This document shows, one piece after another, positions 1-64,000 of a stretch of 64,000 nt of DNA. The notes beneath the pieces were generated by a model. The model was not told the origin of the DNA and did no database searches. It was given only the letters and a program-made list of their open reading frames with translations. The translations under genes and the position numbers were made by a program. Numbering within the stretch: position 1 is the stretch's first letter; each line of letters opens with the position of its first letter. This DNA is from Cerasicoccus sp. TK19100 (GTDB lineage Bacteria; Verrucomicrobiota; Verrucomicrobiia; Opitutales; Cerasicoccaceae). The stretch is taken from positions 248,001-312,000 of the forward strand of contig NZ_JAPWDU010000005.1 of the NCBI RefSeq assembly GCF_027257155.1, in the 5' to 3' direction.

Positions 1-2
1 TC

Positions 3-353
3 GGAGCGGGTTTGAACTTGAGCTGGTTGTCCGCGTCAGCCTTTGTCGATAAGCCTATGGCTTACTGGGGCGACTTGGACACCTGGGGCCTTGTGATGCT
101 CAGTCTAGCCCGTAGCCATCAGGCGCATATTGAAGCGCTGATGATGACCCGCGCGGTGTTTGATCAGTATGTGGATCGAGCCGTTCAAGAGCCGGTCAAA
201 GCACGGTTGCCGGATACCCATATGTTGACGGATCAGGAGGTGGAGCTCTTTGCTTTTCTTCAGGCGCATGAGAATGCCCGTTTGGAGCAGGAGTTTTTGT
301 CTGCTGAAAACGTGGCTGATGTGCTGCATGCGTGGATTGAACTCAAGTCTTGA
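3..353 (+). CDS. jetD: JetD-like Wadjet defence nuclease, C-terminal fragment (DUF2220)
   Basis: The reading frame is open to the left edge, so the gene starts outside the window; the TTG near position 12 is not needed as a start. The visible 116 or so residues contain YWGDLDTWG, which matches the TOPRIM-type GD-D motif of DUF2220/JetD proteins, followed by a short region with MTR/D residues and a C-terminal LTDQEVELF...RLEQEF stretch that fits the end of that family. In Wadjet (JetABCD) systems JetD is the nuclease that cuts circular plasmid DNA after the JetABC SMC complex recognises it. The family assignment is from memory of its motifs. The partners would lie to the left and cannot be seen. 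The next gene is convergent and about 200 bases away. Confidence 0.75.
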   Translation, partial: GAGLNLSWLSASAFVDKPMAYWGDLDTWGLVMLSLARSHQAHIEALMMTRAVFDQYVDRAVQEPVKARLPDTHMLTDQEVELFAFLQAHENARLEQEFLSAENVADVLHAWIELKS

Positions 354-551
354 AAAATAGTATGAGGCTTAGGGGGGTGTGATGTCTTACATTGCACATT
401 TTAACTCAACCGTACCGAATGCCAATCGTTAATTCCTTGAGAGGCTCAAAGTCTGCATCAGTTAACTCGCCTTTATGGCTTTAAACCGCACAAGTTATTG
501 CTATTTTTAAGTGTGGAAAAGACCTATATAAACCTATTTTCCAAGCACTTT
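354..551. other. Intergenic stretch between convergent genes
   Basis: This is the space between the end of the JetD fragment and the end of the minus-strand symporter. No clear hairpin terminator, operator or coding stretch was recognised. Confidence 0.5.
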
Positions 552-2699
552 CTAGCGATTGTCTTTGTTAATGATTCTCTCGGCAGGCTTTTCAGTTGTC
601 TCAACATCGGCGAAACAGATGTCCTCGGCATTCTGGTCTCCGATGACTTGACCATTGTCATAGATGTTCCGTTTGATGTTTTTCAGATTTTTAAACAAGC
701 GCCTCAAATCCCAAGTGCCACCGATGAAAAACCAGACCGAAGTGATTGCGCCGATACCGAGTAAGACGGGAATGGTGAAATACTTGAAATAATTCAGCCA
801 TGCCTGATCGGACCAGATACCAAAGGCGAGGTTCCAGATCGCGACAAAGGCAAAGGTGAGGAGCTTAAATATGGTGTATCCGAATACTGACCATGCCAGT
901 ATGCGGTCGCCACGTGTGTATTCCTCATCAATGCTGACGATACGTCCGATCAAGCTACGTTTCGTGGTGGGCCTTGAAACCTGTTTGTGTTCGCGGTTGT
1001 ATTCACCGCGGTGTAGCATCTTATCTAAATTGTAGGGTTCACGGCAAGTGAGCAGTGAAACCACAAAATAGACGATGGTTGAACTAACAATCGTGATGAG
1101 CATGACTTCCTGTCCGGTGATCGGGAAATTGATCTCGTTGACTTCCCAATTGACGAAAGGAAGCTTGCTGCCCAGTCCTTCCAGGCCAGACTTGAGTGAG
1201 ACTAGGAAGTTTGGAGATGTCTTATCAAGCCAGGGATAGACGTGGGTGGACCAGAACTTTTGCCCCAAAAAGCCAGTGACGCCGAGTGTGGCACCAGTGA
1301 TCATGGCGGCCCAAGCACCAATTGTAGTGCCTCGCCGACTGTAGAGCCCGCCGATAATGACAATGCCCGCACCACCAACATAGATCGATCCAGTCAGGGC
1401 AAAGAACATCAAAATGTAGGTGACCTGACCGAAATACATACTGAAGAACCAGGCAAAAATTGCGATTCCGAGAATAGCCAGCCGAAGGAAGAGGATTTGC
1501 CTTTCAGGAGTGATTGGTTTTTTGCGCAGCGGCATGACCACGTCTTGAATGAAGATACTGCCCCAAGAGTGGAGGTAGCTGGTATCCGTGCTGATCAAGA
1601 GAAATATCATCATAGCCACGAAGACACCGGTCACGCCAATTGGGAAGATTTCGCGTAGCGCGACAGGAACCATCATCTGGTTCCGGATGGTTTCGGTGGT
1701 CGTCGGGTTGTCGAAATTTATGCGACTGGTCAATTCCTGGTGGACATTACTGGCCCCTGCACTGAAGTCTGGGTGATTTAAGAAGGTGTAGGCTGCCAGA
1801 GCCATCAGAATGATGGTGATATAAGTAAAGCCAGAGCGCCATGTGCCGAGTACGGCGGCCATCTTTTGTTCGTGCGGTGAGGTGGCTGCAGAGTTGAAGC
1901 CTTGCGTGCCTTGCCAGGACATTCGTCCATAGACCAGCCCAATGAGTCCGATGAAGACATAGAGAAAGTTAAAGTCGGTGAAGTTTCCGATATCGAATGG
2001 ATTGAGGAAGGATTCACCTTCAGGGCGATCCAGCATGGCTTCGCCAATTTGGTCGTAAGAGAAAATCGAAAAAATACAAACGGTGATAATGCCAAAGCCG
2101 ATGTAACCGAATAAGCCTTGGACACAGTCGGTGACCATGGTGGTCAGTTGGCCTCCCAATAATACGATAAAGAGAGCGACGCATAGGAAAAAGGCCATGA
2201 GAAATCCGAAGGTATCGACATCAAATCCCAGAAAGGGAAATGTGTCTGGTAGGCCGCAAAAATACATGAGGAAGCGACCGCCCACCGCTGGGAACAAGGC
2301 GTAATTGACCACCCCGGTCATAAAGGCAAGGATGCCGGTGAAGATACGGAAATTACGTGAATAGCGTACTTCAAAGAACTGAGCCATGGTTAAAGCACGT
2401 GTCTCACGATAGCGATAGATCATGAAGCCCGTCAGTGCCATGATGAGACCTGCCAGCTCTGAAAGGTGTTGCCAGAAGTAGAGTGCGACTCCGGTGCGGA
2501 AATAAAACTCGAACATGCCGACAACGGAAATTAGGCCGATTGCAGCTTCACCAGCGGACACACAGAGCACATAGCGTCCGGCCACGCGTCCGCCTGCCAA
2601 GAAGTCCGCTACCCCTTTGACATGGGATTGTACTCTGTAACCTATGAAGAGGAGGACAAGAACCGGGAGGGCGACGATAAGCCAATCAATTAAGTGCAT
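552..2699 (-). CDS. Sodium:solute symporter (SSS family)
   Basis: An inner-membrane symporter that probably imports a sugar or sugar-acid with sodium. The protein is hydrophobic throughout, with about 13 or more predicted membrane segments. It begins with a segment (LIDWLIVALPVLVLLFIGY) and a DFLAGGR motif typical of SSS transporters, and has a GGQLTTMVTDCVQG motif in the segment 5-6 region that fits the sodium/substrate core. At 715 residues it is longer than most family members, with an extended C-terminal loop and two extra helices. The start at 2699 (MHLIDW) is preferred because it lies 5 bases after the stop of the upstream lipoprotein gene, whereas the in-frame ATG at 2729 would overlap it. 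It is probably co-transcribed with that lipoprotein, and the substrate is unknown. Confidence 0.88.
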   Translation of the reverse strand: MHLIDWLIVALPVLVLLFIGYRVQSHVKGVADFLAGGRVAGRYVLCVSAGEAAIGLISVVGMFEFYFRTGVALYFWQHLSELAGLIMALTGFMIYRYRETRALTMAQFFEVRYSRNFRIFTGILAFMTGVVNYALFPAVGGRFLMYFCGLPDTFPFLGFDVDTFGFLMAFFLCVALFIVLLGGQLTTMVTDCVQGLFGYIGFGIITVCIFSIFSYDQIGEAMLDRPEGESFLNPFDIGNFTDFNFLYVFIGLIGLVYGRMSWQGTQGFNSAATSPHEQKMAAVLGTWRSGFTYITIILMALAAYTFLNHPDFSAGASNVHQELTSRINFDNPTTTETIRNQMMVPVALREIFPIGVTGVFVAMMIFLLISTDTSYLHSWGSIFIQDVVMPLRKKPITPERQILFLRLAILGIAIFAWFFSMYFGQVTYILMFFALTGSIYVGGAGIVIIGGLYSRRGTTIGAWAAMITGATLGVTGFLGQKFWSTHVYPWLDKTSPNFLVSLKSGLEGLGSKLPFVNWEVNEINFPITGQEVMLITIVSSTIVYFVVSLLTCREPYNLDKMLHRGEYNREHKQVSRPTTKRSLIGRIVSIDEEYTRGDRILAWSVFGYTIFKLLTFAFVAIWNLAFGIWSDQAWLNYFKYFTIPVLLGIGAITSVWFFIGGTWDLRRLFKNLKNIKRNIYDNGQVIGDQNAEDICFADVETTEKPAERIINKDNR

Positions 2700-2704
2700 T
2701 CGAT

Positions 2705-3427
2705 CTACTTCAGTTTGAGAGTCGTCCACTCGTGTTGGCGGTGGAACGAAAGTTTGCGATGGGGAGAGGTGGAAAAGAGGGAAGGTGTGTCGAGATCCGG
2801 TCCGCGCGTGTAGTCGTAACGGGAGAAGGAAACCTGATAGGTATCGGGTATCGACCGCTCGCTCGGTTCGACCAAGTCTTGCAGGGGAATGACTGCATAG
2901 ACCAACCAGTAGCCCGAGTCGTTATGAATGGAGACGGAACTATCGACAGGAATCGTCGAGAGCTTGCGTGTATAGCTCTCCGACGATGGGGGCTGTTTGC
3001 TGAAGTATAGCTGGTAACGCTGATTGCGCGGAGATATGTGAAACTCGTAGTAAGAGGCTTGGCCTTCCGGGCGGATGAAGATCTCGAAGATATCGCCCTG
3101 ATTCCAAGATTCCTCATTGAATCCGCTCACTGGGTTGAAAATATCCTCATCCGGTAGTCGTGCCAGCACGAGTAAGTCGCTTCCATTGTGTGCGACCTGC
3201 ACTAGGCCCGAAACTTTTCCAGACCGTCCGATCCATCGCTGCCCCATGGGTAAGGTCGGTAATCCCAGTTTCTCCAATTCACGCCATGCCGCAAGGTCAG
3301 GGGCGTCAACCGGTGGGCATTGGATTTGTTGAGCGGGTTGAAAGTCGCCTGCGGGGTCGAAGACGGCGCAACCGCCCAGAATTAGTCCTACCACTAGCAG
3401 TAGGAGAGTGTCCCATCGAGCGGTCAT
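2705..3427 (-). CDS. Lipoprotein with CBM9-like sugar-binding domain
   Basis: The chosen start gives MTARWDTLLLLVVGLILGGC, a clean lipoprotein signal with the lipobox LGGC, so the protein should be membrane anchored. In-frame upstream ATGs at 3448 and 3511 would place about 28 residues before the signal and are less likely. The mature part of about 220 residues resembles the carbohydrate-binding family 9 / DOMON-like fold: it contains SWNQGDIFEIFIRP, YYEFHISPRNQ, and YWLVYAVIPLQDL, the usual order in PF06452-like domains. It sits 5 bases upstream of the SSS symporter, which suggests capture of a sugar for the transporter. That link is inference; the binding specificity cannot be read from the sequence. 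Confidence 0.72.
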   Translation of the reverse strand: MTARWDTLLLLVVGLILGGCAVFDPAGDFQPAQQIQCPPVDAPDLAAWRELEKLGLPTLPMGQRWIGRSGKVSGLVQVAHNGSDLLVLARLPDEDIFNPVSGFNEESWNQGDIFEIFIRPEGQASYYEFHISPRNQRYQLYFSKQPPSSESYTRKLSTIPVDSSVSIHNDSGYWLVYAVIPLQDLVEPSERSIPDTYQVSFSRYDYTRGPDLDTPSLFSTSPHRKLSFHRQHEWTTLKLK

Positions 3428-3825
3428 GATACAAGAATCGTTATGCATGCTACTGCGAAAGCCATGTGTCCGCACACATCCCAATGAATGCTGATTGCAC
3501 GTGGAGTGCATCGGCTCAGGACCTTTTTAGTGGAGAGTCCATCGGGGACGAATGTTTCGGTATGAAGGTGGAAGAATTGCATACGCTATTGGATTTCAAT
3601 TCGTATCGAGTCCCTGCGCTTGGTGTCGCGGACACATCACATGGTTTCCTTTGGGCAATGAATGATGCAGCATTACGGGAGTGACTCTTAGTGCAACGTA
3701 AAAATCTGTTACATAATTGAATTAGGGTACCTTTTGCTGTTAATTTAGAAGTCGATGATGACTAGGCTCTGCGTTTATTTGAGGTCCCGCAGAGGGTCGA
3801 TCTTCAGTAACCGAGTTCTGAAGCT
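3428..3825. other. Intergenic region with operator site
   Basis: About 400 bases lie between the lipoprotein start and the end of the next minus-strand gene. The only structure I recognise is the inverted repeat at 3692-3713. A 72-codon plus-strand reading frame here (3466-3684) shows no family features. Confidence 0.5.
3692..3713. promoter_or_regulatory. Operator-like inverted repeat, TGCAAC-N10-GTTACA
   Basis: The arms are TGCAAC and GTTACA with a 10-base spacer (one mismatch between arms), followed by TAATTGA. It shares arm sequence and spacing with sites at 29993, 34893, 38289 and 39786. It lies about 265 bases upstream of the lipoprotein/symporter operon on the minus strand, which it probably controls. 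Confidence 0.6.
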
Positions 3826-4596
3826 TTAGAAAAGGTTGCCGTAATCCAGGATGGAGGCGACCCCCATGCGCCGGTTGACAAAATCCGGGTAGAGCACGAT
3901 GAGGTAGCGGATACGATCCAAGTAGCGCACACGTGTTTCTTGGACACGATGTGGGGCATCGTCGACCATGTGGTAAACGCTTAACTGCACCATGTTTGCA
4001 CGTTTCACCTCTTCGATTTTAGGGATCACCACGACTCGTCCGGTCTCAACTGCCTTTTGGTGTTCGCCAAACCTGACGTATGCAGTCACCGGTGCAAGAT
4101 TCACTACTTTGGTGGTTCCAGTCTCAAAGCCTTCTTCACTCATATCCATGAAGCTGACTACGTAAGGCTGCTTTAAGTCTTTCTTTCCCGTAAAGCTCTT
4201 AGGGATGAAGACTAAGCATACTTTCTTATAATTTGTTTTCCAGGGGACAATCACCTCTGGGGTATAGAGAATGTTGCCGTCCTCGTCTTGCCCACTCTCC
4301 AGGCCAAATCGGATGGAACCTTCTACAATTGGGCACATGAACTCACTCGTGTAGCCGCGTAGATTTAGTCGTATGGTTCCCGTCGATCGATTATCTTGGT
4401 CTAGGATATGATATTCACGCTGCTCGTCCTCGAAGCCCACTGCGAGGGCGCGGATTGGGGGTGTCATTGATGAACTGGGTGCATTGGCATCCGTTTTCGG
4501 ACTCTGCGCAACAATCGTTGTCGATATGATGCATAAAGCGGCTAGGGACAGGACGCAGGCCTTGATGTTCGACAGGATATGTTTTTGGGTGAGCAT
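3826..4596 (-). CDS. Small secreted partner of giant pseudopilin-like protein
   Basis: I do not recognise a named family. The 256-residue product has an N-terminal signal peptide (hydrophobic segment CVLSLAALCIISTTIVA, cleavage near AQS) and a beta-rich mature part beginning PPIRALAVGFEDEQREYHILD. It follows the giant pseudopilin-like gene by 58 bases in the same direction. The same arrangement recurs at 49434-50129, where the mature protein also begins with a RALAI/YxxP-like stretch and ends with a segment on loss or recovery of a measured value (FRYLVLITP there, IRYLIVLYP here). Size, order and these short shared motifs support a conserved two-gene unit. A role in assembly or export of the large protein is inference only. 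Confidence 0.65.
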   Translation of the reverse strand: MLTQKHILSNIKACVLSLAALCIISTTIVAQSPKTDANAPSSSMTPPIRALAVGFEDEQREYHILDQDNRSTGTIRLNLRGYTSEFMCPIVEGSIRFGLESGQDEDGNILYTPEVIVPWKTNYKKVCLVFIPKSFTGKKDLKQPYVVSFMDMSEEGFETGTTKVVNLAPVTAYVRFGEHQKAVETGRVVVIPKIEEVKRANMVQLSVYHMVDDAPHRVQETRVRYLDRIRYLIVLYPDFVNRRMGVASILDYGNLF

Positions 4597-4654
4597 CGTA
4601 ATTTACGTATAAGTATTTTAGGGCCTCGGAGCTTGTCTGGATATTTGAGCTGTA

Positions 4655-7600
4655 TTAGATCTCATTTTCTGAAAGCCAGCGGAAATTAATAATTTTGAAT
4701 TTTCGTCCCCATGTCTGGTTGATGTCACTGAGTCCTTCAGGTGTAGGCGTAGCATCGTTATCATCGTGATATGGTAACTGTGAGGCGTCGACGTAATCGG
4801 GGACACGTTGCACCACCGCCTCACAAAAGCTTTTAGCGACTACATTTCCTGCGATGTCGCGAACATCTCCGTAGCTGCGAATCACAAATGTGTCGGAGCG
4901 AGCACTTAATTTTGATCCGATGCTTTGAAGGATGTCTGCTTGCGTTAAGAACGATGGGATCCCACGAGCGGTGTAGGTTCCTGTTCCCAATGCTTGCGGG
5001 TTCTGAATCATGCCGTAGCTGTTGTCATTTATGTAAGTTTCATCGCTATTATCGAGGTCGCGACCGGCATTATCATCGATTAATTGATTGAGCCCAGCAG
5101 CTTCGATGGCCGCGTCGATGACCCCCATTTGGGAGCGAGGATCACCGGTGGTCAGGCGCCGATTGACAAATTCCGCGAGAGAGAGGAACGGTCCCCTGTA
5201 GCGAACCTGATCGACGATGGCTTGTGCCAAGGCATCCACTTCAGCTTCATTGAGTTCCCTGTACCCCTGCCAAAGCGAACGCTCTTCATTGGTAGAGGCT
5301 TCAAGGGGACTGTCAAAGTTGGGAATCCTAAACCGAGAGAAGGCAGCTTGGATGGATCCATTTCCAGCTTCATCGGTGAGGTTAAAGATCGAATCAGTAT
5401 AAGTCGGAATTTTCATCGGGCTACCTGCGAGGTTGGAAGTGGCCAGCATGGCTTTCCAAGCCTCTACCGAAGTCGAATTCACATTGAAGCCGCCTTCGAG
5501 TGTTTGGTATCCCGCCATCTTCAGGTAAGCGTCCGCCTGAGGATCCGTGCCGTTGATCACATCACTGCGAACGTCCTCCTGGGTGCTACCGTTGGGAACA
5601 TATGCTGTCAGTGCGGCATTCGGGGCTTTGCCACCGCTCATCCAATCGTCGAAAACAGTATCGATCGTCGGGGCCGTCGGATCCAAAACGGATCGTAGAT
5701 CCGCGATGGTGGAGAAATAGTAGCGATCCCACAAGCGATGGTTGCTCAGATACGTGTGGTCGTAGAAGCCATATCCGAGAGCGGTTGTTGCTAGGGTGGC
5801 CGAATTTTCAGGGATCAATGGATGTGCAAAGGAGTTGCCGGTTGCGTATCTTACCTTGGGCAGGTAGCCACCCCCGAAGATGTCGGCATGTTGAAGGCTG
5901 GCAATCGATTGGAGTGGGGAGACTGGTATCTCGTACTGAGTGGCCCGAGACTTGCCCCATGTCGCTGTTTGGGCGGTGTGGTGGTAGCCCTCGTTATCAC
6001 TGCCGATCGCAGGTGCAACGGCAAATCCACCTGCGCCCTCAGGGGGCGTTTCAATGGATAGGTCGTAAGATTGAAAGGCCGATGCTTCTTCACCGATGTC
6101 GTAATGACCGTTAAATTGCGATAAATTGGTCTGCAGGTGTGGCACTGCGGGATGATAGGCTATCGTGCTTTCCTCTTGAGTGACTTTTCCGCCGATTCGA
6201 AGCACAGCAAATGTATAGGGAATTAGATCGTCAGCTCTGGCATCCGTTTTTGCGGTTCCCTTGTCTTCAAAAATCGGTAATTGCTGAGAGCCGGCAGTGT
6301 GTCCTAGCTCGTCTACGGCAATGATGCCAGTGCTGTAGGGCTCATTTTTTTTGCTAGCACTTTTCGCGAGCAACTTCTCTCTTTCATTCTCGCTGGTGCC
6401 CTTATTGGAATTGGTGATCGTGCCCTCGTTATAGTCAAAAACGTAACGCCCAATCAAACTCACAGTATCTGTGTCTTCCTTTTGGTTTCCTTGGAGGTTT
6501 GGATCGTCTCCGTAGAGTTCGACTGCGAAAACTCCGTTATACGTGTCGGGAAGTATTGAGTTGCTTGGTGAGCTGGTTGCGCCGAAGTCCGCCGGGTTTT
6601 GGGTGCCATCGACTAGATCGACCTCCACTTTGATGCGATCGCCATTGATAACGAGCATCGAAAAAATACCTTGGTGCGGCTTGATCTGTCTAACTTGAGA
6701 CGTAATTCCATTGCCGGGGGCTCTACGGTCGTAGGCATAGCCTTTCACAGATATCGTGCCGTTGTGCCAAGTTGCGGAAGATGGGCTGATCTGATCCCAT
6801 ATTAAACCGACTCCTAAATCATATCCGGGCGAGAGGGGAAGGTTGCGCTGTAAATCAGCGGTGGAGTTCCATAGGGTATCTGCGATCGTGCTGCCGGGAT
6901 CAAATCTGGGTGAGTATACTTTACTTTCTCCTGGGCCCAGTTGCAGGCCGCTTAAGCTCATTCCAAATCGTAACTGTTCAATGTCACCGTTATTTGTTTG
7001 AGCCCAACCCCTTTCAACCATCTCGGAGAGCGCAACAAAGTCTTCTGTCATGGGAACCGCCACATCGGCGTTGGGGAGACCTTCATGGTTATACATATAA
7101 AACTTAAGGCCAATTGGAGGGTCACGAAGAACCAACCACATCTGATCTAAGTCCAGGGGTACATTGTAGGGGTTTTGGAATGTTATGACGGGAGTCGCGA
7201 CAACATACACTTGACGCACGTAATTGTAACTAGGATCGGTTATGTTTGTTTCCTTATTTACATCACTTTTCTGGTCGAGATTGAGGTGCATGTAAAAGTT
7301 GGTAATGTCATTTTTATTCCCCTTGAAAAGGCTTGGTTCATAAGTGTCATGAGGCGGCAGGCAGATCAAAGAGAGATAGATTTCAATCTTAGTGATGGCC
7401 GGAGCTAAACGGTAGGTGTCGGGAGCGGGTAGGGGGAGGTCGACGGAGGCACGATCACCGTCTCCCGGAGCGCTCGGATTGCCTTTCCATTCACTTAGGG
7501 AGGCTTGCGCGCGCGGTAACCCGCTAGTGGTGCTTGTTAGTCGATTGCCATCTGTGTAGAGATTTATGTAGTCGAGTAGGGCAGACCAATGGGGATCGGC

Positions 7601-8719
7601 CTCGGTGTTGATCGCGGAGGCTGTGTCGCTGTCCGAGTAAAGGCGACGACTGCGGTATTCTGTTGGCCACCTGGTATTGTCTTGTCCGGCTTGTGGGTTG
7701 CTGTTCAAGCTCGCCAGGGTGCTAAGGTCGCGTTTTAAACCGCCGTCGACGACGTTGCTCAAAATAGACGTGGAGTAAAGGGATACGTCATGGACATAGG
7801 GGCCCAAGTCATTCTGTGTGGGCGTGCCGTTGAAGAGGAACCCAACGTGTTCGAAATCGACAACTTTGTCCGGAGAGGAGCTGTTTCGCGGGAAAGCGGC
7901 AAATTCATTGCTGGCTCCCATGGCTTCTATGCCGATTGCGCCCGGGCTATCCCAGTAGGTGAGTGCGTCGGTATAATCTGTTGGGGCATCTCTTTGGCTC
8001 AAATTTAGTCGTGCTTTGACTCCCTCATCCAGTACAGCCCATCCCATGCGTCCATTGCTTGCCAAGCCGTTTGTGGCATCTATTTCCACCAACGGTGCCC
8101 AAATTTCTTTTTCATCCAGGGGGGTAGTGACGTTGCTTGGATCGTCTGGCTGTAAAGTGCCTCCGCCTAAGAGTTTGACCACCTCTTCCGGGCTCAACGT
8201 ATTACGGTAATCGTTACCAGCTGTCGCTAGCTGCTCGGGATCTAACGAGGTTCCGGGCGCACTTGCGGGGGTCGATATGAGCCAGCGACGGAAGCCGTTC
8301 TGTGTTCTTTCGGCGTAATCGATGGTGTCTCCCATCTCCCAAAGATCGGAGTTTCGATCATCGACTGTCGTGTTCGCACGATTCCCCGAGCTATCCCATA
8401 CGCCGACTAAGTAAGGATTTTCGACGGTAATGGAATGATCGTTTCCAGGGTGGTTTAGGATGTCAGCATTTGCAGATATTCTTTGGTCGGGCCCCATTTC
8501 TTTCTGCAACATGCCAATAGCCTGGTAAAGACCCAGCAGTGCATTCTGGTCGGCTTCAGCCTTCTTGATCTCGCTCGTCGATACGCTTATTTCTACTTGG
8601 ACCAACGTCGTCATGGAGAGCATAAGCACGACAACGAAAGCCATCAAGGATAAGGCAATAACAAGAGCAAAGCCGGACTTTCGGCGACGTGATGTGTTTG
8701 GCGAGGTCGTGTCACACAT
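4655..8719 (-). CDS. Giant pseudopilin-like protein (GspK/PilX-like N- and C-terminal features)
   Basis: This 1354-residue protein starts with a basic leader and SG followed by FALVIALSLMAFVVVLMLSM, a type III (prepilin-like) signal with the predicted cut between G and F. Position +5 is not glutamate, as in GspK-type minor pseudopilins. The long middle part is not recognisable. Near the C-terminus ALAQAIVDQVRYRGPFLSLAEFVNRRL resembles the helix-hairpin-helix region of GspK, followed by LSARSDTFVIRSYGDV and CEAVVQRVP. The protein at 50126-53989 shares the N-terminus, the PLxSxASLQHA motif and the whole C-terminal block. It is about four times the usual GspK length. It resembles what I remember of the Verru_Chthon cassette A proteins. 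It probably acts at the cell envelope with a type II secretion/type IV pilus-like machine not encoded here. Confidence 0.7.
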   Translation of the reverse strand: MCDTTSPNTSRRRKSGFALVIALSLMAFVVVLMLSMTTLVQVEISVSTSEIKKAEADQNALLGLYQAIGMLQKEMGPDQRISANADILNHPGNDHSITVENPYLVGVWDSSGNRANTTVDDRNSDLWEMGDTIDYAERTQNGFRRWLISTPASAPGTSLDPEQLATAGNDYRNTLSPEEVVKLLGGGTLQPDDPSNVTTPLDEKEIWAPLVEIDATNGLASNGRMGWAVLDEGVKARLNLSQRDAPTDYTDALTYWDSPGAIGIEAMGASNEFAAFPRNSSSPDKVVDFEHVGFLFNGTPTQNDLGPYVHDVSLYSTSILSNVVDGGLKRDLSTLASLNSNPQAGQDNTRWPTEYRSRRLYSDSDTASAINTEADPHWSALLDYINLYTDGNRLTSTTSGLPRAQASLSEWKGNPSAPGDGDRASVDLPLPAPDTYRLAPAITKIEIYLSLICLPPHDTYEPSLFKGNKNDITNFYMHLNLDQKSDVNKETNITDPSYNYVRQVYVVATPVITFQNPYNVPLDLDQMWLVLRDPPIGLKFYMYNHEGLPNADVAVPMTEDFVALSEMVERGWAQTNNGDIEQLRFGMSLSGLQLGPGESKVYSPRFDPGSTIADTLWNSTADLQRNLPLSPGYDLGVGLIWDQISPSSATWHNGTISVKGYAYDRRAPGNGITSQVRQIKPHQGIFSMLVINGDRIKVEVDLVDGTQNPADFGATSSPSNSILPDTYNGVFAVELYGDDPNLQGNQKEDTDTVSLIGRYVFDYNEGTITNSNKGTSENEREKLLAKSASKKNEPYSTGIIAVDELGHTAGSQQLPIFEDKGTAKTDARADDLIPYTFAVLRIGGKVTQEESTIAYHPAVPHLQTNLSQFNGHYDIGEEASAFQSYDLSIETPPEGAGGFAVAPAIGSDNEGYHHTAQTATWGKSRATQYEIPVSPLQSIASLQHADIFGGGYLPKVRYATGNSFAHPLIPENSATLATTALGYGFYDHTYLSNHRLWDRYYFSTIADLRSVLDPTAPTIDTVFDDWMSGGKAPNAALTAYVPNGSTQEDVRSDVINGTDPQADAYLKMAGYQTLEGGFNVNSTSVEAWKAMLATSNLAGSPMKIPTYTDSIFNLTDEAGNGSIQAAFSRFRIPNFDSPLEASTNEERSLWQGYRELNEAEVDALAQAIVDQVRYRGPFLSLAEFVNRRLTTGDPRSQMGVIDAAIEAAGLNQLIDDNAGRDLDNSDETYINDNSYGMIQNPQALGTGTYTARGIPSFLTQADILQSIGSKLSARSDTFVIRSYGDVRDIAGNVVAKSFCEAVVQRVPDYVDASQLPYHDDNDATPTPEGLSDINQTWGRKFKIINFRWLSENEI

Positions 8720-9132
8720 ATGAGGTTGACGGTTTGAGGTCTAATAATTTTTAGCACATCGAGGGGGGCGGGGTAGTGCCCATGGATTTACAAAGGCGGT
8801 CTCGATGGTGCTGCGATTTCGTCAAATATTGATTTATAATGTGACTGATTTGAGTAATAATGCAACAAATCATTTTGTTTTTTTATTAACAGGCTCTTGT
8901 GCTAATTTTTGGCAATAATGGATTTTGGTAATTTACAGAATATCGTCATTCTTGGGCGTTTAATAATGTCAAATTACTGATTGGAGGCATTTTGCGGAAA
9001 CTGTATGAAAGTCCGAGCAACGGTGGTGTGTGCCCAGAAATTTGCCGTTCACAGTCCCCTGCTTAGTCCTGTGAGGACCGATCTGATTGATTTTCGACCA
9101 GGAGGCTCCCAAAAGTTGAGCGGAGTTTTTCG
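8720..9132. other. Intergenic region upstream of giant pseudopilin-like gene
   Basis: An AT-rich stretch of about 410 bases between two minus-strand genes. It holds a partial operator-like repeat at 8861-8882. A short hairpin (GTCCT-GTG-AGGAC) near 9067-9079 could belong to the end of the GH39-like transcript but has no T run. No gene was seen. Confidence 0.45.
8861..8882. promoter_or_regulatory. Partial operator-like repeat, TGCAAC-N10-GTTTTT
   Basis: The left arm with its flank (AATAATGCAAC) is identical to the flank-plus-arm at 38284-38294 and on the other strand of the 39786 site. The right arm, GTTTTT, keeps only GTT. It lies 142 bases upstream of the giant pseudopilin-like gene. Confidence 0.4.
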
Positions 9133-10695
9133 TTAGATGGGTTCCAGACGGATTAGCCGGATGCCTTGGCTGGGGCAGTTGACTTCTATTTTCTCAGTTC
9201 CGGGCGGTAGCACTTCTCGCGACAAGCGAGTGAACCTATGTTCGGTATCTACGGCATAGATTTCCAGGTTCAGGGGCTCTTTTCCCGAATGGTTTTGCAG
9301 TTGGATGTAAAGGTCCACGGCTTTGGGCCCCACATTGCTGATTAGAATCTGTGCGGTTTCACCGTCTTCCGAAACGCCGGATTCCGCGAAAAGATTGTTA
9401 GCTTCGCCATTGATCGAGCATGTGATCCGGTTCGGTGTCTTGAGCAGTTCATTGAAAGCTTTGAAGGCAAAATAGGTGGTATTGGGGGTCCCAGCCGGGC
9501 TGAATAAGCCCCAGCGGGACATGTCCCCGGTATAATAATGTGCCGCATCGACCGGCTGATCCTGCAGTGTCATTAGTGTCGCTGCGATAAAGGCGGCTCC
9601 CGGCGCTCCGTTGAGGTCTTCGAACAAAGATTTTGCATAGCCAGGCTCCGAGCGGAGGCGTTTCCAGTCGCCATTAAAATAGTGCCATTCGTTTAAATCG
9701 GTCGTTGTCTCAGTGAAACCCTGTTCGTCGAGTATTTCGCGCATGTCTCGTGCCGATTCGGCAACGGCGTTTGGATTGCTGGTGTAGAGGTGCCAGGACA
9801 TAAAGTCTAGGGGAGCCTCTTGTTCGCGGCAGGCTGCTAGAAAGTCTTTCAGGAACGACTTGTTCTTGGCCAGAGCCGGCCCACCGACCTTGAGCCCGGG
9901 ATCATGCTGTTTGATGGCTTTCGCTGTGACCGCATACAGTTTATAGTATTCCTCCGGGGTGCCTGTCCAGGTCGCTGAGCTGAGATCCGGCTCATTCCAT
10001 ATTTCCCAGTGCTGGATGTCGTGGTGGAAGCCGTTCGCCCAGCCTTCGTTGTAATGGCGGATGATATTCACGCACACTCGCGCCCATCTATCGTAATCCT
10101 CGGGAGGGTGGACGTTATATTTGCGGGGTGAATGTTCAATGCTGGTGCCCAGCCGGAATACGACTTTGGCTCCGGCGTCGAGAACGCCCTGAATATAATC
10201 ATCGGTCCGCTCGAAGTTGTAGTTGAGCGGATCGTCGGGGTCAGCATGGGCAAGTGGGAAAATCGTGGGAATATCCACCGCATAGGAACCGGAATGCGGC
10301 ACATCGTGCAGGCGGCAGGAGGGGATGCCCGCTTCGATGAAGAACTGCGTCAGATCCGGGCCTCCGTAAGTGTTGACCGGGCCGTTGTTTACACCGTGCA
10401 ATGCGCGGAATTGTCCTGCCGGTTTTGAGAAGTCCACCACCAGCTCGAGGGATCTCGCTGTATCTGTTTCGCTTAGTACATCGGGGACCCTTCCTTTCAA
10501 GGGAGCGGCGAAGATGAATAGAGCCAAGAAAACGATACTCAAGGCACAATGCTTCGCAAGTCCGTGGTAATCTGCCGACTTCTTGCGGGTGGCACAGATA
10601 GGATGCTGATGCTGCCTGCTAATCTGGAGGGTACTCGCGATTTTGAATTTTGAGACTGTTTTAATCGCCAATGGGGCTTGACTTTTATTCGTCAT
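9133..10695 (-). CDS. GH39-family glycoside hydrolase (beta-xylosidase-like), secreted
   Basis: A clan-A TIM-barrel glycosidase of 520 residues. The N-terminus has a long lead and a hydrophobic segment at about 49-64 (CALSIVFLALFIFAAPL), consistent with secretion. RALHGVNNGP (about 97-105) is the usual start of the GH39 barrel. HWEIWNEPD places the likely acid/base at E235, and TTDLNEWH places the likely nucleophile at E336. The C-terminal 120 residues form a beta-rich domain as in family members. GH39 includes beta-xylosidases and alpha-L-iduronidases, so a uronate- or xylose-containing substrate is plausible. The gene is divergent from the alginate-lyase-family gene at 10843, with a 7-base perfect inverted repeat between them. 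Confidence 0.85.
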   Translation of the reverse strand: MTNKSQAPLAIKTVSKFKIASTLQISRQHQHPICATRKKSADYHGLAKHCALSIVFLALFIFAAPLKGRVPDVLSETDTARSLELVVDFSKPAGQFRALHGVNNGPVNTYGGPDLTQFFIEAGIPSCRLHDVPHSGSYAVDIPTIFPLAHADPDDPLNYNFERTDDYIQGVLDAGAKVVFRLGTSIEHSPRKYNVHPPEDYDRWARVCVNIIRHYNEGWANGFHHDIQHWEIWNEPDLSSATWTGTPEEYYKLYAVTAKAIKQHDPGLKVGGPALAKNKSFLKDFLAACREQEAPLDFMSWHLYTSNPNAVAESARDMREILDEQGFTETTTDLNEWHYFNGDWKRLRSEPGYAKSLFEDLNGAPGAAFIAATLMTLQDQPVDAAHYYTGDMSRWGLFSPAGTPNTTYFAFKAFNELLKTPNRITCSINGEANNLFAESGVSEDGETAQILISNVGPKAVDLYIQLQNHSGKEPLNLEIYAVDTEHRFTRLSREVLPPGTEKIEVNCPSQGIRLIRLEPI

Positions 10696-10696
10696 A

Positions 10697-10721
10697 TAGT
10701 AACAGAATTAACTCGTTACTA
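10697..10721. promoter_or_regulatory. Operator-like inverted repeat, TAGTAAC-N11-GTTACTA
   Basis: Two perfect 7-base arms separated by 11 bases lie immediately next to the start of the GH39-like gene (start at 10695) and about 120 bases upstream of the divergent lyase-family gene. The spacing is one base longer than at the other sites. It probably binds the same regulator and could control both genes. Confidence 0.6.
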
Positions 10722-10842
10722 AAAACGTCAAGCTCCAACACCTATTTGTGGGGTGGTGCGTTGCAATCGAGTTCAGTTTTACGCCAGGCGAGAGGGCTTG
10801 CCTACCCTTAGCGTTCCATTGCACCGACTTAAAAATTACTTT

Positions 10843-11979
10843 ATGAATAACAAATCCCAGACACACTTCAGTTTCCCTCTTGTTCATACCAGACCTCTTA
10901 CGGTCCTTGTCTTCATGCTTTTAGGCTTATGCAGTATGATGTCCGCATATGGCGAGAGGCTCGGCGAGAAGGGGATATTCCTGACGGATCAGCGTATTGA
11001 TAAAATCCGGGATAATATTTACGGGCAGGTTTATCCGACGTATGAGGCGTTCCTGCAATTGAAAGAAGACGCGAATGCCGCCATGGAGGGGGAACCAAAT
11101 CCGCCGACCGTATGGTACGTTCCCGGATACTATAAGGATGCCGATGGGCACCAGGCGGCAAAGCTTGCCCTTCATGACGACGCCAACTCCGTATATGCCT
11201 TGGCGTTGATGTATAAGCTGTCAGGAAGGGACGAGTACGGCCTTGCAGCCGCCCGTTACATTGATGCCTGGGTAGAGACTGTTGAAAAGACCGAAACGAA
11301 GGATGACTCGATGCTTAGCTTTAGCTATCACTTCCCGCCTTTCATCTTTGCGGCCGATATGATTCGCGACGATACAACCATTTGGCCGATAACCAAGCAG
11401 CGGGCCTTCAGTGATTTTCTCCGCAATAAAGCAATCCCCCTCAACACGATGAAGACGCCCAATAACTGGGGGAATTGGGGAGCGGTTTTGGTGATGTCCG
11501 GAGCGGTGTATTTGGACGATCGGGTGATGTTTGATAAGGTCGTCGAGCGGTGGAAGGCACTGACGCGCGATCAGGTTGCGGATGACGGTCATTTGCGGCA
11601 TGAGGTGAATCGTCACGTCCGGGGCGACCGTGGAATTTGGTATTCCCACTTCAGCTTGTTCCCTCAGACGATCACTGCGGAGATCGCGCGACTACAAGGT
11701 GTGGATCTTTATAATTGGAAATCAGAAGAGGGCCGGAGTCTGGAGCTGGCATACGAAACGCTTGTGCCCTGGACAGTGGATCCTTCAACGTTTCCTTACT
11801 ACAAGGGCAAGCCCTCGGGACAAAAATTGACGGATTACATCAGTTACTGGGAAATCCTTAACATGCATTGGCCTCAGCGAAAAGCACAGGGGATGATTGA
11901 AAAGATGCGGCCACTCACCGCGGATCATTCAGCGCCGTATCTAACCCTCACGCACGGATCTCTGTCTCCCTCGCTTTGA
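10843..11979 (+). CDS. Alginate-lyase-family enzyme (PF05426-like; PL38/PL5 type candidate), secreted
   Basis: The start at 10843 gives a 378-residue protein with a signal peptide (LTVLVFMLLGLCSMMSAYG); an in-frame GTG/ATG further upstream would add 30 residues with no signal character. The mature protein is alpha-helical, as expected for an (alpha/alpha) toroid lyase. Conserved-looking motifs are NNWGNWG (207-213), LRHEVNR (251-257) and GIWYSHFSL (264-272), which place Asn, His, Arg and Tyr where such lyases use them; I cannot name the catalytic residues for certain. Lyases of this fold cleave uronate polymers such as alginate or glucuronan by beta-elimination. The protein is closely similar along its whole length to the N-terminal 365 residues of the fusion protein at 16383-20624. 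Confidence 0.78.
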   Translation: MNNKSQTHFSFPLVHTRPLTVLVFMLLGLCSMMSAYGERLGEKGIFLTDQRIDKIRDNIYGQVYPTYEAFLQLKEDANAAMEGEPNPPTVWYVPGYYKDADGHQAAKLALHDDANSVYALALMYKLSGRDEYGLAAARYIDAWVETVEKTETKDDSMLSFSYHFPPFIFAADMIRDDTTIWPITKQRAFSDFLRNKAIPLNTMKTPNNWGNWGAVLVMSGAVYLDDRVMFDKVVERWKALTRDQVADDGHLRHEVNRHVRGDRGIWYSHFSLFPQTITAEIARLQGVDLYNWKSEEGRSLELAYETLVPWTVDPSTFPYYKGKPSGQKLTDYISYWEILNMHWPQRKAQGMIEKMRPLTADHSAPYLTLTHGSLSPSL

Positions 11980-12037
11980 TTCGGCTTCAAGCTTCTCAGC
12001 AGAATTTTCAACTAGATCTCGTTGATCTATAAAATAG

Positions 12038-12077
12038 TGCCTGGCGCGGTTGGGGGATCGCGCCAGGCATTTCTTTT
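12038..12077 (+). terminator. Rho-independent terminator after lyase gene
   Basis: An 11-base perfect stem (TGCCTGGCGCG / CGCGCCAGGCA) with a 10-base loop is followed by TTTCTTTT. It lies about 60 bases after the stop of the alginate-lyase-family gene. Confidence 0.8.
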
Positions 12078-12180
12078 ATCGAGGTAACATAAGCTTGTTC
12101 AATAGGCGTTATGCGGGCCAATTGCAGGCCGAGAAACCATTAAAGCCTAGGTTGTCGACTGGGTCACTTCAGCCACATGA

Positions 12181-12384
12181 GTCAATCAGGACCACAAGGC
12201 CTATCAGCAAGTTGACTTGAATCCCGACGAAGAGAAGGAAGACAAAATATCGATTCCTATCTCAGCCTGCAGCATGTTCAACGCAGACGGAAAGCGGATT
12301 TTCGAAGCTGATGAATTCGAGTTGAAGCGGGGCTTCAGCATTCGCGATTCAGACTTATTGAAGCAAGGGTTTTACGTCATTTGA
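12181..12384 (+). pseudogene. Short coding relic without a start
   Basis: A stretch of 67 codons is open from a TGA at 12178-12180 to the TGA at 12382-12384 and has the look of real coding sequence (it reads ...EEKEDKISIPISACSMFN, then DGKRIFEADEFELKRG). It has no start codon or ribosome-binding site. The DGKRIF segment recalls phage tail-assembly-chaperone-like proteins, but this is weak. It is most likely the tail of a decayed gene. Confidence 0.3.
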
Positions 12385-12403
12385 CCACTAGGAGATGCTG
12401 CGA

Positions 12404-13951
12404 TTAATTAAAAATTATTTCGTGGTTTCCGGCCTTTAGGTCGAAGGTCTGTTCTCTGTCCGATGCCTTGACCGCCAAGGTCAGTTGGTCGGTGCAGCAG
12501 ACCGTCAGTTTGCGACGGTCAGAATTGTCTGCGGCCTCGCACATCACGGATACGTTGCTCGATCCGACTGGAAGTTCGTCGATACCGTGACGGTCCTCGC
12601 GGTTCAGGTGCCAGGTCAGCGTTCGCCGCACTCCATCCGCACGGAGTCCTAATACATTTTCGATAAGCAGTGCAATCGGCCCGCAACCCGTCCATCCGAC
12701 AAAATCAGGACAACAGATCTTCCCTTTTTTCTCGGTTGTTCCGGGGGCGTGGGCATCCGGTGCATACATTTCCCATAGCGTCCCGGTTTCCTGAAAGACC
12801 GTAGATAGCGTCTCCAAATACCGGATCGAACATTCGCGTGCAAACGACTCGTGACCGCAGGCTTCCAGCCCTTTTATGACCATGTAGTTCGTGGGTGCCC
12901 ATACGCCGCCGCGCCAATAATTTCCGGTTGGATCGTAATAGGGTTGGTCGGCTGCGAGACTCGGAAAGATGGTGGGGCGCCAGAATTGACCCGGATCGCG
13001 CAGGTTCTTAATCAGTGCTTCCTGTTTTTCCGAATCGGCGATTCGAGCCAACAATGGCCAGAAGGCGGCGATCGTTTTCCAAGAGGTCTGCTTTCCTTCC
13101 ACATCGACGTCGTGATAGAGACCGGTCTCGGGGTTCCAGCACCATTGATTGATCTTATCAGCAATCTGTCTGGCGAGCTTCCGAAAGTTTTTTGCTTGCT
13201 CGTCTCGGTCGAGCTCATCGCACATCGCGGCGAGTTCGTTGTATTGGATCACCATCTGTGCGGAAAAATCCACCCAGCCCTGTGGGTCAGTCGCTGAATG
13301 CTGATTCGGGTCACCGATGCGTCCTTCGTCCCGTGGAGTGTTATCGTAGCCACAGCCTTGGCCGTTGTTCCAATACAGTCCGTGGACGTCGCTTTTCCGG
13401 TGCGCCTCGATCCACTCCGCGTATTTTTCCAATACCGGGATTACCATTTCAAAGCGGGATTTGTCCCCGGTCAGTTTGAATGACTCCACCTCGGCCCACG
13501 CAAAGAGCGGCGGGTTGATTGCCCGGGCGAAGTTTTCTCCGCCTCCCCACCAGTGATCACTGCCGTCGTCTTCGCGGATTACTCGCCAGATCAGCCCGTC
13601 GTCGTGTTGGCGGCAATAAAAGTTATCCATCGATTGGATGGCCGGAAAGACCGAGTGTCCGTACCGCGCAAACATCACCATGAAAATGGTGTCCCATTGA
13701 TACAGGCATTCATCGACCCCATCGACGGACAGTCCTTCGTCGATCCAGTTCGATACGAAGGGTGAGCAAGGCTTCGGTTTCTTTAGCCGGGTAAAGGCGA
13801 TCTCCCAGGCTTTCCAATACATCGCCACCCACTCTGGATTTCCCTCCAGGGTGGGCGACGGTAGCCGGTGGCGCTCCTCGGAGAATTTGGGCAGTTCCTC
13901 AGGCTGATAGTGCTTCTTTGAAAAATAACGTCCACGTGATTGATTATTCAT
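12404..13951 (-). CDS. GH63/MGH1-like glycoside hydrolase, cytoplasmic
   Basis: A 515-residue (alpha/alpha)6-barrel glycosidase without a signal peptide, so it should act on imported oligosaccharides. Family-like motifs are DECLYQWDTIFM (80-91), GCGYDNTPR with the probable general acid D203, YWRGGVWAPTNYMV (345-358), and TLWEMYAP with the probable base E394. This is the pattern of the mannosylglycerate-hydrolase/GH63-type domain (PF22422-like), whose members remove alpha-linked glucose or mannose from small glycosides. The substrate here is not evident. It is divergent from the GH31 gene, with a perfect 8-base inverted repeat in the shared upstream region. Confidence 0.8.
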   Translation of the reverse strand: MNNQSRGRYFSKKHYQPEELPKFSEERHRLPSPTLEGNPEWVAMYWKAWEIAFTRLKKPKPCSPFVSNWIDEGLSVDGVDECLYQWDTIFMVMFARYGHSVFPAIQSMDNFYCRQHDDGLIWRVIREDDGSDHWWGGGENFARAINPPLFAWAEVESFKLTGDKSRFEMVIPVLEKYAEWIEAHRKSDVHGLYWNNGQGCGYDNTPRDEGRIGDPNQHSATDPQGWVDFSAQMVIQYNELAAMCDELDRDEQAKNFRKLARQIADKINQWCWNPETGLYHDVDVEGKQTSWKTIAAFWPLLARIADSEKQEALIKNLRDPGQFWRPTIFPSLAADQPYYDPTGNYWRGGVWAPTNYMVIKGLEACGHESFARECSIRYLETLSTVFQETGTLWEMYAPDAHAPGTTEKKGKICCPDFVGWTGCGPIALLIENVLGLRADGVRRTLTWHLNREDRHGIDELPVGSSNVSVMCEAADNSDRRKLTVCCTDQLTLAVKASDREQTFDLKAGNHEIIFN

Positions 13952-14068
13952 GCTGAATTTCTTGACGCCGATAACTCTTAGTTCGGAGGCAACCCTCTCG
14001 TGCTTCGTGCTCTGGTAGGTTTAAAAGGCTAGTTTTGAATCTTTGAGTGGGCACCGGTGAAAATCAAC

Positions 14069-14094
14069 AATGAAACGATTTTACTTGTTTCATT
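14069..14094. promoter_or_regulatory. Operator-like inverted repeat, AATGAAAC-N10-GTTTCATT
   Basis: Perfect 8-base arms with a 10-base spacer lie between the divergent GH63-like and GH31 genes. It covers the first in-frame ATG of the GH31 frame (14070), which supports a downstream start for that gene. The spacing matches the other sites of this family. Confidence 0.65.
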
Positions 14095-14180
14095 ATTGTT
14101 TCGTAGTAGCCATGTATCCTATGTCTTCCATTTCACTGCATTCTTTTTACCGGCCTTTGAGTTTCGTAAAAAAGCAACTC

Positions 14181-16316
14181 ATGAGAACAAGGATGGGGTA
14201 TGTGATCCCGTTTGCCATTCTCGTGACCGCGTCGTCTTCTTTTGCTGAGCCTGCGGCACAAATCTTCCGCGTCGGTGAGGGCATTACCTGCTTCGTTCCG
14301 AAGGGATATGATCCCCAAAAGACCCCTTCGCTCATTCTGGAGAAGCCGGTGGAACCGCAGGGTGAAATGGCGAGTCCCTCCTCTCTCCAGCCAGAATTTA
14401 CGTTGGTCAATGGTAAGGCTGGTGCGACGATCGCCCTTTCCGGGAACGTTGATCTATATGGCGGCGGCGAGGTCATGGGGCCGTTGCGCCGGAATGGTAA
14501 AACGATCGAGTTATGGAACACCGACAACTACAAATACAAGCTTTTTGACCAGAAGCGCCTCTACCAGTCCCACCCTTGGGTGTTGGGTGTGAATCCTGAT
14601 GGCACTGCTTTCGGAGTGATTTTCGATTCGACCTGGCGAGCGACACTGGCCACCGAAGACGAGCAAATTTCGTTTCAGACTCAAGGAGCTCCGTTCCGGG
14701 TATTTTTGATCGAGCGGGATTCACCGCAGAGCGTTCTGGCAGGCCTCGCTGAGCTGACGGGACGGATGGACTTGCCGCCGGTCTGGACACTGGGTTATCA
14801 GCAAAGCCGTTGGTCCTATAAAACCGCCGAGGTTGTTCGGGAGATTGCCACCGAATTTCGAGACCGCCAGATCCCGTGTGATGTCATCTGGATGGACATC
14901 GATTATATGGATGGATACCGTGTGTTCACGTTTGATAAGAATGCGTTTCCGGATCCGGAGGGACTCAACGACTATCTCCACGACAATGGCTTTCGCTCTG
15001 TCTGGATGATCGATCCGGGTGTGAAGTTGGAGGAGGGGTACGAGGTTTACGACTCTGGGACCGCGAAAGACCTTTGGATCAAAACCGCCGACGGAAAAGC
15101 GTATGAGGGGCCGGTGTGGCCTGGTCTCTGTGTTTTTCCTGACTATACAATGCCGGAGACCCGCGAGTGGTGGTCCAAGCTTTACGATGGGTTTGTGACG
15201 CTCGGAATGGATGGTGTCTGGAACGACATGAACGAACCGGCTGTCTTTAATGACCACAAGACGATGCCATCGACGAATTGGCACCGTGGTGGTGGTGATC
15301 TTCCTGCGGGCCCGCACCTTCTTTATCATAACGCCTATGGAATGCTGATGGTCAAGGCGACGCGCGAAGGCATTATGGCCGTCCGTCCGGACCGTCGACC
15401 TTTTATTCTGAGTCGCGCAAATCTCCTCGGTGGTCACCGTTATGCCGCAGCCTGGACCGGAGATAACGCTTCGACGGAGGAACACATGAAACTGGCAGTG
15501 CCGATGAGCCTCACCCTTGGGCTGTCGGGCCAGCCGTTCAGTGGTCCGGATCTGGGCGGATTCGGCGGAAACTGCACGCCGGAGCTTTTCTCCGAGTGGA
15601 TCGCTTCCGGGATATTTTTCCCGTTTGCACGCGGTCATGCAGAGCGCGGAACGCCTCAGAAAGAGCCATGGGCCTTCGGACCTGAAACAGAAAACACGTC
15701 TAGAATTGCGATTGAACGACGCTACCGTCTGCTTCCCTACATTTACACCGCTTTCCAGCGTGCGTCGGTCGAGGGGCTTCCGGTGATGCAACCTGTCTTT
15801 TTCGCGGACATTCAGGACGTTGATCTTCGGGCCGAGGAACAGGCATACCTCGTGGGAAGTGATTTGATGGTGATCCCGAACTGGGCGGTTGATCCTGAGT
15901 TGCCTAAAACAACTTGGCCCTCATTTTCGATCGTGCCAGCCGATCAGGAGGATCCCATCCAAGCTGATGTTCGTATTCGCCCGGGTGCCATTATTCCCAT
16001 GGGGCAGGTTGTGCAAAGCACGTCGGAGCCTTATATGGACGAGCTGACTCTGGTTGTCGCGCTGGATGATAAAGGACGTGCTTCGGGCACGCTTTATGAA
16101 GATGCTGGTGATGGCTACGAGTATCGCGAGGGGGACTTTGCGCAGCTTGAGTTCACTGCAACTCAAGAAGGAAATCGCGTGCATATCGATTATAAACGCA
16201 AGGCCGGCAAGCGGACGGTGGACGAAAATCGCCCGCTCCATGTCGAACTTATTATGAGTGACGGCGTTAAGAAGGCGAGCGGAAGACTTGGCGAAGGCCT
16301 CACGGTCGAACTCTGA
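14181..16316 (+). CDS. GH31 alpha-glycosidase, secreted
   Basis: A retaining alpha-glycosidase (alpha-glucosidase or alpha-xylosidase). The chosen start gives a signal peptide (MGYVIPFAILVTASSSFA) and a 711-residue product. The in-frame ATG at 14070 lies inside an inverted repeat and would place 37 residues before the signal. From the chosen start the beta-sandwich domain covers about 1-230, the barrel about 230-580 with GVWNDMNEP (nucleophile D349) and WTGDN (acid/base D428), then distal beta domains. HRYAAAW and GFGGNC motifs also fit GH31. Neighbouring uronate- and xylan-type enzymes make alpha-xylosidase possible, but the sequence does not decide. Confidence 0.9.
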   Translation: MRTRMGYVIPFAILVTASSSFAEPAAQIFRVGEGITCFVPKGYDPQKTPSLILEKPVEPQGEMASPSSLQPEFTLVNGKAGATIALSGNVDLYGGGEVMGPLRRNGKTIELWNTDNYKYKLFDQKRLYQSHPWVLGVNPDGTAFGVIFDSTWRATLATEDEQISFQTQGAPFRVFLIERDSPQSVLAGLAELTGRMDLPPVWTLGYQQSRWSYKTAEVVREIATEFRDRQIPCDVIWMDIDYMDGYRVFTFDKNAFPDPEGLNDYLHDNGFRSVWMIDPGVKLEEGYEVYDSGTAKDLWIKTADGKAYEGPVWPGLCVFPDYTMPETREWWSKLYDGFVTLGMDGVWNDMNEPAVFNDHKTMPSTNWHRGGGDLPAGPHLLYHNAYGMLMVKATREGIMAVRPDRRPFILSRANLLGGHRYAAAWTGDNASTEEHMKLAVPMSLTLGLSGQPFSGPDLGGFGGNCTPELFSEWIASGIFFPFARGHAERGTPQKEPWAFGPETENTSRIAIERRYRLLPYIYTAFQRASVEGLPVMQPVFFADIQDVDLRAEEQAYLVGSDLMVIPNWAVDPELPKTTWPSFSIVPADQEDPIQADVRIRPGAIIPMGQVVQSTSEPYMDELTLVVALDDKGRASGTLYEDAGDGYEYREGDFAQLEFTATQEGNRVHIDYKRKAGKRTVDENRPLHVELIMSDGVKKASGRLGEGLTVEL

Positions 16317-16382
16317 TTACAGAGGCGCTCGTCGACGCAGTTTTTGTGACTGGCGAGATGTTCCTTCTTCTCGTTTGGAGCC

Positions 16383-19300
16383 CTAGGGGGCAATGCCAAT
16401 AATCATTCGATCAAATCCCGGCGTGTTGCTACCGGCGCTTCCGATCGCGATTCTATTGGTGGCGCTCGCATTCAAAGTGCGGAATACCGTCAATTCATGC
16501 CATGTGCTCCAGTCCCCTGTCGGAGGAAAGGTCACCTGGGTGGTTGCGCCGTTTACGGTTAAATTCACCACTCGATCATCATCAAATCCATTGATATATC
16601 GGATTTTCAATCCTTTGGCGCCTCCGGAACCGCCTTCGATATTACGCCATGTCAGGGCGGCCCCGTTGGCGGGCATGCCGACTGATTGACCGTCGCTTCC
16701 CGGATTGCTCGAGCTGATGAACGCGCCACCGCTGAGAGTCGCATCCTCGCATTGGTAGACTGGAAGATCGATGGTCAGCTTGTCCATTGCCGGAGGGTTC
16801 GAGCCCGTGCTGGCCAGAATGATGGTGTTGTTGGTTCCGGCATTGAGGTGAGCATTGAGAGAGCGGTTTTCCCAATTTTGCCAACTGCCGGTCGGGAGCA
16901 GTGAGAGTGTATGGACATTCCCATTGACTGTGAGGTTGATGCTGCGCGTGTCCGGAAATCCGCTGGCATACCGTATGCACAGTGCGCGCAAACCTCCGCT
17001 GCCTCCATCCACGTCATTCAGTCTGGCCGAACCTCCCCATGCAGGCATGTTGATGTATCCACCCATGCTGCCCAAGTGTGTGCTGGACGTGGTGGACCCG
17101 CCGGAGAGGAGCGCCGCCTCCAACTGGTAGTAGGGCGGCACGTGGTCGTTGGGCAAGACCTCGGGCGCGAGGGCAAAGACCTGTTTATCATTGGTAAGCT
17201 GAGTCCAAATCTCCGCCTGGGTATCGTTGGCGGTGTTCGCAAAGGTCAAATATTTATCGGGTGAGCACAGGGGCCGTAGCTGGTATCCGCCGACGACTTT
17301 GGATAATTGCCATTGTTGAGCGACGCTTCCGTTATCGGCCCAAAGTTGAACTTTTGCTCCGTTGGAATTGGCGGCTCCGTCCACATCCAGAGCCAGGTGG
17401 GACGCATGAACGGGTTGTATCTTATAAACACTGTCGCCGAGATGGGTAAATCGCCAGAGTTGGTTCGCAGAAACGTCTGGATACTTGCCTCTCCAGGTAA
17501 TCACCGGTGTTCCATTGCTGCTTCCCCCATCGGATACGTCAATCCGCTGGCGGGTGTCGACCTGCGGTGTCATCGAATATAGTCCGTCTGGTATCGGAAG
17601 GTCGGGCCAGTATTCTCCGCTCAGTTGATCGACCAATGAAATCAGTGCGTCCTGGTCGGATTGGTTTCCTGCTGGAGAGGCATGAAAGGCGATGCCGGGC
17701 ATATCGGGGAATTTCCGTTTTAGTTCGTCCATGCGAGAACGCAGACGATTTTCCGTCCATTCGAAACCGTTCCAGCCGGCCTGGTCGGTGATGTATCCCA
17801 TTCCATAGACGACTTTTCGGATCAGCCCGCGCTGTTGGAACTCCTCCAGGTGGGCGATGCCCTCGCTCCAGTCGACTCCGTTATCCTCTTGAATGGTCAG
17901 CTCGTAGCCTTGCAGCATATTGAGGTCGATGGTTCCGCCTTCGGTCATGTCGTAGAGCTGATCCGCACCCAGATAGGAAAGCCAGTTGGCGACGAACACT
18001 TCCGGGTTGAGAGACTTGCCCGCGCGCAGACCGGTTTGGATCCAATCGTAGGCCTCTGGATCGCTGCTGTTGGCAACCCATTCGTCCATGGCTACTCCTG
18101 CCGCGACAAAGTCGAATGGGAGCTGCGAGCTCGAGCCGTCAATTCGCTCCGCGCGGGAGACCTGCGATGTCCAATAGTCGTCCTCTACACTTGGATCGAG
18201 AATGTTGGAGTCGCTGAGATTGGAGCCGGATATTCGATTGAGATAGGTGACGCCATATTGCTCAGTGATTTTGGCTGCATCCCCCGATCCTCCGCCCGTG
18301 GCGATCGTGATGTTCTGGTAGCGGGTTGGGTCGGATTCGAAATTACCGGCGTCGTACCATAGTCGATAGGGATACCCAGGACGCCAAGCGGCAACTGACG
18401 GACTGCCGAGACGGTAAAACCGCTTTCCTGAATAGGGCGCGGTGTCGATGTAGGGGGCAGAGGGCGCGACTACTTCCGGGTCGGAGGGAGTGAGGTCAAT
18501 CGGATACCAGTTTCCCGAGAGGTCGTCGGTGGTTACAAGCGTTCCACTGCCACTCCAGTCAACTACAAAACCGGATTCGAGCGGGACCGGCGGATAGATC
18601 TGGGGCGGTGCGCCCTGACTTGCTATTTTCATGAAATTTAGATAATAAGCCTTGTCTGGGTTGTTGTTGCGACTTCCGGGGGAAACGGTGAGCGTGATGG
18701 CGCCGGAAGCGCTCGGAACGACACCGTTAATACTGGCGATGCTGCTGGTGTTGTTGGCGGCGTCCAGGAGGGTGGAATGGGTGGAGGCGCCGGTCAGTTC
18801 ATATTTGGTTTCCCGGTTGTCGGTCACGCCGGCTCGGGAGGCGAAAAAGGTGAAGTCATAGGATTTGCCGGGGTCGAGATTTGAAAAAACAAAGACACCT
18901 TTTTGGTTATCGATAAATCCCCATGAGGGGACGGTGCTGCCGAGCATATAGTCGCTGGTGCTGCCGGAAGGGAAGGGTCCAGTGGTGGTGCCGTGGGAAC
19001 CGATTCCGGTCATGGCGTCTGTCATGGTCAGACCGATCCCTGTTGAGTTGCCGCCCGAATCCAACAAGTCGTTCGAATACTGGTGTGGCGTTCCGCTTCC
19101 GTTCCCGACGGCGTCTCGGGTCGACGGATCGAGTGACAATCGATTCCAGGTTTCCTTAGTGGTGGAGGAGGCATTGGCGCCGAAGTCGATCAGAATTTCG
19201 AGGTCTTTGGTGGAGGCACCACGGGTGGTAATGCGGGTGCTTGGAGTGGGTAGCGGATCTCCTGAAAAATCCGTGAGATTGGAAGAGACATCCACAACAA

Positions 19301-20624
19301 TGTTGCCGGAGGGGGAGGCGGCCAGTGTTAGCTCGACCGTGGTGCCGTCGGAGGACAGGGACGCTTCCGTGACGCGGATGCGCCGGCCCTGATTGATGAT
19401 CCGATAGTTGGACGGATTGCTGGCCTCCGTCGGAGACATAGGTTCAGAAAAAACGATTTGAATCGTGGTGTTGTCCAGGTCATGGAGTCTCTGGATTTCC
19501 GGCCCGAAGAGATTCTCCGGACGGGTGGGGGGCAAGGATCCATGGGTCAGCGTCAGATAGGGCGCGGAATGATCTGCGGTCAGCGGCCGCATCTCCTCGA
19601 TCATCCCAGCCGCGAGATCGTTGGGCCAGTGCATGTTGAGGATCTCCCAGTAGCTGATGTAGTCGGTCAGTTTTTGTCCGGAGGTTCCGGTGTAATAGGG
19701 AAAGGTGGAGGGATCGACAGTCCACGGCACGAGTGTCTCATAGGCCAGCTCGAGGCAGCGTCCCTCCGGGGACTTCCAATTAAATAGATCGAGCCCCTGT
19801 AAGCGTGCGATTTCCGCGCTGATCGTCTGTGGCATCAGGCTGAAATGGGAATACCAAATCCCTCGGTCGCCAAGAGTCTGGCGACGGACCTCATGCCGTA
19901 GATGTCCATCATCGGCGATCTGATCTCGCGTAAGCGCCTTCCACCGTGCGACCGCCTCGTCGAACAAGTCCTCATCCTGCAGATATACCGCGCTGGCAAA
20001 TACCAATACGCCACCCCAATTGCCCCAATTGTTGGCCACATGCATGGTGTTCATGGGGAGCGCCTTGTTCCGGACGAAATCGCGGAATGCCTGTTGCTCG
20101 GCTTCTGGCCAGATGTGGGTGTTGTCCTCAATCAGATCCGCCGCAAAAATAAAGGGCGGAAAATGATAGCTGAAACTCAGTCGGGAATCGTCGTGCGTCC
20201 TCATCTCCTCGACCGTTTCAACCCAGGCGTCGATGTAGCGCGCCGCTTCTTCGGCAAACTCGTCATTCCCAGTCAATTTGTACATCAAGGCCAAGGCATA
20301 AACGGAATTGGCGTCATCATGGAGGGCGAGCTTTGCCGCTTGGTGCCCATCGGGGTCACTGTAATACCCTGGCACATACCAAATGGTCGGTGGCCTTGGT
20401 TTACCCGCCGCAGCCGCGATTGCATCCTGCTCCAGTTGTAGGTAAGCTTGATAGGTAGGCTCCTGCTCTGCTTGGATGCGCTGCTTGATCTGGTCGATAC
20501 GGTCCTGGGAGAGGAAGATACCTAACTCGCCGAGGTTCGCCGCCTGAATTCTTAGCAGCCCAAGTAGTCCGATCATAACTATGGCAAAGCCACGTGAAAA
20601 GGAGAGGAGGGATGGAATTGCCAT
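16383..20624 (-). CDS. Chimeric secreted enzyme: lyase-family domain + unrecognised TIM-barrel-like domain + ricin + CBM35-like
   Basis: This 1413-residue modular protein has a signal peptide (1-29), an alginate-lyase-family domain (30-365; NNWGNWG at 198-204, GIWYSHFSL at 255-263), and a Big_5/SwmB-like Ig domain (about 370-470). A malectin-like domain beginning EILIDFGA (about 475-680) and a short WSGSG...FYRL module follow. Then come an unrecognised domain starting YPYRLWYDAG with AMDEW (about 755-1030), a ricin-type beta-trefoil (about 1035-1170) and two CBM35-like modules (about 1175-1413). The N-terminal domain closely matches the protein at 10843 and the C-terminal half matches 20828-23728. 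It therefore looks like a fusion of two neighbouring gene types. It should attack a polysaccharide outside the cell or in the periplasm; the reaction of the second enzyme domain is unknown. Confidence 0.75.
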   Translation of the reverse strand: MAIPSLLSFSRGFAIVMIGLLGLLRIQAANLGELGIFLSQDRIDQIKQRIQAEQEPTYQAYLQLEQDAIAAAAGKPRPPTIWYVPGYYSDPDGHQAAKLALHDDANSVYALALMYKLTGNDEFAEEAARYIDAWVETVEEMRTHDDSRLSFSYHFPPFIFAADLIEDNTHIWPEAEQQAFRDFVRNKALPMNTMHVANNWGNWGGVLVFASAVYLQDEDLFDEAVARWKALTRDQIADDGHLRHEVRRQTLGDRGIWYSHFSLMPQTISAEIARLQGLDLFNWKSPEGRCLELAYETLVPWTVDPSTFPYYTGTSGQKLTDYISYWEILNMHWPNDLAAGMIEEMRPLTADHSAPYLTLTHGSLPPTRPENLFGPEIQRLHDLDNTTIQIVFSEPMSPTEASNPSNYRIINQGRRIRVTEASLSSDGTTVELTLAASPSGNIVVDVSSNLTDFSGDPLPTPSTRITTRGASTKDLEILIDFGANASSTTKETWNRLSLDPSTRDAVGNGSGTPHQYSNDLLDSGGNSTGIGLTMTDAMTGIGSHGTTTGPFPSGSTSDYMLGSTVPSWGFIDNQKGVFVFSNLDPGKSYDFTFFASRAGVTDNRETKYELTGASTHSTLLDAANNTSSIASINGVVPSASGAITLTVSPGSRNNNPDKAYYLNFMKIASQGAPPQIYPPVPLESGFVVDWSGSGTLVTTDDLSGNWYPIDLTPSDPEVVAPSAPYIDTAPYSGKRFYRLGSPSVAAWRPGYPYRLWYDAGNFESDPTRYQNITIATGGGSGDAAKITEQYGVTYLNRISGSNLSDSNILDPSVEDDYWTSQVSRAERIDGSSSQLPFDFVAAGVAMDEWVANSSDPEAYDWIQTGLRAGKSLNPEVFVANWLSYLGADQLYDMTEGGTIDLNMLQGYELTIQEDNGVDWSEGIAHLEEFQQRGLIRKVVYGMGYITDQAGWNGFEWTENRLRSRMDELKRKFPDMPGIAFHASPAGNQSDQDALISLVDQLSGEYWPDLPIPDGLYSMTPQVDTRQRIDVSDGGSSNGTPVITWRGKYPDVSANQLWRFTHLGDSVYKIQPVHASHLALDVDGAANSNGAKVQLWADNGSVAQQWQLSKVVGGYQLRPLCSPDKYLTFANTANDTQAEIWTQLTNDKQVFALAPEVLPNDHVPPYYQLEAALLSGGSTTSSTHLGSMGGYINMPAWGGSARLNDVDGGSGGLRALCIRYASGFPDTRSINLTVNGNVHTLSLLPTGSWQNWENRSLNAHLNAGTNNTIILASTGSNPPAMDKLTIDLPVYQCEDATLSGGAFISSSNPGSDGQSVGMPANGAALTWRNIEGGSGGAKGLKIRYINGFDDDRVVNLTVNGATTQVTFPPTGDWSTWHELTVFRTLNASATNRIAIGSAGSNTPGFDRMIIGIAP

Positions 20625-20827
20625 GAGTGTTTATTGGAAGAAGTCGTTCTTGAGCCTCTTCTTTAATTTCTTGGAATCATAGGTCTCATGCACAGCACGA
20701 TAGACCACGGTGCTCCTTCTGTTCTTTTGATATAAAACAGCCCCATGGCATCTGTTCAATGCGCGCCATATTCAGTATGATTCGGTGCCTGAACAGAGCC
20801 ATGGGATTGGGAGCGTCGTGTGAGTCT
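20625..20827. other. Intergenic stretch between two modular enzyme genes
   Basis: About 200 bases upstream of the chimeric enzyme gene. I see no copy of the WGHAAC-N10-GTTDCW repeat here, so the gene may be read through from the upstream gene or use another promoter. Confidence 0.4.
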
Positions 20828-23728
20828 TTAGAGCTGTATGTTGACCTTCATTCGATCAAATCCTGGCGTGTTGGTTCCGGCACTGCCAATTGCGATCGTA
20901 TTAGTGGCTCCGGAATTCAGAGACTGAAACGTTGTGTATTCATGCCAAGTATTCCAGTCGCCTGTCGGTGGTAAGGTGATCTGGGTTGTGGCACCGTTGA
21001 TTGTTAGATTCACGACGCGGCCATCTGTGAACCCATTGACATAGCGAATCTTCAGTCCTTTTAAGCCACCGGTTCCACCCTCGACTTGACTCCAGGTCAG
21101 GGCGGCTCCCGTTGCGGGCATGCCGACTGCTGCACCGTCGCTGCCGGAATTGGATGAGCTGACGTATGCGCCACCGCTTAGAGCGGCATCCTCGCACTGG
21201 TAGACAGGTATACCGAAGGTCAGTTCATCCATCGCAGGTGGTTTGGCCCCTGCACTGGTCAGAATGATGGTATTGTTGGTTCCAGCGTTGAGTGGAATGT
21301 TCAAGGTTTGGGTTTCCCAGTTTTGCCAGCCGCCAGTTGGGGGGAGTGTGAGCGTATGGACATTTCCATTCACTGAAACGTTCATGGTACGTGTGTCCGA
21401 ATATCCGCTGGCATATCTGAAGCGAAACTCACGCAGGCCACCACTTCCACCATCGACGAAACTCAGGCTAGCAGAGGGTGTTCCCGTTGTCGGCATGCCG
21501 ATATACCCGTCTCCCATGGCACCCGAGTTCGCGTTGGAACTGTAAGTGCCTCCGGATAGGGTTGAGTACTCCCACTGGTATTTTGGAATATCAGGGTTGA
21601 TGTCGACCTTCATGCGATCAAACCCTGGCGTGTTTGTTCCAGCGCTGCCAATGGCGATCGTATTGGAGGTTCCAGCGTTCAAAGTGCGGTATACGGTCAG
21701 TTCATGCCATGTGCTCCAGTCCCCTGTCGGAGGGAAGGTCACCTGGGTGGTGGCACCGTTTACGGTTAAGTTCACCACTCGGTTATCGGTGAACCCGCTG
21801 AGGTAGCGGATTTTCAAGCCTTTGACTCCTCCGGATCCGCCCTCGACATTGCTCCAGGTCAGGGCGGCTCCCGTGGCGGGCATGCCGACTGCTGCACCGT
21901 CGCTGCCGGGATTGGATGAGCTGACGTATGCGCCACCGCTTAGAGCGGCATCCTCACATTGGTAGACCGGTAGGCCGATGGTCAGTTTATCGATGGCAGG
22001 TGGGTTGACACCTGAACTGGACAGAATGATGGTATTATCTGTTCCGGCATTGAGTGGAATGTTGATGGCTTGGGTTTCCCAGTCCTGCCAACTGCCAGTT
22101 GGAGGGAGTGTAAGCGTTTGGGCATTTCCATTCACCGAAAGGTTCATGGTTCGTGCGTCCGAGAATCCACTGGCATATCGGAATCGTAACGCACGCAGGC
22201 CACCGCGGCCTCCGTCCACATTATTCAGGCTGGCTGAGGCTCCTGTGGCAGGCATTCCGATATAGCCACCCATACTGCCTACGTTCGTGCTGGAAGTATA
22301 GGCTCCACCGGAGAGCGTTGCGTTCTCCATCTGATAGTAGGGAGGAACATGATCCGTCGGCAACACCTCTGGTGTGATGGCAAATGCCTGCTTGTAATTT
22401 GTGAGCTGAGTCCAGATTTGTGCCTGTGTGCCGTTTGTGGTCGTATGGAACATCAGGAACTTATCGGGTGAGCATAAAGGGCGTAATTGAAATCCCCCTA
22501 CGATTTTGGATAGTTTCCATTTTTGAGCATTCGATCCATTGTCGGTCCAGAGTTGCACATTCGCACCATTGGAGTTACTCGCACCACTCACATCCAGAGC
22601 CAGGTGGTCGGCATACGCTGGCTGAATTTTATACACACTGTCGCCGAGGTGAGTGAACCGCCAAAATTGGTTTGGGGAAAGGTTTGGGTATTCGAAGACC
22701 TGAGCAACTACATCCGTGCCATTGCTCGTGCCTGAGTCGTAGGCATCTACACGTTGCTGGGTGTCTACCTGTGGGGTCATTGAATAGAGCCCGTCCGGTA
22801 TCGGAAGTTCGGGCCAGTATTCGCCACTCAATTCGTCGACGAGCGAGACCAAGTTGTCCATGTCGGATTGATTGCCTGCTGGATAGGAGAAGAAGGCGAC
22901 TCCGGGCATCTCGGGAAACTTTCGCTTAAGTTCCTCCATTCGTGAACGCAGAAGGCTTTCGGTCCACTCGACGTTGTTCCAACCAGCTTGATCGGTTATG
23001 TGGCCAAAACCGAGCACTGTTTTTCGGATCAGGCCGCGCTGTTGGAATTCCTCTAGGCGGGAAAGTCCGTGATTCCAGTTGAGTCCGATTCCTTGCTGAA
23101 CCGTCAGTTCATAAACCTGAACCATGTTGAGGTCGATGGTTCCGTCTTGAGTCATGTCGTATACCTGATCGGCATCGACGTGGGCGAGCCAATTGGCTAC
23201 AAAGACTTCTTTGTTCTGAGTCTTGCCTGCTGTGAGACCGGTTTGGATCCAGTCATAAACCTCTGGGTGCGTGCTGTTGTAAATCCATTCATCCATGGCG
23301 ACTCCAGCTGAGATGAAGGTGAAGGGGTATTCCGTACTAGGGGCGGAGGAACGAACAGACGGGTTGGTCCGTGACTCGTAGTAGCTGTCCTGAACGGACG
23401 GATCGGGGATGTTGCTATAGGTGGTGTTGCTACCAAATATCCAATTGAGATAGGTGACCCCATATTCCTCGGTGATCTTGGGCGCATCACTGGATCCCCC
23501 AGCCGTGGCAATGGTCATGTTCGGAAACAAACTGGGATCGGATTCAAAATGGCCGGCTCCATACCAAACCCGGTAAGGGTAACCGGGTTTCCAGGCTTCG
23601 ACGGTTTGAGCGATTGCGGGAGAGCCTAGCGCTAAGGCACCGAGAACGCAGAGACCCTTTCGAACGAGCGACAGGGATGAGATTTGTAGAAGTAGGCGAG
23701 AACTGATTGCGTTTGGGGATAGAGCCAT
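20828..23728 (-). CDS. Secreted modular enzyme: unrecognised TIM-barrel-like domain + ricin + four CBM35-like modules
   Basis: The start at 23728 gives a 966-residue protein with a signal peptide (LCVLGALALGSPAIAQ); a start at 23800 would add 24 residues and overlap the upstream repeats. From the chosen start the domain order is an unrecognised domain (about 45-320, YPYRVWYGAG, AGVAMDEW, GTIDLNM, SGEYWP), a ricin-type beta-trefoil (about 325-455, with QLW/QKW-type repeats) and four CBM35-like modules (about 465-966). The four CBMs alternate as A-B-A-B, so an A-B pair was duplicated. Two paralogues lie in this window (16383 and 25602). The conserved MDEW acid pair could be catalytic, but no family was recognised. 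Probably a secreted glycoside hydrolase. Confidence 0.7.
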   Translation of the reverse strand: MALSPNAISSRLLLQISSLSLVRKGLCVLGALALGSPAIAQTVEAWKPGYPYRVWYGAGHFESDPSLFPNMTIATAGGSSDAPKITEEYGVTYLNWIFGSNTTYSNIPDPSVQDSYYESRTNPSVRSSAPSTEYPFTFISAGVAMDEWIYNSTHPEVYDWIQTGLTAGKTQNKEVFVANWLAHVDADQVYDMTQDGTIDLNMVQVYELTVQQGIGLNWNHGLSRLEEFQQRGLIRKTVLGFGHITDQAGWNNVEWTESLLRSRMEELKRKFPEMPGVAFFSYPAGNQSDMDNLVSLVDELSGEYWPELPIPDGLYSMTPQVDTQQRVDAYDSGTSNGTDVVAQVFEYPNLSPNQFWRFTHLGDSVYKIQPAYADHLALDVSGASNSNGANVQLWTDNGSNAQKWKLSKIVGGFQLRPLCSPDKFLMFHTTTNGTQAQIWTQLTNYKQAFAITPEVLPTDHVPPYYQMENATLSGGAYTSSTNVGSMGGYIGMPATGASASLNNVDGGRGGLRALRFRYASGFSDARTMNLSVNGNAQTLTLPPTGSWQDWETQAINIPLNAGTDNTIILSSSGVNPPAIDKLTIGLPVYQCEDAALSGGAYVSSSNPGSDGAAVGMPATGAALTWSNVEGGSGGVKGLKIRYLSGFTDNRVVNLTVNGATTQVTFPPTGDWSTWHELTVYRTLNAGTSNTIAIGSAGTNTPGFDRMKVDINPDIPKYQWEYSTLSGGTYSSNANSGAMGDGYIGMPTTGTPSASLSFVDGGSGGLREFRFRYASGYSDTRTMNVSVNGNVHTLTLPPTGGWQNWETQTLNIPLNAGTNNTIILTSAGAKPPAMDELTFGIPVYQCEDAALSGGAYVSSSNSGSDGAAVGMPATGAALTWSQVEGGTGGLKGLKIRYVNGFTDGRVVNLTINGATTQITLPPTGDWNTWHEYTTFQSLNSGATNTIAIGSAGTNTPGFDRMKVNIQL
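20831..22340 (-). repeat. Tandem duplication of a two-CBM unit inside the coding region
   Basis: Two units of roughly 755 bases (about 20831-21584 and 21585-22340) each encode one A-type and one B-type CBM35-like module. Long stretches are almost identical at DNA level, for example around 21092-21180 and 21858-21950. A further close copy of the unit is at about 16386-17135 in the chimeric enzyme gene. Confidence 0.75.
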
Positions 23729-24033
23729 GGGATATGATGGGTTGTGTGTTGTTAAGGCGGGGTAATGCCTTATATGTAACATATGACTAATGTAACACAA
23801 ATGACTCTTATCGCTCTAATTCTTAACTGTAAAGAATTAAAACGCCTGCTTTATCAGTAAGGGTTTATTGGAATAATAGCACGGGGATTCTGTTCCATTA
23901 TTATTTGTAGATTATGGAATCGGAAACCGCTTTCGACTGGCTCGGCGTTAGGTCATTACTACGCCATACACTCGAGAACTACGTCTGTCCTGGGGGTGTG
24001 TAATAATGAGGCAGAATGCCTGCAATGGGGCAC
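23729..24033. promoter_or_regulatory. Upstream region with direct TGTAAC repeats
   Basis: About 300 bases between the symporter and the modular enzyme gene. Two direct TGTAAC copies at 23775-23780 and 23791-23796 are 16 bases apart, the same period as the two arms of the inverted repeats elsewhere, but here in the same orientation. A GAAA-CCGC-TTTC palindrome at 23923-23934 recalls a LacI-type operator; this is weak. Confidence 0.4.
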
Positions 24034-25575
24034 TTACGAACTCGAACGGCTAATTGCCAAGTCTTTCGTGATTTGCTGTACCATCTGTGGAGTTAATGGA
24101 TAAGCGAGCATCAGCACAGCACCTGCAATTGCAAAGGCGGCGGGGATCCAGCTCATCAATAATTTCATGCCGGGAAGAGTTTGTGTGATCGTTGATGGAT
24201 CCATCCCGTCATAGCCATACCCGGCCAGAACTACCAACACTAACGCGCCGGCAAATCCGCCACCGGTTTTTTGCACGAATGTGCCCGCTGAATAAATGAG
24301 TCCCGTGGCTCTGCGTTTGTGTTTCCATTCCGAATAATCTGCGGCATCGCCAAGCATGGTGAAAAATAAGGTGGGCAACATCGCTGCAAATAGCTCTGAA
24401 AGACAGCCCATGGTAAATATCAGCACGACGTTGTCACTCGGTAGCCAGAAAAAGACTGCAGTGAACAACGCGCTACCCAAGAAAGAGATAATAAATAGAT
24501 TACGTTTTCCAAAGTATTCAGCCAGTTTTCCGGTACACAGGGCGCCCAAGATCGAGACGACTAAAAGGAGGATGAAATATTGGCCGGCCATCAATTCATT
24601 GCCGACGTAATATTTGAAATAATAGGCGATAACGCCATATTTTATGCCGTTAAACATCATCATCAAAAAACCCATGCCGAGTAAGATCAGCCAGGGTTTA
24701 TTGGTCAGTAAATCGACCATATCGCGCTTTGAGTCGGACAACTGGCTATGGTCCTGTGCGAGTAGACGCTTGATGAAAAAGCCCATCGATGTCATCACGA
24801 TAACGAAAAATATGCCTGAGTATACATCGCGAAAATGGAAAAACAGGGTAATGGATAATAAGGGCAGTGTGATATATGGTAAGTTTTTCATCAAATCCAC
24901 AAGTCCCGCTTTCAATCCGCTTTCGTTCGACAAATGAGGAGTCACCCGTTCTTTTGTGGTGAGAAATGTTATGAGCATCAGCACTGCGAGTAATCCGGCA
25001 AACACATACATGGTGTATTGATACCCACGCGCACTGTCGCCTTGGCCAAAATGAGCGACTAAATCCGGTAAGAATCCCATCACCAGTAGACCGCCCGCAA
25101 ATGCGCCCGCAAAGCGAAAGCCGGAGAGCCGTGTGCGTTCCAAATCATCGCTGGTCATCACGCCCATTAAGGCGGAGTATGGGACATTATTTGCTGTATA
25201 AGCTAAGGTTAGCCCGATATAGGTGAAATAAGCATAAACTAATTTTGCGGTTGGGCTTATGTCTGGAGTCGTGAAGCACAGCACCATGAATATGGCCAAG
25301 AATGGGGTGGACCATAAGATCCAAGGCCTGAATTTGCCGTACTTGGTTTGTGTGCGGTCGGCAATCATGCCCATGATGATGTCGGTTACGCCATCAGATA
25401 GCCTGACCACCAGAAAAAGTATGGCTGCAGCGGCCGCAGAAATGCCAAAAGTATCGGTATAAAAAACGGCCAAATAGGCTAACGCGCCGCGCCAAACTAA
25501 GTTTCCGCCCGCGTCGCCCAATGCATAGCCGATCTTTTCATGCAAAGGCAGCTTGTTTGTTGTTGGAGTGCTCAT
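24034..25575 (-). CDS. GPH-family sugar:cation symporter (MFS_2)
   Basis: A 513-residue inner-membrane protein with about 12 membrane segments. It starts with LPLHEKIGYALGDAGGNLVWRG and has DGVTDIIMGMIADRTQTKYGKFRPW, the classic loop 2-3 signature of glycoside-pentoside-hexuronide:cation symporters. Known members take up melibiose, xylosides, glucuronides and related oligosaccharides. The gene lies between two paralogous modular enzyme genes on the same strand, 26 bases after the stop of the upstream one in transcription order (25602). It therefore probably imports the oligosaccharide that those enzymes release. There is no sign of truncation. Confidence 0.9.
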   Translation of the reverse strand: MSTPTTNKLPLHEKIGYALGDAGGNLVWRGALAYLAVFYTDTFGISAAAAAILFLVVRLSDGVTDIIMGMIADRTQTKYGKFRPWILWSTPFLAIFMVLCFTTPDISPTAKLVYAYFTYIGLTLAYTANNVPYSALMGVMTSDDLERTRLSGFRFAGAFAGGLLVMGFLPDLVAHFGQGDSARGYQYTMYVFAGLLAVLMLITFLTTKERVTPHLSNESGLKAGLVDLMKNLPYITLPLLSITLFFHFRDVYSGIFFVIVMTSMGFFIKRLLAQDHSQLSDSKRDMVDLLTNKPWLILLGMGFLMMMFNGIKYGVIAYYFKYYVGNELMAGQYFILLLVVSILGALCTGKLAEYFGKRNLFIISFLGSALFTAVFFWLPSDNVVLIFTMGCLSELFAAMLPTLFFTMLGDAADYSEWKHKRRATGLIYSAGTFVQKTGGGFAGALVLVVLAGYGYDGMDPSTITQTLPGMKLLMSWIPAAFAIAGAVLMLAYPLTPQMVQQITKDLAISRSSS

Positions 25576-25601
25576 CCAGGAATATTAAGAGAGTTGATTG
25601 G

Positions 25602-27275
25602 TTATCCCTTCGCGGGATAGATGGTTATTTTGTCCACACTCAGCTTGGCTTCTTTAGGACCATGAAGGATTACTTCGTTGGTTTCTCCTGCGCGCAGATT
25701 CACCGGCACCCGGATCGTCCTCCAAGTGCGCCAATCTTCGGTTGGTGGTATGTCCACGCTTTCAAGCGTGCCATTGACCTCTATCTGGAGGGTGCATTCG
25801 TCCTTTTGTCCGTTGGCATAGCGAATGCCGATAACTGCAGGCCCACCGGCTCCGCCGTCAATATTCCGGAATTCAATTTCATCTTCCGGCGAGTGAAGGG
25901 AAACATAGCCTCCCATGCTTCCAGGGTTACTGGAAGATTCGCTGGCGTTGCCATTCAAAGTCGCTTTTTCCGCCTGGTAGTAGGGCGGCACCGGATCAAG
26001 TACGCTGACCTCCGGGTTGAACGCCCAGATGGTTGATTCGTCATTTGTTGGAGGAACGACAGTAAGTGGGCTGCCTTCTTCCGCATTAGGAAAGGACAGC
26101 CGCAGCGTTTGCTGATTGAATGGAATGACTCGATACCCCTGGTTGGTGTGCTCCAGCCGCCAAACTTGCTCGGTGACTTTGTCCGTTTCGGCGAGAATTA
26201 CTTGGTTCCCATCCAGGGCCAGGGATAGCTTGTCTGAATAAGCCGGCTGAATGCGATAGTTCCCATTATTCAGGCTCTTGAAGCGCCATTTTTGATTCTC
26301 AGCAGGTGCTGGATACGGGGATCTTCCGAGTTGAACTGTCGTCCCGGGTGTTTCACTGGCATTCGCCGCCTCCATCCGGTATTGAAAATCTTCTTGGGAG
26401 ACGAGGGTGTATAGACCTTCGGCGAGCGGTAGGGCCGGCCAATACTCCCCGCTCAGCCGGTCGACCAGTTGCACCAACTCGTCATATTTCCGCTGGTTCT
26501 TGGCTCCGGCGTTGAAAAATGAGATGCCTGGCATGTCCGGGTAGCGCCGCTTCAGGTCCTCAAACCGCTCTCGCAGATACGCCTCGTTCCATACCTTGTC
26601 ATCTTTCCAGTTCGCGTAGTCCGTGACGTGGCCCAAGCTGTAAAGCGTTTTGCGCATTAGTCCCCGTTGATTGAATTCTTCGAGACGCTCAATTGCCACG
26701 GTCCAGGGAACGCCCAATCCGCGATCTTTGGTTAGTTCATAGCCTTGAACGAGGAATAGGTCGATGGTGCCATCATAGCCCATGTCATAGAGCTGTGTGG
26801 CACCGCCGGAAAGCCAGACGGCCACAAAGGTGTCGGGTTGGTTTGCCTTGCCGAGGCGGGTGCCTTCCGTGATCCAATCGTAGAACTCCTTGTGCTTGGT
26901 GCCCGTCCATTCATCCATACCCAATCCGGCGCGACGGATTGCGTAGGGGCGCCCGTCTTCGGCCTTTTCAGTGAGGCGGCCCAACTGGAACCGCTGCTCC
27001 CAGTAGTCGGGACCGGTGCCGTAGTCCATCTTCCAGTTGCTGCCGAAGATCCAAGCGAGATTTGTTTTGCCCGCTTCATGTGCGTCGTAGGCGTCACCGC
27101 TGGTAACCACGTTGAGATTCGGATAGAGCTCCGGCTTGTTTTTAAGATCGGCCCCATACCACACACGATAAGGATAAGATGGCCAGATCGCTTGCACCGT
27201 GTCTTCCGCATGCAGGTTCGAGGTTATGAGTGAGGCAACAAAAACGAGGTATAGTAACAAAAATATATTTTTCAC
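25602..27275 (-). CDS. Secreted modular enzyme: unrecognised TIM-barrel-like domain + ricin + one CBM35-like module
   Basis: The shortest of three paralogues (557 residues, GTG start). It has a signal peptide (FLLLYLVFVASLITSNLHA), then the unrecognised domain (about 28-285, starting YPYRVWYGAD, with AGLGMDEW, GTIDLFLVQGYELT and SGEYWP), a ricin-type beta-trefoil (about 290-420) and one CBM35-like module (about 432-557, starting YYQAEKATLNGNA). All three paralogues keep the AG-x-MDEW motif, the YDM...GTIDL block and SGEYWP, so these mark the probable active site. It is followed 26 bases downstream by the GPH symporter. An extracellular or periplasmic glycosidase role is inferred from the attached lectin and CBM. 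Confidence 0.72.
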   Translation of the reverse strand: MKNIFLLLYLVFVASLITSNLHAEDTVQAIWPSYPYRVWYGADLKNKPELYPNLNVVTSGDAYDAHEAGKTNLAWIFGSNWKMDYGTGPDYWEQRFQLGRLTEKAEDGRPYAIRRAGLGMDEWTGTKHKEFYDWITEGTRLGKANQPDTFVAVWLSGGATQLYDMGYDGTIDLFLVQGYELTKDRGLGVPWTVAIERLEEFNQRGLMRKTLYSLGHVTDYANWKDDKVWNEAYLRERFEDLKRRYPDMPGISFFNAGAKNQRKYDELVQLVDRLSGEYWPALPLAEGLYTLVSQEDFQYRMEAANASETPGTTVQLGRSPYPAPAENQKWRFKSLNNGNYRIQPAYSDKLSLALDGNQVILAETDKVTEQVWRLEHTNQGYRVIPFNQQTLRLSFPNAEEGSPLTVVPPTNDESTIWAFNPEVSVLDPVPPYYQAEKATLNGNASESSSNPGSMGGYVSLHSPEDEIEFRNIDGGAGGPAVIGIRYANGQKDECTLQIEVNGTLESVDIPPTEDWRTWRTIRVPVNLRAGETNEVILHGPKEAKLSVDKITIYPAKG

Positions 27276-27465
27276 AATAAGCCAGAAACGTAGGCCGGTA
27301 TGCTAGGAAATCAAGCGAAATTATTGGCTATAGGGGAGCAGAGGGCATTGCTAAGGCTTGCGTTGCTTCAGTCCGCAGTCTGGTTGGTGCGCACCTTCTC
27401 ATTTCTGGAGCATTCCAGGGCTAGTCGCTTTAAGGTTCTTCCGTGTTCGTATGGCAAACACGCCA

Positions 27466-27498
27466 TAAAAAAAGACCCGCTGTTTGAAACAGCGGGCC
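27466..27498 (-). terminator. Rho-independent terminator after GH123-like gene
   Basis: A 10-base stem (CCCGCTGTTT / AAACAGCGGG, 27476-27496) with a minimal loop, followed on the minus strand by GTCTTTTTTT. It lies just past the end of the minus-strand GH123-like gene at 27522. Confidence 0.8.
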
Positions 27499-27521
27499 TG
27501 GTTGAGTGAAGGTTGGTGGGA

Positions 27522-29948
27522 TTAGTTCCAGTCGATTCCGCGGACGCCCATGCCGTCTTTCCACGGGTCGGTGTCGGCGATGGGTGAGGCCTCGATCATC
27601 TTAGCCAGCTCGGAGCGATAATTGTAGATATCTTCAGAGCTCTCGGTCCAGTCTTCGCGGCTTCTCACGTAAGTGTTGACCTTGTCGAGGGTGATCTTTG
27701 CTTGGCGCAGCCACGCTTCGTCGTCGCTTTGGCCAGCTTCCTCATACTGGCGAACTTGATGTTGGAGAATCATCCAGTAGGCCAGGTCTTCAAAACCGTC
27801 GCGGTAGTTTTCCGCCCGGATGGTGGGGACCAGTGTGCCGTCGGCCATGATGTTGAAGATGCTGCCGTCGCCGTTGGCGTTGATGTGCTTGGCGAAGGGG
27901 TCCCAGTTGGTATAGGGGAAGTCCTCAATGCCAGGGTTCTGGTCCCAGATGCTCATGTGGTAGTAAAGGAAGCCGTCGGGCTTGTATTTCATATGCATCA
28001 GGCCGGTGAGCACGCGGTTGTCCACTGCCGGATAATCAGTGAAGATGTTGGGGTAGGGGCGAGGTGGCCAGATGCAGGTATACCACCAAACCTTGCGTCC
28101 CAGCTTGTTGGCTTCCTTCGCCAGGGTAGGATTGTAGCGGCTGATGATTGGAACCCAAGCGCCCAGATGCTCAATGGGCGAATTTAAACCATAGGAGTGA
28201 TCTTGGGAAGTGGTCATGGTCAGCAGTTCGGGGAACTCATCGGAGATCCGTTTGGCCGCATTGTTAATGCTCTCCCAGGAGTAGGGGGGCGTTTCGTCGT
28301 AGCCATAGATGTAGGCATGATCCAGCAGGCCGCGCTTTTTTGCTTCTTCATAGTAGGGGCGGACGGACTCGATGTATTTGTCGTCCGCACCGTGGAAGTG
28401 GCTGATGTTGAAGGCGACCAAAGTGCCTTTTTTAACTTGGTGGTCGATGAGTTCCCAGTCGACCGCATCCAGTCGGTTCGGATCGGCCCAGCGATAAATG
28501 TTGTCCATGCCCATGTAGTAATCGTTGAGGACATCCACATGATCGAACTTATGCTTTTCCCAGCTTTCCGGTGTCCGGAAGTCGCCTTCCGGGGCATCCT
28601 TGTCGGCGAAGACATATGTGATCGCGGTGGGGATCGGCGCGTGCTTGGGCACGTTGAATCCATAGACTTCAACGTAAACCGGGAACGTCAGCTCGTCTTG
28701 GCCTTGAGCTGAAACGGTGAGAGTGCCGGAATAAAGGCCGGCTTTTTGGTCGCGGGGTGCGGTGATGCGGACCCACCAAGACTGCAGGTCGCCCAGGGCC
28801 ACGTCGATTGGTTTATCGGTCGCTATGATCGGCTCGGGCCACCAGCCGACATAGTCGACGTTCGGCTCGGTCTTTTGCTCGGTCTTGCTGTAGGCCATCA
28901 GGTCCACATCCACATTGTCGCCGGAGATGGTTTCGCCGTCGGGGCCGGTAAGGTCGGACATAGTGACCGTGGCACCCTTGACATCGCCCTGGAAGGGCAG
29001 AATCGCGACTTGGAAGGCCTCCGTTTCGCCACCGGCGAGGCTGAGCTGCCAGTCGCTGACCATCTCTAGATTGGTCGTCGGCATGTGCTTGGGCATGAGC
29101 TTCACCATCGGAGAGGAGAAGCCGACCAGAAACCCGCCATCGGTGGTGAGTGAATAGTCGGACAAGTAGTTACGGACTTGCTTAAAGCGCTCGACTGTGA
29201 GTTCAGCTTTCCAGATATCATCCGCAAGGGCGACGGCATCTTTGTCCTGTTGCGGGCCGGTTGCCTTTTCTGCCATGTTGTTGAGCCATTCGGTGAGCAT
29301 TTCATGCACAGCTGGTAAGTCTGTCGCGAATGAGCGTGAGGAGGCGCGCACTTCGTCGATCATGGCCAACTGTGTGTCGCGGCGCATGTTTGCGACCGCC
29401 TCCGGCAGTAATGGAGTCTCGGTGTCGGGTGCAGGGTCGTCTTTGTGGAGGGCTACAAAATTATCGATATGAAAATCTGCAGGTTCGCCTTCTGCCACGT
29501 GGAAGGTCATGAAGTGGACATTATCGTGACGGACAAACTTCGGTAGTTTTAGCTTCTCCACGACTCTTTTGGCCGAAAGAGGGGGGAGGGTAACCAAGAA
29601 TTGATACCCGTTTTCGTGATCGACGACAAATCCGACCCGCACTCGAAGTTCCACAGGTGAGCGGTTGACCAGATCAAAAGCCACCCGGTCGTAGGGTTCA
29701 AAGTTGTTGTCCCAGAACCGCAGGTCGAAGCCAGGCTCGGGGGATCCGGGTTCCGCAATCAGCCGAACGGAGGTTGGGCCTTGCGTTCCAAACTGATTGG
29801 ACGCGGATACTGACTGGGTTTCGGGGTCGTCCACCCGCCAGTCTTCCATCTGCCATTCGGGTTCAAAGTCATACATTTGGAATTCTGCGGAAGCGGTCGT
29901 CGCCAACGCAGACACCAGAGTCATCAGGAGGTGTAAGGGTCTTTTCAT
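27522..29948 (-). CDS. GH123-like protein (DUF4091), secreted
   Basis: An 808-residue protein with a signal peptide (MKRPLHLLMTLVSALATTASA). It has an N-terminal jelly-roll-like region starting YDFEPEWQMEDW (about 25-165), a helical linker, a beta-sandwich (about 270-430) and a TIM barrel of the DUF4091/GH123 type (about 440-740). In the barrel, YIYGYDE carries D551-E552, in the position of the Asp-Glu pair that GH123 beta-N-acetylgalactosaminidases use; MTTSQDHSYG and WPPRPYPNIFTDYP are also conserved. A close paralogue is at 39857-42337, sharing even the last residues (DTDPWKDGMGV-GIDWN). The true substrate is not known. The gene is divergent from the CE15-like gene, with an operator-like repeat between them. 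Confidence 0.78.
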   Translation of the reverse strand: MKRPLHLLMTLVSALATTASAEFQMYDFEPEWQMEDWRVDDPETQSVSASNQFGTQGPTSVRLIAEPGSPEPGFDLRFWDNNFEPYDRVAFDLVNRSPVELRVRVGFVVDHENGYQFLVTLPPLSAKRVVEKLKLPKFVRHDNVHFMTFHVAEGEPADFHIDNFVALHKDDPAPDTETPLLPEAVANMRRDTQLAMIDEVRASSRSFATDLPAVHEMLTEWLNNMAEKATGPQQDKDAVALADDIWKAELTVERFKQVRNYLSDYSLTTDGGFLVGFSSPMVKLMPKHMPTTNLEMVSDWQLSLAGGETEAFQVAILPFQGDVKGATVTMSDLTGPDGETISGDNVDVDLMAYSKTEQKTEPNVDYVGWWPEPIIATDKPIDVALGDLQSWWVRITAPRDQKAGLYSGTLTVSAQGQDELTFPVYVEVYGFNVPKHAPIPTAITYVFADKDAPEGDFRTPESWEKHKFDHVDVLNDYYMGMDNIYRWADPNRLDAVDWELIDHQVKKGTLVAFNISHFHGADDKYIESVRPYYEEAKKRGLLDHAYIYGYDETPPYSWESINNAAKRISDEFPELLTMTTSQDHSYGLNSPIEHLGAWVPIISRYNPTLAKEANKLGRKVWWYTCIWPPRPYPNIFTDYPAVDNRVLTGLMHMKYKPDGFLYYHMSIWDQNPGIEDFPYTNWDPFAKHINANGDGSIFNIMADGTLVPTIRAENYRDGFEDLAYWMILQHQVRQYEEAGQSDDEAWLRQAKITLDKVNTYVRSREDWTESSEDIYNYRSELAKMIEASPIADTDPWKDGMGVRGIDWN

Positions 29949-29992
29949 TGGTGTATTTGCTTTGTTAAAGAAGGGTTTGAGGCGGTCAATAA

Positions 29993-30014
29993 AGTAACAA
30001 ATTATCTAGTTGCA
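29993..30014. promoter_or_regulatory. Operator-like inverted repeat, AGTAAC-N10-GTTGCA
   Basis: Arms AGTAAC and GTTGCA with a 10-base spacer, identical in both arms to the site at 39786, which precedes the paralogous GH123-like gene. It lies 44 bases upstream of the minus-strand GH123-like start and 79 bases upstream of the CE15-like start, so it may control both. Confidence 0.65.
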
Positions 30015-30093
30015 TCACATAGCTGTGCTCTCTAGGTTACAAGACTATTGTGTTAACTTAAACCAGATTTCCTGAGCCATACCCTAGCCCCAT

Positions 30094-33000
30094 ATGAAAA
30101 AACAACTGTTTACAGCTAGCCTAACATTTCTCGCGCTCTCTCATATGTCCCTGCACGCAACTGATCTCTCTTGGAAGGGCGGTGACGGCGTATGGGATCT
30201 TGGCATTTACAGCGAACCTTACAGTGGTTCTTGGCCATCTGGCGGAACCTGGACGGGGGCGGCCAACTGGGAAAGTGGCACCACCTACTGGACTAATCAA
30301 GGTAGTGGAACCATTACCGCGACCACCGGGGCGACCGGGCCGGGCTCAGGTGGGCGCGATGCGGCTATTTTCGATGTCGCAGGCGGCGGGCGGATCGAGG
30401 TGAGCGATGTGACCGACATTCGGCCTCAAGGCATTTTTGGTGGTGTTGTTTCATTTCGGGCCAGCGGCTATGAACTGTACTCGGACAGTTTGGATGGCGC
30501 GCGCATCGAAATGAATTTTTCCTCCGGCCTCGAAGTCCGATCCGGAGTGACTGCTAAGGTTGGCTCGGGGATCAACTATGTATTGTCCGGGGGCGACGAG
30601 GTGAGTGGCGGCGGCACATTGGAACTGGCTGGCTCGTTATGGCGCACGTCCAGCGGTGTCCTTCGGGTTGTTGAAGGGACTACTATAAATGTCCTTGAAG
30701 GCGGCAAACTTGGCGGCGACTTTTTGGGGAACAATATCTTTATCGGTACGAATGGACCTGGCGTCCTGAATGTGAATGGAGGCGATGTAAACGTAGGCAA
30801 CGGTACGCAGAATCGCAGTCTGGTTCTTGGCACTGCCTCTAATAGTGATGGCACCGTGGTGAACCTCAACAGCGGCATGATCACAGTCAAAAGCAACGCA
30901 ACTAGTGGCGTCGTTCTTGGCGCGTCCAACATCGGTAGCGGCACAGTCGAGTTCAACCTCAACGGCGGCGTGTTGCAAACGCCGGGCATCCGCTCCGAGG
31001 CGGGGAATGCTATTTTCCGATTTAATGGCGGCCTTTTGCAGACGATCAATGATTCGTTGAACGTTTTCACCGGCGTAGATGCCGTTTACGTAGGGCAGCA
31101 AGGGGCACGGGTCAGTTCAGGGGATGGCTTTGGCGGATACGCGGCCATCTACGAGAAGCCCCTTCTGAGCGATCCCGCGCTCGGTAGCCAGAAGGATGGA
31201 GGGCTGATTAAGCAAGATTTCGGAACGATCACTTTGGCTCCCGGGACGAATTACAACGGCGACACAGTCGTCGAGCGCGGGGTCCTGGTGGTGCCCGATG
31301 CCTTTTTTGACGCTTCGTGCAGCGTGCAACTCGGGCCGAATGGCCGGCTTGAGCTGAACTTCGACGGTGTGGCGACCGTGTCGACCTTTTACATCAATGG
31401 GAAACCGCAATCTATCGGCACTTGGGGTGGGGTAGATAGCGGTGCCACCCATATCACACAGCAGATCAGCGGCAACGGCATTCTTGAGGTCACTGGTGCC
31501 GGCCCTGCGCTACCTGAATTGGTGGCTGCGCAAGGCCCGAACGTGGGTCGTGAATATGATGAGGCAATTGTCGCCTCCATTCCCGATCCTCTGGTTATGG
31601 AAAACGGCCAACCTGTCACCTCCGCAGAGCAATGGATGGAAAGTCGGCGTGGAGAAATTTTGGAATTATTCCGTGAGCATGTCTATGGGCACAATGCAGT
31701 CGAGCGGCCGGAGGATCTTAGCTTCACTGTCGAAGGTCCGTGGTCGGTTGGTGGCGACGCAGCAGGGCGGGCGACCAAAAGCAGAATTACCATTACCTAC
31801 CGCAAGGACGGCAAGGAGGGAAGTTTCCCATTGTATATCCTGACTCCCACCTGGCTCGATAAGCCGAAAGGCATTTTCTTGCTGATCAACATCAACTCTG
31901 AGGGCAACACCACGCATCCGGAGAATAATGGCCGGATACTTCCAGGCGTTGACATCATTAACCGTGGTTATGTCGCGGCAAGTTTTTATAAAAACAACCT
32001 TTCGATCGATAACGAGGATGATGCCTTCAACTCGGGTGTCTTCGAGGTCTTTGGTCCGACCGGGAGCCCGGTGAATGATCGGTATCCAGAGCGCCCCTCC
32101 AATGCTTGGGGCACGATTGGCGCATGGTCCTGGGGTGCAAGCCGATCCATCGATTACTTCAAATCGGTACCTTTGCTTCAGGATATTCCGATCGCCGTTG
32201 TCGGCCATTCTCGTGGCGGCAAGGCGGCGCTCTGGACTGGCGCTCAGGATGAGCGTGTGGATTTGACGATCAGTAATTCCTCAGGCTCGACCGGAGCAGC
32301 CATGGCGCGAACCAAAGGCGGCGAGAGCATCAAGAGGATCAATGATGACTTCGCCCACTGGTTCGCGGATAACTACAAAAATTATAATGAACGCGAAACG
32401 GAGCTTCCTGTCGATCAACATATGTTGATGGCGCTGATCGCCCCGCGGCATCTGTATGTCCAGAGCTCCTTTACCGATTACTGGGCTGATCCGGTCGCTG
32501 AATTCGAATCGGCGCTTCGCGCGGGGCCAGTCTATGATCTCTTTGGGCTGAACATTGTGGATGCCCGTTGGCGTCCCTGGGCGAATGATCCGAAGCATGC
32601 GGGAGATATTGGCTATCATGCCCGCGGCGAGGGGTTTCCCGGTGACACGGGGACCGGTGGCTCACACAGCCTCCGGAGGTATGACTGGGATCAATACCTC
32701 GACTATGCGGATCGGCATCTCAGTAACTACGGCAGTTCAATTCGCAATTGGCGGAGCGACAACAGCCTAAACATCCATGGTATGGATGATCTTAAGGACT
32801 TTTCCGGAGACGGCACACCGAATTTGCTTAAGTATGCGTTCAATTATCCGGTGGACGAAGTCGCCCAAGTCATGGAGCCAGGAGGCACCTCTGGTTTGCC
32901 TCGGTTCTCCTCGCAAAGCGGGAACCTGACTTTTGAGCATTTGCGCAGGTCTCCTGATTCAAATCCCGGGATCGAGTATCGCTTCGAAGAAAGTCCCGAC

Positions 33001-33144
33001 CTCAAATTTTGGACTCCATGGACACCTTCAGGTCAAGCCGTCACCATCGATGCCAACTGGGAGCGGATTACGTATCAACTCGCACCGCTGGCAAGCGAAG
33101 CTAAGAAGTTTTACCGTCTCCGTATCCTTCGAGACTCCTTCTGA
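30094..33144 (+). CDS. CE15-like glucuronoyl esterase fused to a beta-strand-repeat stalk
   Basis: A 1016-residue secreted protein (signal peptide FTASLTFLALSHMSLHA). The first part (about 22-480) consists of autotransporter-associated beta-strand-type repeats (GGLIKQDFGTITLAPG, NGDTVVERG) and closely resembles the neighbouring PEP-CTERM protein. The second part (about 490-900) is an alpha/beta-hydrolase with GHSRGGK and nucleophile S706, VDQHMLMALIAPRHLYV and GYHARGEG, matching CE15 4-O-methyl-glucuronoyl methylesterases. These cleave ester links between glucuronate on xylan and lignin. The C-terminus has a DFSGDGTPNLLKYAF stretch and a W..FYRL module, but no PEP-CTERM. This stalk-enzyme fusion is unusual. 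An operator-like repeat lies upstream. Confidence 0.8.
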   Translation: MKKQLFTASLTFLALSHMSLHATDLSWKGGDGVWDLGIYSEPYSGSWPSGGTWTGAANWESGTTYWTNQGSGTITATTGATGPGSGGRDAAIFDVAGGGRIEVSDVTDIRPQGIFGGVVSFRASGYELYSDSLDGARIEMNFSSGLEVRSGVTAKVGSGINYVLSGGDEVSGGGTLELAGSLWRTSSGVLRVVEGTTINVLEGGKLGGDFLGNNIFIGTNGPGVLNVNGGDVNVGNGTQNRSLVLGTASNSDGTVVNLNSGMITVKSNATSGVVLGASNIGSGTVEFNLNGGVLQTPGIRSEAGNAIFRFNGGLLQTINDSLNVFTGVDAVYVGQQGARVSSGDGFGGYAAIYEKPLLSDPALGSQKDGGLIKQDFGTITLAPGTNYNGDTVVERGVLVVPDAFFDASCSVQLGPNGRLELNFDGVATVSTFYINGKPQSIGTWGGVDSGATHITQQISGNGILEVTGAGPALPELVAAQGPNVGREYDEAIVASIPDPLVMENGQPVTSAEQWMESRRGEILELFREHVYGHNAVERPEDLSFTVEGPWSVGGDAAGRATKSRITITYRKDGKEGSFPLYILTPTWLDKPKGIFLLININSEGNTTHPENNGRILPGVDIINRGYVAASFYKNNLSIDNEDDAFNSGVFEVFGPTGSPVNDRYPERPSNAWGTIGAWSWGASRSIDYFKSVPLLQDIPIAVVGHSRGGKAALWTGAQDERVDLTISNSSGSTGAAMARTKGGESIKRINDDFAHWFADNYKNYNERETELPVDQHMLMALIAPRHLYVQSSFTDYWADPVAEFESALRAGPVYDLFGLNIVDARWRPWANDPKHAGDIGYHARGEGFPGDTGTGGSHSLRRYDWDQYLDYADRHLSNYGSSIRNWRSDNSLNIHGMDDLKDFSGDGTPNLLKYAFNYPVDEVAQVMEPGGTSGLPRFSSQSGNLTFEHLRRSPDSNPGIEYRFEESPDLKFWTPWTPSGQAVTIDANWERITYQLAPLASEAKKFYRLRILRDSF

Positions 33145-33287
33145 AGTCCATTTTATAGAAACGCTATTGAGGAGTTTGGATACAATAACTGGCAGGTGGA
33201 TAATGTCACAATAATTTTCCGTTAGGTTAAGCCGTAATCAGTGCACCTAGCCTAACTCTCAGTCCACTAACAAATATACCCAAGAAA

Positions 33288-34769
33288 ATGAATACTCTAT
33301 TAGTATCGACATCGTCGAATAGACTCATACCCCGGCACAAACTCTTGATGTTGGGTGCCCTTACTGCGATGGCATGTAGTGCTGCGCATGCAGAGAACGT
33401 TTACTGGCTCGGCGACATAAATGGTAATGGTGTCTGGGACACCACAACCGCAAACTGGGCCTTGGGTTCACCAGGTGGTGTTGACACGACTTTTACGAAT
33501 GGTGACAATACGTTCTTTTATTATAGTGGCGGAAATCTCAATTTAACAGAGGATCTCACTACTAATTATCAAGAAATTGGTCAAAGCGGTGGTACTATCG
33601 GTCTCAACTACGTCTTCACGAGTGATGTCGTTGATGGAGTTAATTTGGGGTATACGAACAGAATTAGCATCAACGATGGGAATCAGGCGACTATTGGTAG
33701 TGGGGTTACCGCAATCTTCTCCGGTAGCGATACCAATCTTCACATCGAAGGGGATAGCAGCGCCCAGAGCATCCTGAACATTGATGGCGGTACGGTTCTT
33801 AAGAACAGTTCGAGCGTTTTGAACCTTAGCAATGTCACCGTGAATGTCATCAATGGTGGTGTTTTGGGCGGTGATGCCCAAGGAGGAACGCAAATCTTTT
33901 TCAGGAATTCGTTTTCTACGCTTAACGTCGATTCGGGTGGCCGTGTTCAAGTCGGCAATTCTTCCGGGGGAAGTACTCAATTTCGCGGCCTGATCGTTGG
34001 TGTCGGCGCTGGTGGTGGTGGTGAAGTCAACATCGATGGTGGTCGAGTTGAGAGCTATAATACTGCCGTTTTGCTCGGTGATAACCAAGCTTCCGGCACA
34101 TCTGCGACTATTAATCTCAACGGCGGCGTGCTTTACGCTCCTCAGGTTAGAGCGCAGAACAACAATGGTGGCGTGACCAGCACCCTGAACTTTAACGGTG
34201 GTGTCCTTGAGGTTTCTTCAACGAATGCCATAACCGCCAACTATTTATCGGGGATCACTAATGTGGTTGTTCAGGAAGGCGGCGCGATTATTGATACCAA
34301 TGGTCAGAGTATTACCATCAATCAAATCTTAACTCATGATGTTAACCTCGGCGCGACGGCTGACGGTGGACTGACGAAGCAGGGCGTTGGCACTTTGACG
34401 CTTAATGGCGTCCAGGCATATACTGGGAATACCACCATTCTTGGCGGCACTGATGCAGCCAACCTGAGTGTGCTCAGTATCAATAGCGCGTTCCTTGCAG
34501 ACTCGTCGGAAGTGTATATCGAGGAATTCGGATTTCTTAATCTGAATTTCGCCGGCACTGACACGATAACAGGGCTCTACTTGGACGGCATCGCCATGGC
34601 TCAGGGAACCTGGGGGGCGTCTGGCAGTGGCGCAGACAACATCAATGACACTTACTTCGGCGGCACCGGTCAACTCATGGTCATCCCCGAGGTGAGCTCT
34701 TACGCCATGATCCTCGGAGGATTGAGTCTGGCGCTGATCGTCGCACGGCGGCGCAAAGCTCGCGGATAA
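33288..34769 (+). CDS. PEP-CTERM protein with autotransporter-type beta-strand repeats
   Basis: A 493-residue secreted protein with a signal region (LLMLGALTAMACSAAHA) and a passenger-like beta-strand-repeat body. A typical repeat is GGLTKQGVGTLTLNG, followed by YTGNTTILGG. The C-terminus (PEVSSYAMILGGLSLALIVARRRK) is a PEP-CTERM-type sorting signal in which the third residue is V instead of P; an exosortase should remove the tail and anchor the protein. The body matches the N-terminal stalk of the CE15-like protein just upstream, so the two genes share ancestry. Function is unknown; a surface or scaffold role is inference. Confidence 0.8.
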   Translation: MNTLLVSTSSNRLIPRHKLLMLGALTAMACSAAHAENVYWLGDINGNGVWDTTTANWALGSPGGVDTTFTNGDNTFFYYSGGNLNLTEDLTTNYQEIGQSGGTIGLNYVFTSDVVDGVNLGYTNRISINDGNQATIGSGVTAIFSGSDTNLHIEGDSSAQSILNIDGGTVLKNSSSVLNLSNVTVNVINGGVLGGDAQGGTQIFFRNSFSTLNVDSGGRVQVGNSSGGSTQFRGLIVGVGAGGGGEVNIDGGRVESYNTAVLLGDNQASGTSATINLNGGVLYAPQVRAQNNNGGVTSTLNFNGGVLEVSSTNAITANYLSGITNVVVQEGGAIIDTNGQSITINQILTHDVNLGATADGGLTKQGVGTLTLNGVQAYTGNTTILGGTDAANLSVLSINSAFLADSSEVYIEEFGFLNLNFAGTDTITGLYLDGIAMAQGTWGASGSGADNINDTYFGGTGQLMVIPEVSSYAMILGGLSLALIVARRRKARG

Positions 34770-34792
34770 TCACCGCAATGAAAGCTTTCATC

Positions 34793-34823
34793 AAGGCCGT
34801 CAGTGAAACTGGCGGCCTTTTTA
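34793..34823 (+). terminator. Terminator after PEP-CTERM gene
   Basis: A 12-base near-perfect stem (AAGGCCGTCAGT / ACTGGCGGCCTT, one G-T pair) with a GAA loop and a T run, 23 bases after the stop of the PEP-CTERM gene at 33288. Confidence 0.75.
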
Positions 34824-34873
34824 TGGGCCCCAAATATTTGGTGCCGTAAAAGACGATATGGCACTAAAAATCG

Positions 34874-34914
34874 TTGACATATCAACTATTCGAGTAACAA
34901 TATCTCTTGTTACT
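34874..34914 (+). promoter_or_regulatory. Promoter with overlapping perfect operator, AGTAAC-N10-GTTACT
   Basis: TTGACA at 34874-34879 can serve as a -35 box. About 17-18 bases on, CAATAT-like bases could act as a weak -10. The inverted repeat AGTAAC-N10-GTTACT (34893-34914) has perfect 6-base arms and overlaps the -10 and start area, an ideal place for a repressor. The next gene starts at 34946. Confidence 0.6.
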
Positions 34915-34945
34915 TAAACCCAAAAGTCTTAATTCCCAAAACAAC

Positions 34946-35668
34946 ATGAAGCCAATGACTCTTTATTTTGCAAAATCCACGATGCGCACCGCTGTGAGCA
35001 TCTCCGCTGCATTTCTCTCGCTGGCAACCCTCGCATCTGCTCAGACCATTTTGGTCGACTTCAGTGAAAACAGTGGCGTTGCGTCGCCGAACTGGAATCT
35101 TTCCAACACCGCCAGTTTCAATATCACTGATATGGTGGATTCGAATGGAAACGCCACTGGGATTGACTTGGTATTTACTGCTCCCGGTACGCCATCAGAG
35201 AGCGGTTTATGGGGCGTTACTGGGGCTCCAAGTCCGTTTGACACGTCCGCCGCTTATAATGATGGCCTTTTCGGTGGCTCTGGTGTAATTACCACCTTTG
35301 AACTTCGGAATTTGTCGCCCACGGACACCTATACACTGACGCTCTTTGCGTCCCGCGATACCACTACTAATAGAACAACGAATTACACGGTCACGGGTTC
35401 AGGGACTGGATCCACTTTATCTTTGCAAACATCGGGAGCAAATGTAGGTGGCGCTGGTATCAATCATAATATTAGTAACGTTGCCGTATTCTCCGATATC
35501 TCAGCAAATGGAAGCAACGTGATTACCGTTAGTTTTACTAACCCATCAGATTTTTCTTATCTGAACGCCATGGAGATTCATGTGATTCCTGAGCCGGCCT
35601 CGTTTGCTATGATCCTTGGAGGTATTGGTTTGATGTTGATTTTTGTGCGCCGCAAAATGCGCAGGTAA
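34946..35668 (+). CDS. PEP-CTERM protein with malectin-like domain
   Basis: A 240-residue secreted protein. The start at 34946 (MKPMTLYF) is preferred; ATG at 34982 is also possible. A signal peptide (AAFLSLATLASAQ) is followed by one domain starting TILVDFSE, with the YTLTLFASRDTTTNRTTNYTVTG region that recurs in the chimeric enzyme (16383) and SGNH hydrolase (36176). It ends with IPEPASFAMILGGIGLMLIFVRRK, a standard PEP-CTERM anchor. It seems to be a stand-alone, surface-anchored version of an accessory domain found in the enzymes. It may bind glycan, but that is inference. The gene has its own promoter/operator and terminator. Confidence 0.78.
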   Translation: MKPMTLYFAKSTMRTAVSISAAFLSLATLASAQTILVDFSENSGVASPNWNLSNTASFNITDMVDSNGNATGIDLVFTAPGTPSESGLWGVTGAPSPFDTSAAYNDGLFGGSGVITTFELRNLSPTDTYTLTLFASRDTTTNRTTNYTVTGSGTGSTLSLQTSGANVGGAGINHNISNVAVFSDISANGSNVITVSFTNPSDFSYLNAMEIHVIPEPASFAMILGGIGLMLIFVRRKMRR

Positions 35669-35690
35669 TAAAGAAAAACAAACTTTCATA

Positions 35691-35720
35691 AAGGCCGTCG
35701 GTTTCCCCGACGGCCTTTAT
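35691..35720 (+). terminator. Terminator after PEP-CTERM/malectin-like gene
   Basis: An 11-base perfect stem (AAGGCCGTCGG / CCGACGGCCTT) followed by TATTG, 22 bases after the stop. Confidence 0.75.
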
Positions 35721-36175
35721 TGCATTCTAGACTCTATGCCGGAAATCGCTCAGATTGATACCCCCTCAAAGTTGCGCGACATCTTAACTGGTATTGCTCA
35801 GCTCAGTCTTGTTGTTGAGTCGAGCATGGTTGGAAATACGTCTCTCAGGAAACTTCGGCGGGTAAGATTGCGAGTCGCTGGCAACTAATATGAATCGATT
35901 GGAAAGCTGCGTTGCGCTTGCCCGAATATGGACAGCCGATGAGCGCCAGTTCTTCTGAGCAAGTGTCTATTGCAGGGCCTCATTTGTTGGGTGCGGGATG
36001 TTGAAAGTCCGCTGAAAATTGCATCTCAGTAATGAGGGCAATAGGAGGGTGCTATGAAGAGCTTTCCATTTAGCCGAAGCTTAACGTGGATTAGCTTAAC
36101 GTTGGTAAATGAGTCGACTGCGAATGTTTATGGATATCCCGGGCGGGATTTATTCGTCATGTAGTCATCGTTGAA
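35721..36175. other. Intergenic stretch without a recognised gene
   Basis: About 450 bases between convergent genes. A 50-codon ATG frame at 35736-35888 has no recognisable features or ribosome-binding site. No hairpin or operator was found. Confidence 0.4.
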
Positions 36176-38134
36176 TCAATCATATTGAATCAGGTAGAAG
36201 CGGCACCCTTCGGGAGAAATTGGGTCTTCATACGGAGGTATCGGTTGTGGGGATACGAGGGACCAATTACTGAGATTTTCACTGGTCCATAGTTGTCCGG
36301 TACCTGACCAGTCGATGATGTAGTCGTTGCCGAGGCTGACTGGTCGATAAAGCACGGGTGCCCTGGACGCCTGGTTGCCAATCACGACGGTGCCGATATA
36401 GTAAAAACCATTGCTGTTCGTGTTATTAGCACCTTTACTTATGGTCAGTGTAATCTCACCGGAAGCGTTTGGCTGCATGTCGGTGATCTTCGCTGTTGAG
36501 GAAACATTGTTGGCCGCATTAAGAGTGGCCGATTGACTAGTCGCACCCGTTAAAGTGTATTTCGTTTCGCGGTTGTCCGAGACCGAGGTTCTGGAGGCGT
36601 AGAATGTGAAGTCGTAGGCGGTTTCGGGATCGAGATTCGAAAAAAGAAAGACGGCCTTACCGTTATCGGTGAAACCAGCGAAGGTGCCATTTTGACCGTA
36701 AAGACTGTCCGCTGTGGCACCGCTAGGGTAGGGGCCGGAAGTGGCACCCTCGCCATTCGTCCCCGTGGGCGCGTCTGCTAAGCTTAGACTGATCCCCGTT
36801 GGCATTCCGCGCGAGTCGCGCAAGTTGCCGAGTAGCTCTGCGGGAGTGGCCGTGCTATTACCGACGGCGTTGCGAACCGATTCTTCCAGCGCCACTTGGT
36901 TCCAGACGTCGCTCGAGCCGGAAACGGTGTTAGCTCCGCCGAAATCTACGTAGATCAGATTCGGTGGCGATTGGGTTGCTTGAAGGCTTATGCGTCTTGA
37001 ACTGACCTGGGTATTGCCGGCGTTATCCCGGAGGGCGGCGGAAACTTCAACCAGAACGTTGCCGACGAGTTCGGTGGCCGTCGTGAGAGTGACGCTGCTG
37101 TTCAGGTTTGCGAGGGCCACGCTTTCGATCGCGATGCGGTTGCCCCGGTTGATGATAGTGTAGTTGGCCGGATCGCGGGCAGTGGTTTCGTCGAGTCGAT
37201 CATCAAATCGGAGAACCAGTGTTTTTGCGTCAGCTTGGGTGAGGCCTGTCCATGTGGGAGGTGTCGTATCGGATAAGTCTTCTGCAAGGCCCGCGGCGAC
37301 GACGGTCTGCCACGCGATGTTCTCGACGAATGCGGCCTCCGACGGTTTGAGATTCAGGTTCAGGGCAGTAACTTCTGCAGTGTTGTAGAGATCTACCGGG
37401 CTGTCCTGGTAGATCGCTGCGTAGTGCACGCAGGCGGAAAGATAGTAGCCGAGCGAGTTGCCATGGTAATCGTCGCTATCGAAAAGATCGATATAATTGG
37501 GATCGCTCGGGTGAAGATTGCCGCCCGCATGATCCCAAGCTTGGCCCACTGGGTTGACCTTGACTGCCGGGTTCGACGGATTGTCAGTGTTGAGTGAGTC
37601 TGCGAGTGCTTGATAATTCGTGACCAACTCGTTGAGCATTTCATCGGTCGACTCAAAGGTGCTGGAAGTGGATGTCCCGGTGATCAGGGAGTGGATCGCC
37701 GCACGTGCCCAAGTCTGGTAAAGGTGCACTTGCGTATCGGGGTTGTTGGCCAAAATCGAACCATACAGCAGTGTGCCGTAAGTCATGTGCTCCGAGACAT
37801 TGCCGATATGGGTGGGCTCGGTGGAATAATTTTGCATCACCACGTGGGTCCATGGCTGCGAGGCAATTTCGGTCTGATGGTTTTCGTAGTGATATTGAAA
37901 ATCCTTACCGCGGACAGCGGCTATCGCAGTAGTCGGATCTTCCTGCCCCGCCGCTCGTGCGAGGGCGTCGAAGATGTCCGGAACATTCCGGGCTCCGCCA
38001 CTACCGAGTGTGAAGCTGTTGCCCAGGAACAACACCTTGTTTTCTGCACCAGCAAAGTTCGTGAGTGTCACTAGGGCCAATATCGTGGTCGCGAGGTGGT
38101 TATATAACGCTTTCATGTCGTTGGGGCATTGCAT
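36176..38134 (-). CDS. SGNH/GDSL-type hydrolase (DUF4886-like) with Ig-like and malectin-like domains, secreted
   Basis: The start at 38134 gives GGGGA 8 bases upstream and a signal peptide (LATTILALVTLTNFAGA); ATGs at 38197 and 38116 are alternatives. From 38134, ENKVLFLGNSFT puts the nucleophile at S40, and SDDYHGNSLG about residue 230 supplies the Asp/His pair. This is the pattern of SGNH esterases, which often remove acetyl groups from polysaccharides. Next come a Big_5/SwmB-like Ig domain with TATELVGNVLVEVSA, a malectin-like domain (LIYVDFGG...ASRTSVSDNRETKYTLTG) and a short WSGTG...FYLI end module. The last three are shared with the chimeric enzyme at 16383. An operator-like repeat lies upstream. 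Confidence 0.72.
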   Translation of the reverse strand: MQCPNDMKALYNHLATTILALVTLTNFAGAENKVLFLGNSFTLGSGGARNVPDIFDALARAAGQEDPTTAIAAVRGKDFQYHYENHQTEIASQPWTHVVMQNYSTEPTHIGNVSEHMTYGTLLYGSILANNPDTQVHLYQTWARAAIHSLITGTSTSSTFESTDEMLNELVTNYQALADSLNTDNPSNPAVKVNPVGQAWDHAGGNLHPSDPNYIDLFDSDDYHGNSLGYYLSACVHYAAIYQDSPVDLYNTAEVTALNLNLKPSEAAFVENIAWQTVVAAGLAEDLSDTTPPTWTGLTQADAKTLVLRFDDRLDETTARDPANYTIINRGNRIAIESVALANLNSSVTLTTATELVGNVLVEVSAALRDNAGNTQVSSRRISLQATQSPPNLIYVDFGGANTVSGSSDVWNQVALEESVRNAVGNSTATPAELLGNLRDSRGMPTGISLSLADAPTGTNGEGATSGPYPSGATADSLYGQNGTFAGFTDNGKAVFLFSNLDPETAYDFTFYASRTSVSDNRETKYTLTGATSQSATLNAANNVSSTAKITDMQPNASGEITLTISKGANNTNSNGFYYIGTVVIGNQASRAPVLYRPVSLGNDYIIDWSGTGQLWTSENLSNWSLVSPQPIPPYEDPISPEGCRFYLIQYD

Positions 38135-38288
38135 TTTAGAGTCCCCGAAGATGGGTTGAGTCATCGGCCCAGCTTGGAGGTGTATCGGCGGGTTCATCTA
38201 TTGTGTTTCAATAGAGAATTCAGTGCCGACTATTCTTAATATCGATAATCGAAGTTAAGATTTTATCTAACAGCCTAGCTGGAAATAA

Positions 38289-38310
38289 TGCAACATATAT
38301 TCATGTTTCA
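38289..38310. promoter_or_regulatory. Operator-like inverted repeat, TGCAAC-N10-GTTTCA
   Basis: Arms TGCAAC and GTTTCA, 10-base spacer, with outward AATAA on the left and TTAAA on the right. It lies about 155 bases upstream of the SGNH hydrolase start on the minus strand. Confidence 0.55.
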
Positions 38311-38439
38311 TTAAAGGATTTCACGCGCAGCCCCATTTTCGCTTTCTTGAAGTGGAATGAACATCGCCGTGAATGCGGCGCACAGTGTGATTGCTGTCGC
38401 CCAGGTAGGGGGCATTTGCCCTTGTAGGGGAGGTGGGGC

Positions 38440-39516
38440 TTAGGTGGTCAAGTTGCGGATCACTTTGGTTGGCAGCACTTTGTTCTGTTTGATGCGATCA
38501 CCAATAAGTTTTCCCGCGACCGATCCCATTTCGACGAAGGGGATATCGACTGTGGACAATCCGCCCAAGTGAGCGATCTCGGTTCCCATTCCGGAGATGA
38601 TGCCGACTTTTTCCGGGCAGCGGATGCCGGCCAAGCGGATGGTATCGAGAAGGAGTTTGCAGACGCTGTCTTCCAGACAGAAAATTCCAATGCGCTCGGG
38701 GGCGTTGCGGATGAGTTCGACCAGCTGTTGGCGTTCCCGGTTGTTTGTGGCCAGGCAAACGTCCTCCGGATTGAATTGGGTCAGTTCGCGGGCGGCCTTT
38801 TCGCCTGCCTCGGCCATTTGGTCGACGGCTGAGTCACCCTTGAAGGGAATCGCGATGATGATCCGCTCGTAGTTCTGGTCCAGAAGGTGACTGATCGCCT
38901 GGCGGCCTGCCGTGTCGTAATCGATACTGACCGAAGAGATGCCCTCGACCTTTGTCGATCGCCACAGGAGGACTGCGTTGCGCAGGTCGTCGACGCAGTG
39001 GTCGAGCACGTCTTCGTGCCAAAGATGGTCGAGTAGAAAGCCATGTTGGCTTTGCGGGTTGGTGCGCAACACTCGTCGAAATGACTTGAGCTGTTCCACG
39101 GAGTTTTGGAACTGAGGGGCCTCCTCTGGTTCGGTCAGAGTGACTAGGCGGACATCTGATGGGAACAGCAGGCTGCGACGTGCCTCGGCGCACTGTCTGC
39201 TAAATCCTTGGAGCATTAGTCGATAGCTTACATGCCGCGCGGTGAGCTCGCGCACCAAGCAGAACACGGGTTTGGGGCGTTCTGCCATTTCGCGTCCACT
39301 GGGCAGGAAATAGCGACCGCTGTCGCTGCGCCAGACTAAGCCTTCCTTGTTGAAGCGGCGCAAGACGCGATGGGCAGTCACATTGGACACACCGAACTTG
39401 TCCGCCAGATCCCGCGTGACGGGTAGCGGGTTGCTGGGGTCCCAGTTCCCGTCCTTCAGAAGCTTCAGGATTTCTTTTTCCAGTTTGATGACTTGTTGTC
39501 CTTTTTTTCGCGGCAT
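38440..39516 (-). CDS. GntR-type/LacI-type hybrid transcription regulator
   Basis: A 358-residue cytoplasmic regulator. Residues 1-75 form a GntR-type winged helix-turn-helix (PLPVTRDLADKFGVSNVTAHRVLRRF). Residues from about 80 resemble the LacI-type sugar-binding core, with VSIDYDTAGRQAISHLLDQNYERIIIAIP and IPFVEMGSVAGKLIGDRI. This is the AraR-like architecture that releases DNA when a sugar binds. Its own upstream region (39584-39610) has two TGTAAC copies 21 bases apart, and the 22-base inverted repeats WGHAAC-N10-GTTDCW occur in front of many neighbouring enzyme genes. I infer it is the local regulator of this set. Another regulator elsewhere in the genome remains possible. Confidence 0.82.
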   Translation of the reverse strand: MPRKKGQQVIKLEKEILKLLKDGNWDPSNPLPVTRDLADKFGVSNVTAHRVLRRFNKEGLVWRSDSGRYFLPSGREMAERPKPVFCLVRELTARHVSYRLMLQGFSRQCAEARRSLLFPSDVRLVTLTEPEEAPQFQNSVEQLKSFRRVLRTNPQSQHGFLLDHLWHEDVLDHCVDDLRNAVLLWRSTKVEGISSVSIDYDTAGRQAISHLLDQNYERIIIAIPFKGDSAVDQMAEAGEKAARELTQFNPEDVCLATNNRERQQLVELIRNAPERIGIFCLEDSVCKLLLDTIRLAGIRCPEKVGIISGMGTEIAHLGGLSTVDIPFVEMGSVAGKLIGDRIKQNKVLPTKVIRNLTT

Positions 39517-39583
39517 AAACGAGATCTAGATTTATTGGAGAATCGCCCTGCGAGGCAGTAGGATTCGCGAATATGATTATCTT

Positions 39584-39610
39584 GTTACAGAATGCAATGT
39601 GTGCGTTACA
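39584..39610. promoter_or_regulatory. Direct-repeat operator-like sites upstream of the regulator gene
   Basis: GTTACA occurs at 39584-39589 and 39605-39610, 21 bases (two helical turns) apart, in the same orientation. Read on the minus strand both sites are CATTNTGTAAC. They lie 68-94 bases upstream of the regulator start and match the half-site used elsewhere in inverted form, which suggests autoregulation. Confidence 0.5.
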
Positions 39611-39785
39611 TAATGATGGGTGCCAGCGTCAAGCCCCTTTCGCAAGATATTCATCGAATCCTGTTTTTTAAGTCGTTTCCTGTTGGAACGTTGGCCGAAA
39701 TCGACCGTTAATCAGTTTTCAGCTTAAGTCTCTCTAGGGCGCAGGGCGCTAGGGTTCTTTTCGCAGAGTATCGATAAATTTGGAA

Positions 39786-39807
39786 AGTAACAAAAAAACC
39801 TGTTGCA
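39786..39807. promoter_or_regulatory. Operator-like inverted repeat, AGTAAC-N10-GTTGCA
   Basis: The same arms and spacing as at 29993. It lies 50 bases upstream of the chosen start of the second GH123-like gene; the two paralogous genes thus share the same operator. Confidence 0.65.
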
Positions 39808-39856
39808 TTATTGGCTACCTCAACTAGTCTGTATAGGAAATATAAGAACCCGAATT

Positions 39857-42337
39857 ATGAAACTAAGATACTTTCTGTTCCTGTCCCCGCTGGTTGTTCT
39901 GGGGCTACAAAAAAACGTTCAAGCTGAACATGTGCTCTATGATTTTGAAAACAGCTGGCAATTTGAGGATTGGGAATACAATCAATCGGATCTGACAGTC
40001 GAAGCTTCAGAGGAGTTCGCAGTGAGTGGCACGACCTCGGCTCGATTTTATTCTCCGCCAAAAGCGATTGCTCCGACTTTTGAATCCAGAGTGTGGGATA
40101 ACAACTGGGAAGACGCTGACCGCATCGCGATGAACTTCATCAATCCCACTGAGGAAGAGCAACGGATCCATGTATTGGTTGGTAGTGAAGTGACCGGATT
40201 TGCGTTTGAAGTGACATTGCCAGCCTTGAGTCACATTCGCCAAGTCACGGAATTGCAGTTTTCTGAGGCCGTGCGTACGCACAATATCAATGCGATCACC
40301 TTTACTGGCCAAGTGAACAAGGAAGTGCTTTTTTACTTGGATAATATCAGCCTCTTGGAAGAGGGCGAGGAGCCTTTGGATAAGCCCGAAGAAGGTGAAG
40401 ATCGTAAGCCCAAGAAAACGTTTACGATTACTGAGGATTCCGGTGGTCTGACAACCGATCTGGATGTATACCGAGTTGAGTTTGCTGCAAGCAAAGCGGA
40501 AGACTTGCGTGCGTACTTTGAAACTTTGAATTTGAGCTCAGAGGACGTCGTTTCGTTTTTGAATCATGAGTTGGATGGATTAGTTGCCGAGTTCGCAGAG
40601 AGCGAATCGGCCGAAGAGCAGCAAGCGGTTCTTTTGAAAATGAAGCGACTGCAGATGACTGCGGATCGCTTCGTGGAAGCTGAATCCTACTTGCCTGAAT
40701 ATAGCGGGGACAAAGGAGCTGGTTTTGTCGTTGGACTCGCTGATTCGATGGTGAAGGTCATGCCGAAGCACCTGCCGGCTCATTTAACGATGGCTGACTC
40801 CATTGAGCTCAGCCTGGCCGGTGGCGAGAAAGAAGCGTTTCAGGTCGCCGTGATGCCTTATGAGAAGCCAGCCGAGAGGGTTACCGTTGAACTGAGTGAG
40901 TTGAAGGGCCCGGGCGGTGCGATTCTGGACGGGGCAATGACTGGTGTCGAACTGGTTACTTATACCGAAACTACCTATAAGACTGCGCCTGATGTTGAGT
41001 ATATAGGCTGGTGGCCGGATGCGCTTATGGCGAAAGATGAGCCGATTGATGTGGCCATGGGCGATGTGCAGAGCTGGTGGGTCCGTTTGGCGGCTAAGCG
41101 CGATCAGCTGCCTGGTGAATACACCGGACAGGTCATTATTTCCAGCAACGGGAAGAAAGTCATGTCCTATGACGTCACCGTAACTGTCCGTGCATTCAAT
41201 GTTCCCAAGCACGCGCCGATCCCAACGGCACTGACCTTTGTGGATCGTAATTTGGATAAGGTAACTGCCATTGGCGATGAAACGTCTTTTGATGAGAACT
41301 GGAACAAGATTAAATTCGATTATGCGGACAAGCTCGCAGAGTATATGATCAATATGGATAGCATCTATCGTACGCCAAAGAAGGGGCGGGTCGATACGAT
41401 TGACTGGGACATCGTCGAGTATCTGCACGATAAAGGGCAGCTCGTGAGTGTATGCTTAGGCTATTTCTGGGGCACCTCGGATGAAACGGTGGAACTCTTT
41501 CGCCCGCACTACGAGAAGGCCAAAGAACTAGGAGTTATGGATCACGTTTACATCTACGGATACGATGAGCGAAACAGTGATCAGTACGAGAATATTAATA
41601 CCTTTTCAGAGAAATTTGCGAAGCAATTTCCAGAAGTGGATCTGATTATGACGACTTCGCAGGATCACAGTTATGGATTTGATTCCGTGATGAAGTCCCT
41701 GACTGGCTGGTGCCCGATTATTTCCCGTTACAATCCAACGCTGGCCGAAGAGGCTCGTAAGCTCGGTCGTCAAGTATGGCTCTACACATGTGTGTGGCCG
41801 CCGCACCCGTATCCAAATATCTTTACGGATTATCCCAATATCGATAACCGGATTCTGTCCGGCATGATGTTGGCCAAATACAAGCCGGATGGCTATCTAT
41901 ACTACCATACGGCATGGTGGCGCACATACGGCGGGATCACGCAATACCCATACACCGACTGGAATCCCACGACCTTTCCGGGGACGAATGGAGATGGGGC
42001 CTATTTTGCCATCGATGAAGATGCGAACCTCTTGCCCACAGTACGGGTTGAAAACTATCGCGATGGTCTCGAAGACCTTGCTTACTACATGATCCTTCAA
42101 CATCAGATCAAACTCAACGAGCAGTCTGACAATCCTGATGAAGAATGGCTCAAAGTAGCCCGCGCGACCCTCGCTGCGAATGACGATTATGTCCGTACTA
42201 GAATCGATTGGACAAAAGACCCCAAGGAGGTGCGTCACTACCGGACACAGCTAGCGAATGCGATCGAATCATCTCCAGAAAAAGATACCGATCCGTGGAA
42301 AGATGGCATGGGTGTTCTGGGTATTGACTGGAATTAA
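39857..42337 (+). CDS. GH123-like protein (DUF4091), secreted, paralogue of 27522-29948
   Basis: The ATG at 39857 begins MKLRYFLFLSPLVVLGL, a signal peptide; an in-frame TTG at 39803 falls inside the operator repeat and is rejected. The 826-residue protein has the same order as its paralogue: N-terminal YDFENSWQFEDWEYN domain, helical linker, beta-sandwich, DUF4091/GH123 barrel. The Asp-Glu pair is D570-E571 in YIYGYDE, and MTTSQDHSYG and WPPHPYPNIFTDYP are kept. An acidic linker (EEGEEPLDKPEEGEDRKPKK, about 190-210) is absent from the paralogue. As family GH123 includes beta-N-acetylgalactosaminidases, it should act on a glycan, but the specificity is not shown. Confidence 0.78.
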   Translation: MKLRYFLFLSPLVVLGLQKNVQAEHVLYDFENSWQFEDWEYNQSDLTVEASEEFAVSGTTSARFYSPPKAIAPTFESRVWDNNWEDADRIAMNFINPTEEEQRIHVLVGSEVTGFAFEVTLPALSHIRQVTELQFSEAVRTHNINAITFTGQVNKEVLFYLDNISLLEEGEEPLDKPEEGEDRKPKKTFTITEDSGGLTTDLDVYRVEFAASKAEDLRAYFETLNLSSEDVVSFLNHELDGLVAEFAESESAEEQQAVLLKMKRLQMTADRFVEAESYLPEYSGDKGAGFVVGLADSMVKVMPKHLPAHLTMADSIELSLAGGEKEAFQVAVMPYEKPAERVTVELSELKGPGGAILDGAMTGVELVTYTETTYKTAPDVEYIGWWPDALMAKDEPIDVAMGDVQSWWVRLAAKRDQLPGEYTGQVIISSNGKKVMSYDVTVTVRAFNVPKHAPIPTALTFVDRNLDKVTAIGDETSFDENWNKIKFDYADKLAEYMINMDSIYRTPKKGRVDTIDWDIVEYLHDKGQLVSVCLGYFWGTSDETVELFRPHYEKAKELGVMDHVYIYGYDERNSDQYENINTFSEKFAKQFPEVDLIMTTSQDHSYGFDSVMKSLTGWCPIISRYNPTLAEEARKLGRQVWLYTCVWPPHPYPNIFTDYPNIDNRILSGMMLAKYKPDGYLYYHTAWWRTYGGITQYPYTDWNPTTFPGTNGDGAYFAIDEDANLLPTVRVENYRDGLEDLAYYMILQHQIKLNEQSDNPDEEWLKVARATLAANDDYVRTRIDWTKDPKEVRHYRTQLANAIESSPEKDTDPWKDGMGVLGIDWN

Positions 42338-42467
42338 GTCCAGGCACTTCAGATATTTGCTCAGCTGTGACCTCCTATTCTGGAGAGATGTCCCGTCATA
42401 TATGGGGCAGGGGCTTTCTTAGTTAGCTGTATGGAGGCCAAATAGATGCAATTTAATGATTTAAAAG

Positions 42468-44213
42468 ATGAGACAATTTTTACTAACCACTGAGGGCGAC
42501 CGCTTCATGCGTGACGGAAAACCGTTTCGCATACTTTCCGGCGCTTTGCACTATTTTCGGGTTGTGCCTGAGTATTGGGAGGACCGTCTCCGTAAATTCA
42601 AAGCTTGTGGTTTGAATACCGTTGAGACGTATGTGCCCTGGAATCTGCATGAGCCGAAGCCTGGTGTATATAATTTTTTCGGTATGCTGGACATTCATAA
42701 GTTCATCGAGATCGCCACATCGCTTGACTTGGATGTGATTGTGCGTCCCGGCCCCTATATTTGTGCAGAGTGGGAATTCGGAGGTTTTCCAGGGTGGTTG
42801 TTGAAGGATCGCAATCTCCGTCTGCGTTGTATGGATCAGGCCTACCTTGGACACGTGGATCGTTACTTTGAACGATTAACGCAGGAGTTTGTCGATTTGC
42901 AATGTAGTCGCGGCGGTCGAGTAATTGCGGTTCAAGTTGAAAATGAATACGGAAGTTATGGCACTGATCAGAATTATCTACAATGGATGGAGGACTGTCT
43001 GAGGCGACATGGAGTTGACGTCTTGCTCTTTACATCAGATGGACCGCAAGATGACATGCTGCAAGGTGGGACTTTGCCCCACTTATTAAAAACCGCTAAC
43101 TTTGGATCCAACGCGACCGAGGCTTTCAAGAAGCTACGCGAATACCAGCCAGAAGGTCCATTGATGTGTATGGAGTTCTGGGTTGGCTGGTTTGATCACT
43201 GGGGGTTAAAGCACAATCGCCGTGATGCAACGGATGCAGCCCAAGCCTTGGATGAGATTTTGAGCAATGATGCATCGGTAAATGTTTACATGATGCATGG
43301 GGGCTCTAATTTTGGTTTCTGCAATGGGGCAAACAAATTTGAGACTTATACGCCAACCGTCTCTAGCTATGACTATGATGCACCCTTGGACGAACAGGGA
43401 AATCCTACGCTGAAGTTTGAAAAATTTCGGGAAGTTTTCGCCAAGCATGGTGCGGAAGTTGGACCGATTCCGGAGCGTAGCTCAGGTGTGGCTTTTGGAA
43501 TGGCAAAGACACTTCAATCTGCTCCTTTGCTGGATCAGTTGGATAAAATTTCTACGCCAGTCTTATCCGGTGCTCCATTGAGCATGGAGGATGTCGATCA
43601 GAGCTTTGGCTTTATTCTCTATGAAACGCAGATTTTCGGGCCACGCCCCGAGTCGAAAATATTTCTTCAGGACGTGAGGGACCGCGCGTGGGTGTATGTT
43701 GATGGAGTACTCCTCGGTGTGGTTGAGCGAAATGAGCCGCAGGTTGGCATTCCTGTTACAATCTCCGAGTCTAGTGCCAAACTACAAGTCTTGGTCGAAA
43801 ACTTAGGTCGTACTAATTATGGGCCTGAACTCTATGACCGAAAAGGAGTGACGCACGGCATACGCCTGGGGCTTCAGTTCTTGCACACTTGGAAGAACTA
43901 TCCGCTGCCCTTAGAGGACCTCTCCGCAGTGGAATGGGGGGGCGCTACTGCGGATGGCACTCCCCGCCTATACCGGGCGGAAATCGAGGTGGATGCACCT
44001 GCGGATTGCTTCCTGCGCATTAACGACGGTCACCACGGCGTTGTCTGGTTGAATGGTTTCAACCTCGGGCGCTACTGGGAGATCGGCCCACAAAAAACGC
44101 TATACGTGCCAGCACCTCTATTGAAGCCCGGACTTAATACGATTGAGTTTTTTGAGACCGAGTCAAAGGCCGTGCCTTCAGTTGAGTTTTTGGCCGAGGC
44201 GATCCTCGGTTGA
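42468..44213 (+). CDS. GH35 beta-galactosidase, cytoplasmic
   Basis: A 581-residue retaining beta-galactosidase without a signal peptide. RILSGALHYFRVVPEYW at the N-terminus, TYVPWNLHEPKPG (about 54-66) and RPGPYICAEWEFGGFPGWL are GH35 hallmarks. The likely acid/base is E160 in VENEYGSYG, and the likely nucleophile is E236 in CMEFWVGWFDHWG. After the barrel (to about 320) come the usual two beta-jelly-roll domains, ending with GVVWLNGFNLGRYW. It would remove beta-linked galactose from imported oligosaccharides. No WGHAAC-N10-GTTDCW repeat was seen in front of it, so its control may differ from that of the genes to its left. Confidence 0.92.
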   Translation: MRQFLLTTEGDRFMRDGKPFRILSGALHYFRVVPEYWEDRLRKFKACGLNTVETYVPWNLHEPKPGVYNFFGMLDIHKFIEIATSLDLDVIVRPGPYICAEWEFGGFPGWLLKDRNLRLRCMDQAYLGHVDRYFERLTQEFVDLQCSRGGRVIAVQVENEYGSYGTDQNYLQWMEDCLRRHGVDVLLFTSDGPQDDMLQGGTLPHLLKTANFGSNATEAFKKLREYQPEGPLMCMEFWVGWFDHWGLKHNRRDATDAAQALDEILSNDASVNVYMMHGGSNFGFCNGANKFETYTPTVSSYDYDAPLDEQGNPTLKFEKFREVFAKHGAEVGPIPERSSGVAFGMAKTLQSAPLLDQLDKISTPVLSGAPLSMEDVDQSFGFILYETQIFGPRPESKIFLQDVRDRAWVYVDGVLLGVVERNEPQVGIPVTISESSAKLQVLVENLGRTNYGPELYDRKGVTHGIRLGLQFLHTWKNYPLPLEDLSAVEWGGATADGTPRLYRAEIEVDAPADCFLRINDGHHGVVWLNGFNLGRYWEIGPQKTLYVPAPLLKPGLNTIEFFETESKAVPSVEFLAEAILG

Positions 44214-44409
44214 GCATGCCTCAAGCATGTCTCCGCGTAATGCCTAAAAATTCTTCCGACCTCATGAATGCAAGGGTTCCGAGTGTTATGCTGTAGACCT
44301 TCTGTTCGGTCGTGTATTGTTTGCCTTTCATGGTCTGGTCTCTTTCTATGGGGCCAGAGCAATATTTCAAGCGGGCTCAATTGCAAAGCTCGATTACCGG
44401 CATTTAAAA

Positions 44410-44445
44410 GAAAGGCCCCGCCCGCATTCGCGGGAGCTTTTCTAG
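44410..44445 (+). terminator. Possible terminator hairpin after GH35 gene
   Basis: CCCGC-ATTC-GCGGG hairpin flanked by AAAG and CTTTT, about 200 bases after the GH35 stop. It could act on either strand; the distance from the gene makes it uncertain. Confidence 0.35.
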
Positions 44446-44462
44446 CCAACGCCTTTCAGAAC

Positions 44463-45160
44463 TCAGTTCACTCCGACATGATAATCCAGCAGTCTCGTGA
44501 GCTTCTGAGTATGGCAGGGTAGTCGTACCAGACTCATGCCCTTCATTGCTTCGGTGAAGGCGTTGTGGATGCTACACGCTGTGCGGGGGTTGAAGGCGTC
44601 GCATGAGGGCACCCGCGCCTCCTTGAGCACTTGATGGACGAGTCGGTTGGCGATGACGCCGGAGTCGATCGATCAGATGATCAGGTTTTGGGCGGAGCGA
44701 TCTCGGGTAGTCGTGACTGCTTATGGGCATCAATGCGTTAGTTCTGCGCCTTCCTTGTGGATCGTACCTACTACTGCTTCACGCGCAACATCCTGTAGGT
44801 CCCAGAGGGTGAAGCCTGTGTGCTTACGGCTGAACTTGATTGAGCTGTGGAAGACGAGATTGTCGCAGACTTTTACTTGGGTGCCGGGATTAGTCCAGCA
44901 GGTAGGCGCTTGTCATGGCTGTTGCGGATGCCGAGTATCCAGAGGTAGTCTCGGAAGCAGTTTTTGGCTTGGATTTCGATGAGTCCGTGGTAGCGCTGTC
45001 TGTCCTAGGGCAATGCGTGGGCTTGCTCGGCGATCACGAGTCCTTGTTCTGGCAGAGACAGCTCGCCAACCTGAATCAGGCTCAGGTTGGCAATAGGCTG
45101 CCAGGTTACGCGTTCGACTCTCTTGCCCCGTGCCACTTTATGTGCGGGTAAGATTGAGTT
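44463..45160 (-). pseudogene. Decayed DUF932-family gene
   Basis: Read on the minus strand, several frames together give fragments of a DUF932 (phage/plasmid-related) protein. They include KRVERVTWQPIANLS, LVIAEQAHALP and DYLWILGIRNSHDKRLPAGL; further along come VKVCDNLVFHSSIKFSRKHT and, near the end, AFTEAMKGMSLVRLP and LLDYHVGVN before a stop. In-frame stops (after HALP) and frame changes (after PAGL and past GAELTH) break it, so it is not functional. DUF932 genes are commonly carried on mobile or defence-rich regions. The relic may extend to about 45330, where some coding-like sequence remains. Confidence 0.65.
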
Positions 45161-45556
45161 AGAGCTGGTGGCGTCTGGCTAATTGCGACAAATGCCGCAA
45201 AACAGAGCCATTTGGAGTCAGCCACTTGGATATCTTCTGTGTGACTTTGCATCCGGGTTGCAAACTCCGTAAATTATTTCTGGGCATCACTCACGCCGAT
45301 TTGGCAGTGGTTATCACGAGGGGCTGAAAGAGATGTAGGTGCGAAGGGAGGAAATCCTTTAATACTTTGATCCAAGATTGGGACGCTCGACCGATGGTTT
45401 TTTGTGTCAAAGAGGGCAGTAGGTGCAGGATTTATGCACCTGGTGCATAGTGGCGATGTTGATCGTCCTGACCTGCTGAGGTAGGGGTATTTGCATTAGT
45501 TGAAGTAGATATTTTCTACAGACTAATTAATTGAACCCCCAAACCCAATTATTGTT
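45161..45556. other. Intergenic region upstream of PEP-CTERM gene
   Basis: About 400 bases with possible further remains of the decayed gene and the palindrome at 45433-45449. No intact gene was found. Confidence 0.4.
45433..45449. promoter_or_regulatory. Palindrome TATGCACC-T-GGTGCATA
   Basis: Perfect 8-base arms around one central base, about 108 bases upstream of the PEP-CTERM gene. An extra GGTGCA half-site is at 45422-45427. The same core occurs at 60961-60977 and, with a damaged right arm, at 63848-63864. It is probably an operator of a regulator different from the WGHAAC repeat. Confidence 0.55.
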
Positions 45557-46315
45557 ATGATCTCACAGACAGGTATTTCTTGGTTAAACGCGAAACGGTT
45601 GGTTTCATTTGCTGCGATTGGCGTGCTTGGCGTCAGCTTTGCTCAAGCTCAGACGGTCATCATTGATGGGACGGCACCCGACTATGTCTTAAATGGTAGC
45701 TTTGAAACAGCGACTGATTGGTGGATCGGGCCATCGGATGGAGGCACGGCGACCACGTTGTCCGGTGACCTTGGGTTGGTCAGGGGTCTCTTACGTCGAA
45801 CGAATCCTGGCATTCCAAGTGACGGCTCGAATTACGCGGTGGTCGGCGCTGACAACAGTTCAGGTTCTCAATCGAATCAGCGTGGCTTCTATGTGAATAC
45901 GGGATATGTCTTAAATGAAGGTGACACATTCAACTTTAGTTTTTGGCACGGTGCCCACTTCCCAACCGCACAGGGTTATGAAGGGGCTCAATTTGAATGG
46001 CAGCTATTCACGACGACAACCAATAGCGCCGATGGAACCATAGATGGAGTCGTGGCTTCAGGCATTGTGGATGCCATTAATGACTTCAATTTGACTGAGC
46101 AGAGCTACTCTTCGATCGGCAGTGTTTCTGCGGGCATGGATGGCAAAACCTTATTTGTGGCATTCGTACCTGCATCGAATATGATCGGAAAGTTTGTTGC
46201 TCTGGATGAAGTGAATCTGACTACGATTCCAGAAGCTTCGACTTATGCTCTTTTTCTAGGTGCTTTTTCATTGGCCTTGATCGCGAAGCGTCGCAAAAGG
46301 CAGTGCGCTGATTAA
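45557..46315 (+). CDS. PEP-CTERM protein with a jelly-roll-like domain
   Basis: A 252-residue secreted protein. It has a signal peptide (LVSFAAIGVLGVSFAQAQ), a domain starting VLNGSFETATDWW that resembles the jelly-roll domains following VxNGSFE in many secreted proteins, and the C-terminal anchor IPEASTYALFLGAFSLALIAKRRKR, a PEP-CTERM variant with PEA. It is probably a cell-surface protein. The body is not similar to the other two PEP-CTERM proteins. It has the ATGCACC-type palindrome upstream and a strong terminator downstream, so it is likely a single-gene unit. Confidence 0.8.
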   Translation: MISQTGISWLNAKRLVSFAAIGVLGVSFAQAQTVIIDGTAPDYVLNGSFETATDWWIGPSDGGTATTLSGDLGLVRGLLRRTNPGIPSDGSNYAVVGADNSSGSQSNQRGFYVNTGYVLNEGDTFNFSFWHGAHFPTAQGYEGAQFEWQLFTTTTNSADGTIDGVVASGIVDAINDFNLTEQSYSSIGSVSAGMDGKTLFVAFVPASNMIGKFVALDEVNLTTIPEASTYALFLGAFSLALIAKRRKRQCAD

Positions 46316-46346
46316 CGTCGAAGCATTTTAGGATTGGTAGAAACGG

Positions 46347-46377
46347 CGGCAACTGGCTGAAACCAGTTGCCGTTTTT
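46347..46377 (+). terminator. Terminator after PEP-CTERM gene
   Basis: A 10-base perfect stem (CGGCAACTGG / CCAGTTGCCG) with a 6-base loop and TTTTT, about 30 bases past the stop. Confidence 0.8.
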
Positions 46378-46419
46378 CAATGCTGCTGGACCGCGGCTGT
46401 TCAGTGCAGAACAGTGGGA

Positions 46420-47502
46420 TTAAGGCCTGTAATACTCTGGGTGCTGATTCTGCTGCACGGTTGTTTTACCAGGACGCCACCTACTTTGAATGGTCATAAT
46501 TTTGGGATACTGTGGTATGCCGATTTCATTGCGATGGAGGTGGGCCGTTAGCATATCAACGGCGGCACTGCCCAATAGAATGGGCTGTTGATCAATCCCG
46601 CTGATTGCTTCGTCTAAGTTGGTGCAATCAAGGCTAGCATAGCCCATCTCGTCAGGTATTTTTATGCCACCTCTGGTAAGAGTTTCGAGTCTTGGCGTTG
46701 AGTTTGTGATGATGGCATCTACTTGATGCTTTCTTAGCCAGTCAATTGTAGCCCGAGACTCTAGTTGGTCAGTATATTCATACTCTCCGGCGACCGTTTT
46801 TTGAGAATCCGCTTCCGGCGTGGAGGATGTCACTAATATCGGTATCCGCAGTTTATGTGGTATCTCTTTTTGGTATGCTGAATATGCAGCGACATAAGCA
46901 TCTTCGGAACGGAGTCTCATTTCCGTAGTTAGTGCGAGTGCAATTCTCTGGTAGTTTAGCGATTTTAAATGATTCAAAGCGAGAAGCATATTCGCATAGT
47001 AACTCGTCGATATTCGGTTAATGTTTGGGTGTTGTAAAAAACGACCAATGTAAACACTTGCGAAGTGTTGCCAGTCGAGTTCAATTTGGCGGTGCTCTCT
47101 GTCAAATGGGAATATAATGACTCCTTCAATATTTCTTGCATGCAATACGCCATTCAGACGTTTTGCGGACATCTTATACTCATAGAGTGAAAACTCTTCC
47201 AATTTAAAGCCCAATGCGTCGGAGCGCTCCAGGGTTCCCTGATGCATTTGCTTCAGAAAGTTGACGCGTTCCCAGTTTTTCCAGCAAGTTATTAAGGCAA
47301 TTGTGGATCTTGACTGATGCCGAACGTGCGGAAGTTGAGCCATCAACTTAGACACCATGGGATGCGGGCGATAGCCATTCTCCGCCGCGATCTTCTGAAT
47401 GCGCTCTCGGGTAGGAAGAGAAATATGGGGGTTATTTCGTAGCGCTCTTGATACCGTGGAATGGGAGACCCCGGCAATTCGGGCAATTTCGCGGATGTTC
47501 AT
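46420..47502 (-). CDS. LacI-family transcription regulator
   Basis: A 360-residue regulator. MNIREIARIAGVSHSTVSRALRNNPHISLPTRERI is a standard LacI helix-turn-helix with hinge, and the rest is the sugar-binding core (RSTIALITCWKN, then a typical effector domain ending near PGKTT). It is divergent from the GH43 gene at 47809, about 300 bases apart, which suggests control of that gene and of itself. A 6-base palindrome at 47569-47583 lies in the shared region. The ATGCACC palindromes at 45433 and 60961 might be its targets, but nothing ties it to them. Confidence 0.9.
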   Translation of the reverse strand: MNIREIARIAGVSHSTVSRALRNNPHISLPTRERIQKIAAENGYRPHPMVSKLMAQLPHVRHQSRSTIALITCWKNWERVNFLKQMHQGTLERSDALGFKLEEFSLYEYKMSAKRLNGVLHARNIEGVIIFPFDREHRQIELDWQHFASVYIGRFLQHPNINRISTSYYANMLLALNHLKSLNYQRIALALTTEMRLRSEDAYVAAYSAYQKEIPHKLRIPILVTSSTPEADSQKTVAGEYEYTDQLESRATIDWLRKHQVDAIITNSTPRLETLTRGGIKIPDEMGYASLDCTNLDEAISGIDQQPILLGSAAVDMLTAHLHRNEIGIPQYPKIMTIQSRWRPGKTTVQQNQHPEYYRP

Positions 47503-47808
47503 AGTTTAAGTATTAGAATCAAAATTTTTTAAGAAAAGCACAATTGATTTTTCAGATAATATTGCCGGTCGCATGAAATGCGAATGACATGAAGCCATTG
47601 AAAATGAATGTCGTTGATCTGGGCTTGTGCTTTTATATTGGAATTTGGGTGTCTGTTTTATGATCATTGAATTCGCGAAATTTGTTCCGGTTAATATATT
47701 AAAACCATGGCCTTGACTGAGGTTGTTTTAATCGAGATATTTATAATATATATTTATTGATTTTGAGTTGGCAATTGCTGCTGTGGAATTAACTTAATTA
47801 ACGCATTT
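47503..47808. other. Divergent intergenic region between LacI and GH43 genes
   Basis: About 300 AT-rich bases that hold the promoters for both genes. One palindrome was found (47569-47583). GGTTAATATATTAAAACC at 47689-47706 is a second, imperfect one. Confidence 0.5.
47569..47583. promoter_or_regulatory. Small palindrome TCGCAT-GAA-ATGCGA
   Basis: Perfect 6-base arms with a 3-base spacer, 67 bases upstream of the LacI-type gene. It could be an autoregulatory site; a chance occurrence cannot be ruled out. Confidence 0.3.
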
Positions 47809-49353
47809 ATGGACAATATAAGTTTGAGTAATCCAATTTTGAGTGGGATGCACCCAGATCCAACGATATGCCGGGTTGGCAATGTGTATTATCTGGCAAC
47901 CAGCAGCTTCGGCCAGTTTCCGGGAGTGCCGCTTTATCGCAGTTCTGATTTAAGCAATTGGGAATTTGTGCGGCATATATTATCGAGGCCTGAGCAATTG
48001 GACTTTGTGCCGGAGCAACGCTTGGGCGCATCTGGAATCTACGCACCGACTCTTCGATACCATAACGGTAAATTTTATTTAATATCCACATTAATTGGAA
48101 ATAAAGGACATTTTATTGTATCCGCTAATGACCCGGAAGCGGAATGGTCGGATCCTGTTTGGATTGATGATGACCACCAGGGAGGAATCGATCCCTCGGT
48201 CACTTTTCTTGAAGATGGGACTGTCCTATGCCAGGTGACTGCTGATGGCGGCAAGAATGAAGCGCATGGTATCGTTCAATTTGAGATCGATATTGAGACA
48301 GGAGTGGGGCTTAGTCCAAGGCAGTTTCTCACGTCGGGCTTTGGCTGGAAGGCGACTGAAGGACCGCACCTTTTTCGCCGCGGCAGTTACTGGTATTTGC
48401 TGACGGCTGAGGGTGGGACTGAGGCGAACCACCGGGTAGCGATTGGCCGATCAGAAACTGCGTGGGGCCCGTGGGAAGCTTGTCCACACAATCCCATCCT
48501 AACACATTCCGGTATTGAATCTCCGATTCAGAATACTGGGCATGGCGATTTCGTTGAAGGCGCAGATGGAAAATGGTGGATGGTTTTTCTGGGTGTGCGT
48601 CCTATGGGTTATCCGCCCGTTCACCTGTTTGGGCGAGAGACATTTTTAGTTCCGGTAGAGTGGTCTTCTGATGGTTGGCCGATAGTAAATGAAGGAAAGC
48701 CCGTGGCGTTGACTCGTAATCCGAATGCTGAATGTCGCGTATGGACGGATAATTTTGATTCGACTGATCTTATGTTGCATCATCGCTGGGTAACTATCGG
48801 GCGGGCATACCGTGATGTTTTTGAGTCCTGTGCTTCGGGTGGCCTTCGATTGTTTTCCCATTCGCCAACTCTTGCAGAAGCCGGGATTAAAGCTTGGCTG
48901 GGAACTCGCATGGATGCGCTCGGGTCTATGTTTGAGTGCCAAGTAGCCATTGATCATGCGGAAACCGAGATCGGCATTTCAGCTTTTATGGAATCTCATG
49001 GTTACTTTTCGATGGGAGTTTCCAAGATGCATGATGATGCGGGTGTTCGCGTCCGGTTCACTCAGCAGGTGCTCGATTTAAATGTGAAGAAGGAGGCAGT
49101 GATCGAGGCCAAGGATACCTACCGCTTACGCATGGAACTTACGAGTGGCCCGCTAGGGTGGAAGGGAGCACCTAGTAGTCTGATTTTTTCCATCGAGACG
49201 GCAGAGAATGAATGGACAATTATTGGCCGCGGGCAGAGCCGTTTACTATCCACCGAGCTAATTGGCGGATTTGGCGGATTGTTTACCGGCCCATACTGTG
49301 TTGGTCCTCGTGGGACAACTGGACGGGTGCTGAGCTTCAGTCGAATACAGTAA
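47809..49353 (+). CDS. GH43-family glycoside hydrolase, cytoplasmic (beta-xylosidase-like)
   Basis: A 514-residue five-bladed beta-propeller glycosidase without a signal peptide. NPILSGMHPDPTIC at the N-terminus gives the general base D17, GIDPS gives the pKa-modulating D128, and WKATEGPHLF gives the general acid E184; this is the full GH43 triad. The C-terminal part (about 320-514) is the beta-sandwich found in the beta-xylosidase/alpha-L-arabinofuranosidase group. It should cut xylo- or arabino-oligosaccharides after import. The LacI-family gene lies divergently upstream. Confidence 0.9.
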   Translation: MDNISLSNPILSGMHPDPTICRVGNVYYLATSSFGQFPGVPLYRSSDLSNWEFVRHILSRPEQLDFVPEQRLGASGIYAPTLRYHNGKFYLISTLIGNKGHFIVSANDPEAEWSDPVWIDDDHQGGIDPSVTFLEDGTVLCQVTADGGKNEAHGIVQFEIDIETGVGLSPRQFLTSGFGWKATEGPHLFRRGSYWYLLTAEGGTEANHRVAIGRSETAWGPWEACPHNPILTHSGIESPIQNTGHGDFVEGADGKWWMVFLGVRPMGYPPVHLFGRETFLVPVEWSSDGWPIVNEGKPVALTRNPNAECRVWTDNFDSTDLMLHHRWVTIGRAYRDVFESCASGGLRLFSHSPTLAEAGIKAWLGTRMDALGSMFECQVAIDHAETEIGISAFMESHGYFSMGVSKMHDDAGVRVRFTQQVLDLNVKKEAVIEAKDTYRLRMELTSGPLGWKGAPSSLIFSIETAENEWTIIGRGQSRLLSTELIGGFGGLFTGPYCVGPRGTTGRVLSFSRIQ

Positions 49354-49433
49354 TACTTGCCCAGATTATCAGAAAATTATCGGCCTTTCTTATCTCCTAT
49401 TGAGCAAGAGACACGAAGTGCTTCGGTAATCGG

Positions 49434-50129
49434 TTATCCTTGCTCTTCTAGGATCAAGTCGGGAATTAATCGTATGTCGATGTTTCCACGCGTTCGGTCA
49501 TCGCTGGGTGTAATCAACACCAGATAGCGAAAGTTCTCTGAGAAAGTCCAGGTCGAGGCATAGAGGTGCTTTGCTTTCCCCTCGGAGGTTTCTGCAAGTT
49601 TAACGGTGACTTCAAAATCCTTGGGATTGGCCACTCTGGCATATGCGGTGGCTTTGGGATCCAGGAGAAACTTTTGGTTATCAATCATACCGGCTATTTG
49701 CTTCGTAGTGAAATTGAAGATGCGATAGCTACCAGCCGGTGAAGTCTCCAGGCTGTCATCGAGCATGTTGATGATGCATTGTTTGCCGTCTGAATCTGAT
49801 TGTGAAAATACGAGTAGGGGTGCCTGGGGCGCATTTGAAACATCAATGCTGCCGATCGGAGTCCGAACCTTTTCTTTCTTGGAGTTGAGAGACTCAGTAT
49901 AAAATGTAATCGGATTTGGGCCGGAGTAATTTATCCAACCGGTTCTGCTATTGGGGTAGATGCGCATCGGGGTCCCGCCATCTGGCTCCATATAGATGGC
50001 AGATCTGTGGGGATAGTTAATGGCCAGCGCCCGGAACTTTATGTTTATTTGTGGTTGGTTGCCCTGGGCGATCAAAGCGGCCAGTGACAGCAGACATGTC
50101 ATTATTATGTTTTTTTTGTGATTTATCAT
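49434..50129 (-). CDS. Small secreted partner of giant pseudopilin-like protein
   Basis: A 231-residue secreted protein (signal peptide IIMTCLLSLAALIAQG) of no named family. The body starts INIKFRALAINYPHRSAIYMEP, ends with FRYLVLITPSDDRTRG and DLILEEQ, and seems beta-rich. Its ATG overlaps the stop of the giant pseudopilin-like gene by 4 bases (50126-50129), so the two are translationally coupled. The pair at 3826-8719 has the same order. Together they suggest that partner and giant protein act as one system. Confidence 0.68.
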   Translation of the reverse strand: MINHKKNIIMTCLLSLAALIAQGNQPQINIKFRALAINYPHRSAIYMEPDGGTPMRIYPNSRTGWINYSGPNPITFYTESLNSKKEKVRTPIGSIDVSNAPQAPLLVFSQSDSDGKQCIINMLDDSLETSPAGSYRIFNFTTKQIAGMIDNQKFLLDPKATAYARVANPKDFEVTVKLAETSEGKAKHLYASTWTFSENFRYLVLITPSDDRTRGNIDIRLIPDLILEEQG

Positions 50130-53100
50130 ATGTCCTCCTTACTGAGCCACCTCGCGTAGATTATCTCGAAACGTCGACCGAATTGCTTGTTAACGTCACT
50201 GCTTAAATGTGTAAGATGTGTGTCAGGCGAATCTGCGGCTGACTCGACAAACTCAGGTGTTCGGCGGACAAGTACTTCAATGACGGCTTCAGCTTCCACT
50301 CCATCAGTGAGTTGGTTCTTGGCGTTGCCGTATGATCGAATGATGAAAGTATCTGATCGCGCGGATAGGTAGGGGGCGAGTGGCGTGAGCACATCGGCTT
50401 GCGTTAAATACTGGGGCAGGCCTACGCCTGTTTTTGCGGTTAGGTTCTCCTTGTGGAAATACGACTTCGCCTCGGTGTATGCATCTTCGTAGAGAAAATC
50501 TTTATTAATGCCCAAAGAATCTATTGCGGCTTGTATCACGCCTTTTTTACCATTATCGGTTTTGGACAATTCCCGATTTACAAAATCAGATAGAGATAGA
50601 AAGGGGCCGCGTTCTTTGACCTCGTTCACGATTGCTTGAGCCAATGCTCGACGCTGAATCGCATCCAAACCTTTGGGGCCACGCCAAGCTTCTGCGACTG
50701 GGCCATTGGGTAGCGTTGTTCGCGGAAATATGGTGTATTCGGCGTTGTTCTCGGTTGCATATCCGGTGAGCGGATCAAGATAGGTGAAGTCGTTACCTAG
50801 GGTTGAAGCAAGCAACGCATCCCAGGCATCCACAGAGAGGCTGTTGACGTTGAATCCGCCGGTCGTTGCGAAGTAGCGAGCAGTTTTGCTGAAGCCATCG
50901 ACGGCTCCCAAGTCTTGGACAAACTGGCTTGATTCTGCACTTTGGCTACCATCCATTAAATCCGGTGGCCCAACGTATTTCATGCGCTCGTTACTTAGCT
51001 CTGGAAGCTTGTTTGTGGTGCGCGATGTTTCAACGATGTTGGACAAGGTTGTGGTGAGATTCTCGACTTGCTGCACATCGGCGCTTAAGTCCATTTGGGG
51101 CGTAAGCGAAGAGAAGAAGTAGTCATCGAAAAGAGCCTGGTTGGATAGATATGAGAGGTCGTATTGCGTGTAGCGTGCGTTGTTATTCTCACCGATAACA
51201 CCATCGAGCTCAAAGCCGCCACCGGGCCAGGAATTAGCAATGGCTTGGCCGGGCATATAGGCCGAGTCGGCGATGTGGGCGTGCTGCAGCGATGCCAGAG
51301 AGCGAAGCGGATATGTCGGAATTTCAGAAACGACTAAGTGGCTTTCTGATTCTGAGGAGTAACCCTCGCCGAAAAAACCGCGATCGTTTAGTGCCTGGAT
51401 GTCTGTGTAGTTGCTCATCGGGCCCATTTGATAGGTGTAGGGCGTGGATTCTACTCCATGCGAAAACTGCCCATCCACGTTTCCGGAAAATGGTGACATG
51501 CTACCGATAAACTCGGCAGGCGATGGCACCAGGGCCAAGTCCGGTAGAACTGGATTCTGATATAAGCCGATGTACATAAACGGCATTCTTTTATTGGGGT
51601 AAGACCCTATCGCGGCGGGATTGATCAGCATGGGGAACTGTCCGCCGCTGCCGCCTTGTCCGTAGAGGAGATGATGTAAATTCTCGGCTTTGCCGTTTTC
51701 TTTTGGGCCATGGAGTGCGATGAAAATCTGTTGAATCGTAGTGTCGGTTTCAACTAAGCTACCACCATTGCTCAATTCGCTTTCAGGGACGTAGGCTTTG
51801 GTTGTGGTAATATTGTTACTGGTTATCGATCGCCTGTCTCCCCAGTTGCTTTTTGAAAAACCAGTCCACGGGTAAATGTTGAGATCCATCATCGGTGAAT
51901 TACTGCTATTGACTTGATGAATGATGCCGTTGTTGGCTGGATCATGGAATGTGTTTAAGCGACGCCCCAGCAAGATACCGCCTTGCTTATTGAACCCGGG
52001 TGCCAATTGAATCGCACGCGTATTTTCATCTGCGACAGGAATGAGGTCAGTATATGGCGTGGGCTCTGATCTTGGGTCGGAGAAAAAGCGAACCTCTCCT
52101 GGTTCAAGAACTATAGTGGAATTGACATCACCGATAATCAGGTCAATCGCCCCAAAGTAGCCGGGCTCCATGATACGTCTTGTTGCCGCGAGTTCGCAGG
52201 TGATTTGTGGAATGGACAGTATGTTTTTGTCCAAGTTATTAAACGCCAGGAGATTGTTGCCTGATGTCGTTTGATAGTTGGGCAGGTGTTGGTTTGCAGC
52301 GGTTAATGTGCTGGGAGCTAGTGAAAACAAATATCCAAATGCGCCACTTGTTTGAATCTTGATGCCGCCATTGAACTTCATGGCGACATTGTATGGGTTC
52401 CATAGGCAGACCACTGGCTCTATAACCAGTGATATTGCGTCAGTGGTGCCCCCGGTGGATTCAAATACTCCGCCTCGAGGCGCAGTTCCTCCTGTCCGAG
52501 TGGTTTCGCCTTCGGGGATGTATTCGTATTCTGGAACATTCTGGTCTTCGTAGAGCGAAAAAATGTAGATGACCCGGTTCATGATGGGCATTACTTCGTG
52601 CTCGGTGAGCCGGGTGACTGGCTCATTCGCAAATCCCGTTTTAGTATTTACGGTTGTATTCACGTAGTTGTTGCCGTTCTTGATGTCTCCGCCGTGATCG
52701 GATTCCAGTGTCCAGAAATAGCCTTTCTCGCCGCCTCTGACTCCGAGGTCTTCTGCATTTGGACCGAAGGGGCGCATGGTGACTGTTGGGCGTGTGTTGT
52801 TCTTGGTGATATCCTTGTAGAGACGGTAAAAATCGCGCAGCTTATGCCAAGTGGGGCCGCGAATAAAGGCGTTGTCACCATGTTCAGGGACCGGCTCCAT
52901 AAACAAGTAGCTGACTTGATCATTGGTAGCTGGGTCGATGTAAGAGTCCCCGTCGGTCGGTGGTAATTGGCTCCAATCTGCAAATTCCGGGCGAGCTGTT
53001 TCGCCGCTGTAGGGGGTTAGGGCAAAGGCGTCGTCATCCATTTCGAACAGTAGACTCAGGTCTTTCTTTAATCCCCCGTCCCGCGTGTTCGTTTGCAGAC

Positions 53101-53989
53101 TTATTGAGTTATAAGTAACGTCATGGAAATGCTCTCTCAGCGCAGCACCCCATGTTGAGCTGCCATTGCTCAACGCGGGATCTGCCAAGATCATGTCTTG
53201 CGCGCTACTGGTTCGGTCAACTGCTTTTGCGAGCTCGGTGGAGTCTTCCCATTTTATCGATTCCAAGCCGTTGATGACATGTGGTTGATATCGTGTTGGT
53301 GCGCTAAGCTCCATGCGTGACATCACATTCGGTGTAACATCCGGATGAGCTGCATCTCCGCGCTCCAGTCGGCTGGTTAAGTTCACATCCGCTTTTCGTC
53401 CTTCATCGGCAATCCAGTAAGCGTACTCGCCCGAAGAATCGATATCTACTTTGGGGGCGGCGACGTAGTTACTCACTCCCGTAGTCGTTCCTGCACCGAC
53501 TAATACAACTGACGTATCAGGGTCGACTGGTGTGCCATCGCCACGGAGTAAGTTTCCTACTGGTGGGATCGCATTTGCATGTTTTTCATAGCCCGATACT
53601 AGCCAGCCAATGTTTTTGCCGTAGTTGAGGTTGGCGGATCCATCGGCGCTAACTTTTTGGGTGTCCCAAACTCCAGTCCAGTGGTAAGTGGGCGCGGTTT
53701 CAGCCAAATCCGATTGCAGATAGATTGGCGATGCGCTTGTTCGTTGGTCCATGCCCAGTTGTTGTTGCAGGTTGCCGAGTGCAACGTTCAGCCCAAAGAG
53801 CGCATTCATGCGTGCTTGGGTTTGTTGTTTGGATACCGATGATGTTCCCAGCTCAATTTGAGTGGTGACCGCCAATCCCATGAGTATGAGGAACATCATG
53901 GCCATCAGGGATAGAGCGATCACCAGTGCGAATCCTTTGCTGTGGGAACGACTGGTGTGGGGGGGTGGTTTGGGGGTGTTGGGGATCAT
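50126..53989 (-). CDS. Giant pseudopilin-like protein (second copy)
   Basis: A 1287-residue protein with a prepilin-type N-terminus: a basic leader, then KG followed by FALVIALSLMAMMFLILMG, with a predicted cut before F and no glutamate at +5. NALFGLNVALGNLQQQLGMDQRTSA matches the first copy. Near the C-terminus ALAQAIVNEVKERGPFLSLSDFVNREL resembles GspK, followed by LSARSDTFIIRSYGN and EVLVRRTPEFVES. The middle carries PLRSLASLQHAHI, also shared with the first copy. Overall similarity is limited outside these blocks, so the two copies diverged long ago. It probably sits in the envelope and uses a pilus-like secretion machine encoded elsewhere. Confidence 0.7.
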   Translation of the reverse strand: MIPNTPKPPPHTSRSHSKGFALVIALSLMAMMFLILMGLAVTTQIELGTSSVSKQQTQARMNALFGLNVALGNLQQQLGMDQRTSASPIYLQSDLAETAPTYHWTGVWDTQKVSADGSANLNYGKNIGWLVSGYEKHANAIPPVGNLLRGDGTPVDPDTSVVLVGAGTTTGVSNYVAAPKVDIDSSGEYAYWIADEGRKADVNLTSRLERGDAAHPDVTPNVMSRMELSAPTRYQPHVINGLESIKWEDSTELAKAVDRTSSAQDMILADPALSNGSSTWGAALREHFHDVTYNSISLQTNTRDGGLKKDLSLLFEMDDDAFALTPYSGETARPEFADWSQLPPTDGDSYIDPATNDQVSYLFMEPVPEHGDNAFIRGPTWHKLRDFYRLYKDITKNNTRPTVTMRPFGPNAEDLGVRGGEKGYFWTLESDHGGDIKNGNNYVNTTVNTKTGFANEPVTRLTEHEVMPIMNRVIYIFSLYEDQNVPEYEYIPEGETTRTGGTAPRGGVFESTGGTTDAISLVIEPVVCLWNPYNVAMKFNGGIKIQTSGAFGYLFSLAPSTLTAANQHLPNYQTTSGNNLLAFNNLDKNILSIPQITCELAATRRIMEPGYFGAIDLIIGDVNSTIVLEPGEVRFFSDPRSEPTPYTDLIPVADENTRAIQLAPGFNKQGGILLGRRLNTFHDPANNGIIHQVNSSNSPMMDLNIYPWTGFSKSNWGDRRSITSNNITTTKAYVPESELSNGGSLVETDTTIQQIFIALHGPKENGKAENLHHLLYGQGGSGGQFPMLINPAAIGSYPNKRMPFMYIGLYQNPVLPDLALVPSPAEFIGSMSPFSGNVDGQFSHGVESTPYTYQMGPMSNYTDIQALNDRGFFGEGYSSESESHLVVSEIPTYPLRSLASLQHAHIADSAYMPGQAIANSWPGGGFELDGVIGENNNARYTQYDLSYLSNQALFDDYFFSSLTPQMDLSADVQQVENLTTTLSNIVETSRTTNKLPELSNERMKYVGPPDLMDGSQSAESSQFVQDLGAVDGFSKTARYFATTGGFNVNSLSVDAWDALLASTLGNDFTYLDPLTGYATENNAEYTIFPRTTLPNGPVAEAWRGPKGLDAIQRRALAQAIVNEVKERGPFLSLSDFVNRELSKTDNGKKGVIQAAIDSLGINKDFLYEDAYTEAKSYFHKENLTAKTGVGLPQYLTQADVLTPLAPYLSARSDTFIIRSYGNAKNQLTDGVEAEAVIEVLVRRTPEFVESAADSPDTHLTHLSSDVNKQFGRRFEIIYARWLSKEDI

Positions 53990-54185
53990 GGCTATTGGAT
54001 GATATACCAGCCGGTCGAGGCATGTGCAGGAGCGTTGCCGTAGATCATGAAAGAACTGTCGGTGCCAACTGGTATATGTTTAATTTTTATTTCAACATCG
54101 GGGTAACTTGGTTCACGCTCTGAACGGATGTCATTGCGTGGACGCTTTCATTTAAGGATGGTGAATCAGGCACGTGGAATGCTAA
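53990..54185. other. Intergenic stretch between giant pseudopilin-like and clan-A glycosidase genes
   Basis: About 200 bases with no clear hairpin or operator. A GTAAC...GTTCAC pair near 54104-54117 has a 3-base spacer and does not fit the repeat family. Confidence 0.4.
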
Positions 54186-57100
54186 CTATTGGGCTAACTG
54201 GATCGTGCCCCACTGTTTGGGTTGATTGGCGAGACCATTGGCTTTCTGGCGTGGCCAATAAACTTCTCTCGGGCCATGCGGTCCCTTGACGTTCAGGTTT
54301 ATGTTTAGCCCGATTTGCTCGCCAACCTTTGGAGTGGTAGATCCCTGTATTTCATTCCAGGGAATGATGAACTCCATCGTGTAGCCGGTGTCCGTTTGAC
54401 TGGCGGACGATTGGTATAGGGCGATATCGTAGCGAGTTTCTTCAATTTCATTGGCGCGCTTCCATTGGCCTAGGAAGACGCTGTTACTCTCAGTCTGCGG
54501 GACTGCCCAGAATTGATGATCTCCGGAACTGAAGCTGGACGCTTGCTTGTCGTTGTCGGTGTCAACGAAGAGCTCGAGAGAGTCCGACTGCCAAAACGTG
54601 CGTGGGCTTGCTCCGAGGGCCTTTGAGTCGTCGACATCGAAGGCGATCCAGAGTCCCTTATCGGTCCACCCCATCCAGATTTCAGTCTGGGCCTCGCCGT
54701 AGCTTGAGCCGACCATCCATTCGGGCAATTTATTCTTGGCAGGCCATTGGGATATATTGCCCCCAAAACCTTCATCGCTAGCTAGTTTGTGAACGGTGGC
54801 CATTGGCGGGACCAGAGCCTTCTGTGTAGTGAAACCCGAGTCTTCCAGAACGACGAGTGGTGGTGTCGTTAGTTCTGAATCAGCACTCCACTCAAGTTCT
54901 AGAGGCACCTCACGCTCTTCCAACGGCTGAAGGTTATCCACGACAACTTGTTGAGTGATCGCGCGCCATCCACGGGGGAGATCCAGTTTCAGGGTAGGGC
55001 TTGTCGCAACATTGCGCTGATTCGTGACCGTCGCGATAATCTCAACGGAACCTGATTTGTTGGGCATGCCACCAACGCTTAAGATATAAGGCTCTAGAAC
55101 GTGGGCATCGAGATATAGCCTGGTCAGTGATTCACCATTTTCGAGAATATCGACGCTGATCGGTACAATACCGCCCTTTGCATTCGTAGGAGTCTTAAAG
55201 GGAATTGTGACAGTCTGGTTTTGCCCAGGGGCTGAGCTAACGCTGTATTCTGCTTTTTCGCTCTTCCAGCCATCGGGCAGGTTGGGTTTGAGCGTCACTG
55301 TATTGCTTTGATCGCTTTGATTGTTAATGCGCACGACAATCTCCGTCTCTTGATTGGCAACCGTTGCCATAAACAAGTGTGAATCGATCGAGTAAGCCGT
55401 TTGCTTCATAATCTTTGATTCGGGCGACAATCCTACTGCGTAAACGGGAGAAATGCTCAGCGTAGCCTTCGTTCCTTTTAGTGGGTTTGCGTAGTGGTCG
55501 AATAGTGTTGCGTCTTTCCCGAAGTCAATTTCCAGGGGTTCGTCTCCCTGAGCGATGCGCCATGCGGCGGCAATGTATTGACCGTTTTCCTCGAACACAT
55601 AACCGAGTGTGCCGGGGCCTGCATTGAATCGGCCCACATAGTTTAAGCTTGGGAGCAAATGCGTCATGCCGGCCATCGCGCACAGGGAAGGCTTGGGCTC
55701 ACGGTTGGCAGTCATCAAACCGCATGCGTCAAAGAATTTCTCGGGCTTTGGTGAGTCGAAATGCCAAAACCAAAACGACTTATCAATGCCAGCCGCGGCA
55801 AACATCATGTATGCTCGTGCCAAGTAGGCTGCTTGTTGTTCTTCGGTCACGACTTGTCCGGCTGCGGTGTCCCAGCCAAATTCACTGATGAATACTTCGC
55901 GATCTTTGCCGTCGGAATGCGCCGCCGCCACAACGTCCCGTAGTTTATCGAAGAATAAGCCGGATTCACGGCCGAGGCTACCAGTGTTGAAATTTCGGAC
56001 GTTCACTTCCGGTGCATCGACACCGGCATAGTGGTGAACATTGACAACATCGATGTCTGCAAAAGAGCCATTTTGCACTGCTTGTCGCGCCAGGTCCGGG
56101 TGAATGCCGTAGCGCCCGTTCTCCACTGCCTTGAGTTCGCCAAATCCGAGAAGCTTCACGGCTTCGCCAAAGGTCTTATGATACCTTTCATAGTGGGCCC
56201 AGTTCATCTTTTTCTCAGCGTTACGCACATTTCGATCAAGGGAGTATTCGTTGTCCAATTCCCAATATTTGTATTGTGGAAAGCCTTCAAGGACCTCGGC
56301 CAAATGGGCAACCCAAGCGCGGTCTGGTGGAGGATTTCCTTGCACCTCGCCATCGACGATCTTCGGTCGTGGAATGGAGTGCGCGAGCACTGGCAACACC
56401 ATGACTCCTTCGTCTTTGTAAGTCTGGACAATGCCCGGGTAGCCCGGCCAGCCGCTGAAGTTGCGGTTATTCTTCTTTGCGCGTTCAAGCCAGTGAAAAT
56501 TAAAAACATAATCGCGAAACCAGACGATACCGGCGTTACGAAAAGGCGTAATGAAAAGCCCCTGCGCTCCATGGACATTCATGCCGTAGGGAGAGGCTAA
56601 TTTCTCAGCTTCGGTCAGGTCATGTGGCTTGGGTGCTTCAGCGAATATCAAGTATGCTTCGGCCGGTTCGAAGCCTTCGTTTTCGATAACCACTTCGGCT
56701 CGGTGCGGGCCGTAAGATTCTACGGGGGGTGTCCAGGTGAATTGCTCCGTCGCCTCCACTGTTTGCTTAAGCGTTTCCGTGAAAATGGTTTTTCCGGACG
56801 GGTCTGTTACCGAGACAGTCGCTTTGACTTGTGCCGGTTGCTCGCGCCAGTTGCGAATGTTGAGAATCAGCTCAGCATCAGTGCCCGCAAAAAAATGACC
56901 CGGCGCAGTGGAGCTGAAGCTTGCGGAGAACAGCGGTGTATCGGGTGCTTCCGTTCGCTTACTTTTGCCAGTAGGGTCTGGTTGCCAGTCAAGAAATTGA
57001 CCGGTTTGTGGATCGGTGCGGGAGAGGTCGGTTGTCACTTCGAGCCCACGCATACCGACTACGACATCCGTTTTTTCAGTGCGCGTGCCCCAGTTATGAA

Positions 57101-57566
57101 ACATGAAACTGTGAATCGAAACTGGTTGTGGAATAGTCTCTGGCACTGGAATCGTTACGGTTTGCCAGCTCTCGGATTCAAACTTTGGAAAGTCGATATT
57201 CTGCCACTCGCCGTAGGCATCTAGGAGGGTTAACTTCGCTCCCGCACCCGGGTTGCTCATGTTAACGCTCAACGTTACGTTTTTTAACTCACCGGGAATG
57301 GTTATTGGGTTTTTGTTTTCCATGCGGTGGTATTCAAACCCTTTGCCAGAGTAGGCGATTTGGACTTCCATGCCGGCATTATCCAATGGGACGTATTGAG
57401 CTGGAGCCCGGTTGTCCGCACTGGTCTTCCAGTCTTGCGGCGAGAATTGCGTGACGACCTTGGAACTGGTTTGTGCGTTGAGCTCGGTCGCAATGCCGAA
57501 GGCGATGGTACTAGCGAGTAGGGTACTCGTTAACAGTCGTCTTAGGGGGGAGTCTATGTTCATCAT
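54186..57566 (-). CDS. Large secreted clan-A glycoside hydrolase with CBM9-like C-terminal domain
   Basis: A 1126-residue secreted protein (signal LLTSTLLASTIAFGIATELNA; ATG at 57566 or the next codon). N-terminal beta domains (about 35-310) are followed by a TIM barrel starting YGMNVHGAQG (about 325-650). YWELDNEYS gives the probable acid/base E440, and VFISEFGWDT gives the probable nucleophile E562, a GH39/GH5-like clan-A pattern; I cannot name the family for certain. Next come an alpha-amylase-like beta domain, two NEW1/Ig-like domains with long beta repeats, and a CBM9-like domain (about 940-1126, with DSLELFVDTDNDKQA and YTMEFIIPWNEI). It is 20 bases from the CE1-like gene and in the same direction, so the two are likely co-transcribed. 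Confidence 0.75.
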   Translation of the reverse strand: MMNIDSPLRRLLTSTLLASTIAFGIATELNAQTSSKVVTQFSPQDWKTSADNRAPAQYVPLDNAGMEVQIAYSGKGFEYHRMENKNPITIPGELKNVTLSVNMSNPGAGAKLTLLDAYGEWQNIDFPKFESESWQTVTIPVPETIPQPVSIHSFMFHNWGTRTEKTDVVVGMRGLEVTTDLSRTDPQTGQFLDWQPDPTGKSKRTEAPDTPLFSASFSSTAPGHFFAGTDAELILNIRNWREQPAQVKATVSVTDPSGKTIFTETLKQTVEATEQFTWTPPVESYGPHRAEVVIENEGFEPAEAYLIFAEAPKPHDLTEAEKLASPYGMNVHGAQGLFITPFRNAGIVWFRDYVFNFHWLERAKKNNRNFSGWPGYPGIVQTYKDEGVMVLPVLAHSIPRPKIVDGEVQGNPPPDRAWVAHLAEVLEGFPQYKYWELDNEYSLDRNVRNAEKKMNWAHYERYHKTFGEAVKLLGFGELKAVENGRYGIHPDLARQAVQNGSFADIDVVNVHHYAGVDAPEVNVRNFNTGSLGRESGLFFDKLRDVVAAAHSDGKDREVFISEFGWDTAAGQVVTEEQQAAYLARAYMMFAAAGIDKSFWFWHFDSPKPEKFFDACGLMTANREPKPSLCAMAGMTHLLPSLNYVGRFNAGPGTLGYVFEENGQYIAAAWRIAQGDEPLEIDFGKDATLFDHYANPLKGTKATLSISPVYAVGLSPESKIMKQTAYSIDSHLFMATVANQETEIVVRINNQSDQSNTVTLKPNLPDGWKSEKAEYSVSSAPGQNQTVTIPFKTPTNAKGGIVPISVDILENGESLTRLYLDAHVLEPYILSVGGMPNKSGSVEIIATVTNQRNVATSPTLKLDLPRGWRAITQQVVVDNLQPLEEREVPLELEWSADSELTTPPLVVLEDSGFTTQKALVPPMATVHKLASDEGFGGNISQWPAKNKLPEWMVGSSYGEAQTEIWMGWTDKGLWIAFDVDDSKALGASPRTFWQSDSLELFVDTDNDKQASSFSSGDHQFWAVPQTESNSVFLGQWKRANEIEETRYDIALYQSSASQTDTGYTMEFIIPWNEIQGSTTPKVGEQIGLNINLNVKGPHGPREVYWPRQKANGLANQPKQWGTIQLAQ

Positions 57567-57586
57567 CTCTTGTCGATATATGCTTG

Positions 57587-60500
57587 TTAATTGAGCTCTT
57601 CGATTTGTAGTCGAATGAAAGTTTGTGCTGCGGATTCTATGCTTTGCTTGACGCGAACGGTGACCGTTTCGCTGTTGTCGCCATGTTCGATTGATGGAGG
57701 AATAAACTCCAGATGGTCTACACCGGTTACCCAGCTATTGGCGGTGAGGTCATGGCTAATGAGGACTGTATAAAGTAGGTTGTTTGCAGTGTAGCCTGAT
57801 TCGCTACTGCCGTTGCCGCCTTGTAAGCGACGATAGCTAAACTCTAGGTAGTGTGCGTTGCTGGAGTCCTGAATTGTGGAATAGGGTAGATTTACTGACG
57901 CGTTATCAGTTGGGTTGCTGGCCTGGGCATACTCGAGCAGATTTGGAATTCCGTCGTGATCTGGGTCGGAGGTAGGAGACTGTTCTGCGATGGGTCGATT
58001 CCCTAAATTAAGGGCAGCCCACTCGGTGAATGTATCAGGCGTCTCATTCACGCTAAACGGCTCTGTCTCATGCAGTGCTTCTACTTCTGCTACTGTCAGC
58101 GCACGGTTATAAATCCTGACCTCGTCTATCTGCCCCGCGAATGCAGAACCGTAGTTGGTGTTCAACGTGCCTATGGTGACGGGGCAGGTGAGCGATGGGA
58201 TCGATGTTGTGCTGATCGTGCTTTCGGCTACTTGAGAACCGTCGATGTAGAGCTTGAGGTTCTCGCTGGTTTGGGCTCCGTCGTATGTCATTACCAGGTG
58301 CTTCCACGTTCCAATTTCGTTGAGCGAATAGTTCGTGGTGAAGCGCTGGTTGCCGATGTCCAAGTTGATATATGAATTGGTATGAGTAAAAATGCTGAAG
58401 CATCGTTGGCTGGCGCTAAGGCCTTGGCGCTTTGATATCAGACCACGTGGTTGGGAGTCGGCTAAGGAAGGGCGAACCCACATGGAAACGCTCATCGCGC
58501 TGCTGCTATATTCTTCTTGATGAGGTGCTTCTACCCAATCGTCAGTGCCGTCCAAAGAAATAGAGTGGCCAGCAACGGCTTCGTCCGTTCGCGCGGTTTC
58601 TCCGGAAAGTATTGCATCATTAAATCCAGTTGAATCGAAGGCAGTCGAGCCGGCTTGCTCATCGAACTTCCATCGCGAGATGAGCCCAATGCTCAAGCTG
58701 CCTTCAAAGGCAGATGTCGTTGCAGTGGCGCTCACATCGTCTGACGTTCCTGCCGCGTTCTTGGCCTCTAGCCAGAAGGTGTAGCGAGTGTCGGGCGTCA
58801 AGCCGCTGATTAGCGTACTGCTTGAGTCGGTTGATAGCTGCTGGTTGGGCAGTGCTGGTTTTGCGTCGGTTGCCCAATAGAGATTGTAGCCGCTTTCATT
58901 GTCAGCGTTGTCTTGCCAGCTTAGAGATACACTGGTCGCGGTTGCGCCAGAGGCAGTGAAGTTGGTCGGGGCTATTGGGGTTGTTAGTATCTCGGTCCTT
59001 TGAGAGATACTGGTGGCAGAGGATTCGCCACCGGCATTGCTGGCCGAGACCCAGAAAAAATATTCAGTGTTTGGCAGTAAGCCTTCGGCAGTAAATGCGT
59101 TTTGGGCAAAGCCGACGGTTGCTTGCGGGGTCTCGGGTTGCGTATCGGTTGTGCTCCAGTAAATCTGATATTGATCGACCATCCCACTCGCGCCGCTCCA
59201 AGCCAGGCTGACGCCACCGGATGTCACATCCGCCACGACTAGACCTGAAGGAGGTGTCGGGGGATTTGGGGGATTGTATGCTTCGAGCACAACCATCTCA
59301 TAAACCTTTGCGCGGTGTTCATGCTCCGCGAGATCGGTGCGATTGGGATCGGTAACGTTCAGGCGAACGTAGCGCAGTGAGGTTGCGTCAAACTTATGTT
59401 GGCGGCTGAACTCGTAATTGTCTTCTACGTTGGCAAGTGGGAACCAATCGTTGCCATCGACACTCCCATAGATCGTATAGGCGGCGACGGTTTCATTGAG
59501 CGCATACCACGTGCCTGTGCTGTCGCCGACATAGTCAGCTTCAATCTCGAACCAACCATTCTCGCGGTTGTAGTCACGTTCATTGTGGATATCATAGGGG
59601 CCACCATCATAGGTACCGGTGTCTTTTAGATATATTTGATGCGCTGCAATGCTCCCAATTTTTGTGCGCCGGTTATGGTAAGGGGCGTGCACGCGAATGC
59701 GCCCAGCTGTCGGTGATGCTTCGATCGATGTGATACTCCCTTTGGGAGCGACAGGTTTGATGGAAGCGCTGGTCGACCAGGAAAAGCGTACAAAAACTTG
59801 ATCTACCATGAATGTCTCACCGAGGTCTAACTGCACCCACTTTTTTTCATAGTCGTCAGTGCTACTGGCCCAATAGGAGCCGGAACTATTCTTTACCCGA
59901 ATCGCTGGGTGAGGGGACTCCTCGTCGCCCGACGTCGCGATCGTAGCCGCACGATTACTCAAGTTAACTCGATCGGGCTTGCCGGGGCGTTGGCGTTTTT
60001 TAGTCAAAAACCATTCGTAAATATTTGGATCGTGGTAGGTGTGTCCGGTGTTGTATTGCCGCGACGAAGAGTGAGAATAGTTCGGGTACATCGTCACCAA
60101 GTGCTCGGCATCCGGGAAAAAAGAACGAAGCGTATTGTTGGCAGATAATACTCGCTCGGGCGTGTGCTCAGTGGGATCGCTCAGGCCACTCATTGACCAG
60201 ACGGCTACGTTGTCATCGGCAATCTTCGAGTGCCTGTTTGCAACCAGAGATCGACCGGCCACTATTGCCGCCGCAGCAAATCGATTCGGAGTGTTGGCAT
60301 CGCCGGTCAGCACATTCCATGTTCCTTGACCACCAAAGCTGAAGCCTGTCAGATAAACTCGGTCCGCATCAATGCGATACTCGCTGGAGATCTCGTCCAG
60401 GAGAGCCACAACGTCTTCGGCATTCCAGTCACCACGGCTTTTACGGATTTGCGGCGAGATGACGATGAAGTATTCCTCCTGGTCATCGACCGTGAATTTC

Positions 60501-60793
60501 ATCGAATGCCCGTTGCGCGTGTGATTGGGCGGGGTATTGCCGGCATTTTCAATGTGGTGCAGTTCGCTAGTCGTTCCGTAGGTGCCGTTTTCACAACGCT
60601 CACCATAGCCGTGGAGGTAGATGATGGCCGGAAATTCTCGGGTGGGCTCGTCGTGATAAACTTCGGGTAAGTGAAGCAGATAGGGCATGCCGCCATCGAC
60701 ATTTGACACGCGATACTGATTCACGGCCAATAGGGCAGAATTGCACGCAAAGATTGCAATCAGCAACAAAGGCGGTATGAGAAAGCGCTTCAA
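57587..60793 (-). CDS. CE1-like esterase with discoidin, FnIII and LamG domains, secreted
   Basis: A 1068-residue protein with a TTG start at 60793; no ATG or GTG precedes it before an in-frame stop, and the next ATG lies after the signal peptide (FLIPPLLLIAIFACNSALLA). AIIYLHGYGERC and GFSFGGQGTW (nucleophile S152) identify a CE1/PHB-depolymerase-type alpha/beta-hydrolase (about 30-270), as in feruloyl or acetyl esterases. Then follow an F5/8-type-C-like region (about 285-520), two fibronectin III domains (about 530-700), a LamG-like domain (about 710-890), and a SDPDHDGIPNLLEYA stretch with an RL-type end module. It should remove side groups from xylan-like polysaccharides. A palindrome at 60961 lies about 170 bases upstream. 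Confidence 0.78.
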   Translation of the reverse strand: MKRFLIPPLLLIAIFACNSALLAVNQYRVSNVDGGMPYLLHLPEVYHDEPTREFPAIIYLHGYGERCENGTYGTTSELHHIENAGNTPPNHTRNGHSMKFTVDDQEEYFIVISPQIRKSRGDWNAEDVVALLDEISSEYRIDADRVYLTGFSFGGQGTWNVLTGDANTPNRFAAAAIVAGRSLVANRHSKIADDNVAVWSMSGLSDPTEHTPERVLSANNTLRSFFPDAEHLVTMYPNYSHSSSRQYNTGHTYHDPNIYEWFLTKKRQRPGKPDRVNLSNRAATIATSGDEESPHPAIRVKNSSGSYWASSTDDYEKKWVQLDLGETFMVDQVFVRFSWSTSASIKPVAPKGSITSIEASPTAGRIRVHAPYHNRRTKIGSIAAHQIYLKDTGTYDGGPYDIHNERDYNRENGWFEIEADYVGDSTGTWYALNETVAAYTIYGSVDGNDWFPLANVEDNYEFSRQHKFDATSLRYVRLNVTDPNRTDLAEHEHRAKVYEMVVLEAYNPPNPPTPPSGLVVADVTSGGVSLAWSGASGMVDQYQIYWSTTDTQPETPQATVGFAQNAFTAEGLLPNTEYFFWVSASNAGGESSATSISQRTEILTTPIAPTNFTASGATATSVSLSWQDNADNESGYNLYWATDAKPALPNQQLSTDSSSTLISGLTPDTRYTFWLEAKNAAGTSDDVSATATTSAFEGSLSIGLISRWKFDEQAGSTAFDSTGFNDAILSGETARTDEAVAGHSISLDGTDDWVEAPHQEEYSSSAMSVSMWVRPSLADSQPRGLISKRQGLSASQRCFSIFTHTNSYINLDIGNQRFTTNYSLNEIGTWKHLVMTYDGAQTSENLKLYIDGSQVAESTISTTSIPSLTCPVTIGTLNTNYGSAFAGQIDEVRIYNRALTVAEVEALHETEPFSVNETPDTFTEWAALNLGNRPIAEQSPTSDPDHDGIPNLLEYAQASNPTDNASVNLPYSTIQDSSNAHYLEFSYRRLQGGNGSSESGYTANNLLYTVLISHDLTANSWVTGVDHLEFIPPSIEHGDNSETVTVRVKQSIESAAQTFIRLQIEELN

Positions 60794-61083
60794 GAGGTTA
60801 TTGGGACGAGGGTTTAAATCGAACTTATGCCTTGGGGCGGTGCAGTTATCCTATTCAATGCAGTTGGTCTTGCATTCTGCCCTAGTGGGTAAATCTACCG
60901 GGGGAATAGTTAATAAAGTTAACGATACACCTTGCCCTGGGTGGTCGCAAAGGGCTTTGCCATGCACCAGGTGCATGGATTGCGTCTAAGCACCTGGATT
61001 AGGCCTCATGGCGGGGTCGTTAGCGGGGATAGAGTAGGGGGTATAATCGGGCGAAGCGGAATGGATCGCTGCAACTGAATGGA
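60794..61083. other. Intergenic region with palindrome
   Basis: About 290 bases between the CE1-like gene and the end of the AraC-type gene. Apart from the palindrome at 60961-60977 I recognise nothing here. Confidence 0.4.
60961..60977. promoter_or_regulatory. Palindrome CATGCACC-A-GGTGCATG
   Basis: Perfect 8-base arms around one base, about 170 bases upstream of the CE1-like gene. It shares ATGCACC-W-GGTGCAT with 45433-45449. Confidence 0.55.
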
Positions 61084-61908
61084 CTAATTCTGAATCCGCA
61101 TGAGGTTGCTGCGGTAGCGGCGTGGGGTTGTATGCATATATTGACGAAAGCATTTGTGAAAGTAGCTGGAGCTCTCGAAGCCACAATCGAGCGCAATTTC
61201 TATCAGTGGTAAACGTGTTGTAGAGAGTAACAAGCAGGCGCGTTGAATACGTTCCTTGATGAGCCATTCTGTGGGGGTCATTCCGAGGTGATTCTGGAAA
61301 CTGCGGGCGACGTGTTCACGTGATCTCCCCATTATCTGATTCAGTAACGGGAGGCCTTTGGTCAGTACTTCACTGTCGATCGCCTTAGATAGCCCTTTGG
61401 CCATCCAGTCGGGCATGTCCGGTCGCTCATCGGAGTAAGTATGCCTAGAATTCAATAATCGGGAAATACTCAAGAGCAGCCATGCGGCATCTGAGCGTCC
61501 GCGCTGATTGGCGACACTTGAAGCTAGTTGCTGAAATTCGATAACCTGTTGTTGGTTGAGTGATTCAATCTGAATTGGGGTGCCCGTTAGCCAATGGTTG
61601 TGTTTAAAGTTGGCCAGGTCGAAAGTCGCCTCAAAAGTATTTCTTTCAATGGCGATGTTGAGAAAGACCAAGTTATTGTGGCCATCGATGGCGTGCGAGT
61701 GCTCTGGGCGAACAAAGTAGAGCACATGAGGTTGTAGATCTTCGCTTCCACAAGGGGTGTGTTGTTGTCCGTTTCCTTCCAGAACGAGAAAGCATTCGTA
61801 GAAATCATGCTGATGCATTGCAGGGCTATGCATTCGCTTGAGTTCAATGGTGGCAATATGGAGGCATTCGTTAGCTCGGCAAATATGGTGCCACAGGATC
61901 TTTTTCAT
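61084..61908 (-). CDS. AraC-family transcription regulator
   Basis: The start at 61908 (MKKILWHHI) gives 274 residues and leaves a 73-base divergent gap to the dioxygenase gene; an upstream start at 61983 would overlap that gene's start. The N-terminus is a cupin-like effector-binding domain (HDFYECFLVLEGNGQQHTP). The C-terminal 100 residues are a double helix-turn-helix: LPLLNQIMGRSREHVARSFQNHLGM and LPLIEIALDCGFESSSYFHKCFRQYMHTTPRRYR. It most likely activates the divergent dioxygenase/isomerase-like pair. The effector is unknown. Confidence 0.88.
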   Translation of the reverse strand: MKKILWHHICRANECLHIATIELKRMHSPAMHQHDFYECFLVLEGNGQQHTPCGSEDLQPHVLYFVRPEHSHAIDGHNNLVFLNIAIERNTFEATFDLANFKHNHWLTGTPIQIESLNQQQVIEFQQLASSVANQRGRSDAAWLLLSISRLLNSRHTYSDERPDMPDWMAKGLSKAIDSEVLTKGLPLLNQIMGRSREHVARSFQNHLGMTPTEWLIKERIQRACLLLSTTRLPLIEIALDCGFESSSYFHKCFRQYMHTTPRRYRSNLMRIQN

Positions 61909-61981
61909 AATATCACAATAGAGCACTAATTTGCTAATTGAAAGGACGATTCTCTCTGCCGGATTTGATATACTGATAGCC

Positions 61982-62800
61982 ATGATTACCTACTCTAACC
62001 CTCGCCTTACCTCCGAAGAGGTTGATCACTACAAGCGGGAGGGCTACGTCATTCCGAAACTCAAGGTCTTTTCGGATGAAAAGTTTTCCGCTCTATCGGC
62101 TTATTTTGATGATAAACTCGCTGACTGGCCGAAAGATGAACGCCCGGAGCAAATGGATACGCCGCATTTTGCTGACCCAAAGCTAAACGAGTGGGCGCTG
62201 GCTCCTGAAGTGGTTGACTTGGTTGAGCCGTTGCTCGGGCCAGATATCATTCTCTTTTCCACCCATTTTATTTGTAAGCCACAAGGGGATGGTCGGCGAG
62301 TGCCATGGCATGAAGACAGCGCATACTGGCGGCGTATGTTGAACCCGATGGAGGTCGCGACAGTTTGGTTGGCCATAGATCCCTCCACAGTGAAAAACGG
62401 GTGTATGTATGTAATACCGCAAACGCACAACACCGGACAAAAGGGTTTCTCGGAATATGAGGGCGTCGATACGAGTAAGAGCGTCTTTGATTCTGAAATC
62501 GTGAAGCGCCACCGAAAAGACGAGCTGGCTGTGCCATGCGAGTTGGAGCGTAATCAGTGCTCACTTCATGATGCACGGACACAACATGGCAGCCCACCAA
62601 ACACTTCTGATATGCGCCGATGTGGTTGGACGCTGCGATTCATCCCCGCAGCGACCAAGCTAAGCGAAGATTATCATGACCGGCACCTTATGTACCTTGC
62701 CCGAGGTAAGAATGTGCTGAACCAGCCTCTGGCCGATCCAACCAAGAGCTATTCGCACATTAATGAACTTCGTCGCAAGCTTGGCGTGAAGGCACACTGA
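61982..62800 (+). CDS. Phytanoyl-CoA dioxygenase-like (PhyH) oxygenase
   Basis: A non-haem Fe(II)/2-oxoglutarate-dependent dioxygenase-like protein of 272 residues; an upstream in-frame start at 61931 would overlap the AraC gene. VPWHEDSAYW provides the HxD motif (H110, D112) and ARTQHGS gives the distal H202; RF at about 219-220 can bind 2-oxoglutarate. PhyH proteins hydroxylate diverse small substrates. Its stop overlaps the next gene's start by one base (62798-62802), so the two form an operon. Function of the pair is unknown; catabolism of an unusual sugar or osmolyte is possible. Confidence 0.8.
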   Translation: MITYSNPRLTSEEVDHYKREGYVIPKLKVFSDEKFSALSAYFDDKLADWPKDERPEQMDTPHFADPKLNEWALAPEVVDLVEPLLGPDIILFSTHFICKPQGDGRRVPWHEDSAYWRRMLNPMEVATVWLAIDPSTVKNGCMYVIPQTHNTGQKGFSEYEGVDTSKSVFDSEIVKRHRKDELAVPCELERNQCSLHDARTQHGSPPNTSDMRRCGWTLRFIPAATKLSEDYHDRHLMYLARGKNVLNQPLADPTKSYSHINELRRKLGVKAH

Positions 62801-63627
62801 TGGATCTAATCTTCGCTAAATCCAAGTGGGAAATGTGGGATGCCCCCTTGGATGATTTCCTGCGGCGGGCGAAGGCGGATGCCTTTGATGCAGTGGAAAT
62901 TTTCTTGCCAGCCCAGCCAGAGTCAGCATCGGAAATCGCCCAGCAAGTGGCCGACGAAGGGTTGCTGTTGATCGCCCAGATAACAACTGAAGGAAACTCT
63001 GTTTCGGAACATTTGGATACATTACGCGAGCGTTTTTCCTTTGCGATTGAAACTAGCCCACTCTTCGTAAACAGCCATTCCGGATGTGACGTCTTTAGCT
63101 TCGATGAAAACTGCGAAATATTTCAACTTGCCAGTTCTTTGGCTGAGGAGGCTAATGTCTTAATTACGCATGAAACGCATCGTGGCCGCCCATTAAACAA
63201 TGGCCCGGAAACGAGACGCTACCTCGAAACCATCCCGCAGCTGAGGCTTAATGCGGATTTTTCACACTGGTTCTGCGTTCACGAGAGTGATTTGCGCAAT
63301 CAAGAAGAGAATGTTGAAATGGCAGTTCAGCGATCTTCGCACGTTCATGCGCGCGTCGGATTTTCAGAGGGGCCTCAGGTTCCAGACCCATTGTCTCCTT
63401 TGTATGCTGAGTGGACTGATCGACATGTTGAGCTTTGGAAAAGAATATTGCGTGCACGACATATGGCCGGCGATGCTTATATAACAATAACGCCGGAGTT
63501 TGGCCCGCCTCCGTATATGCCTGTTGAGCCTTTGTCTGGGCGGCCAATCGCCGATGCATGGGAAGTGAATGTAAGGTTTAAGGACTATTTGAAATCTGTA
63601 TTACGTGTCATCGATATTGTAGTATGA
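62800..63627 (+). CDS. Sugar-phosphate isomerase/epimerase-like TIM-barrel protein
   Basis: A 275-residue cytoplasmic protein with a fold like xylose isomerase-like TIM barrels (PF01261). It begins MDLIFAKSKWEMWDAPLDDFLRRAKADAFDAVEIF and has ITHETHRGRPLNNGPETRRYLE, NADFSHWFCVHE, HVHARVGFSEG and YITITPEFGPPPYMP, which supply the Glu/Asp/His metal ligands expected of the family. It starts inside the stop of the dioxygenase gene. Such enzymes isomerise or epimerise sugars and sugar acids; the substrate is unknown. Confidence 0.7.
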   Translation: MDLIFAKSKWEMWDAPLDDFLRRAKADAFDAVEIFLPAQPESASEIAQQVADEGLLLIAQITTEGNSVSEHLDTLRERFSFAIETSPLFVNSHSGCDVFSFDENCEIFQLASSLAEEANVLITHETHRGRPLNNGPETRRYLETIPQLRLNADFSHWFCVHESDLRNQEENVEMAVQRSSHVHARVGFSEGPQVPDPLSPLYAEWTDRHVELWKRILRARHMAGDAYITITPEFGPPPYMPVEPLSGRPIADAWEVNVRFKDYLKSVLRVIDIVV

Positions 63628-64000
63628 TGCTAAATGAAGATTAGTGCTAATATTTACAAGCGCTGATCATGAGTTGAATAATCAGTTAATCATTGGGGTG
63701 TGGTTGGAAGATGCCTTTGCTGCCTGTGCCTTCTGTGTTAACCATACTAGATTCGGATTGATTGGGTCTTTAGTTTTATAAAGTGCTTTTGTTCAGTTTG
63801 ATGGCAAATTTACTTTTGCTGGATTAGCTGAGGATTTTTGTACTCATTATGCACCTGGTGCTTTGGATTCATGGTCAAATTGATTGTCTATTCAAAGCAA
63901 TGGCCACAGATATTTAGAGAGATGAAGATAGTTTATTGCTCCAAATCATCAGAATCTATTCTCTGTGTGTAATCCCAACTGTATTGATTCGATATCTATA
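63628..64000. other. Right-edge region with third palindrome copy
   Basis: About 370 bases without a recognised gene. TATGCACC-T-GGTGCTTT at 63848-63864 is a degenerate copy of the palindrome at 45433. A gene it controls may start beyond the window. Confidence 0.45.

Follow-up and report, generated by a model that had tools for sequence, protein, structure and literature searches.

Two adjacent genes of Cerasicoccus sp. TK19100 raise the question of how a large secreted esterase comes to the cell, and whether a neighbouring protein with the same kind of stalk brings it there. Both genes lie on the + strand of a 64,000-nucleotide stretch of contig NZ_JAPWDU010000005.1 (the window), in whose positions all coordinates are given. 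The fused gene (30094..33144) encodes a 1016-residue protein with a signal peptide (recognized by eye), a beta-strand-repeat stalk, a CE15 esterase and a C-terminal domain (CTD). The stand-alone gene (33288..34769) encodes 493 residues with a signal peptide (also by eye), a beta-helix and a PEP-CTERM-like tail; both layouts derive from BLASTP, profiles and structural models. The fused stalk spans residues 23-474 (30160..31515, +) and includes a single PATR unit, a weak one, at 371-400. BLASTP aligns fused residues 2-476 with stand-alone residues 17-469, with 30% identity (150 identical positions in 505 columns; E 2e-33), which bears out the first-pass annotation in its claim that the N-terminal ~480 residues of the esterase are homologous to the adjacent protein. 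Similarity extends over both N-terminal (z 10) and C-terminal halves (z 21, against 500 shuffles), and the only near-full-length match of each stalk within the genome is the other. The annotation was also right that one stalk carries an enzyme (CE15 profile, 107.4 bits) and the other an exosortase-type tail (PEV motif, helix and RRRK). Its layout of the esterase stands for the stalk and CE15 parts but lacked the CTD at residues 898-1016. The neighbours appear to encode related rod-shaped proteins that would be located at the cell surface.

The CE15 catalytic domain (residues 489-877; 31558..32724, +) is assigned by profile PF22244 well above its cut-off of 27 bits and by a sequence match to chains of OtCE15A (6syu, E 5e-66). 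Its model superposes on 6syv with Z 49.0 (2.1 Å over 370 residues) and on 6ehn with Z 46.0. Alignment to OtCE15A places a Ser-His-acid triad and the G-x-S-R-x-G motif in the esterase: Ser706 within GHSRGGK (codon 32209..32211, +) aligns with Ser267, Asp795 (32476..32478, +) with Asp356, and His858 (32665..32667, +) with His408. The position of OtCE15A Glu290 is occupied by Ser729; in OtCE15A, Glu290 and Asp356 are described as redundant (PMC6937553). Judging from these aligned residues, Ser706, His858 and Asp795 probably catalyse cleavage of uronate esters. Among the matches listed, 16 of 17 CE15 open reading frames (ORFs) of relatives are 389-508 amino acids long and one has 534, which makes them too short for a 450-residue stalk; this comparison uses lengths only, and two of the 17 come from a single locus (L028), whose end truncates one of the two. 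The stalk-CE15-CTD fusion is a further arrangement in an enzyme family of applied interest.

The stand-alone stalk is modelled as a parallel beta-helix that resembles the autotransporter passengers UpaB (Z 20.1, 5.0 Å over 320 residues) and Ag43 (Z 13.8; VIA-align), while a Foldseek search found nothing at E ≤ 0.001 (its top hit was Ag43b, E 0.02). The fused model is confident only at about residues 120-320 and poor at 1-87 and about 342-487, and its structural matches were filled by CE15 and related hydrolases; the beta-helix result covers the stand-alone stalk only. Scanned at the protein level, both stalks have a PATR repeat that stays below the Pfam cut-off of 27 (fused 16.9, stand-alone 25.8 bits); in the genome search the stand-alone stalk scores 31.1 bits against the same cut-off. 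The stand-alone tail (residues 467-493; 34686..34766, +), assigned by profile, model and tail alignment, consists of PEV, a hydrophobic stretch and RRRK. With PEV in place of PEP it scores 12 bits and does not reach the Pfam cut-off of 20.7, and the genome search, which yielded 87 PEP-CTERM matches, did not pick it up. It nevertheless has the PEP-CTERM features of a motif variant, a hydrophobic helix (residues 472-492, modelled with low confidence, pLDDT 44-61) and a basic end, and over 42 residues it shares 45% identity (E 4e-9) with the tail encoded by the gene that follows downstream. This third gene (34907..35668, +; likelier start ATG at 34946) specifies a small protein whose PEP-CTERM match, at 24.5 bits, exceeds the cut-off of 20.7. 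For exosortase, which the first-pass annotation suggested checking, the genome has five homologues (TIGR02602, E ≤ 0.001, best 92.5 bits), but none exceeds the model cut-off of 105.55.

The esterase has a different end. Profile searches show that its CTD (~115 residues, 898-1016; 32785..33141, +) belongs to a family with 43 matches in its own genome (E ≤ 0.001) and occurrences in at least 90 of 194 genomes of the phylum (E ≤ 1e-4). Of 30 loci examined, one had no match; in the other 29 ORFs the domain comes to within six residues of the stop in 27 cases, and 15 of 20 scanned CTD ORFs carry Pfam domains, mostly of extracellular kinds. No Pfam or NCBIfam model exceeds its cut-off on the CTDs, a sequence comparison with the PDB gave nothing significant (best E 0.14), and neither a membrane helix nor a basic tail is evident by eye. 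A likeness to Amuc_1099 was rejected, being below cut-off and only about 30 residues long. No description of the domain was found in the literature searched, which covered few subscription papers and so does not prove absence. The CTD is widespread but uncatalogued. It could be just another carbohydrate-binding or Ig-like domain, with the esterase freely secreted and sticking to polysaccharide through stalk and CTD. The model, with strands at residues 937-1013 (model confidence is below 52 in residues 898-940), is consistent with such a domain, as is the presence of CTDs on proteins with many other extracellular domains. Binding modules, however, usually change place within proteins, and the CTD is C-terminal across unrelated proteins and alternates with PEP-CTERM tails, which is the pattern of sorting tags; we consider the binding-domain explanation rather unlikely. 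Comparison of 88 PEP-CTERM ORFs (the Pfam places plus the stand-alone stalk) with the 43 CTD ORFs of the genome found no ORF in common. Elsewhere, among 34 distinct stalk ORFs, 12 have the CTD by profile and four a PEP-CTERM-like tail by eye, and many of those with neither are cut by a locus end. We infer for the CTD a role in anchoring or sorting rather than that of just one more binding domain.

The alternation also occurs between neighbouring genes. In the Cerasicoccus genome, PEP-CTERM and CTD genes within 6.5 kb of each other have a common body in 3 of 17 pairs, compared with 7 of 3767 other pairs (Fisher p 9e-6; 6e-4 without the window pair). One such pair consists of two choice-of-anchor M proteins (64.5 and 57.7 bits, NCBIfam cut-off 55). 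Same-tail neighbours share a body in 1 of 3 CTD-CTD pairs (vs 19 of 900) and in 0 of 15 PEP-PEP pairs (vs 36 of 3813), and the excess is weakened as evidence because adjacent paralogues can be plain tandem duplicates. Proximity as such gives a weak signal, with 12 of 43 CTD genes lying within 5 kb of a PEP-CTERM gene (6.2 expected, p 0.014). G552, a genome of another family, has a CTD stalk gene followed by a PEP-CTERM stalk gene, adjacent and on one strand, the order also seen in the window, with bodies 59% identical over 326 residues; the pairing of stalk genes is therefore no freak. The shared-body result comprises those three pairs and the G552 case, the latter a chance find among the loci retrieved rather than the product of a survey. 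A further candidate pair (L138; E 4e-4), found with a rough regular expression for tails, was rejected when no match remained after the tails were cut and a low-complexity filter was applied. These observations suggest a broader scheme, to which we give somewhat less than an even chance: the CTD would be an unnamed C-terminal sorting or attachment domain of the Verrucomicrobiota, parallel to PEP-CTERM and with dozens of clients per genome, and neighbouring genes would deliberately carry one extracellular domain in two anchoring versions, with the esterase here inserted in the one that bears the CTD. A sorting function of the CTD, if real, would help to explain how large secreted enzymes are placed in a phylum rich in polysaccharide degraders, and with dozens of clients in one genome its machinery could be traced by co-occurrence, the approach reported for PEP-CTERM and EpsH (PMC1569441).

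The locus around the pair has features of a polysaccharide-utilisation regulon. Only 143 nucleotides separate the fused and stand-alone genes, and the two are probably co-transcribed. A hairpin with 12-nucleotide arms (92% complementary) followed by a T-run (34793..34819, +) is a likely terminator after the stand-alone gene; a terminator scan found none in the 143-nucleotide gap, and the same scan also missed this hairpin. One promoter-like match (9/12) lies in the gap at 33177-33204, among eight such matches in the region against 6.3 expected. Operator-like palindromes occur at three places: upstream of the fused gene (29993..30015), where the site separates it from a divergent GH123-like glycoside hydrolase gene (27522..29948, -), upstream of the third gene (34893..34915, the source of the search pattern) and upstream of a second GH123-like gene (39786..39808). 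The first and last have three mismatches to the pattern, and a pattern search found no such site for the stand-alone gene. A weight matrix was built from these three window sites, so that ranking of sites within the window is circular. In the only other genome found to contain a full-length fused gene (G076, of another family), the best-scoring operator-like place is just upstream of that gene, at 12.4, whereas the best 14 window sites all score at least 13.8; the strict pattern has no match there. A regulator with a GntR-type HTH and a periplasmic-binding-like domain (38440..39516, -) is 85% identical to one near the G076 fused gene, and the divergent GH123-like enzyme is 45% identical to another near it. 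On balance, we favour the explanation that the window pair are paralogues within a single polysaccharide-utilisation regulon; both would be surface proteins built on a beta-strand-repeat stalk, and they would differ in their C-terminal ends or anchors. The signal peptide would export the esterase, the CE15 domain would cleave uronate esters on polysaccharide through Ser706-His858-Asp795, the stalk would serve as a spacer or glycan-contact module, and the esterase's own CTD would act as a sorting or attachment signal. The stand-alone neighbour would bring a stalk of this type to the surface via the exosortase route.

With a widespread CTD of its own, the esterase can probably get to the cell without help from its neighbour. 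The first-pass annotation had proposed that the stalks pair and thereby bring the esterase there, with the exosortase-sorted stalk as tether. That homologous stalks adjoin, probably on one transcript, that the stand-alone model is an autotransporter-type beta-helix, and that pairs of genes alike in body but not in tail recur, including the adjacent G552 stalk genes, could all be read in favour of stalk-stalk binding. A precedent exists in Ag43 passengers, which are reported to form homotypic associations and, for very few combinations, heterotypic ones (PMC6668479). Against tethering, besides the CTD, is the evidence from G076. Its fused gene, an orthologue of the window's, is 54% identical over 1026 columns and retains stalk, CE15 and CTD, but it is the sole match to the stand-alone stalk in that genome (E ≤ 0.001); the assembly is 96% complete in about 140 contigs, and a partner could therefore be missing from it. 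Phylogeny also points away from a special tie within the pair: the two fused stalks join a CTD-ended stalk of another family (L070; support 94/79) and not the neighbour, with a single clade of fused stalks plus neighbour not rejected by the AU test (p-AU 0.11). The first tree was built on 36 rows, made up of 33 ORFs of the phylum that match the stand-alone stalk, that stalk itself and both fused stalks; three duplicate entries for a place already represented were removed, and the remaining PATR genes of the Cerasicoccus genome lay outside the set. Then 11 long-branch loci were dropped for the second. On this evidence we regard tethering by stalk-stalk binding as improbable. The same tree also speaks against local duplication as the origin of the window pair, but AU does not reject one clade (p 0.11). 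A contig scan with two peptide patterns from the stalk alignment returned 77 stretches, among which a Bordetella hinzii contig (27%) was the one relative, weak and partial. Less probable still is that a stalk gene was duplicated and then fused by chance to a CE15 gene, leaving a pair without functional meaning: each stalk is the only near-full-length match of the other in the genome and the fused gene was found in at least 2 of 273 genomes of the order (with the best five or fewer candidates scored per genome), but the same three-part gene occurs in another family with matching genes nearby, and 30% identity within the window pair argues against recent duplication.

The esterase shares its fold, the GHSRxGK motif and the Ser and His of the triad with CE15 glucuronoyl esterases such as OtCE15A of Opitutus terrae and MZ0003 from a marine metagenome. 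Like OtCE15A it has an acid at the Asp356 position; unlike OtCE15A it has a serine at that of Glu290, and unlike the known CE15 enzymes compared, its catalytic domain lies between a stalk and a CTD. The stand-alone stalk is like the passengers of type V autotransporters (UpaB, Ag43) in its modelled parallel beta-helix and PATR-like repeat, but neither protein has an autotransporter barrel family among its Pfam matches at E ≤ 1, a level at which HMMER filters drop most weak matches. The tails of the stand-alone stalk and the third gene, together with the exosortase homologues, correspond to the PEP-CTERM/exosortase system; the esterase differs from PEP-CTERM proteins in lacking such a tail, and the exosortase matches differ from established systems in scoring below the TIGR02602 cut-off. 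Many enzymes exported by type IX secretion (T9SS) end in a folded beta domain. The CTD resembles these domains by analogy of working only, in its place at the extreme C-terminus of many proteins, and is unlike them in that none of 16 CTDs matched a T9SS sorting-domain model of Pfam or NCBIfam (E ≤ 0.1). A further parallel is offered by the choice-of-anchor domains, named for one extracellular domain that occurs with different C-terminal ends. The stalk differs from those families in having no choice_anch match at E ≤ 1, and the CTD is not a catalogued anchor. Like choice_anch_M (NF038134), however, the stalk occurs with either of two ends, CTD or PEP-CTERM-like, and in the Cerasicoccus genome choice_anch_M itself has two C-terminal ends even in adjacent genes.

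The first-pass annotation described a stalk-CE15 gene beside a homologous stalk gene with a PEP-CTERM-like tail, and this observation is confirmed. The fused gene (30094-33144, + strand, 1016 aa) and the stand-alone stalk gene (33288-34769, + strand, 493 aa) belong to a genome (G000) of 5.07 Mb in 13 contigs, in which the window covers C5:248001-312000. CE15 assignment of the fused protein is secure (Pfam PF22244, 107.4 bits against a cut-off of 27), with OtCE15A chains from Opitutus terrae as its best PDB relatives (E 5e-66). The stand-alone protein matches the beta-strand-repeat model TIGR02601 (28.1 bits, cut-off 19.85) and carries a PEP-CTERM-like tail that scores 12 bits, under the Pfam cut-off of 20.7. 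Homology of the two stalks is real: BLASTP aligns 505 columns at 30% identity (E 2e-33), with likeness from both the N-terminal (z 10) and C-terminal (z 21) halves relative to 500 shuffles. No other near-full-length match to either stalk was found in this genome.

A third part of the fused protein, following the CE15 domain, was overlooked in that annotation, and interest shifts to it, an uncatalogued module that recurs at C-termini in alternation with PEP-CTERM. This C-terminal domain (CTD) was defined by iterated profile searches over fetched loci and a 16-row alignment; it has about 115 residues and reads roughly DxDGDGxxNLLEYAxxxxP...FxRR...YxxExSxDLxxW...FxRLxV. The Cerasicoccus genome contains 43 matches to this domain (E≤0.001), and at least 90 of 194 phylum genomes drawn have it (E≤1e-4). 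The match was recovered in one ORF from each of 29 of 30 fetched loci, and 27 of these 29 ORFs end within 6 residues of it; the other two, partial matches in the first search, continue for 27 and 60 residues. No Pfam or NCBIfam model exceeds its cut-off in the 16 aligned members. The best matches below cut-off are TSP3_bac (2/16, E 4e-4) and DUF3999 (1/16), Amuc_1099_fam covers about 30 residues in five of the 16 (best E 6e-4), and the best match among PDB sequences has E 0.14. Pfam domains were found in 15 of 20 scanned Cerasicoccus CTD ORFs; long ORFs had been trimmed to start about 500 residues before the CTD. The domains are mostly of extracellular kinds, including subtilase, sulfatase, heparinase-like, GDSL hydrolase, cohesin, fn3, PKD and Ig-like domains. 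A 1068-aa protein elsewhere in the window (57590-60793, - strand) also ends in a CTD and has S9-peptidase-like, F5/8-type C, fn3 and laminin-G-like domains.

Stalks occur with either tail. Among 34 distinct phylum stalk ORFs, 12 have the CTD (by profile) and four a PEP-CTERM-like tail (by eye); of the others, many run off the end of the locus or have a different build. The fused gene is thus one more case of the recurrent stalk-CTD architecture, in which CE15 sits between the two. A PEP-CTERM search of the Cerasicoccus genome returned 87 matches, of which one is under the cut-off, and no ORF is shared between these plus the stand-alone stalk and the 43 CTD ORFs. When the 88 PEP-CTERM and 43 CTD ORFs were compared with tails removed, homologous bodies (E≤0.001) occurred in 3 of 17 PEP-CTERM/CTD pairs within 6.5 kb versus 7 of 3767 other pairs (Fisher p 9e-6; 6e-4 without the window pair). 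Corresponding counts are 0/15 versus 36/3813 for PEP-PEP neighbours and 1/3 versus 19/900 for CTD-CTD neighbours. Besides the window pair, the PEP-CTERM/CTD near pairs with shared bodies lie at two Cerasicoccus loci, L136 and L137. At L136, adjacent choice-of-anchor M proteins (4200-4934, +, and 5541-6701, -; 64.5 and 57.7 bits, cut-off 55) have PEP-CTERM on one and the CTD on the other. At L137, PEP-CTERM and CTD proteins (677-1408 and 1443-2771, both +; stop-to-stop frames separated by 35 nt) have a common body, for which NCBIfam gave no domain name at E≤0.01 besides PEP-CTERM-related models. One further two-tail case, met among fetched loci from outside this genome, is L250 (G552:C4:64000-78000), from another family of the same class. 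There a CTD stalk ORF (6677-8341, -) is followed by a PEP-CTERM stalk ORF (5224-6813, -; both stop-to-stop frames), as in the window order; the two bodies share 59% identity across 326 residues (E 3e-98).

On balance, the evidence points to two stalk proteins that are anchored independently of each other. The two-tail pairs are few, and tandem duplication may have produced them. The first-pass annotation had proposed that the stalks pair at the surface and thereby bring the esterase to the cell; the homology and the recurrence of such gene pairs stand, and tethering would be possible in principle because Ag43-type passengers are reported to associate (PMC6668479), but independent anchoring is favoured over it.

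A module common in the phylum is formed by the C-terminal half of the stalk, which includes a PATR unit and a cap (read here as GTWG..SGA). A three-row stalk alignment matches at least 32 of 387 phylum genomes (E≤1e-12), and most of the matches listed span only parts of the second half. The Cerasicoccus genome has 24 PATR matches, which fall into 9 ORFs when grouped by place and frame length. One locus (L044, G000:C10:122000-136000) has, side by side, a 2468-aa ORF that contains many PATR repeats and ends in PEP-CTERM, and a 1244-aa PATR ORF whose end looks similar by eye. At a further fetched locus, L009, a 534-aa ORF (1483-3087, -) has a PATR unit and a GTWG..SGA-type cap near a PEP-CTERM-like end, and by eye its N-terminal region resembles an NlpC/CHAP-type hydrolase. 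AlphaFold2 models, built with the alignments at hand, have mean pLDDT of 66.9 (fused) and 66.3 (stand-alone). The fused model is good in the CE15 domain and, within the stalk, only at about 120-320; its CTD has pLDDT 70-77 at about 941-1000 and below 52 before. The stand-alone model is good at about 130-420 and has a low-confidence C-terminal helix (472-492). With this model Foldseek gave no significant match; VIA-align placed it on the autotransporter passenger UpaB (Z 20.1, 5.0 A over 320 residues); further beta-helices, many in number, rank below it.

A two-row stalk alignment matched at least 8 of 273 genomes of the order (E≤1e-10), and among the matches listed only Cerasicoccus and G076, a genome from another family, have the full stalk. 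In G076 the fused gene has a full orthologue (54% identity over 1026 columns spanning stalk, CE15 and CTD); near it are a regulator that shares 85% identity with the one at 38440-39516 and a GH123-like gene that shares 45% with the one at 27522-29948. Three genomes of the same genus gave no fused-protein match at E≤1e-5, which, together with the 85% identical regulator, suggests that the locus may have been transferred horizontally. The stand-alone stalk matches only the fused gene in G076 (E 1.6e-33); that assembly, 96% complete, is split into about 140 contigs, so a partner could have been lost in a gap. A PEP-CTERM-like protein adjoins the G076 fused gene and matches the stand-alone stalk in the tail only (43 residues, E 2e-4), with no significant match to the window's fused and third proteins (E 0.9 and 0.16). 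In a first tree of the C-terminal half (36 rows; bootstrap had not settled), the fused stalks pair (100/100), then join L070, a CTD-ended stalk of another family (94/79), and the stand-alone stalk lies apart on an unresolved fork. In a second tree (25 rows, 11 long-branched loci dropped), forcing stand-alone and fused stalks together costs 6.4 log units with p-AU 0.11, so a single clade is not rejected.

Nearby genes encode GH39, alginate-lyase-like, GH31, GH35, GH43 and GH123-like proteins and sugar transporters, which indicates a polysaccharide-utilisation locus. An operator-like palindrome, AGTAACAA-N6-TTGTTACTT, with its pattern drawn from a site at 34893, recurs at 29993 and 39786 with three mismatches (strand-counted, 6 matches versus a mean of 0.08 and maximum of 2 in shuffles). 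The genes preceded by these three sites are the fused gene, the third gene and a second GH123-like gene. The stand-alone gene, which starts 143 nt after the fused gene, lacks such a site. The scan listed no terminator-like site in this gap, and it also missed a hairpin and T-run at 34793-34819, 3' of the stand-alone gene; on the coding strand the gap holds a single promoter-like match, at 33177-33204, of a kind seen 8 times in the region where 6.3 would be expected. For a protein acting at the palindromes, the regulator encoded at 38440-39516 is the natural candidate. In 19.5 kb of G076 the strict pattern has no match, and a three-site weight matrix places its top score, a modest 12.4, just upstream of the fused gene. 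A matrix built from window sites gave weaker palindromes at 8860-8882, 10698-10720 and 27253-27275, upstream or at the start of other locus genes. ORFs of 1354 aa (4655-8719, -) and 1287 aa (50126-53989, -) in the window have no Pfam match at E≤1e-5.

The CE15 enzyme of the fused gene is probably active. A locus in another genome of the same order (G025:C4:229126-237055) has six tandem CE15 matches within 8 kb, with a stop inside one. The fused CE15 model superposes on OtCE15A with Z 49.0 (2.1 A over 370 residues), and Ser706, His858 and Asp795 align with OtCE15A Ser267, His408 and Asp356 (by our reckoning, chain and paper numbering differ by 11). The OtCE15A Glu290 position is Ser729 here; of 17 listed CE15 ORFs of relatives, 13 have Asn there, and Gln, Asp, Cys and Glu occur in one each. 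The two acids of OtCE15A are reported to be redundant (PMC6937553), and MZ0003 is reported to have no Glu at the fungal position and to use Asp332 (PMC5722869).
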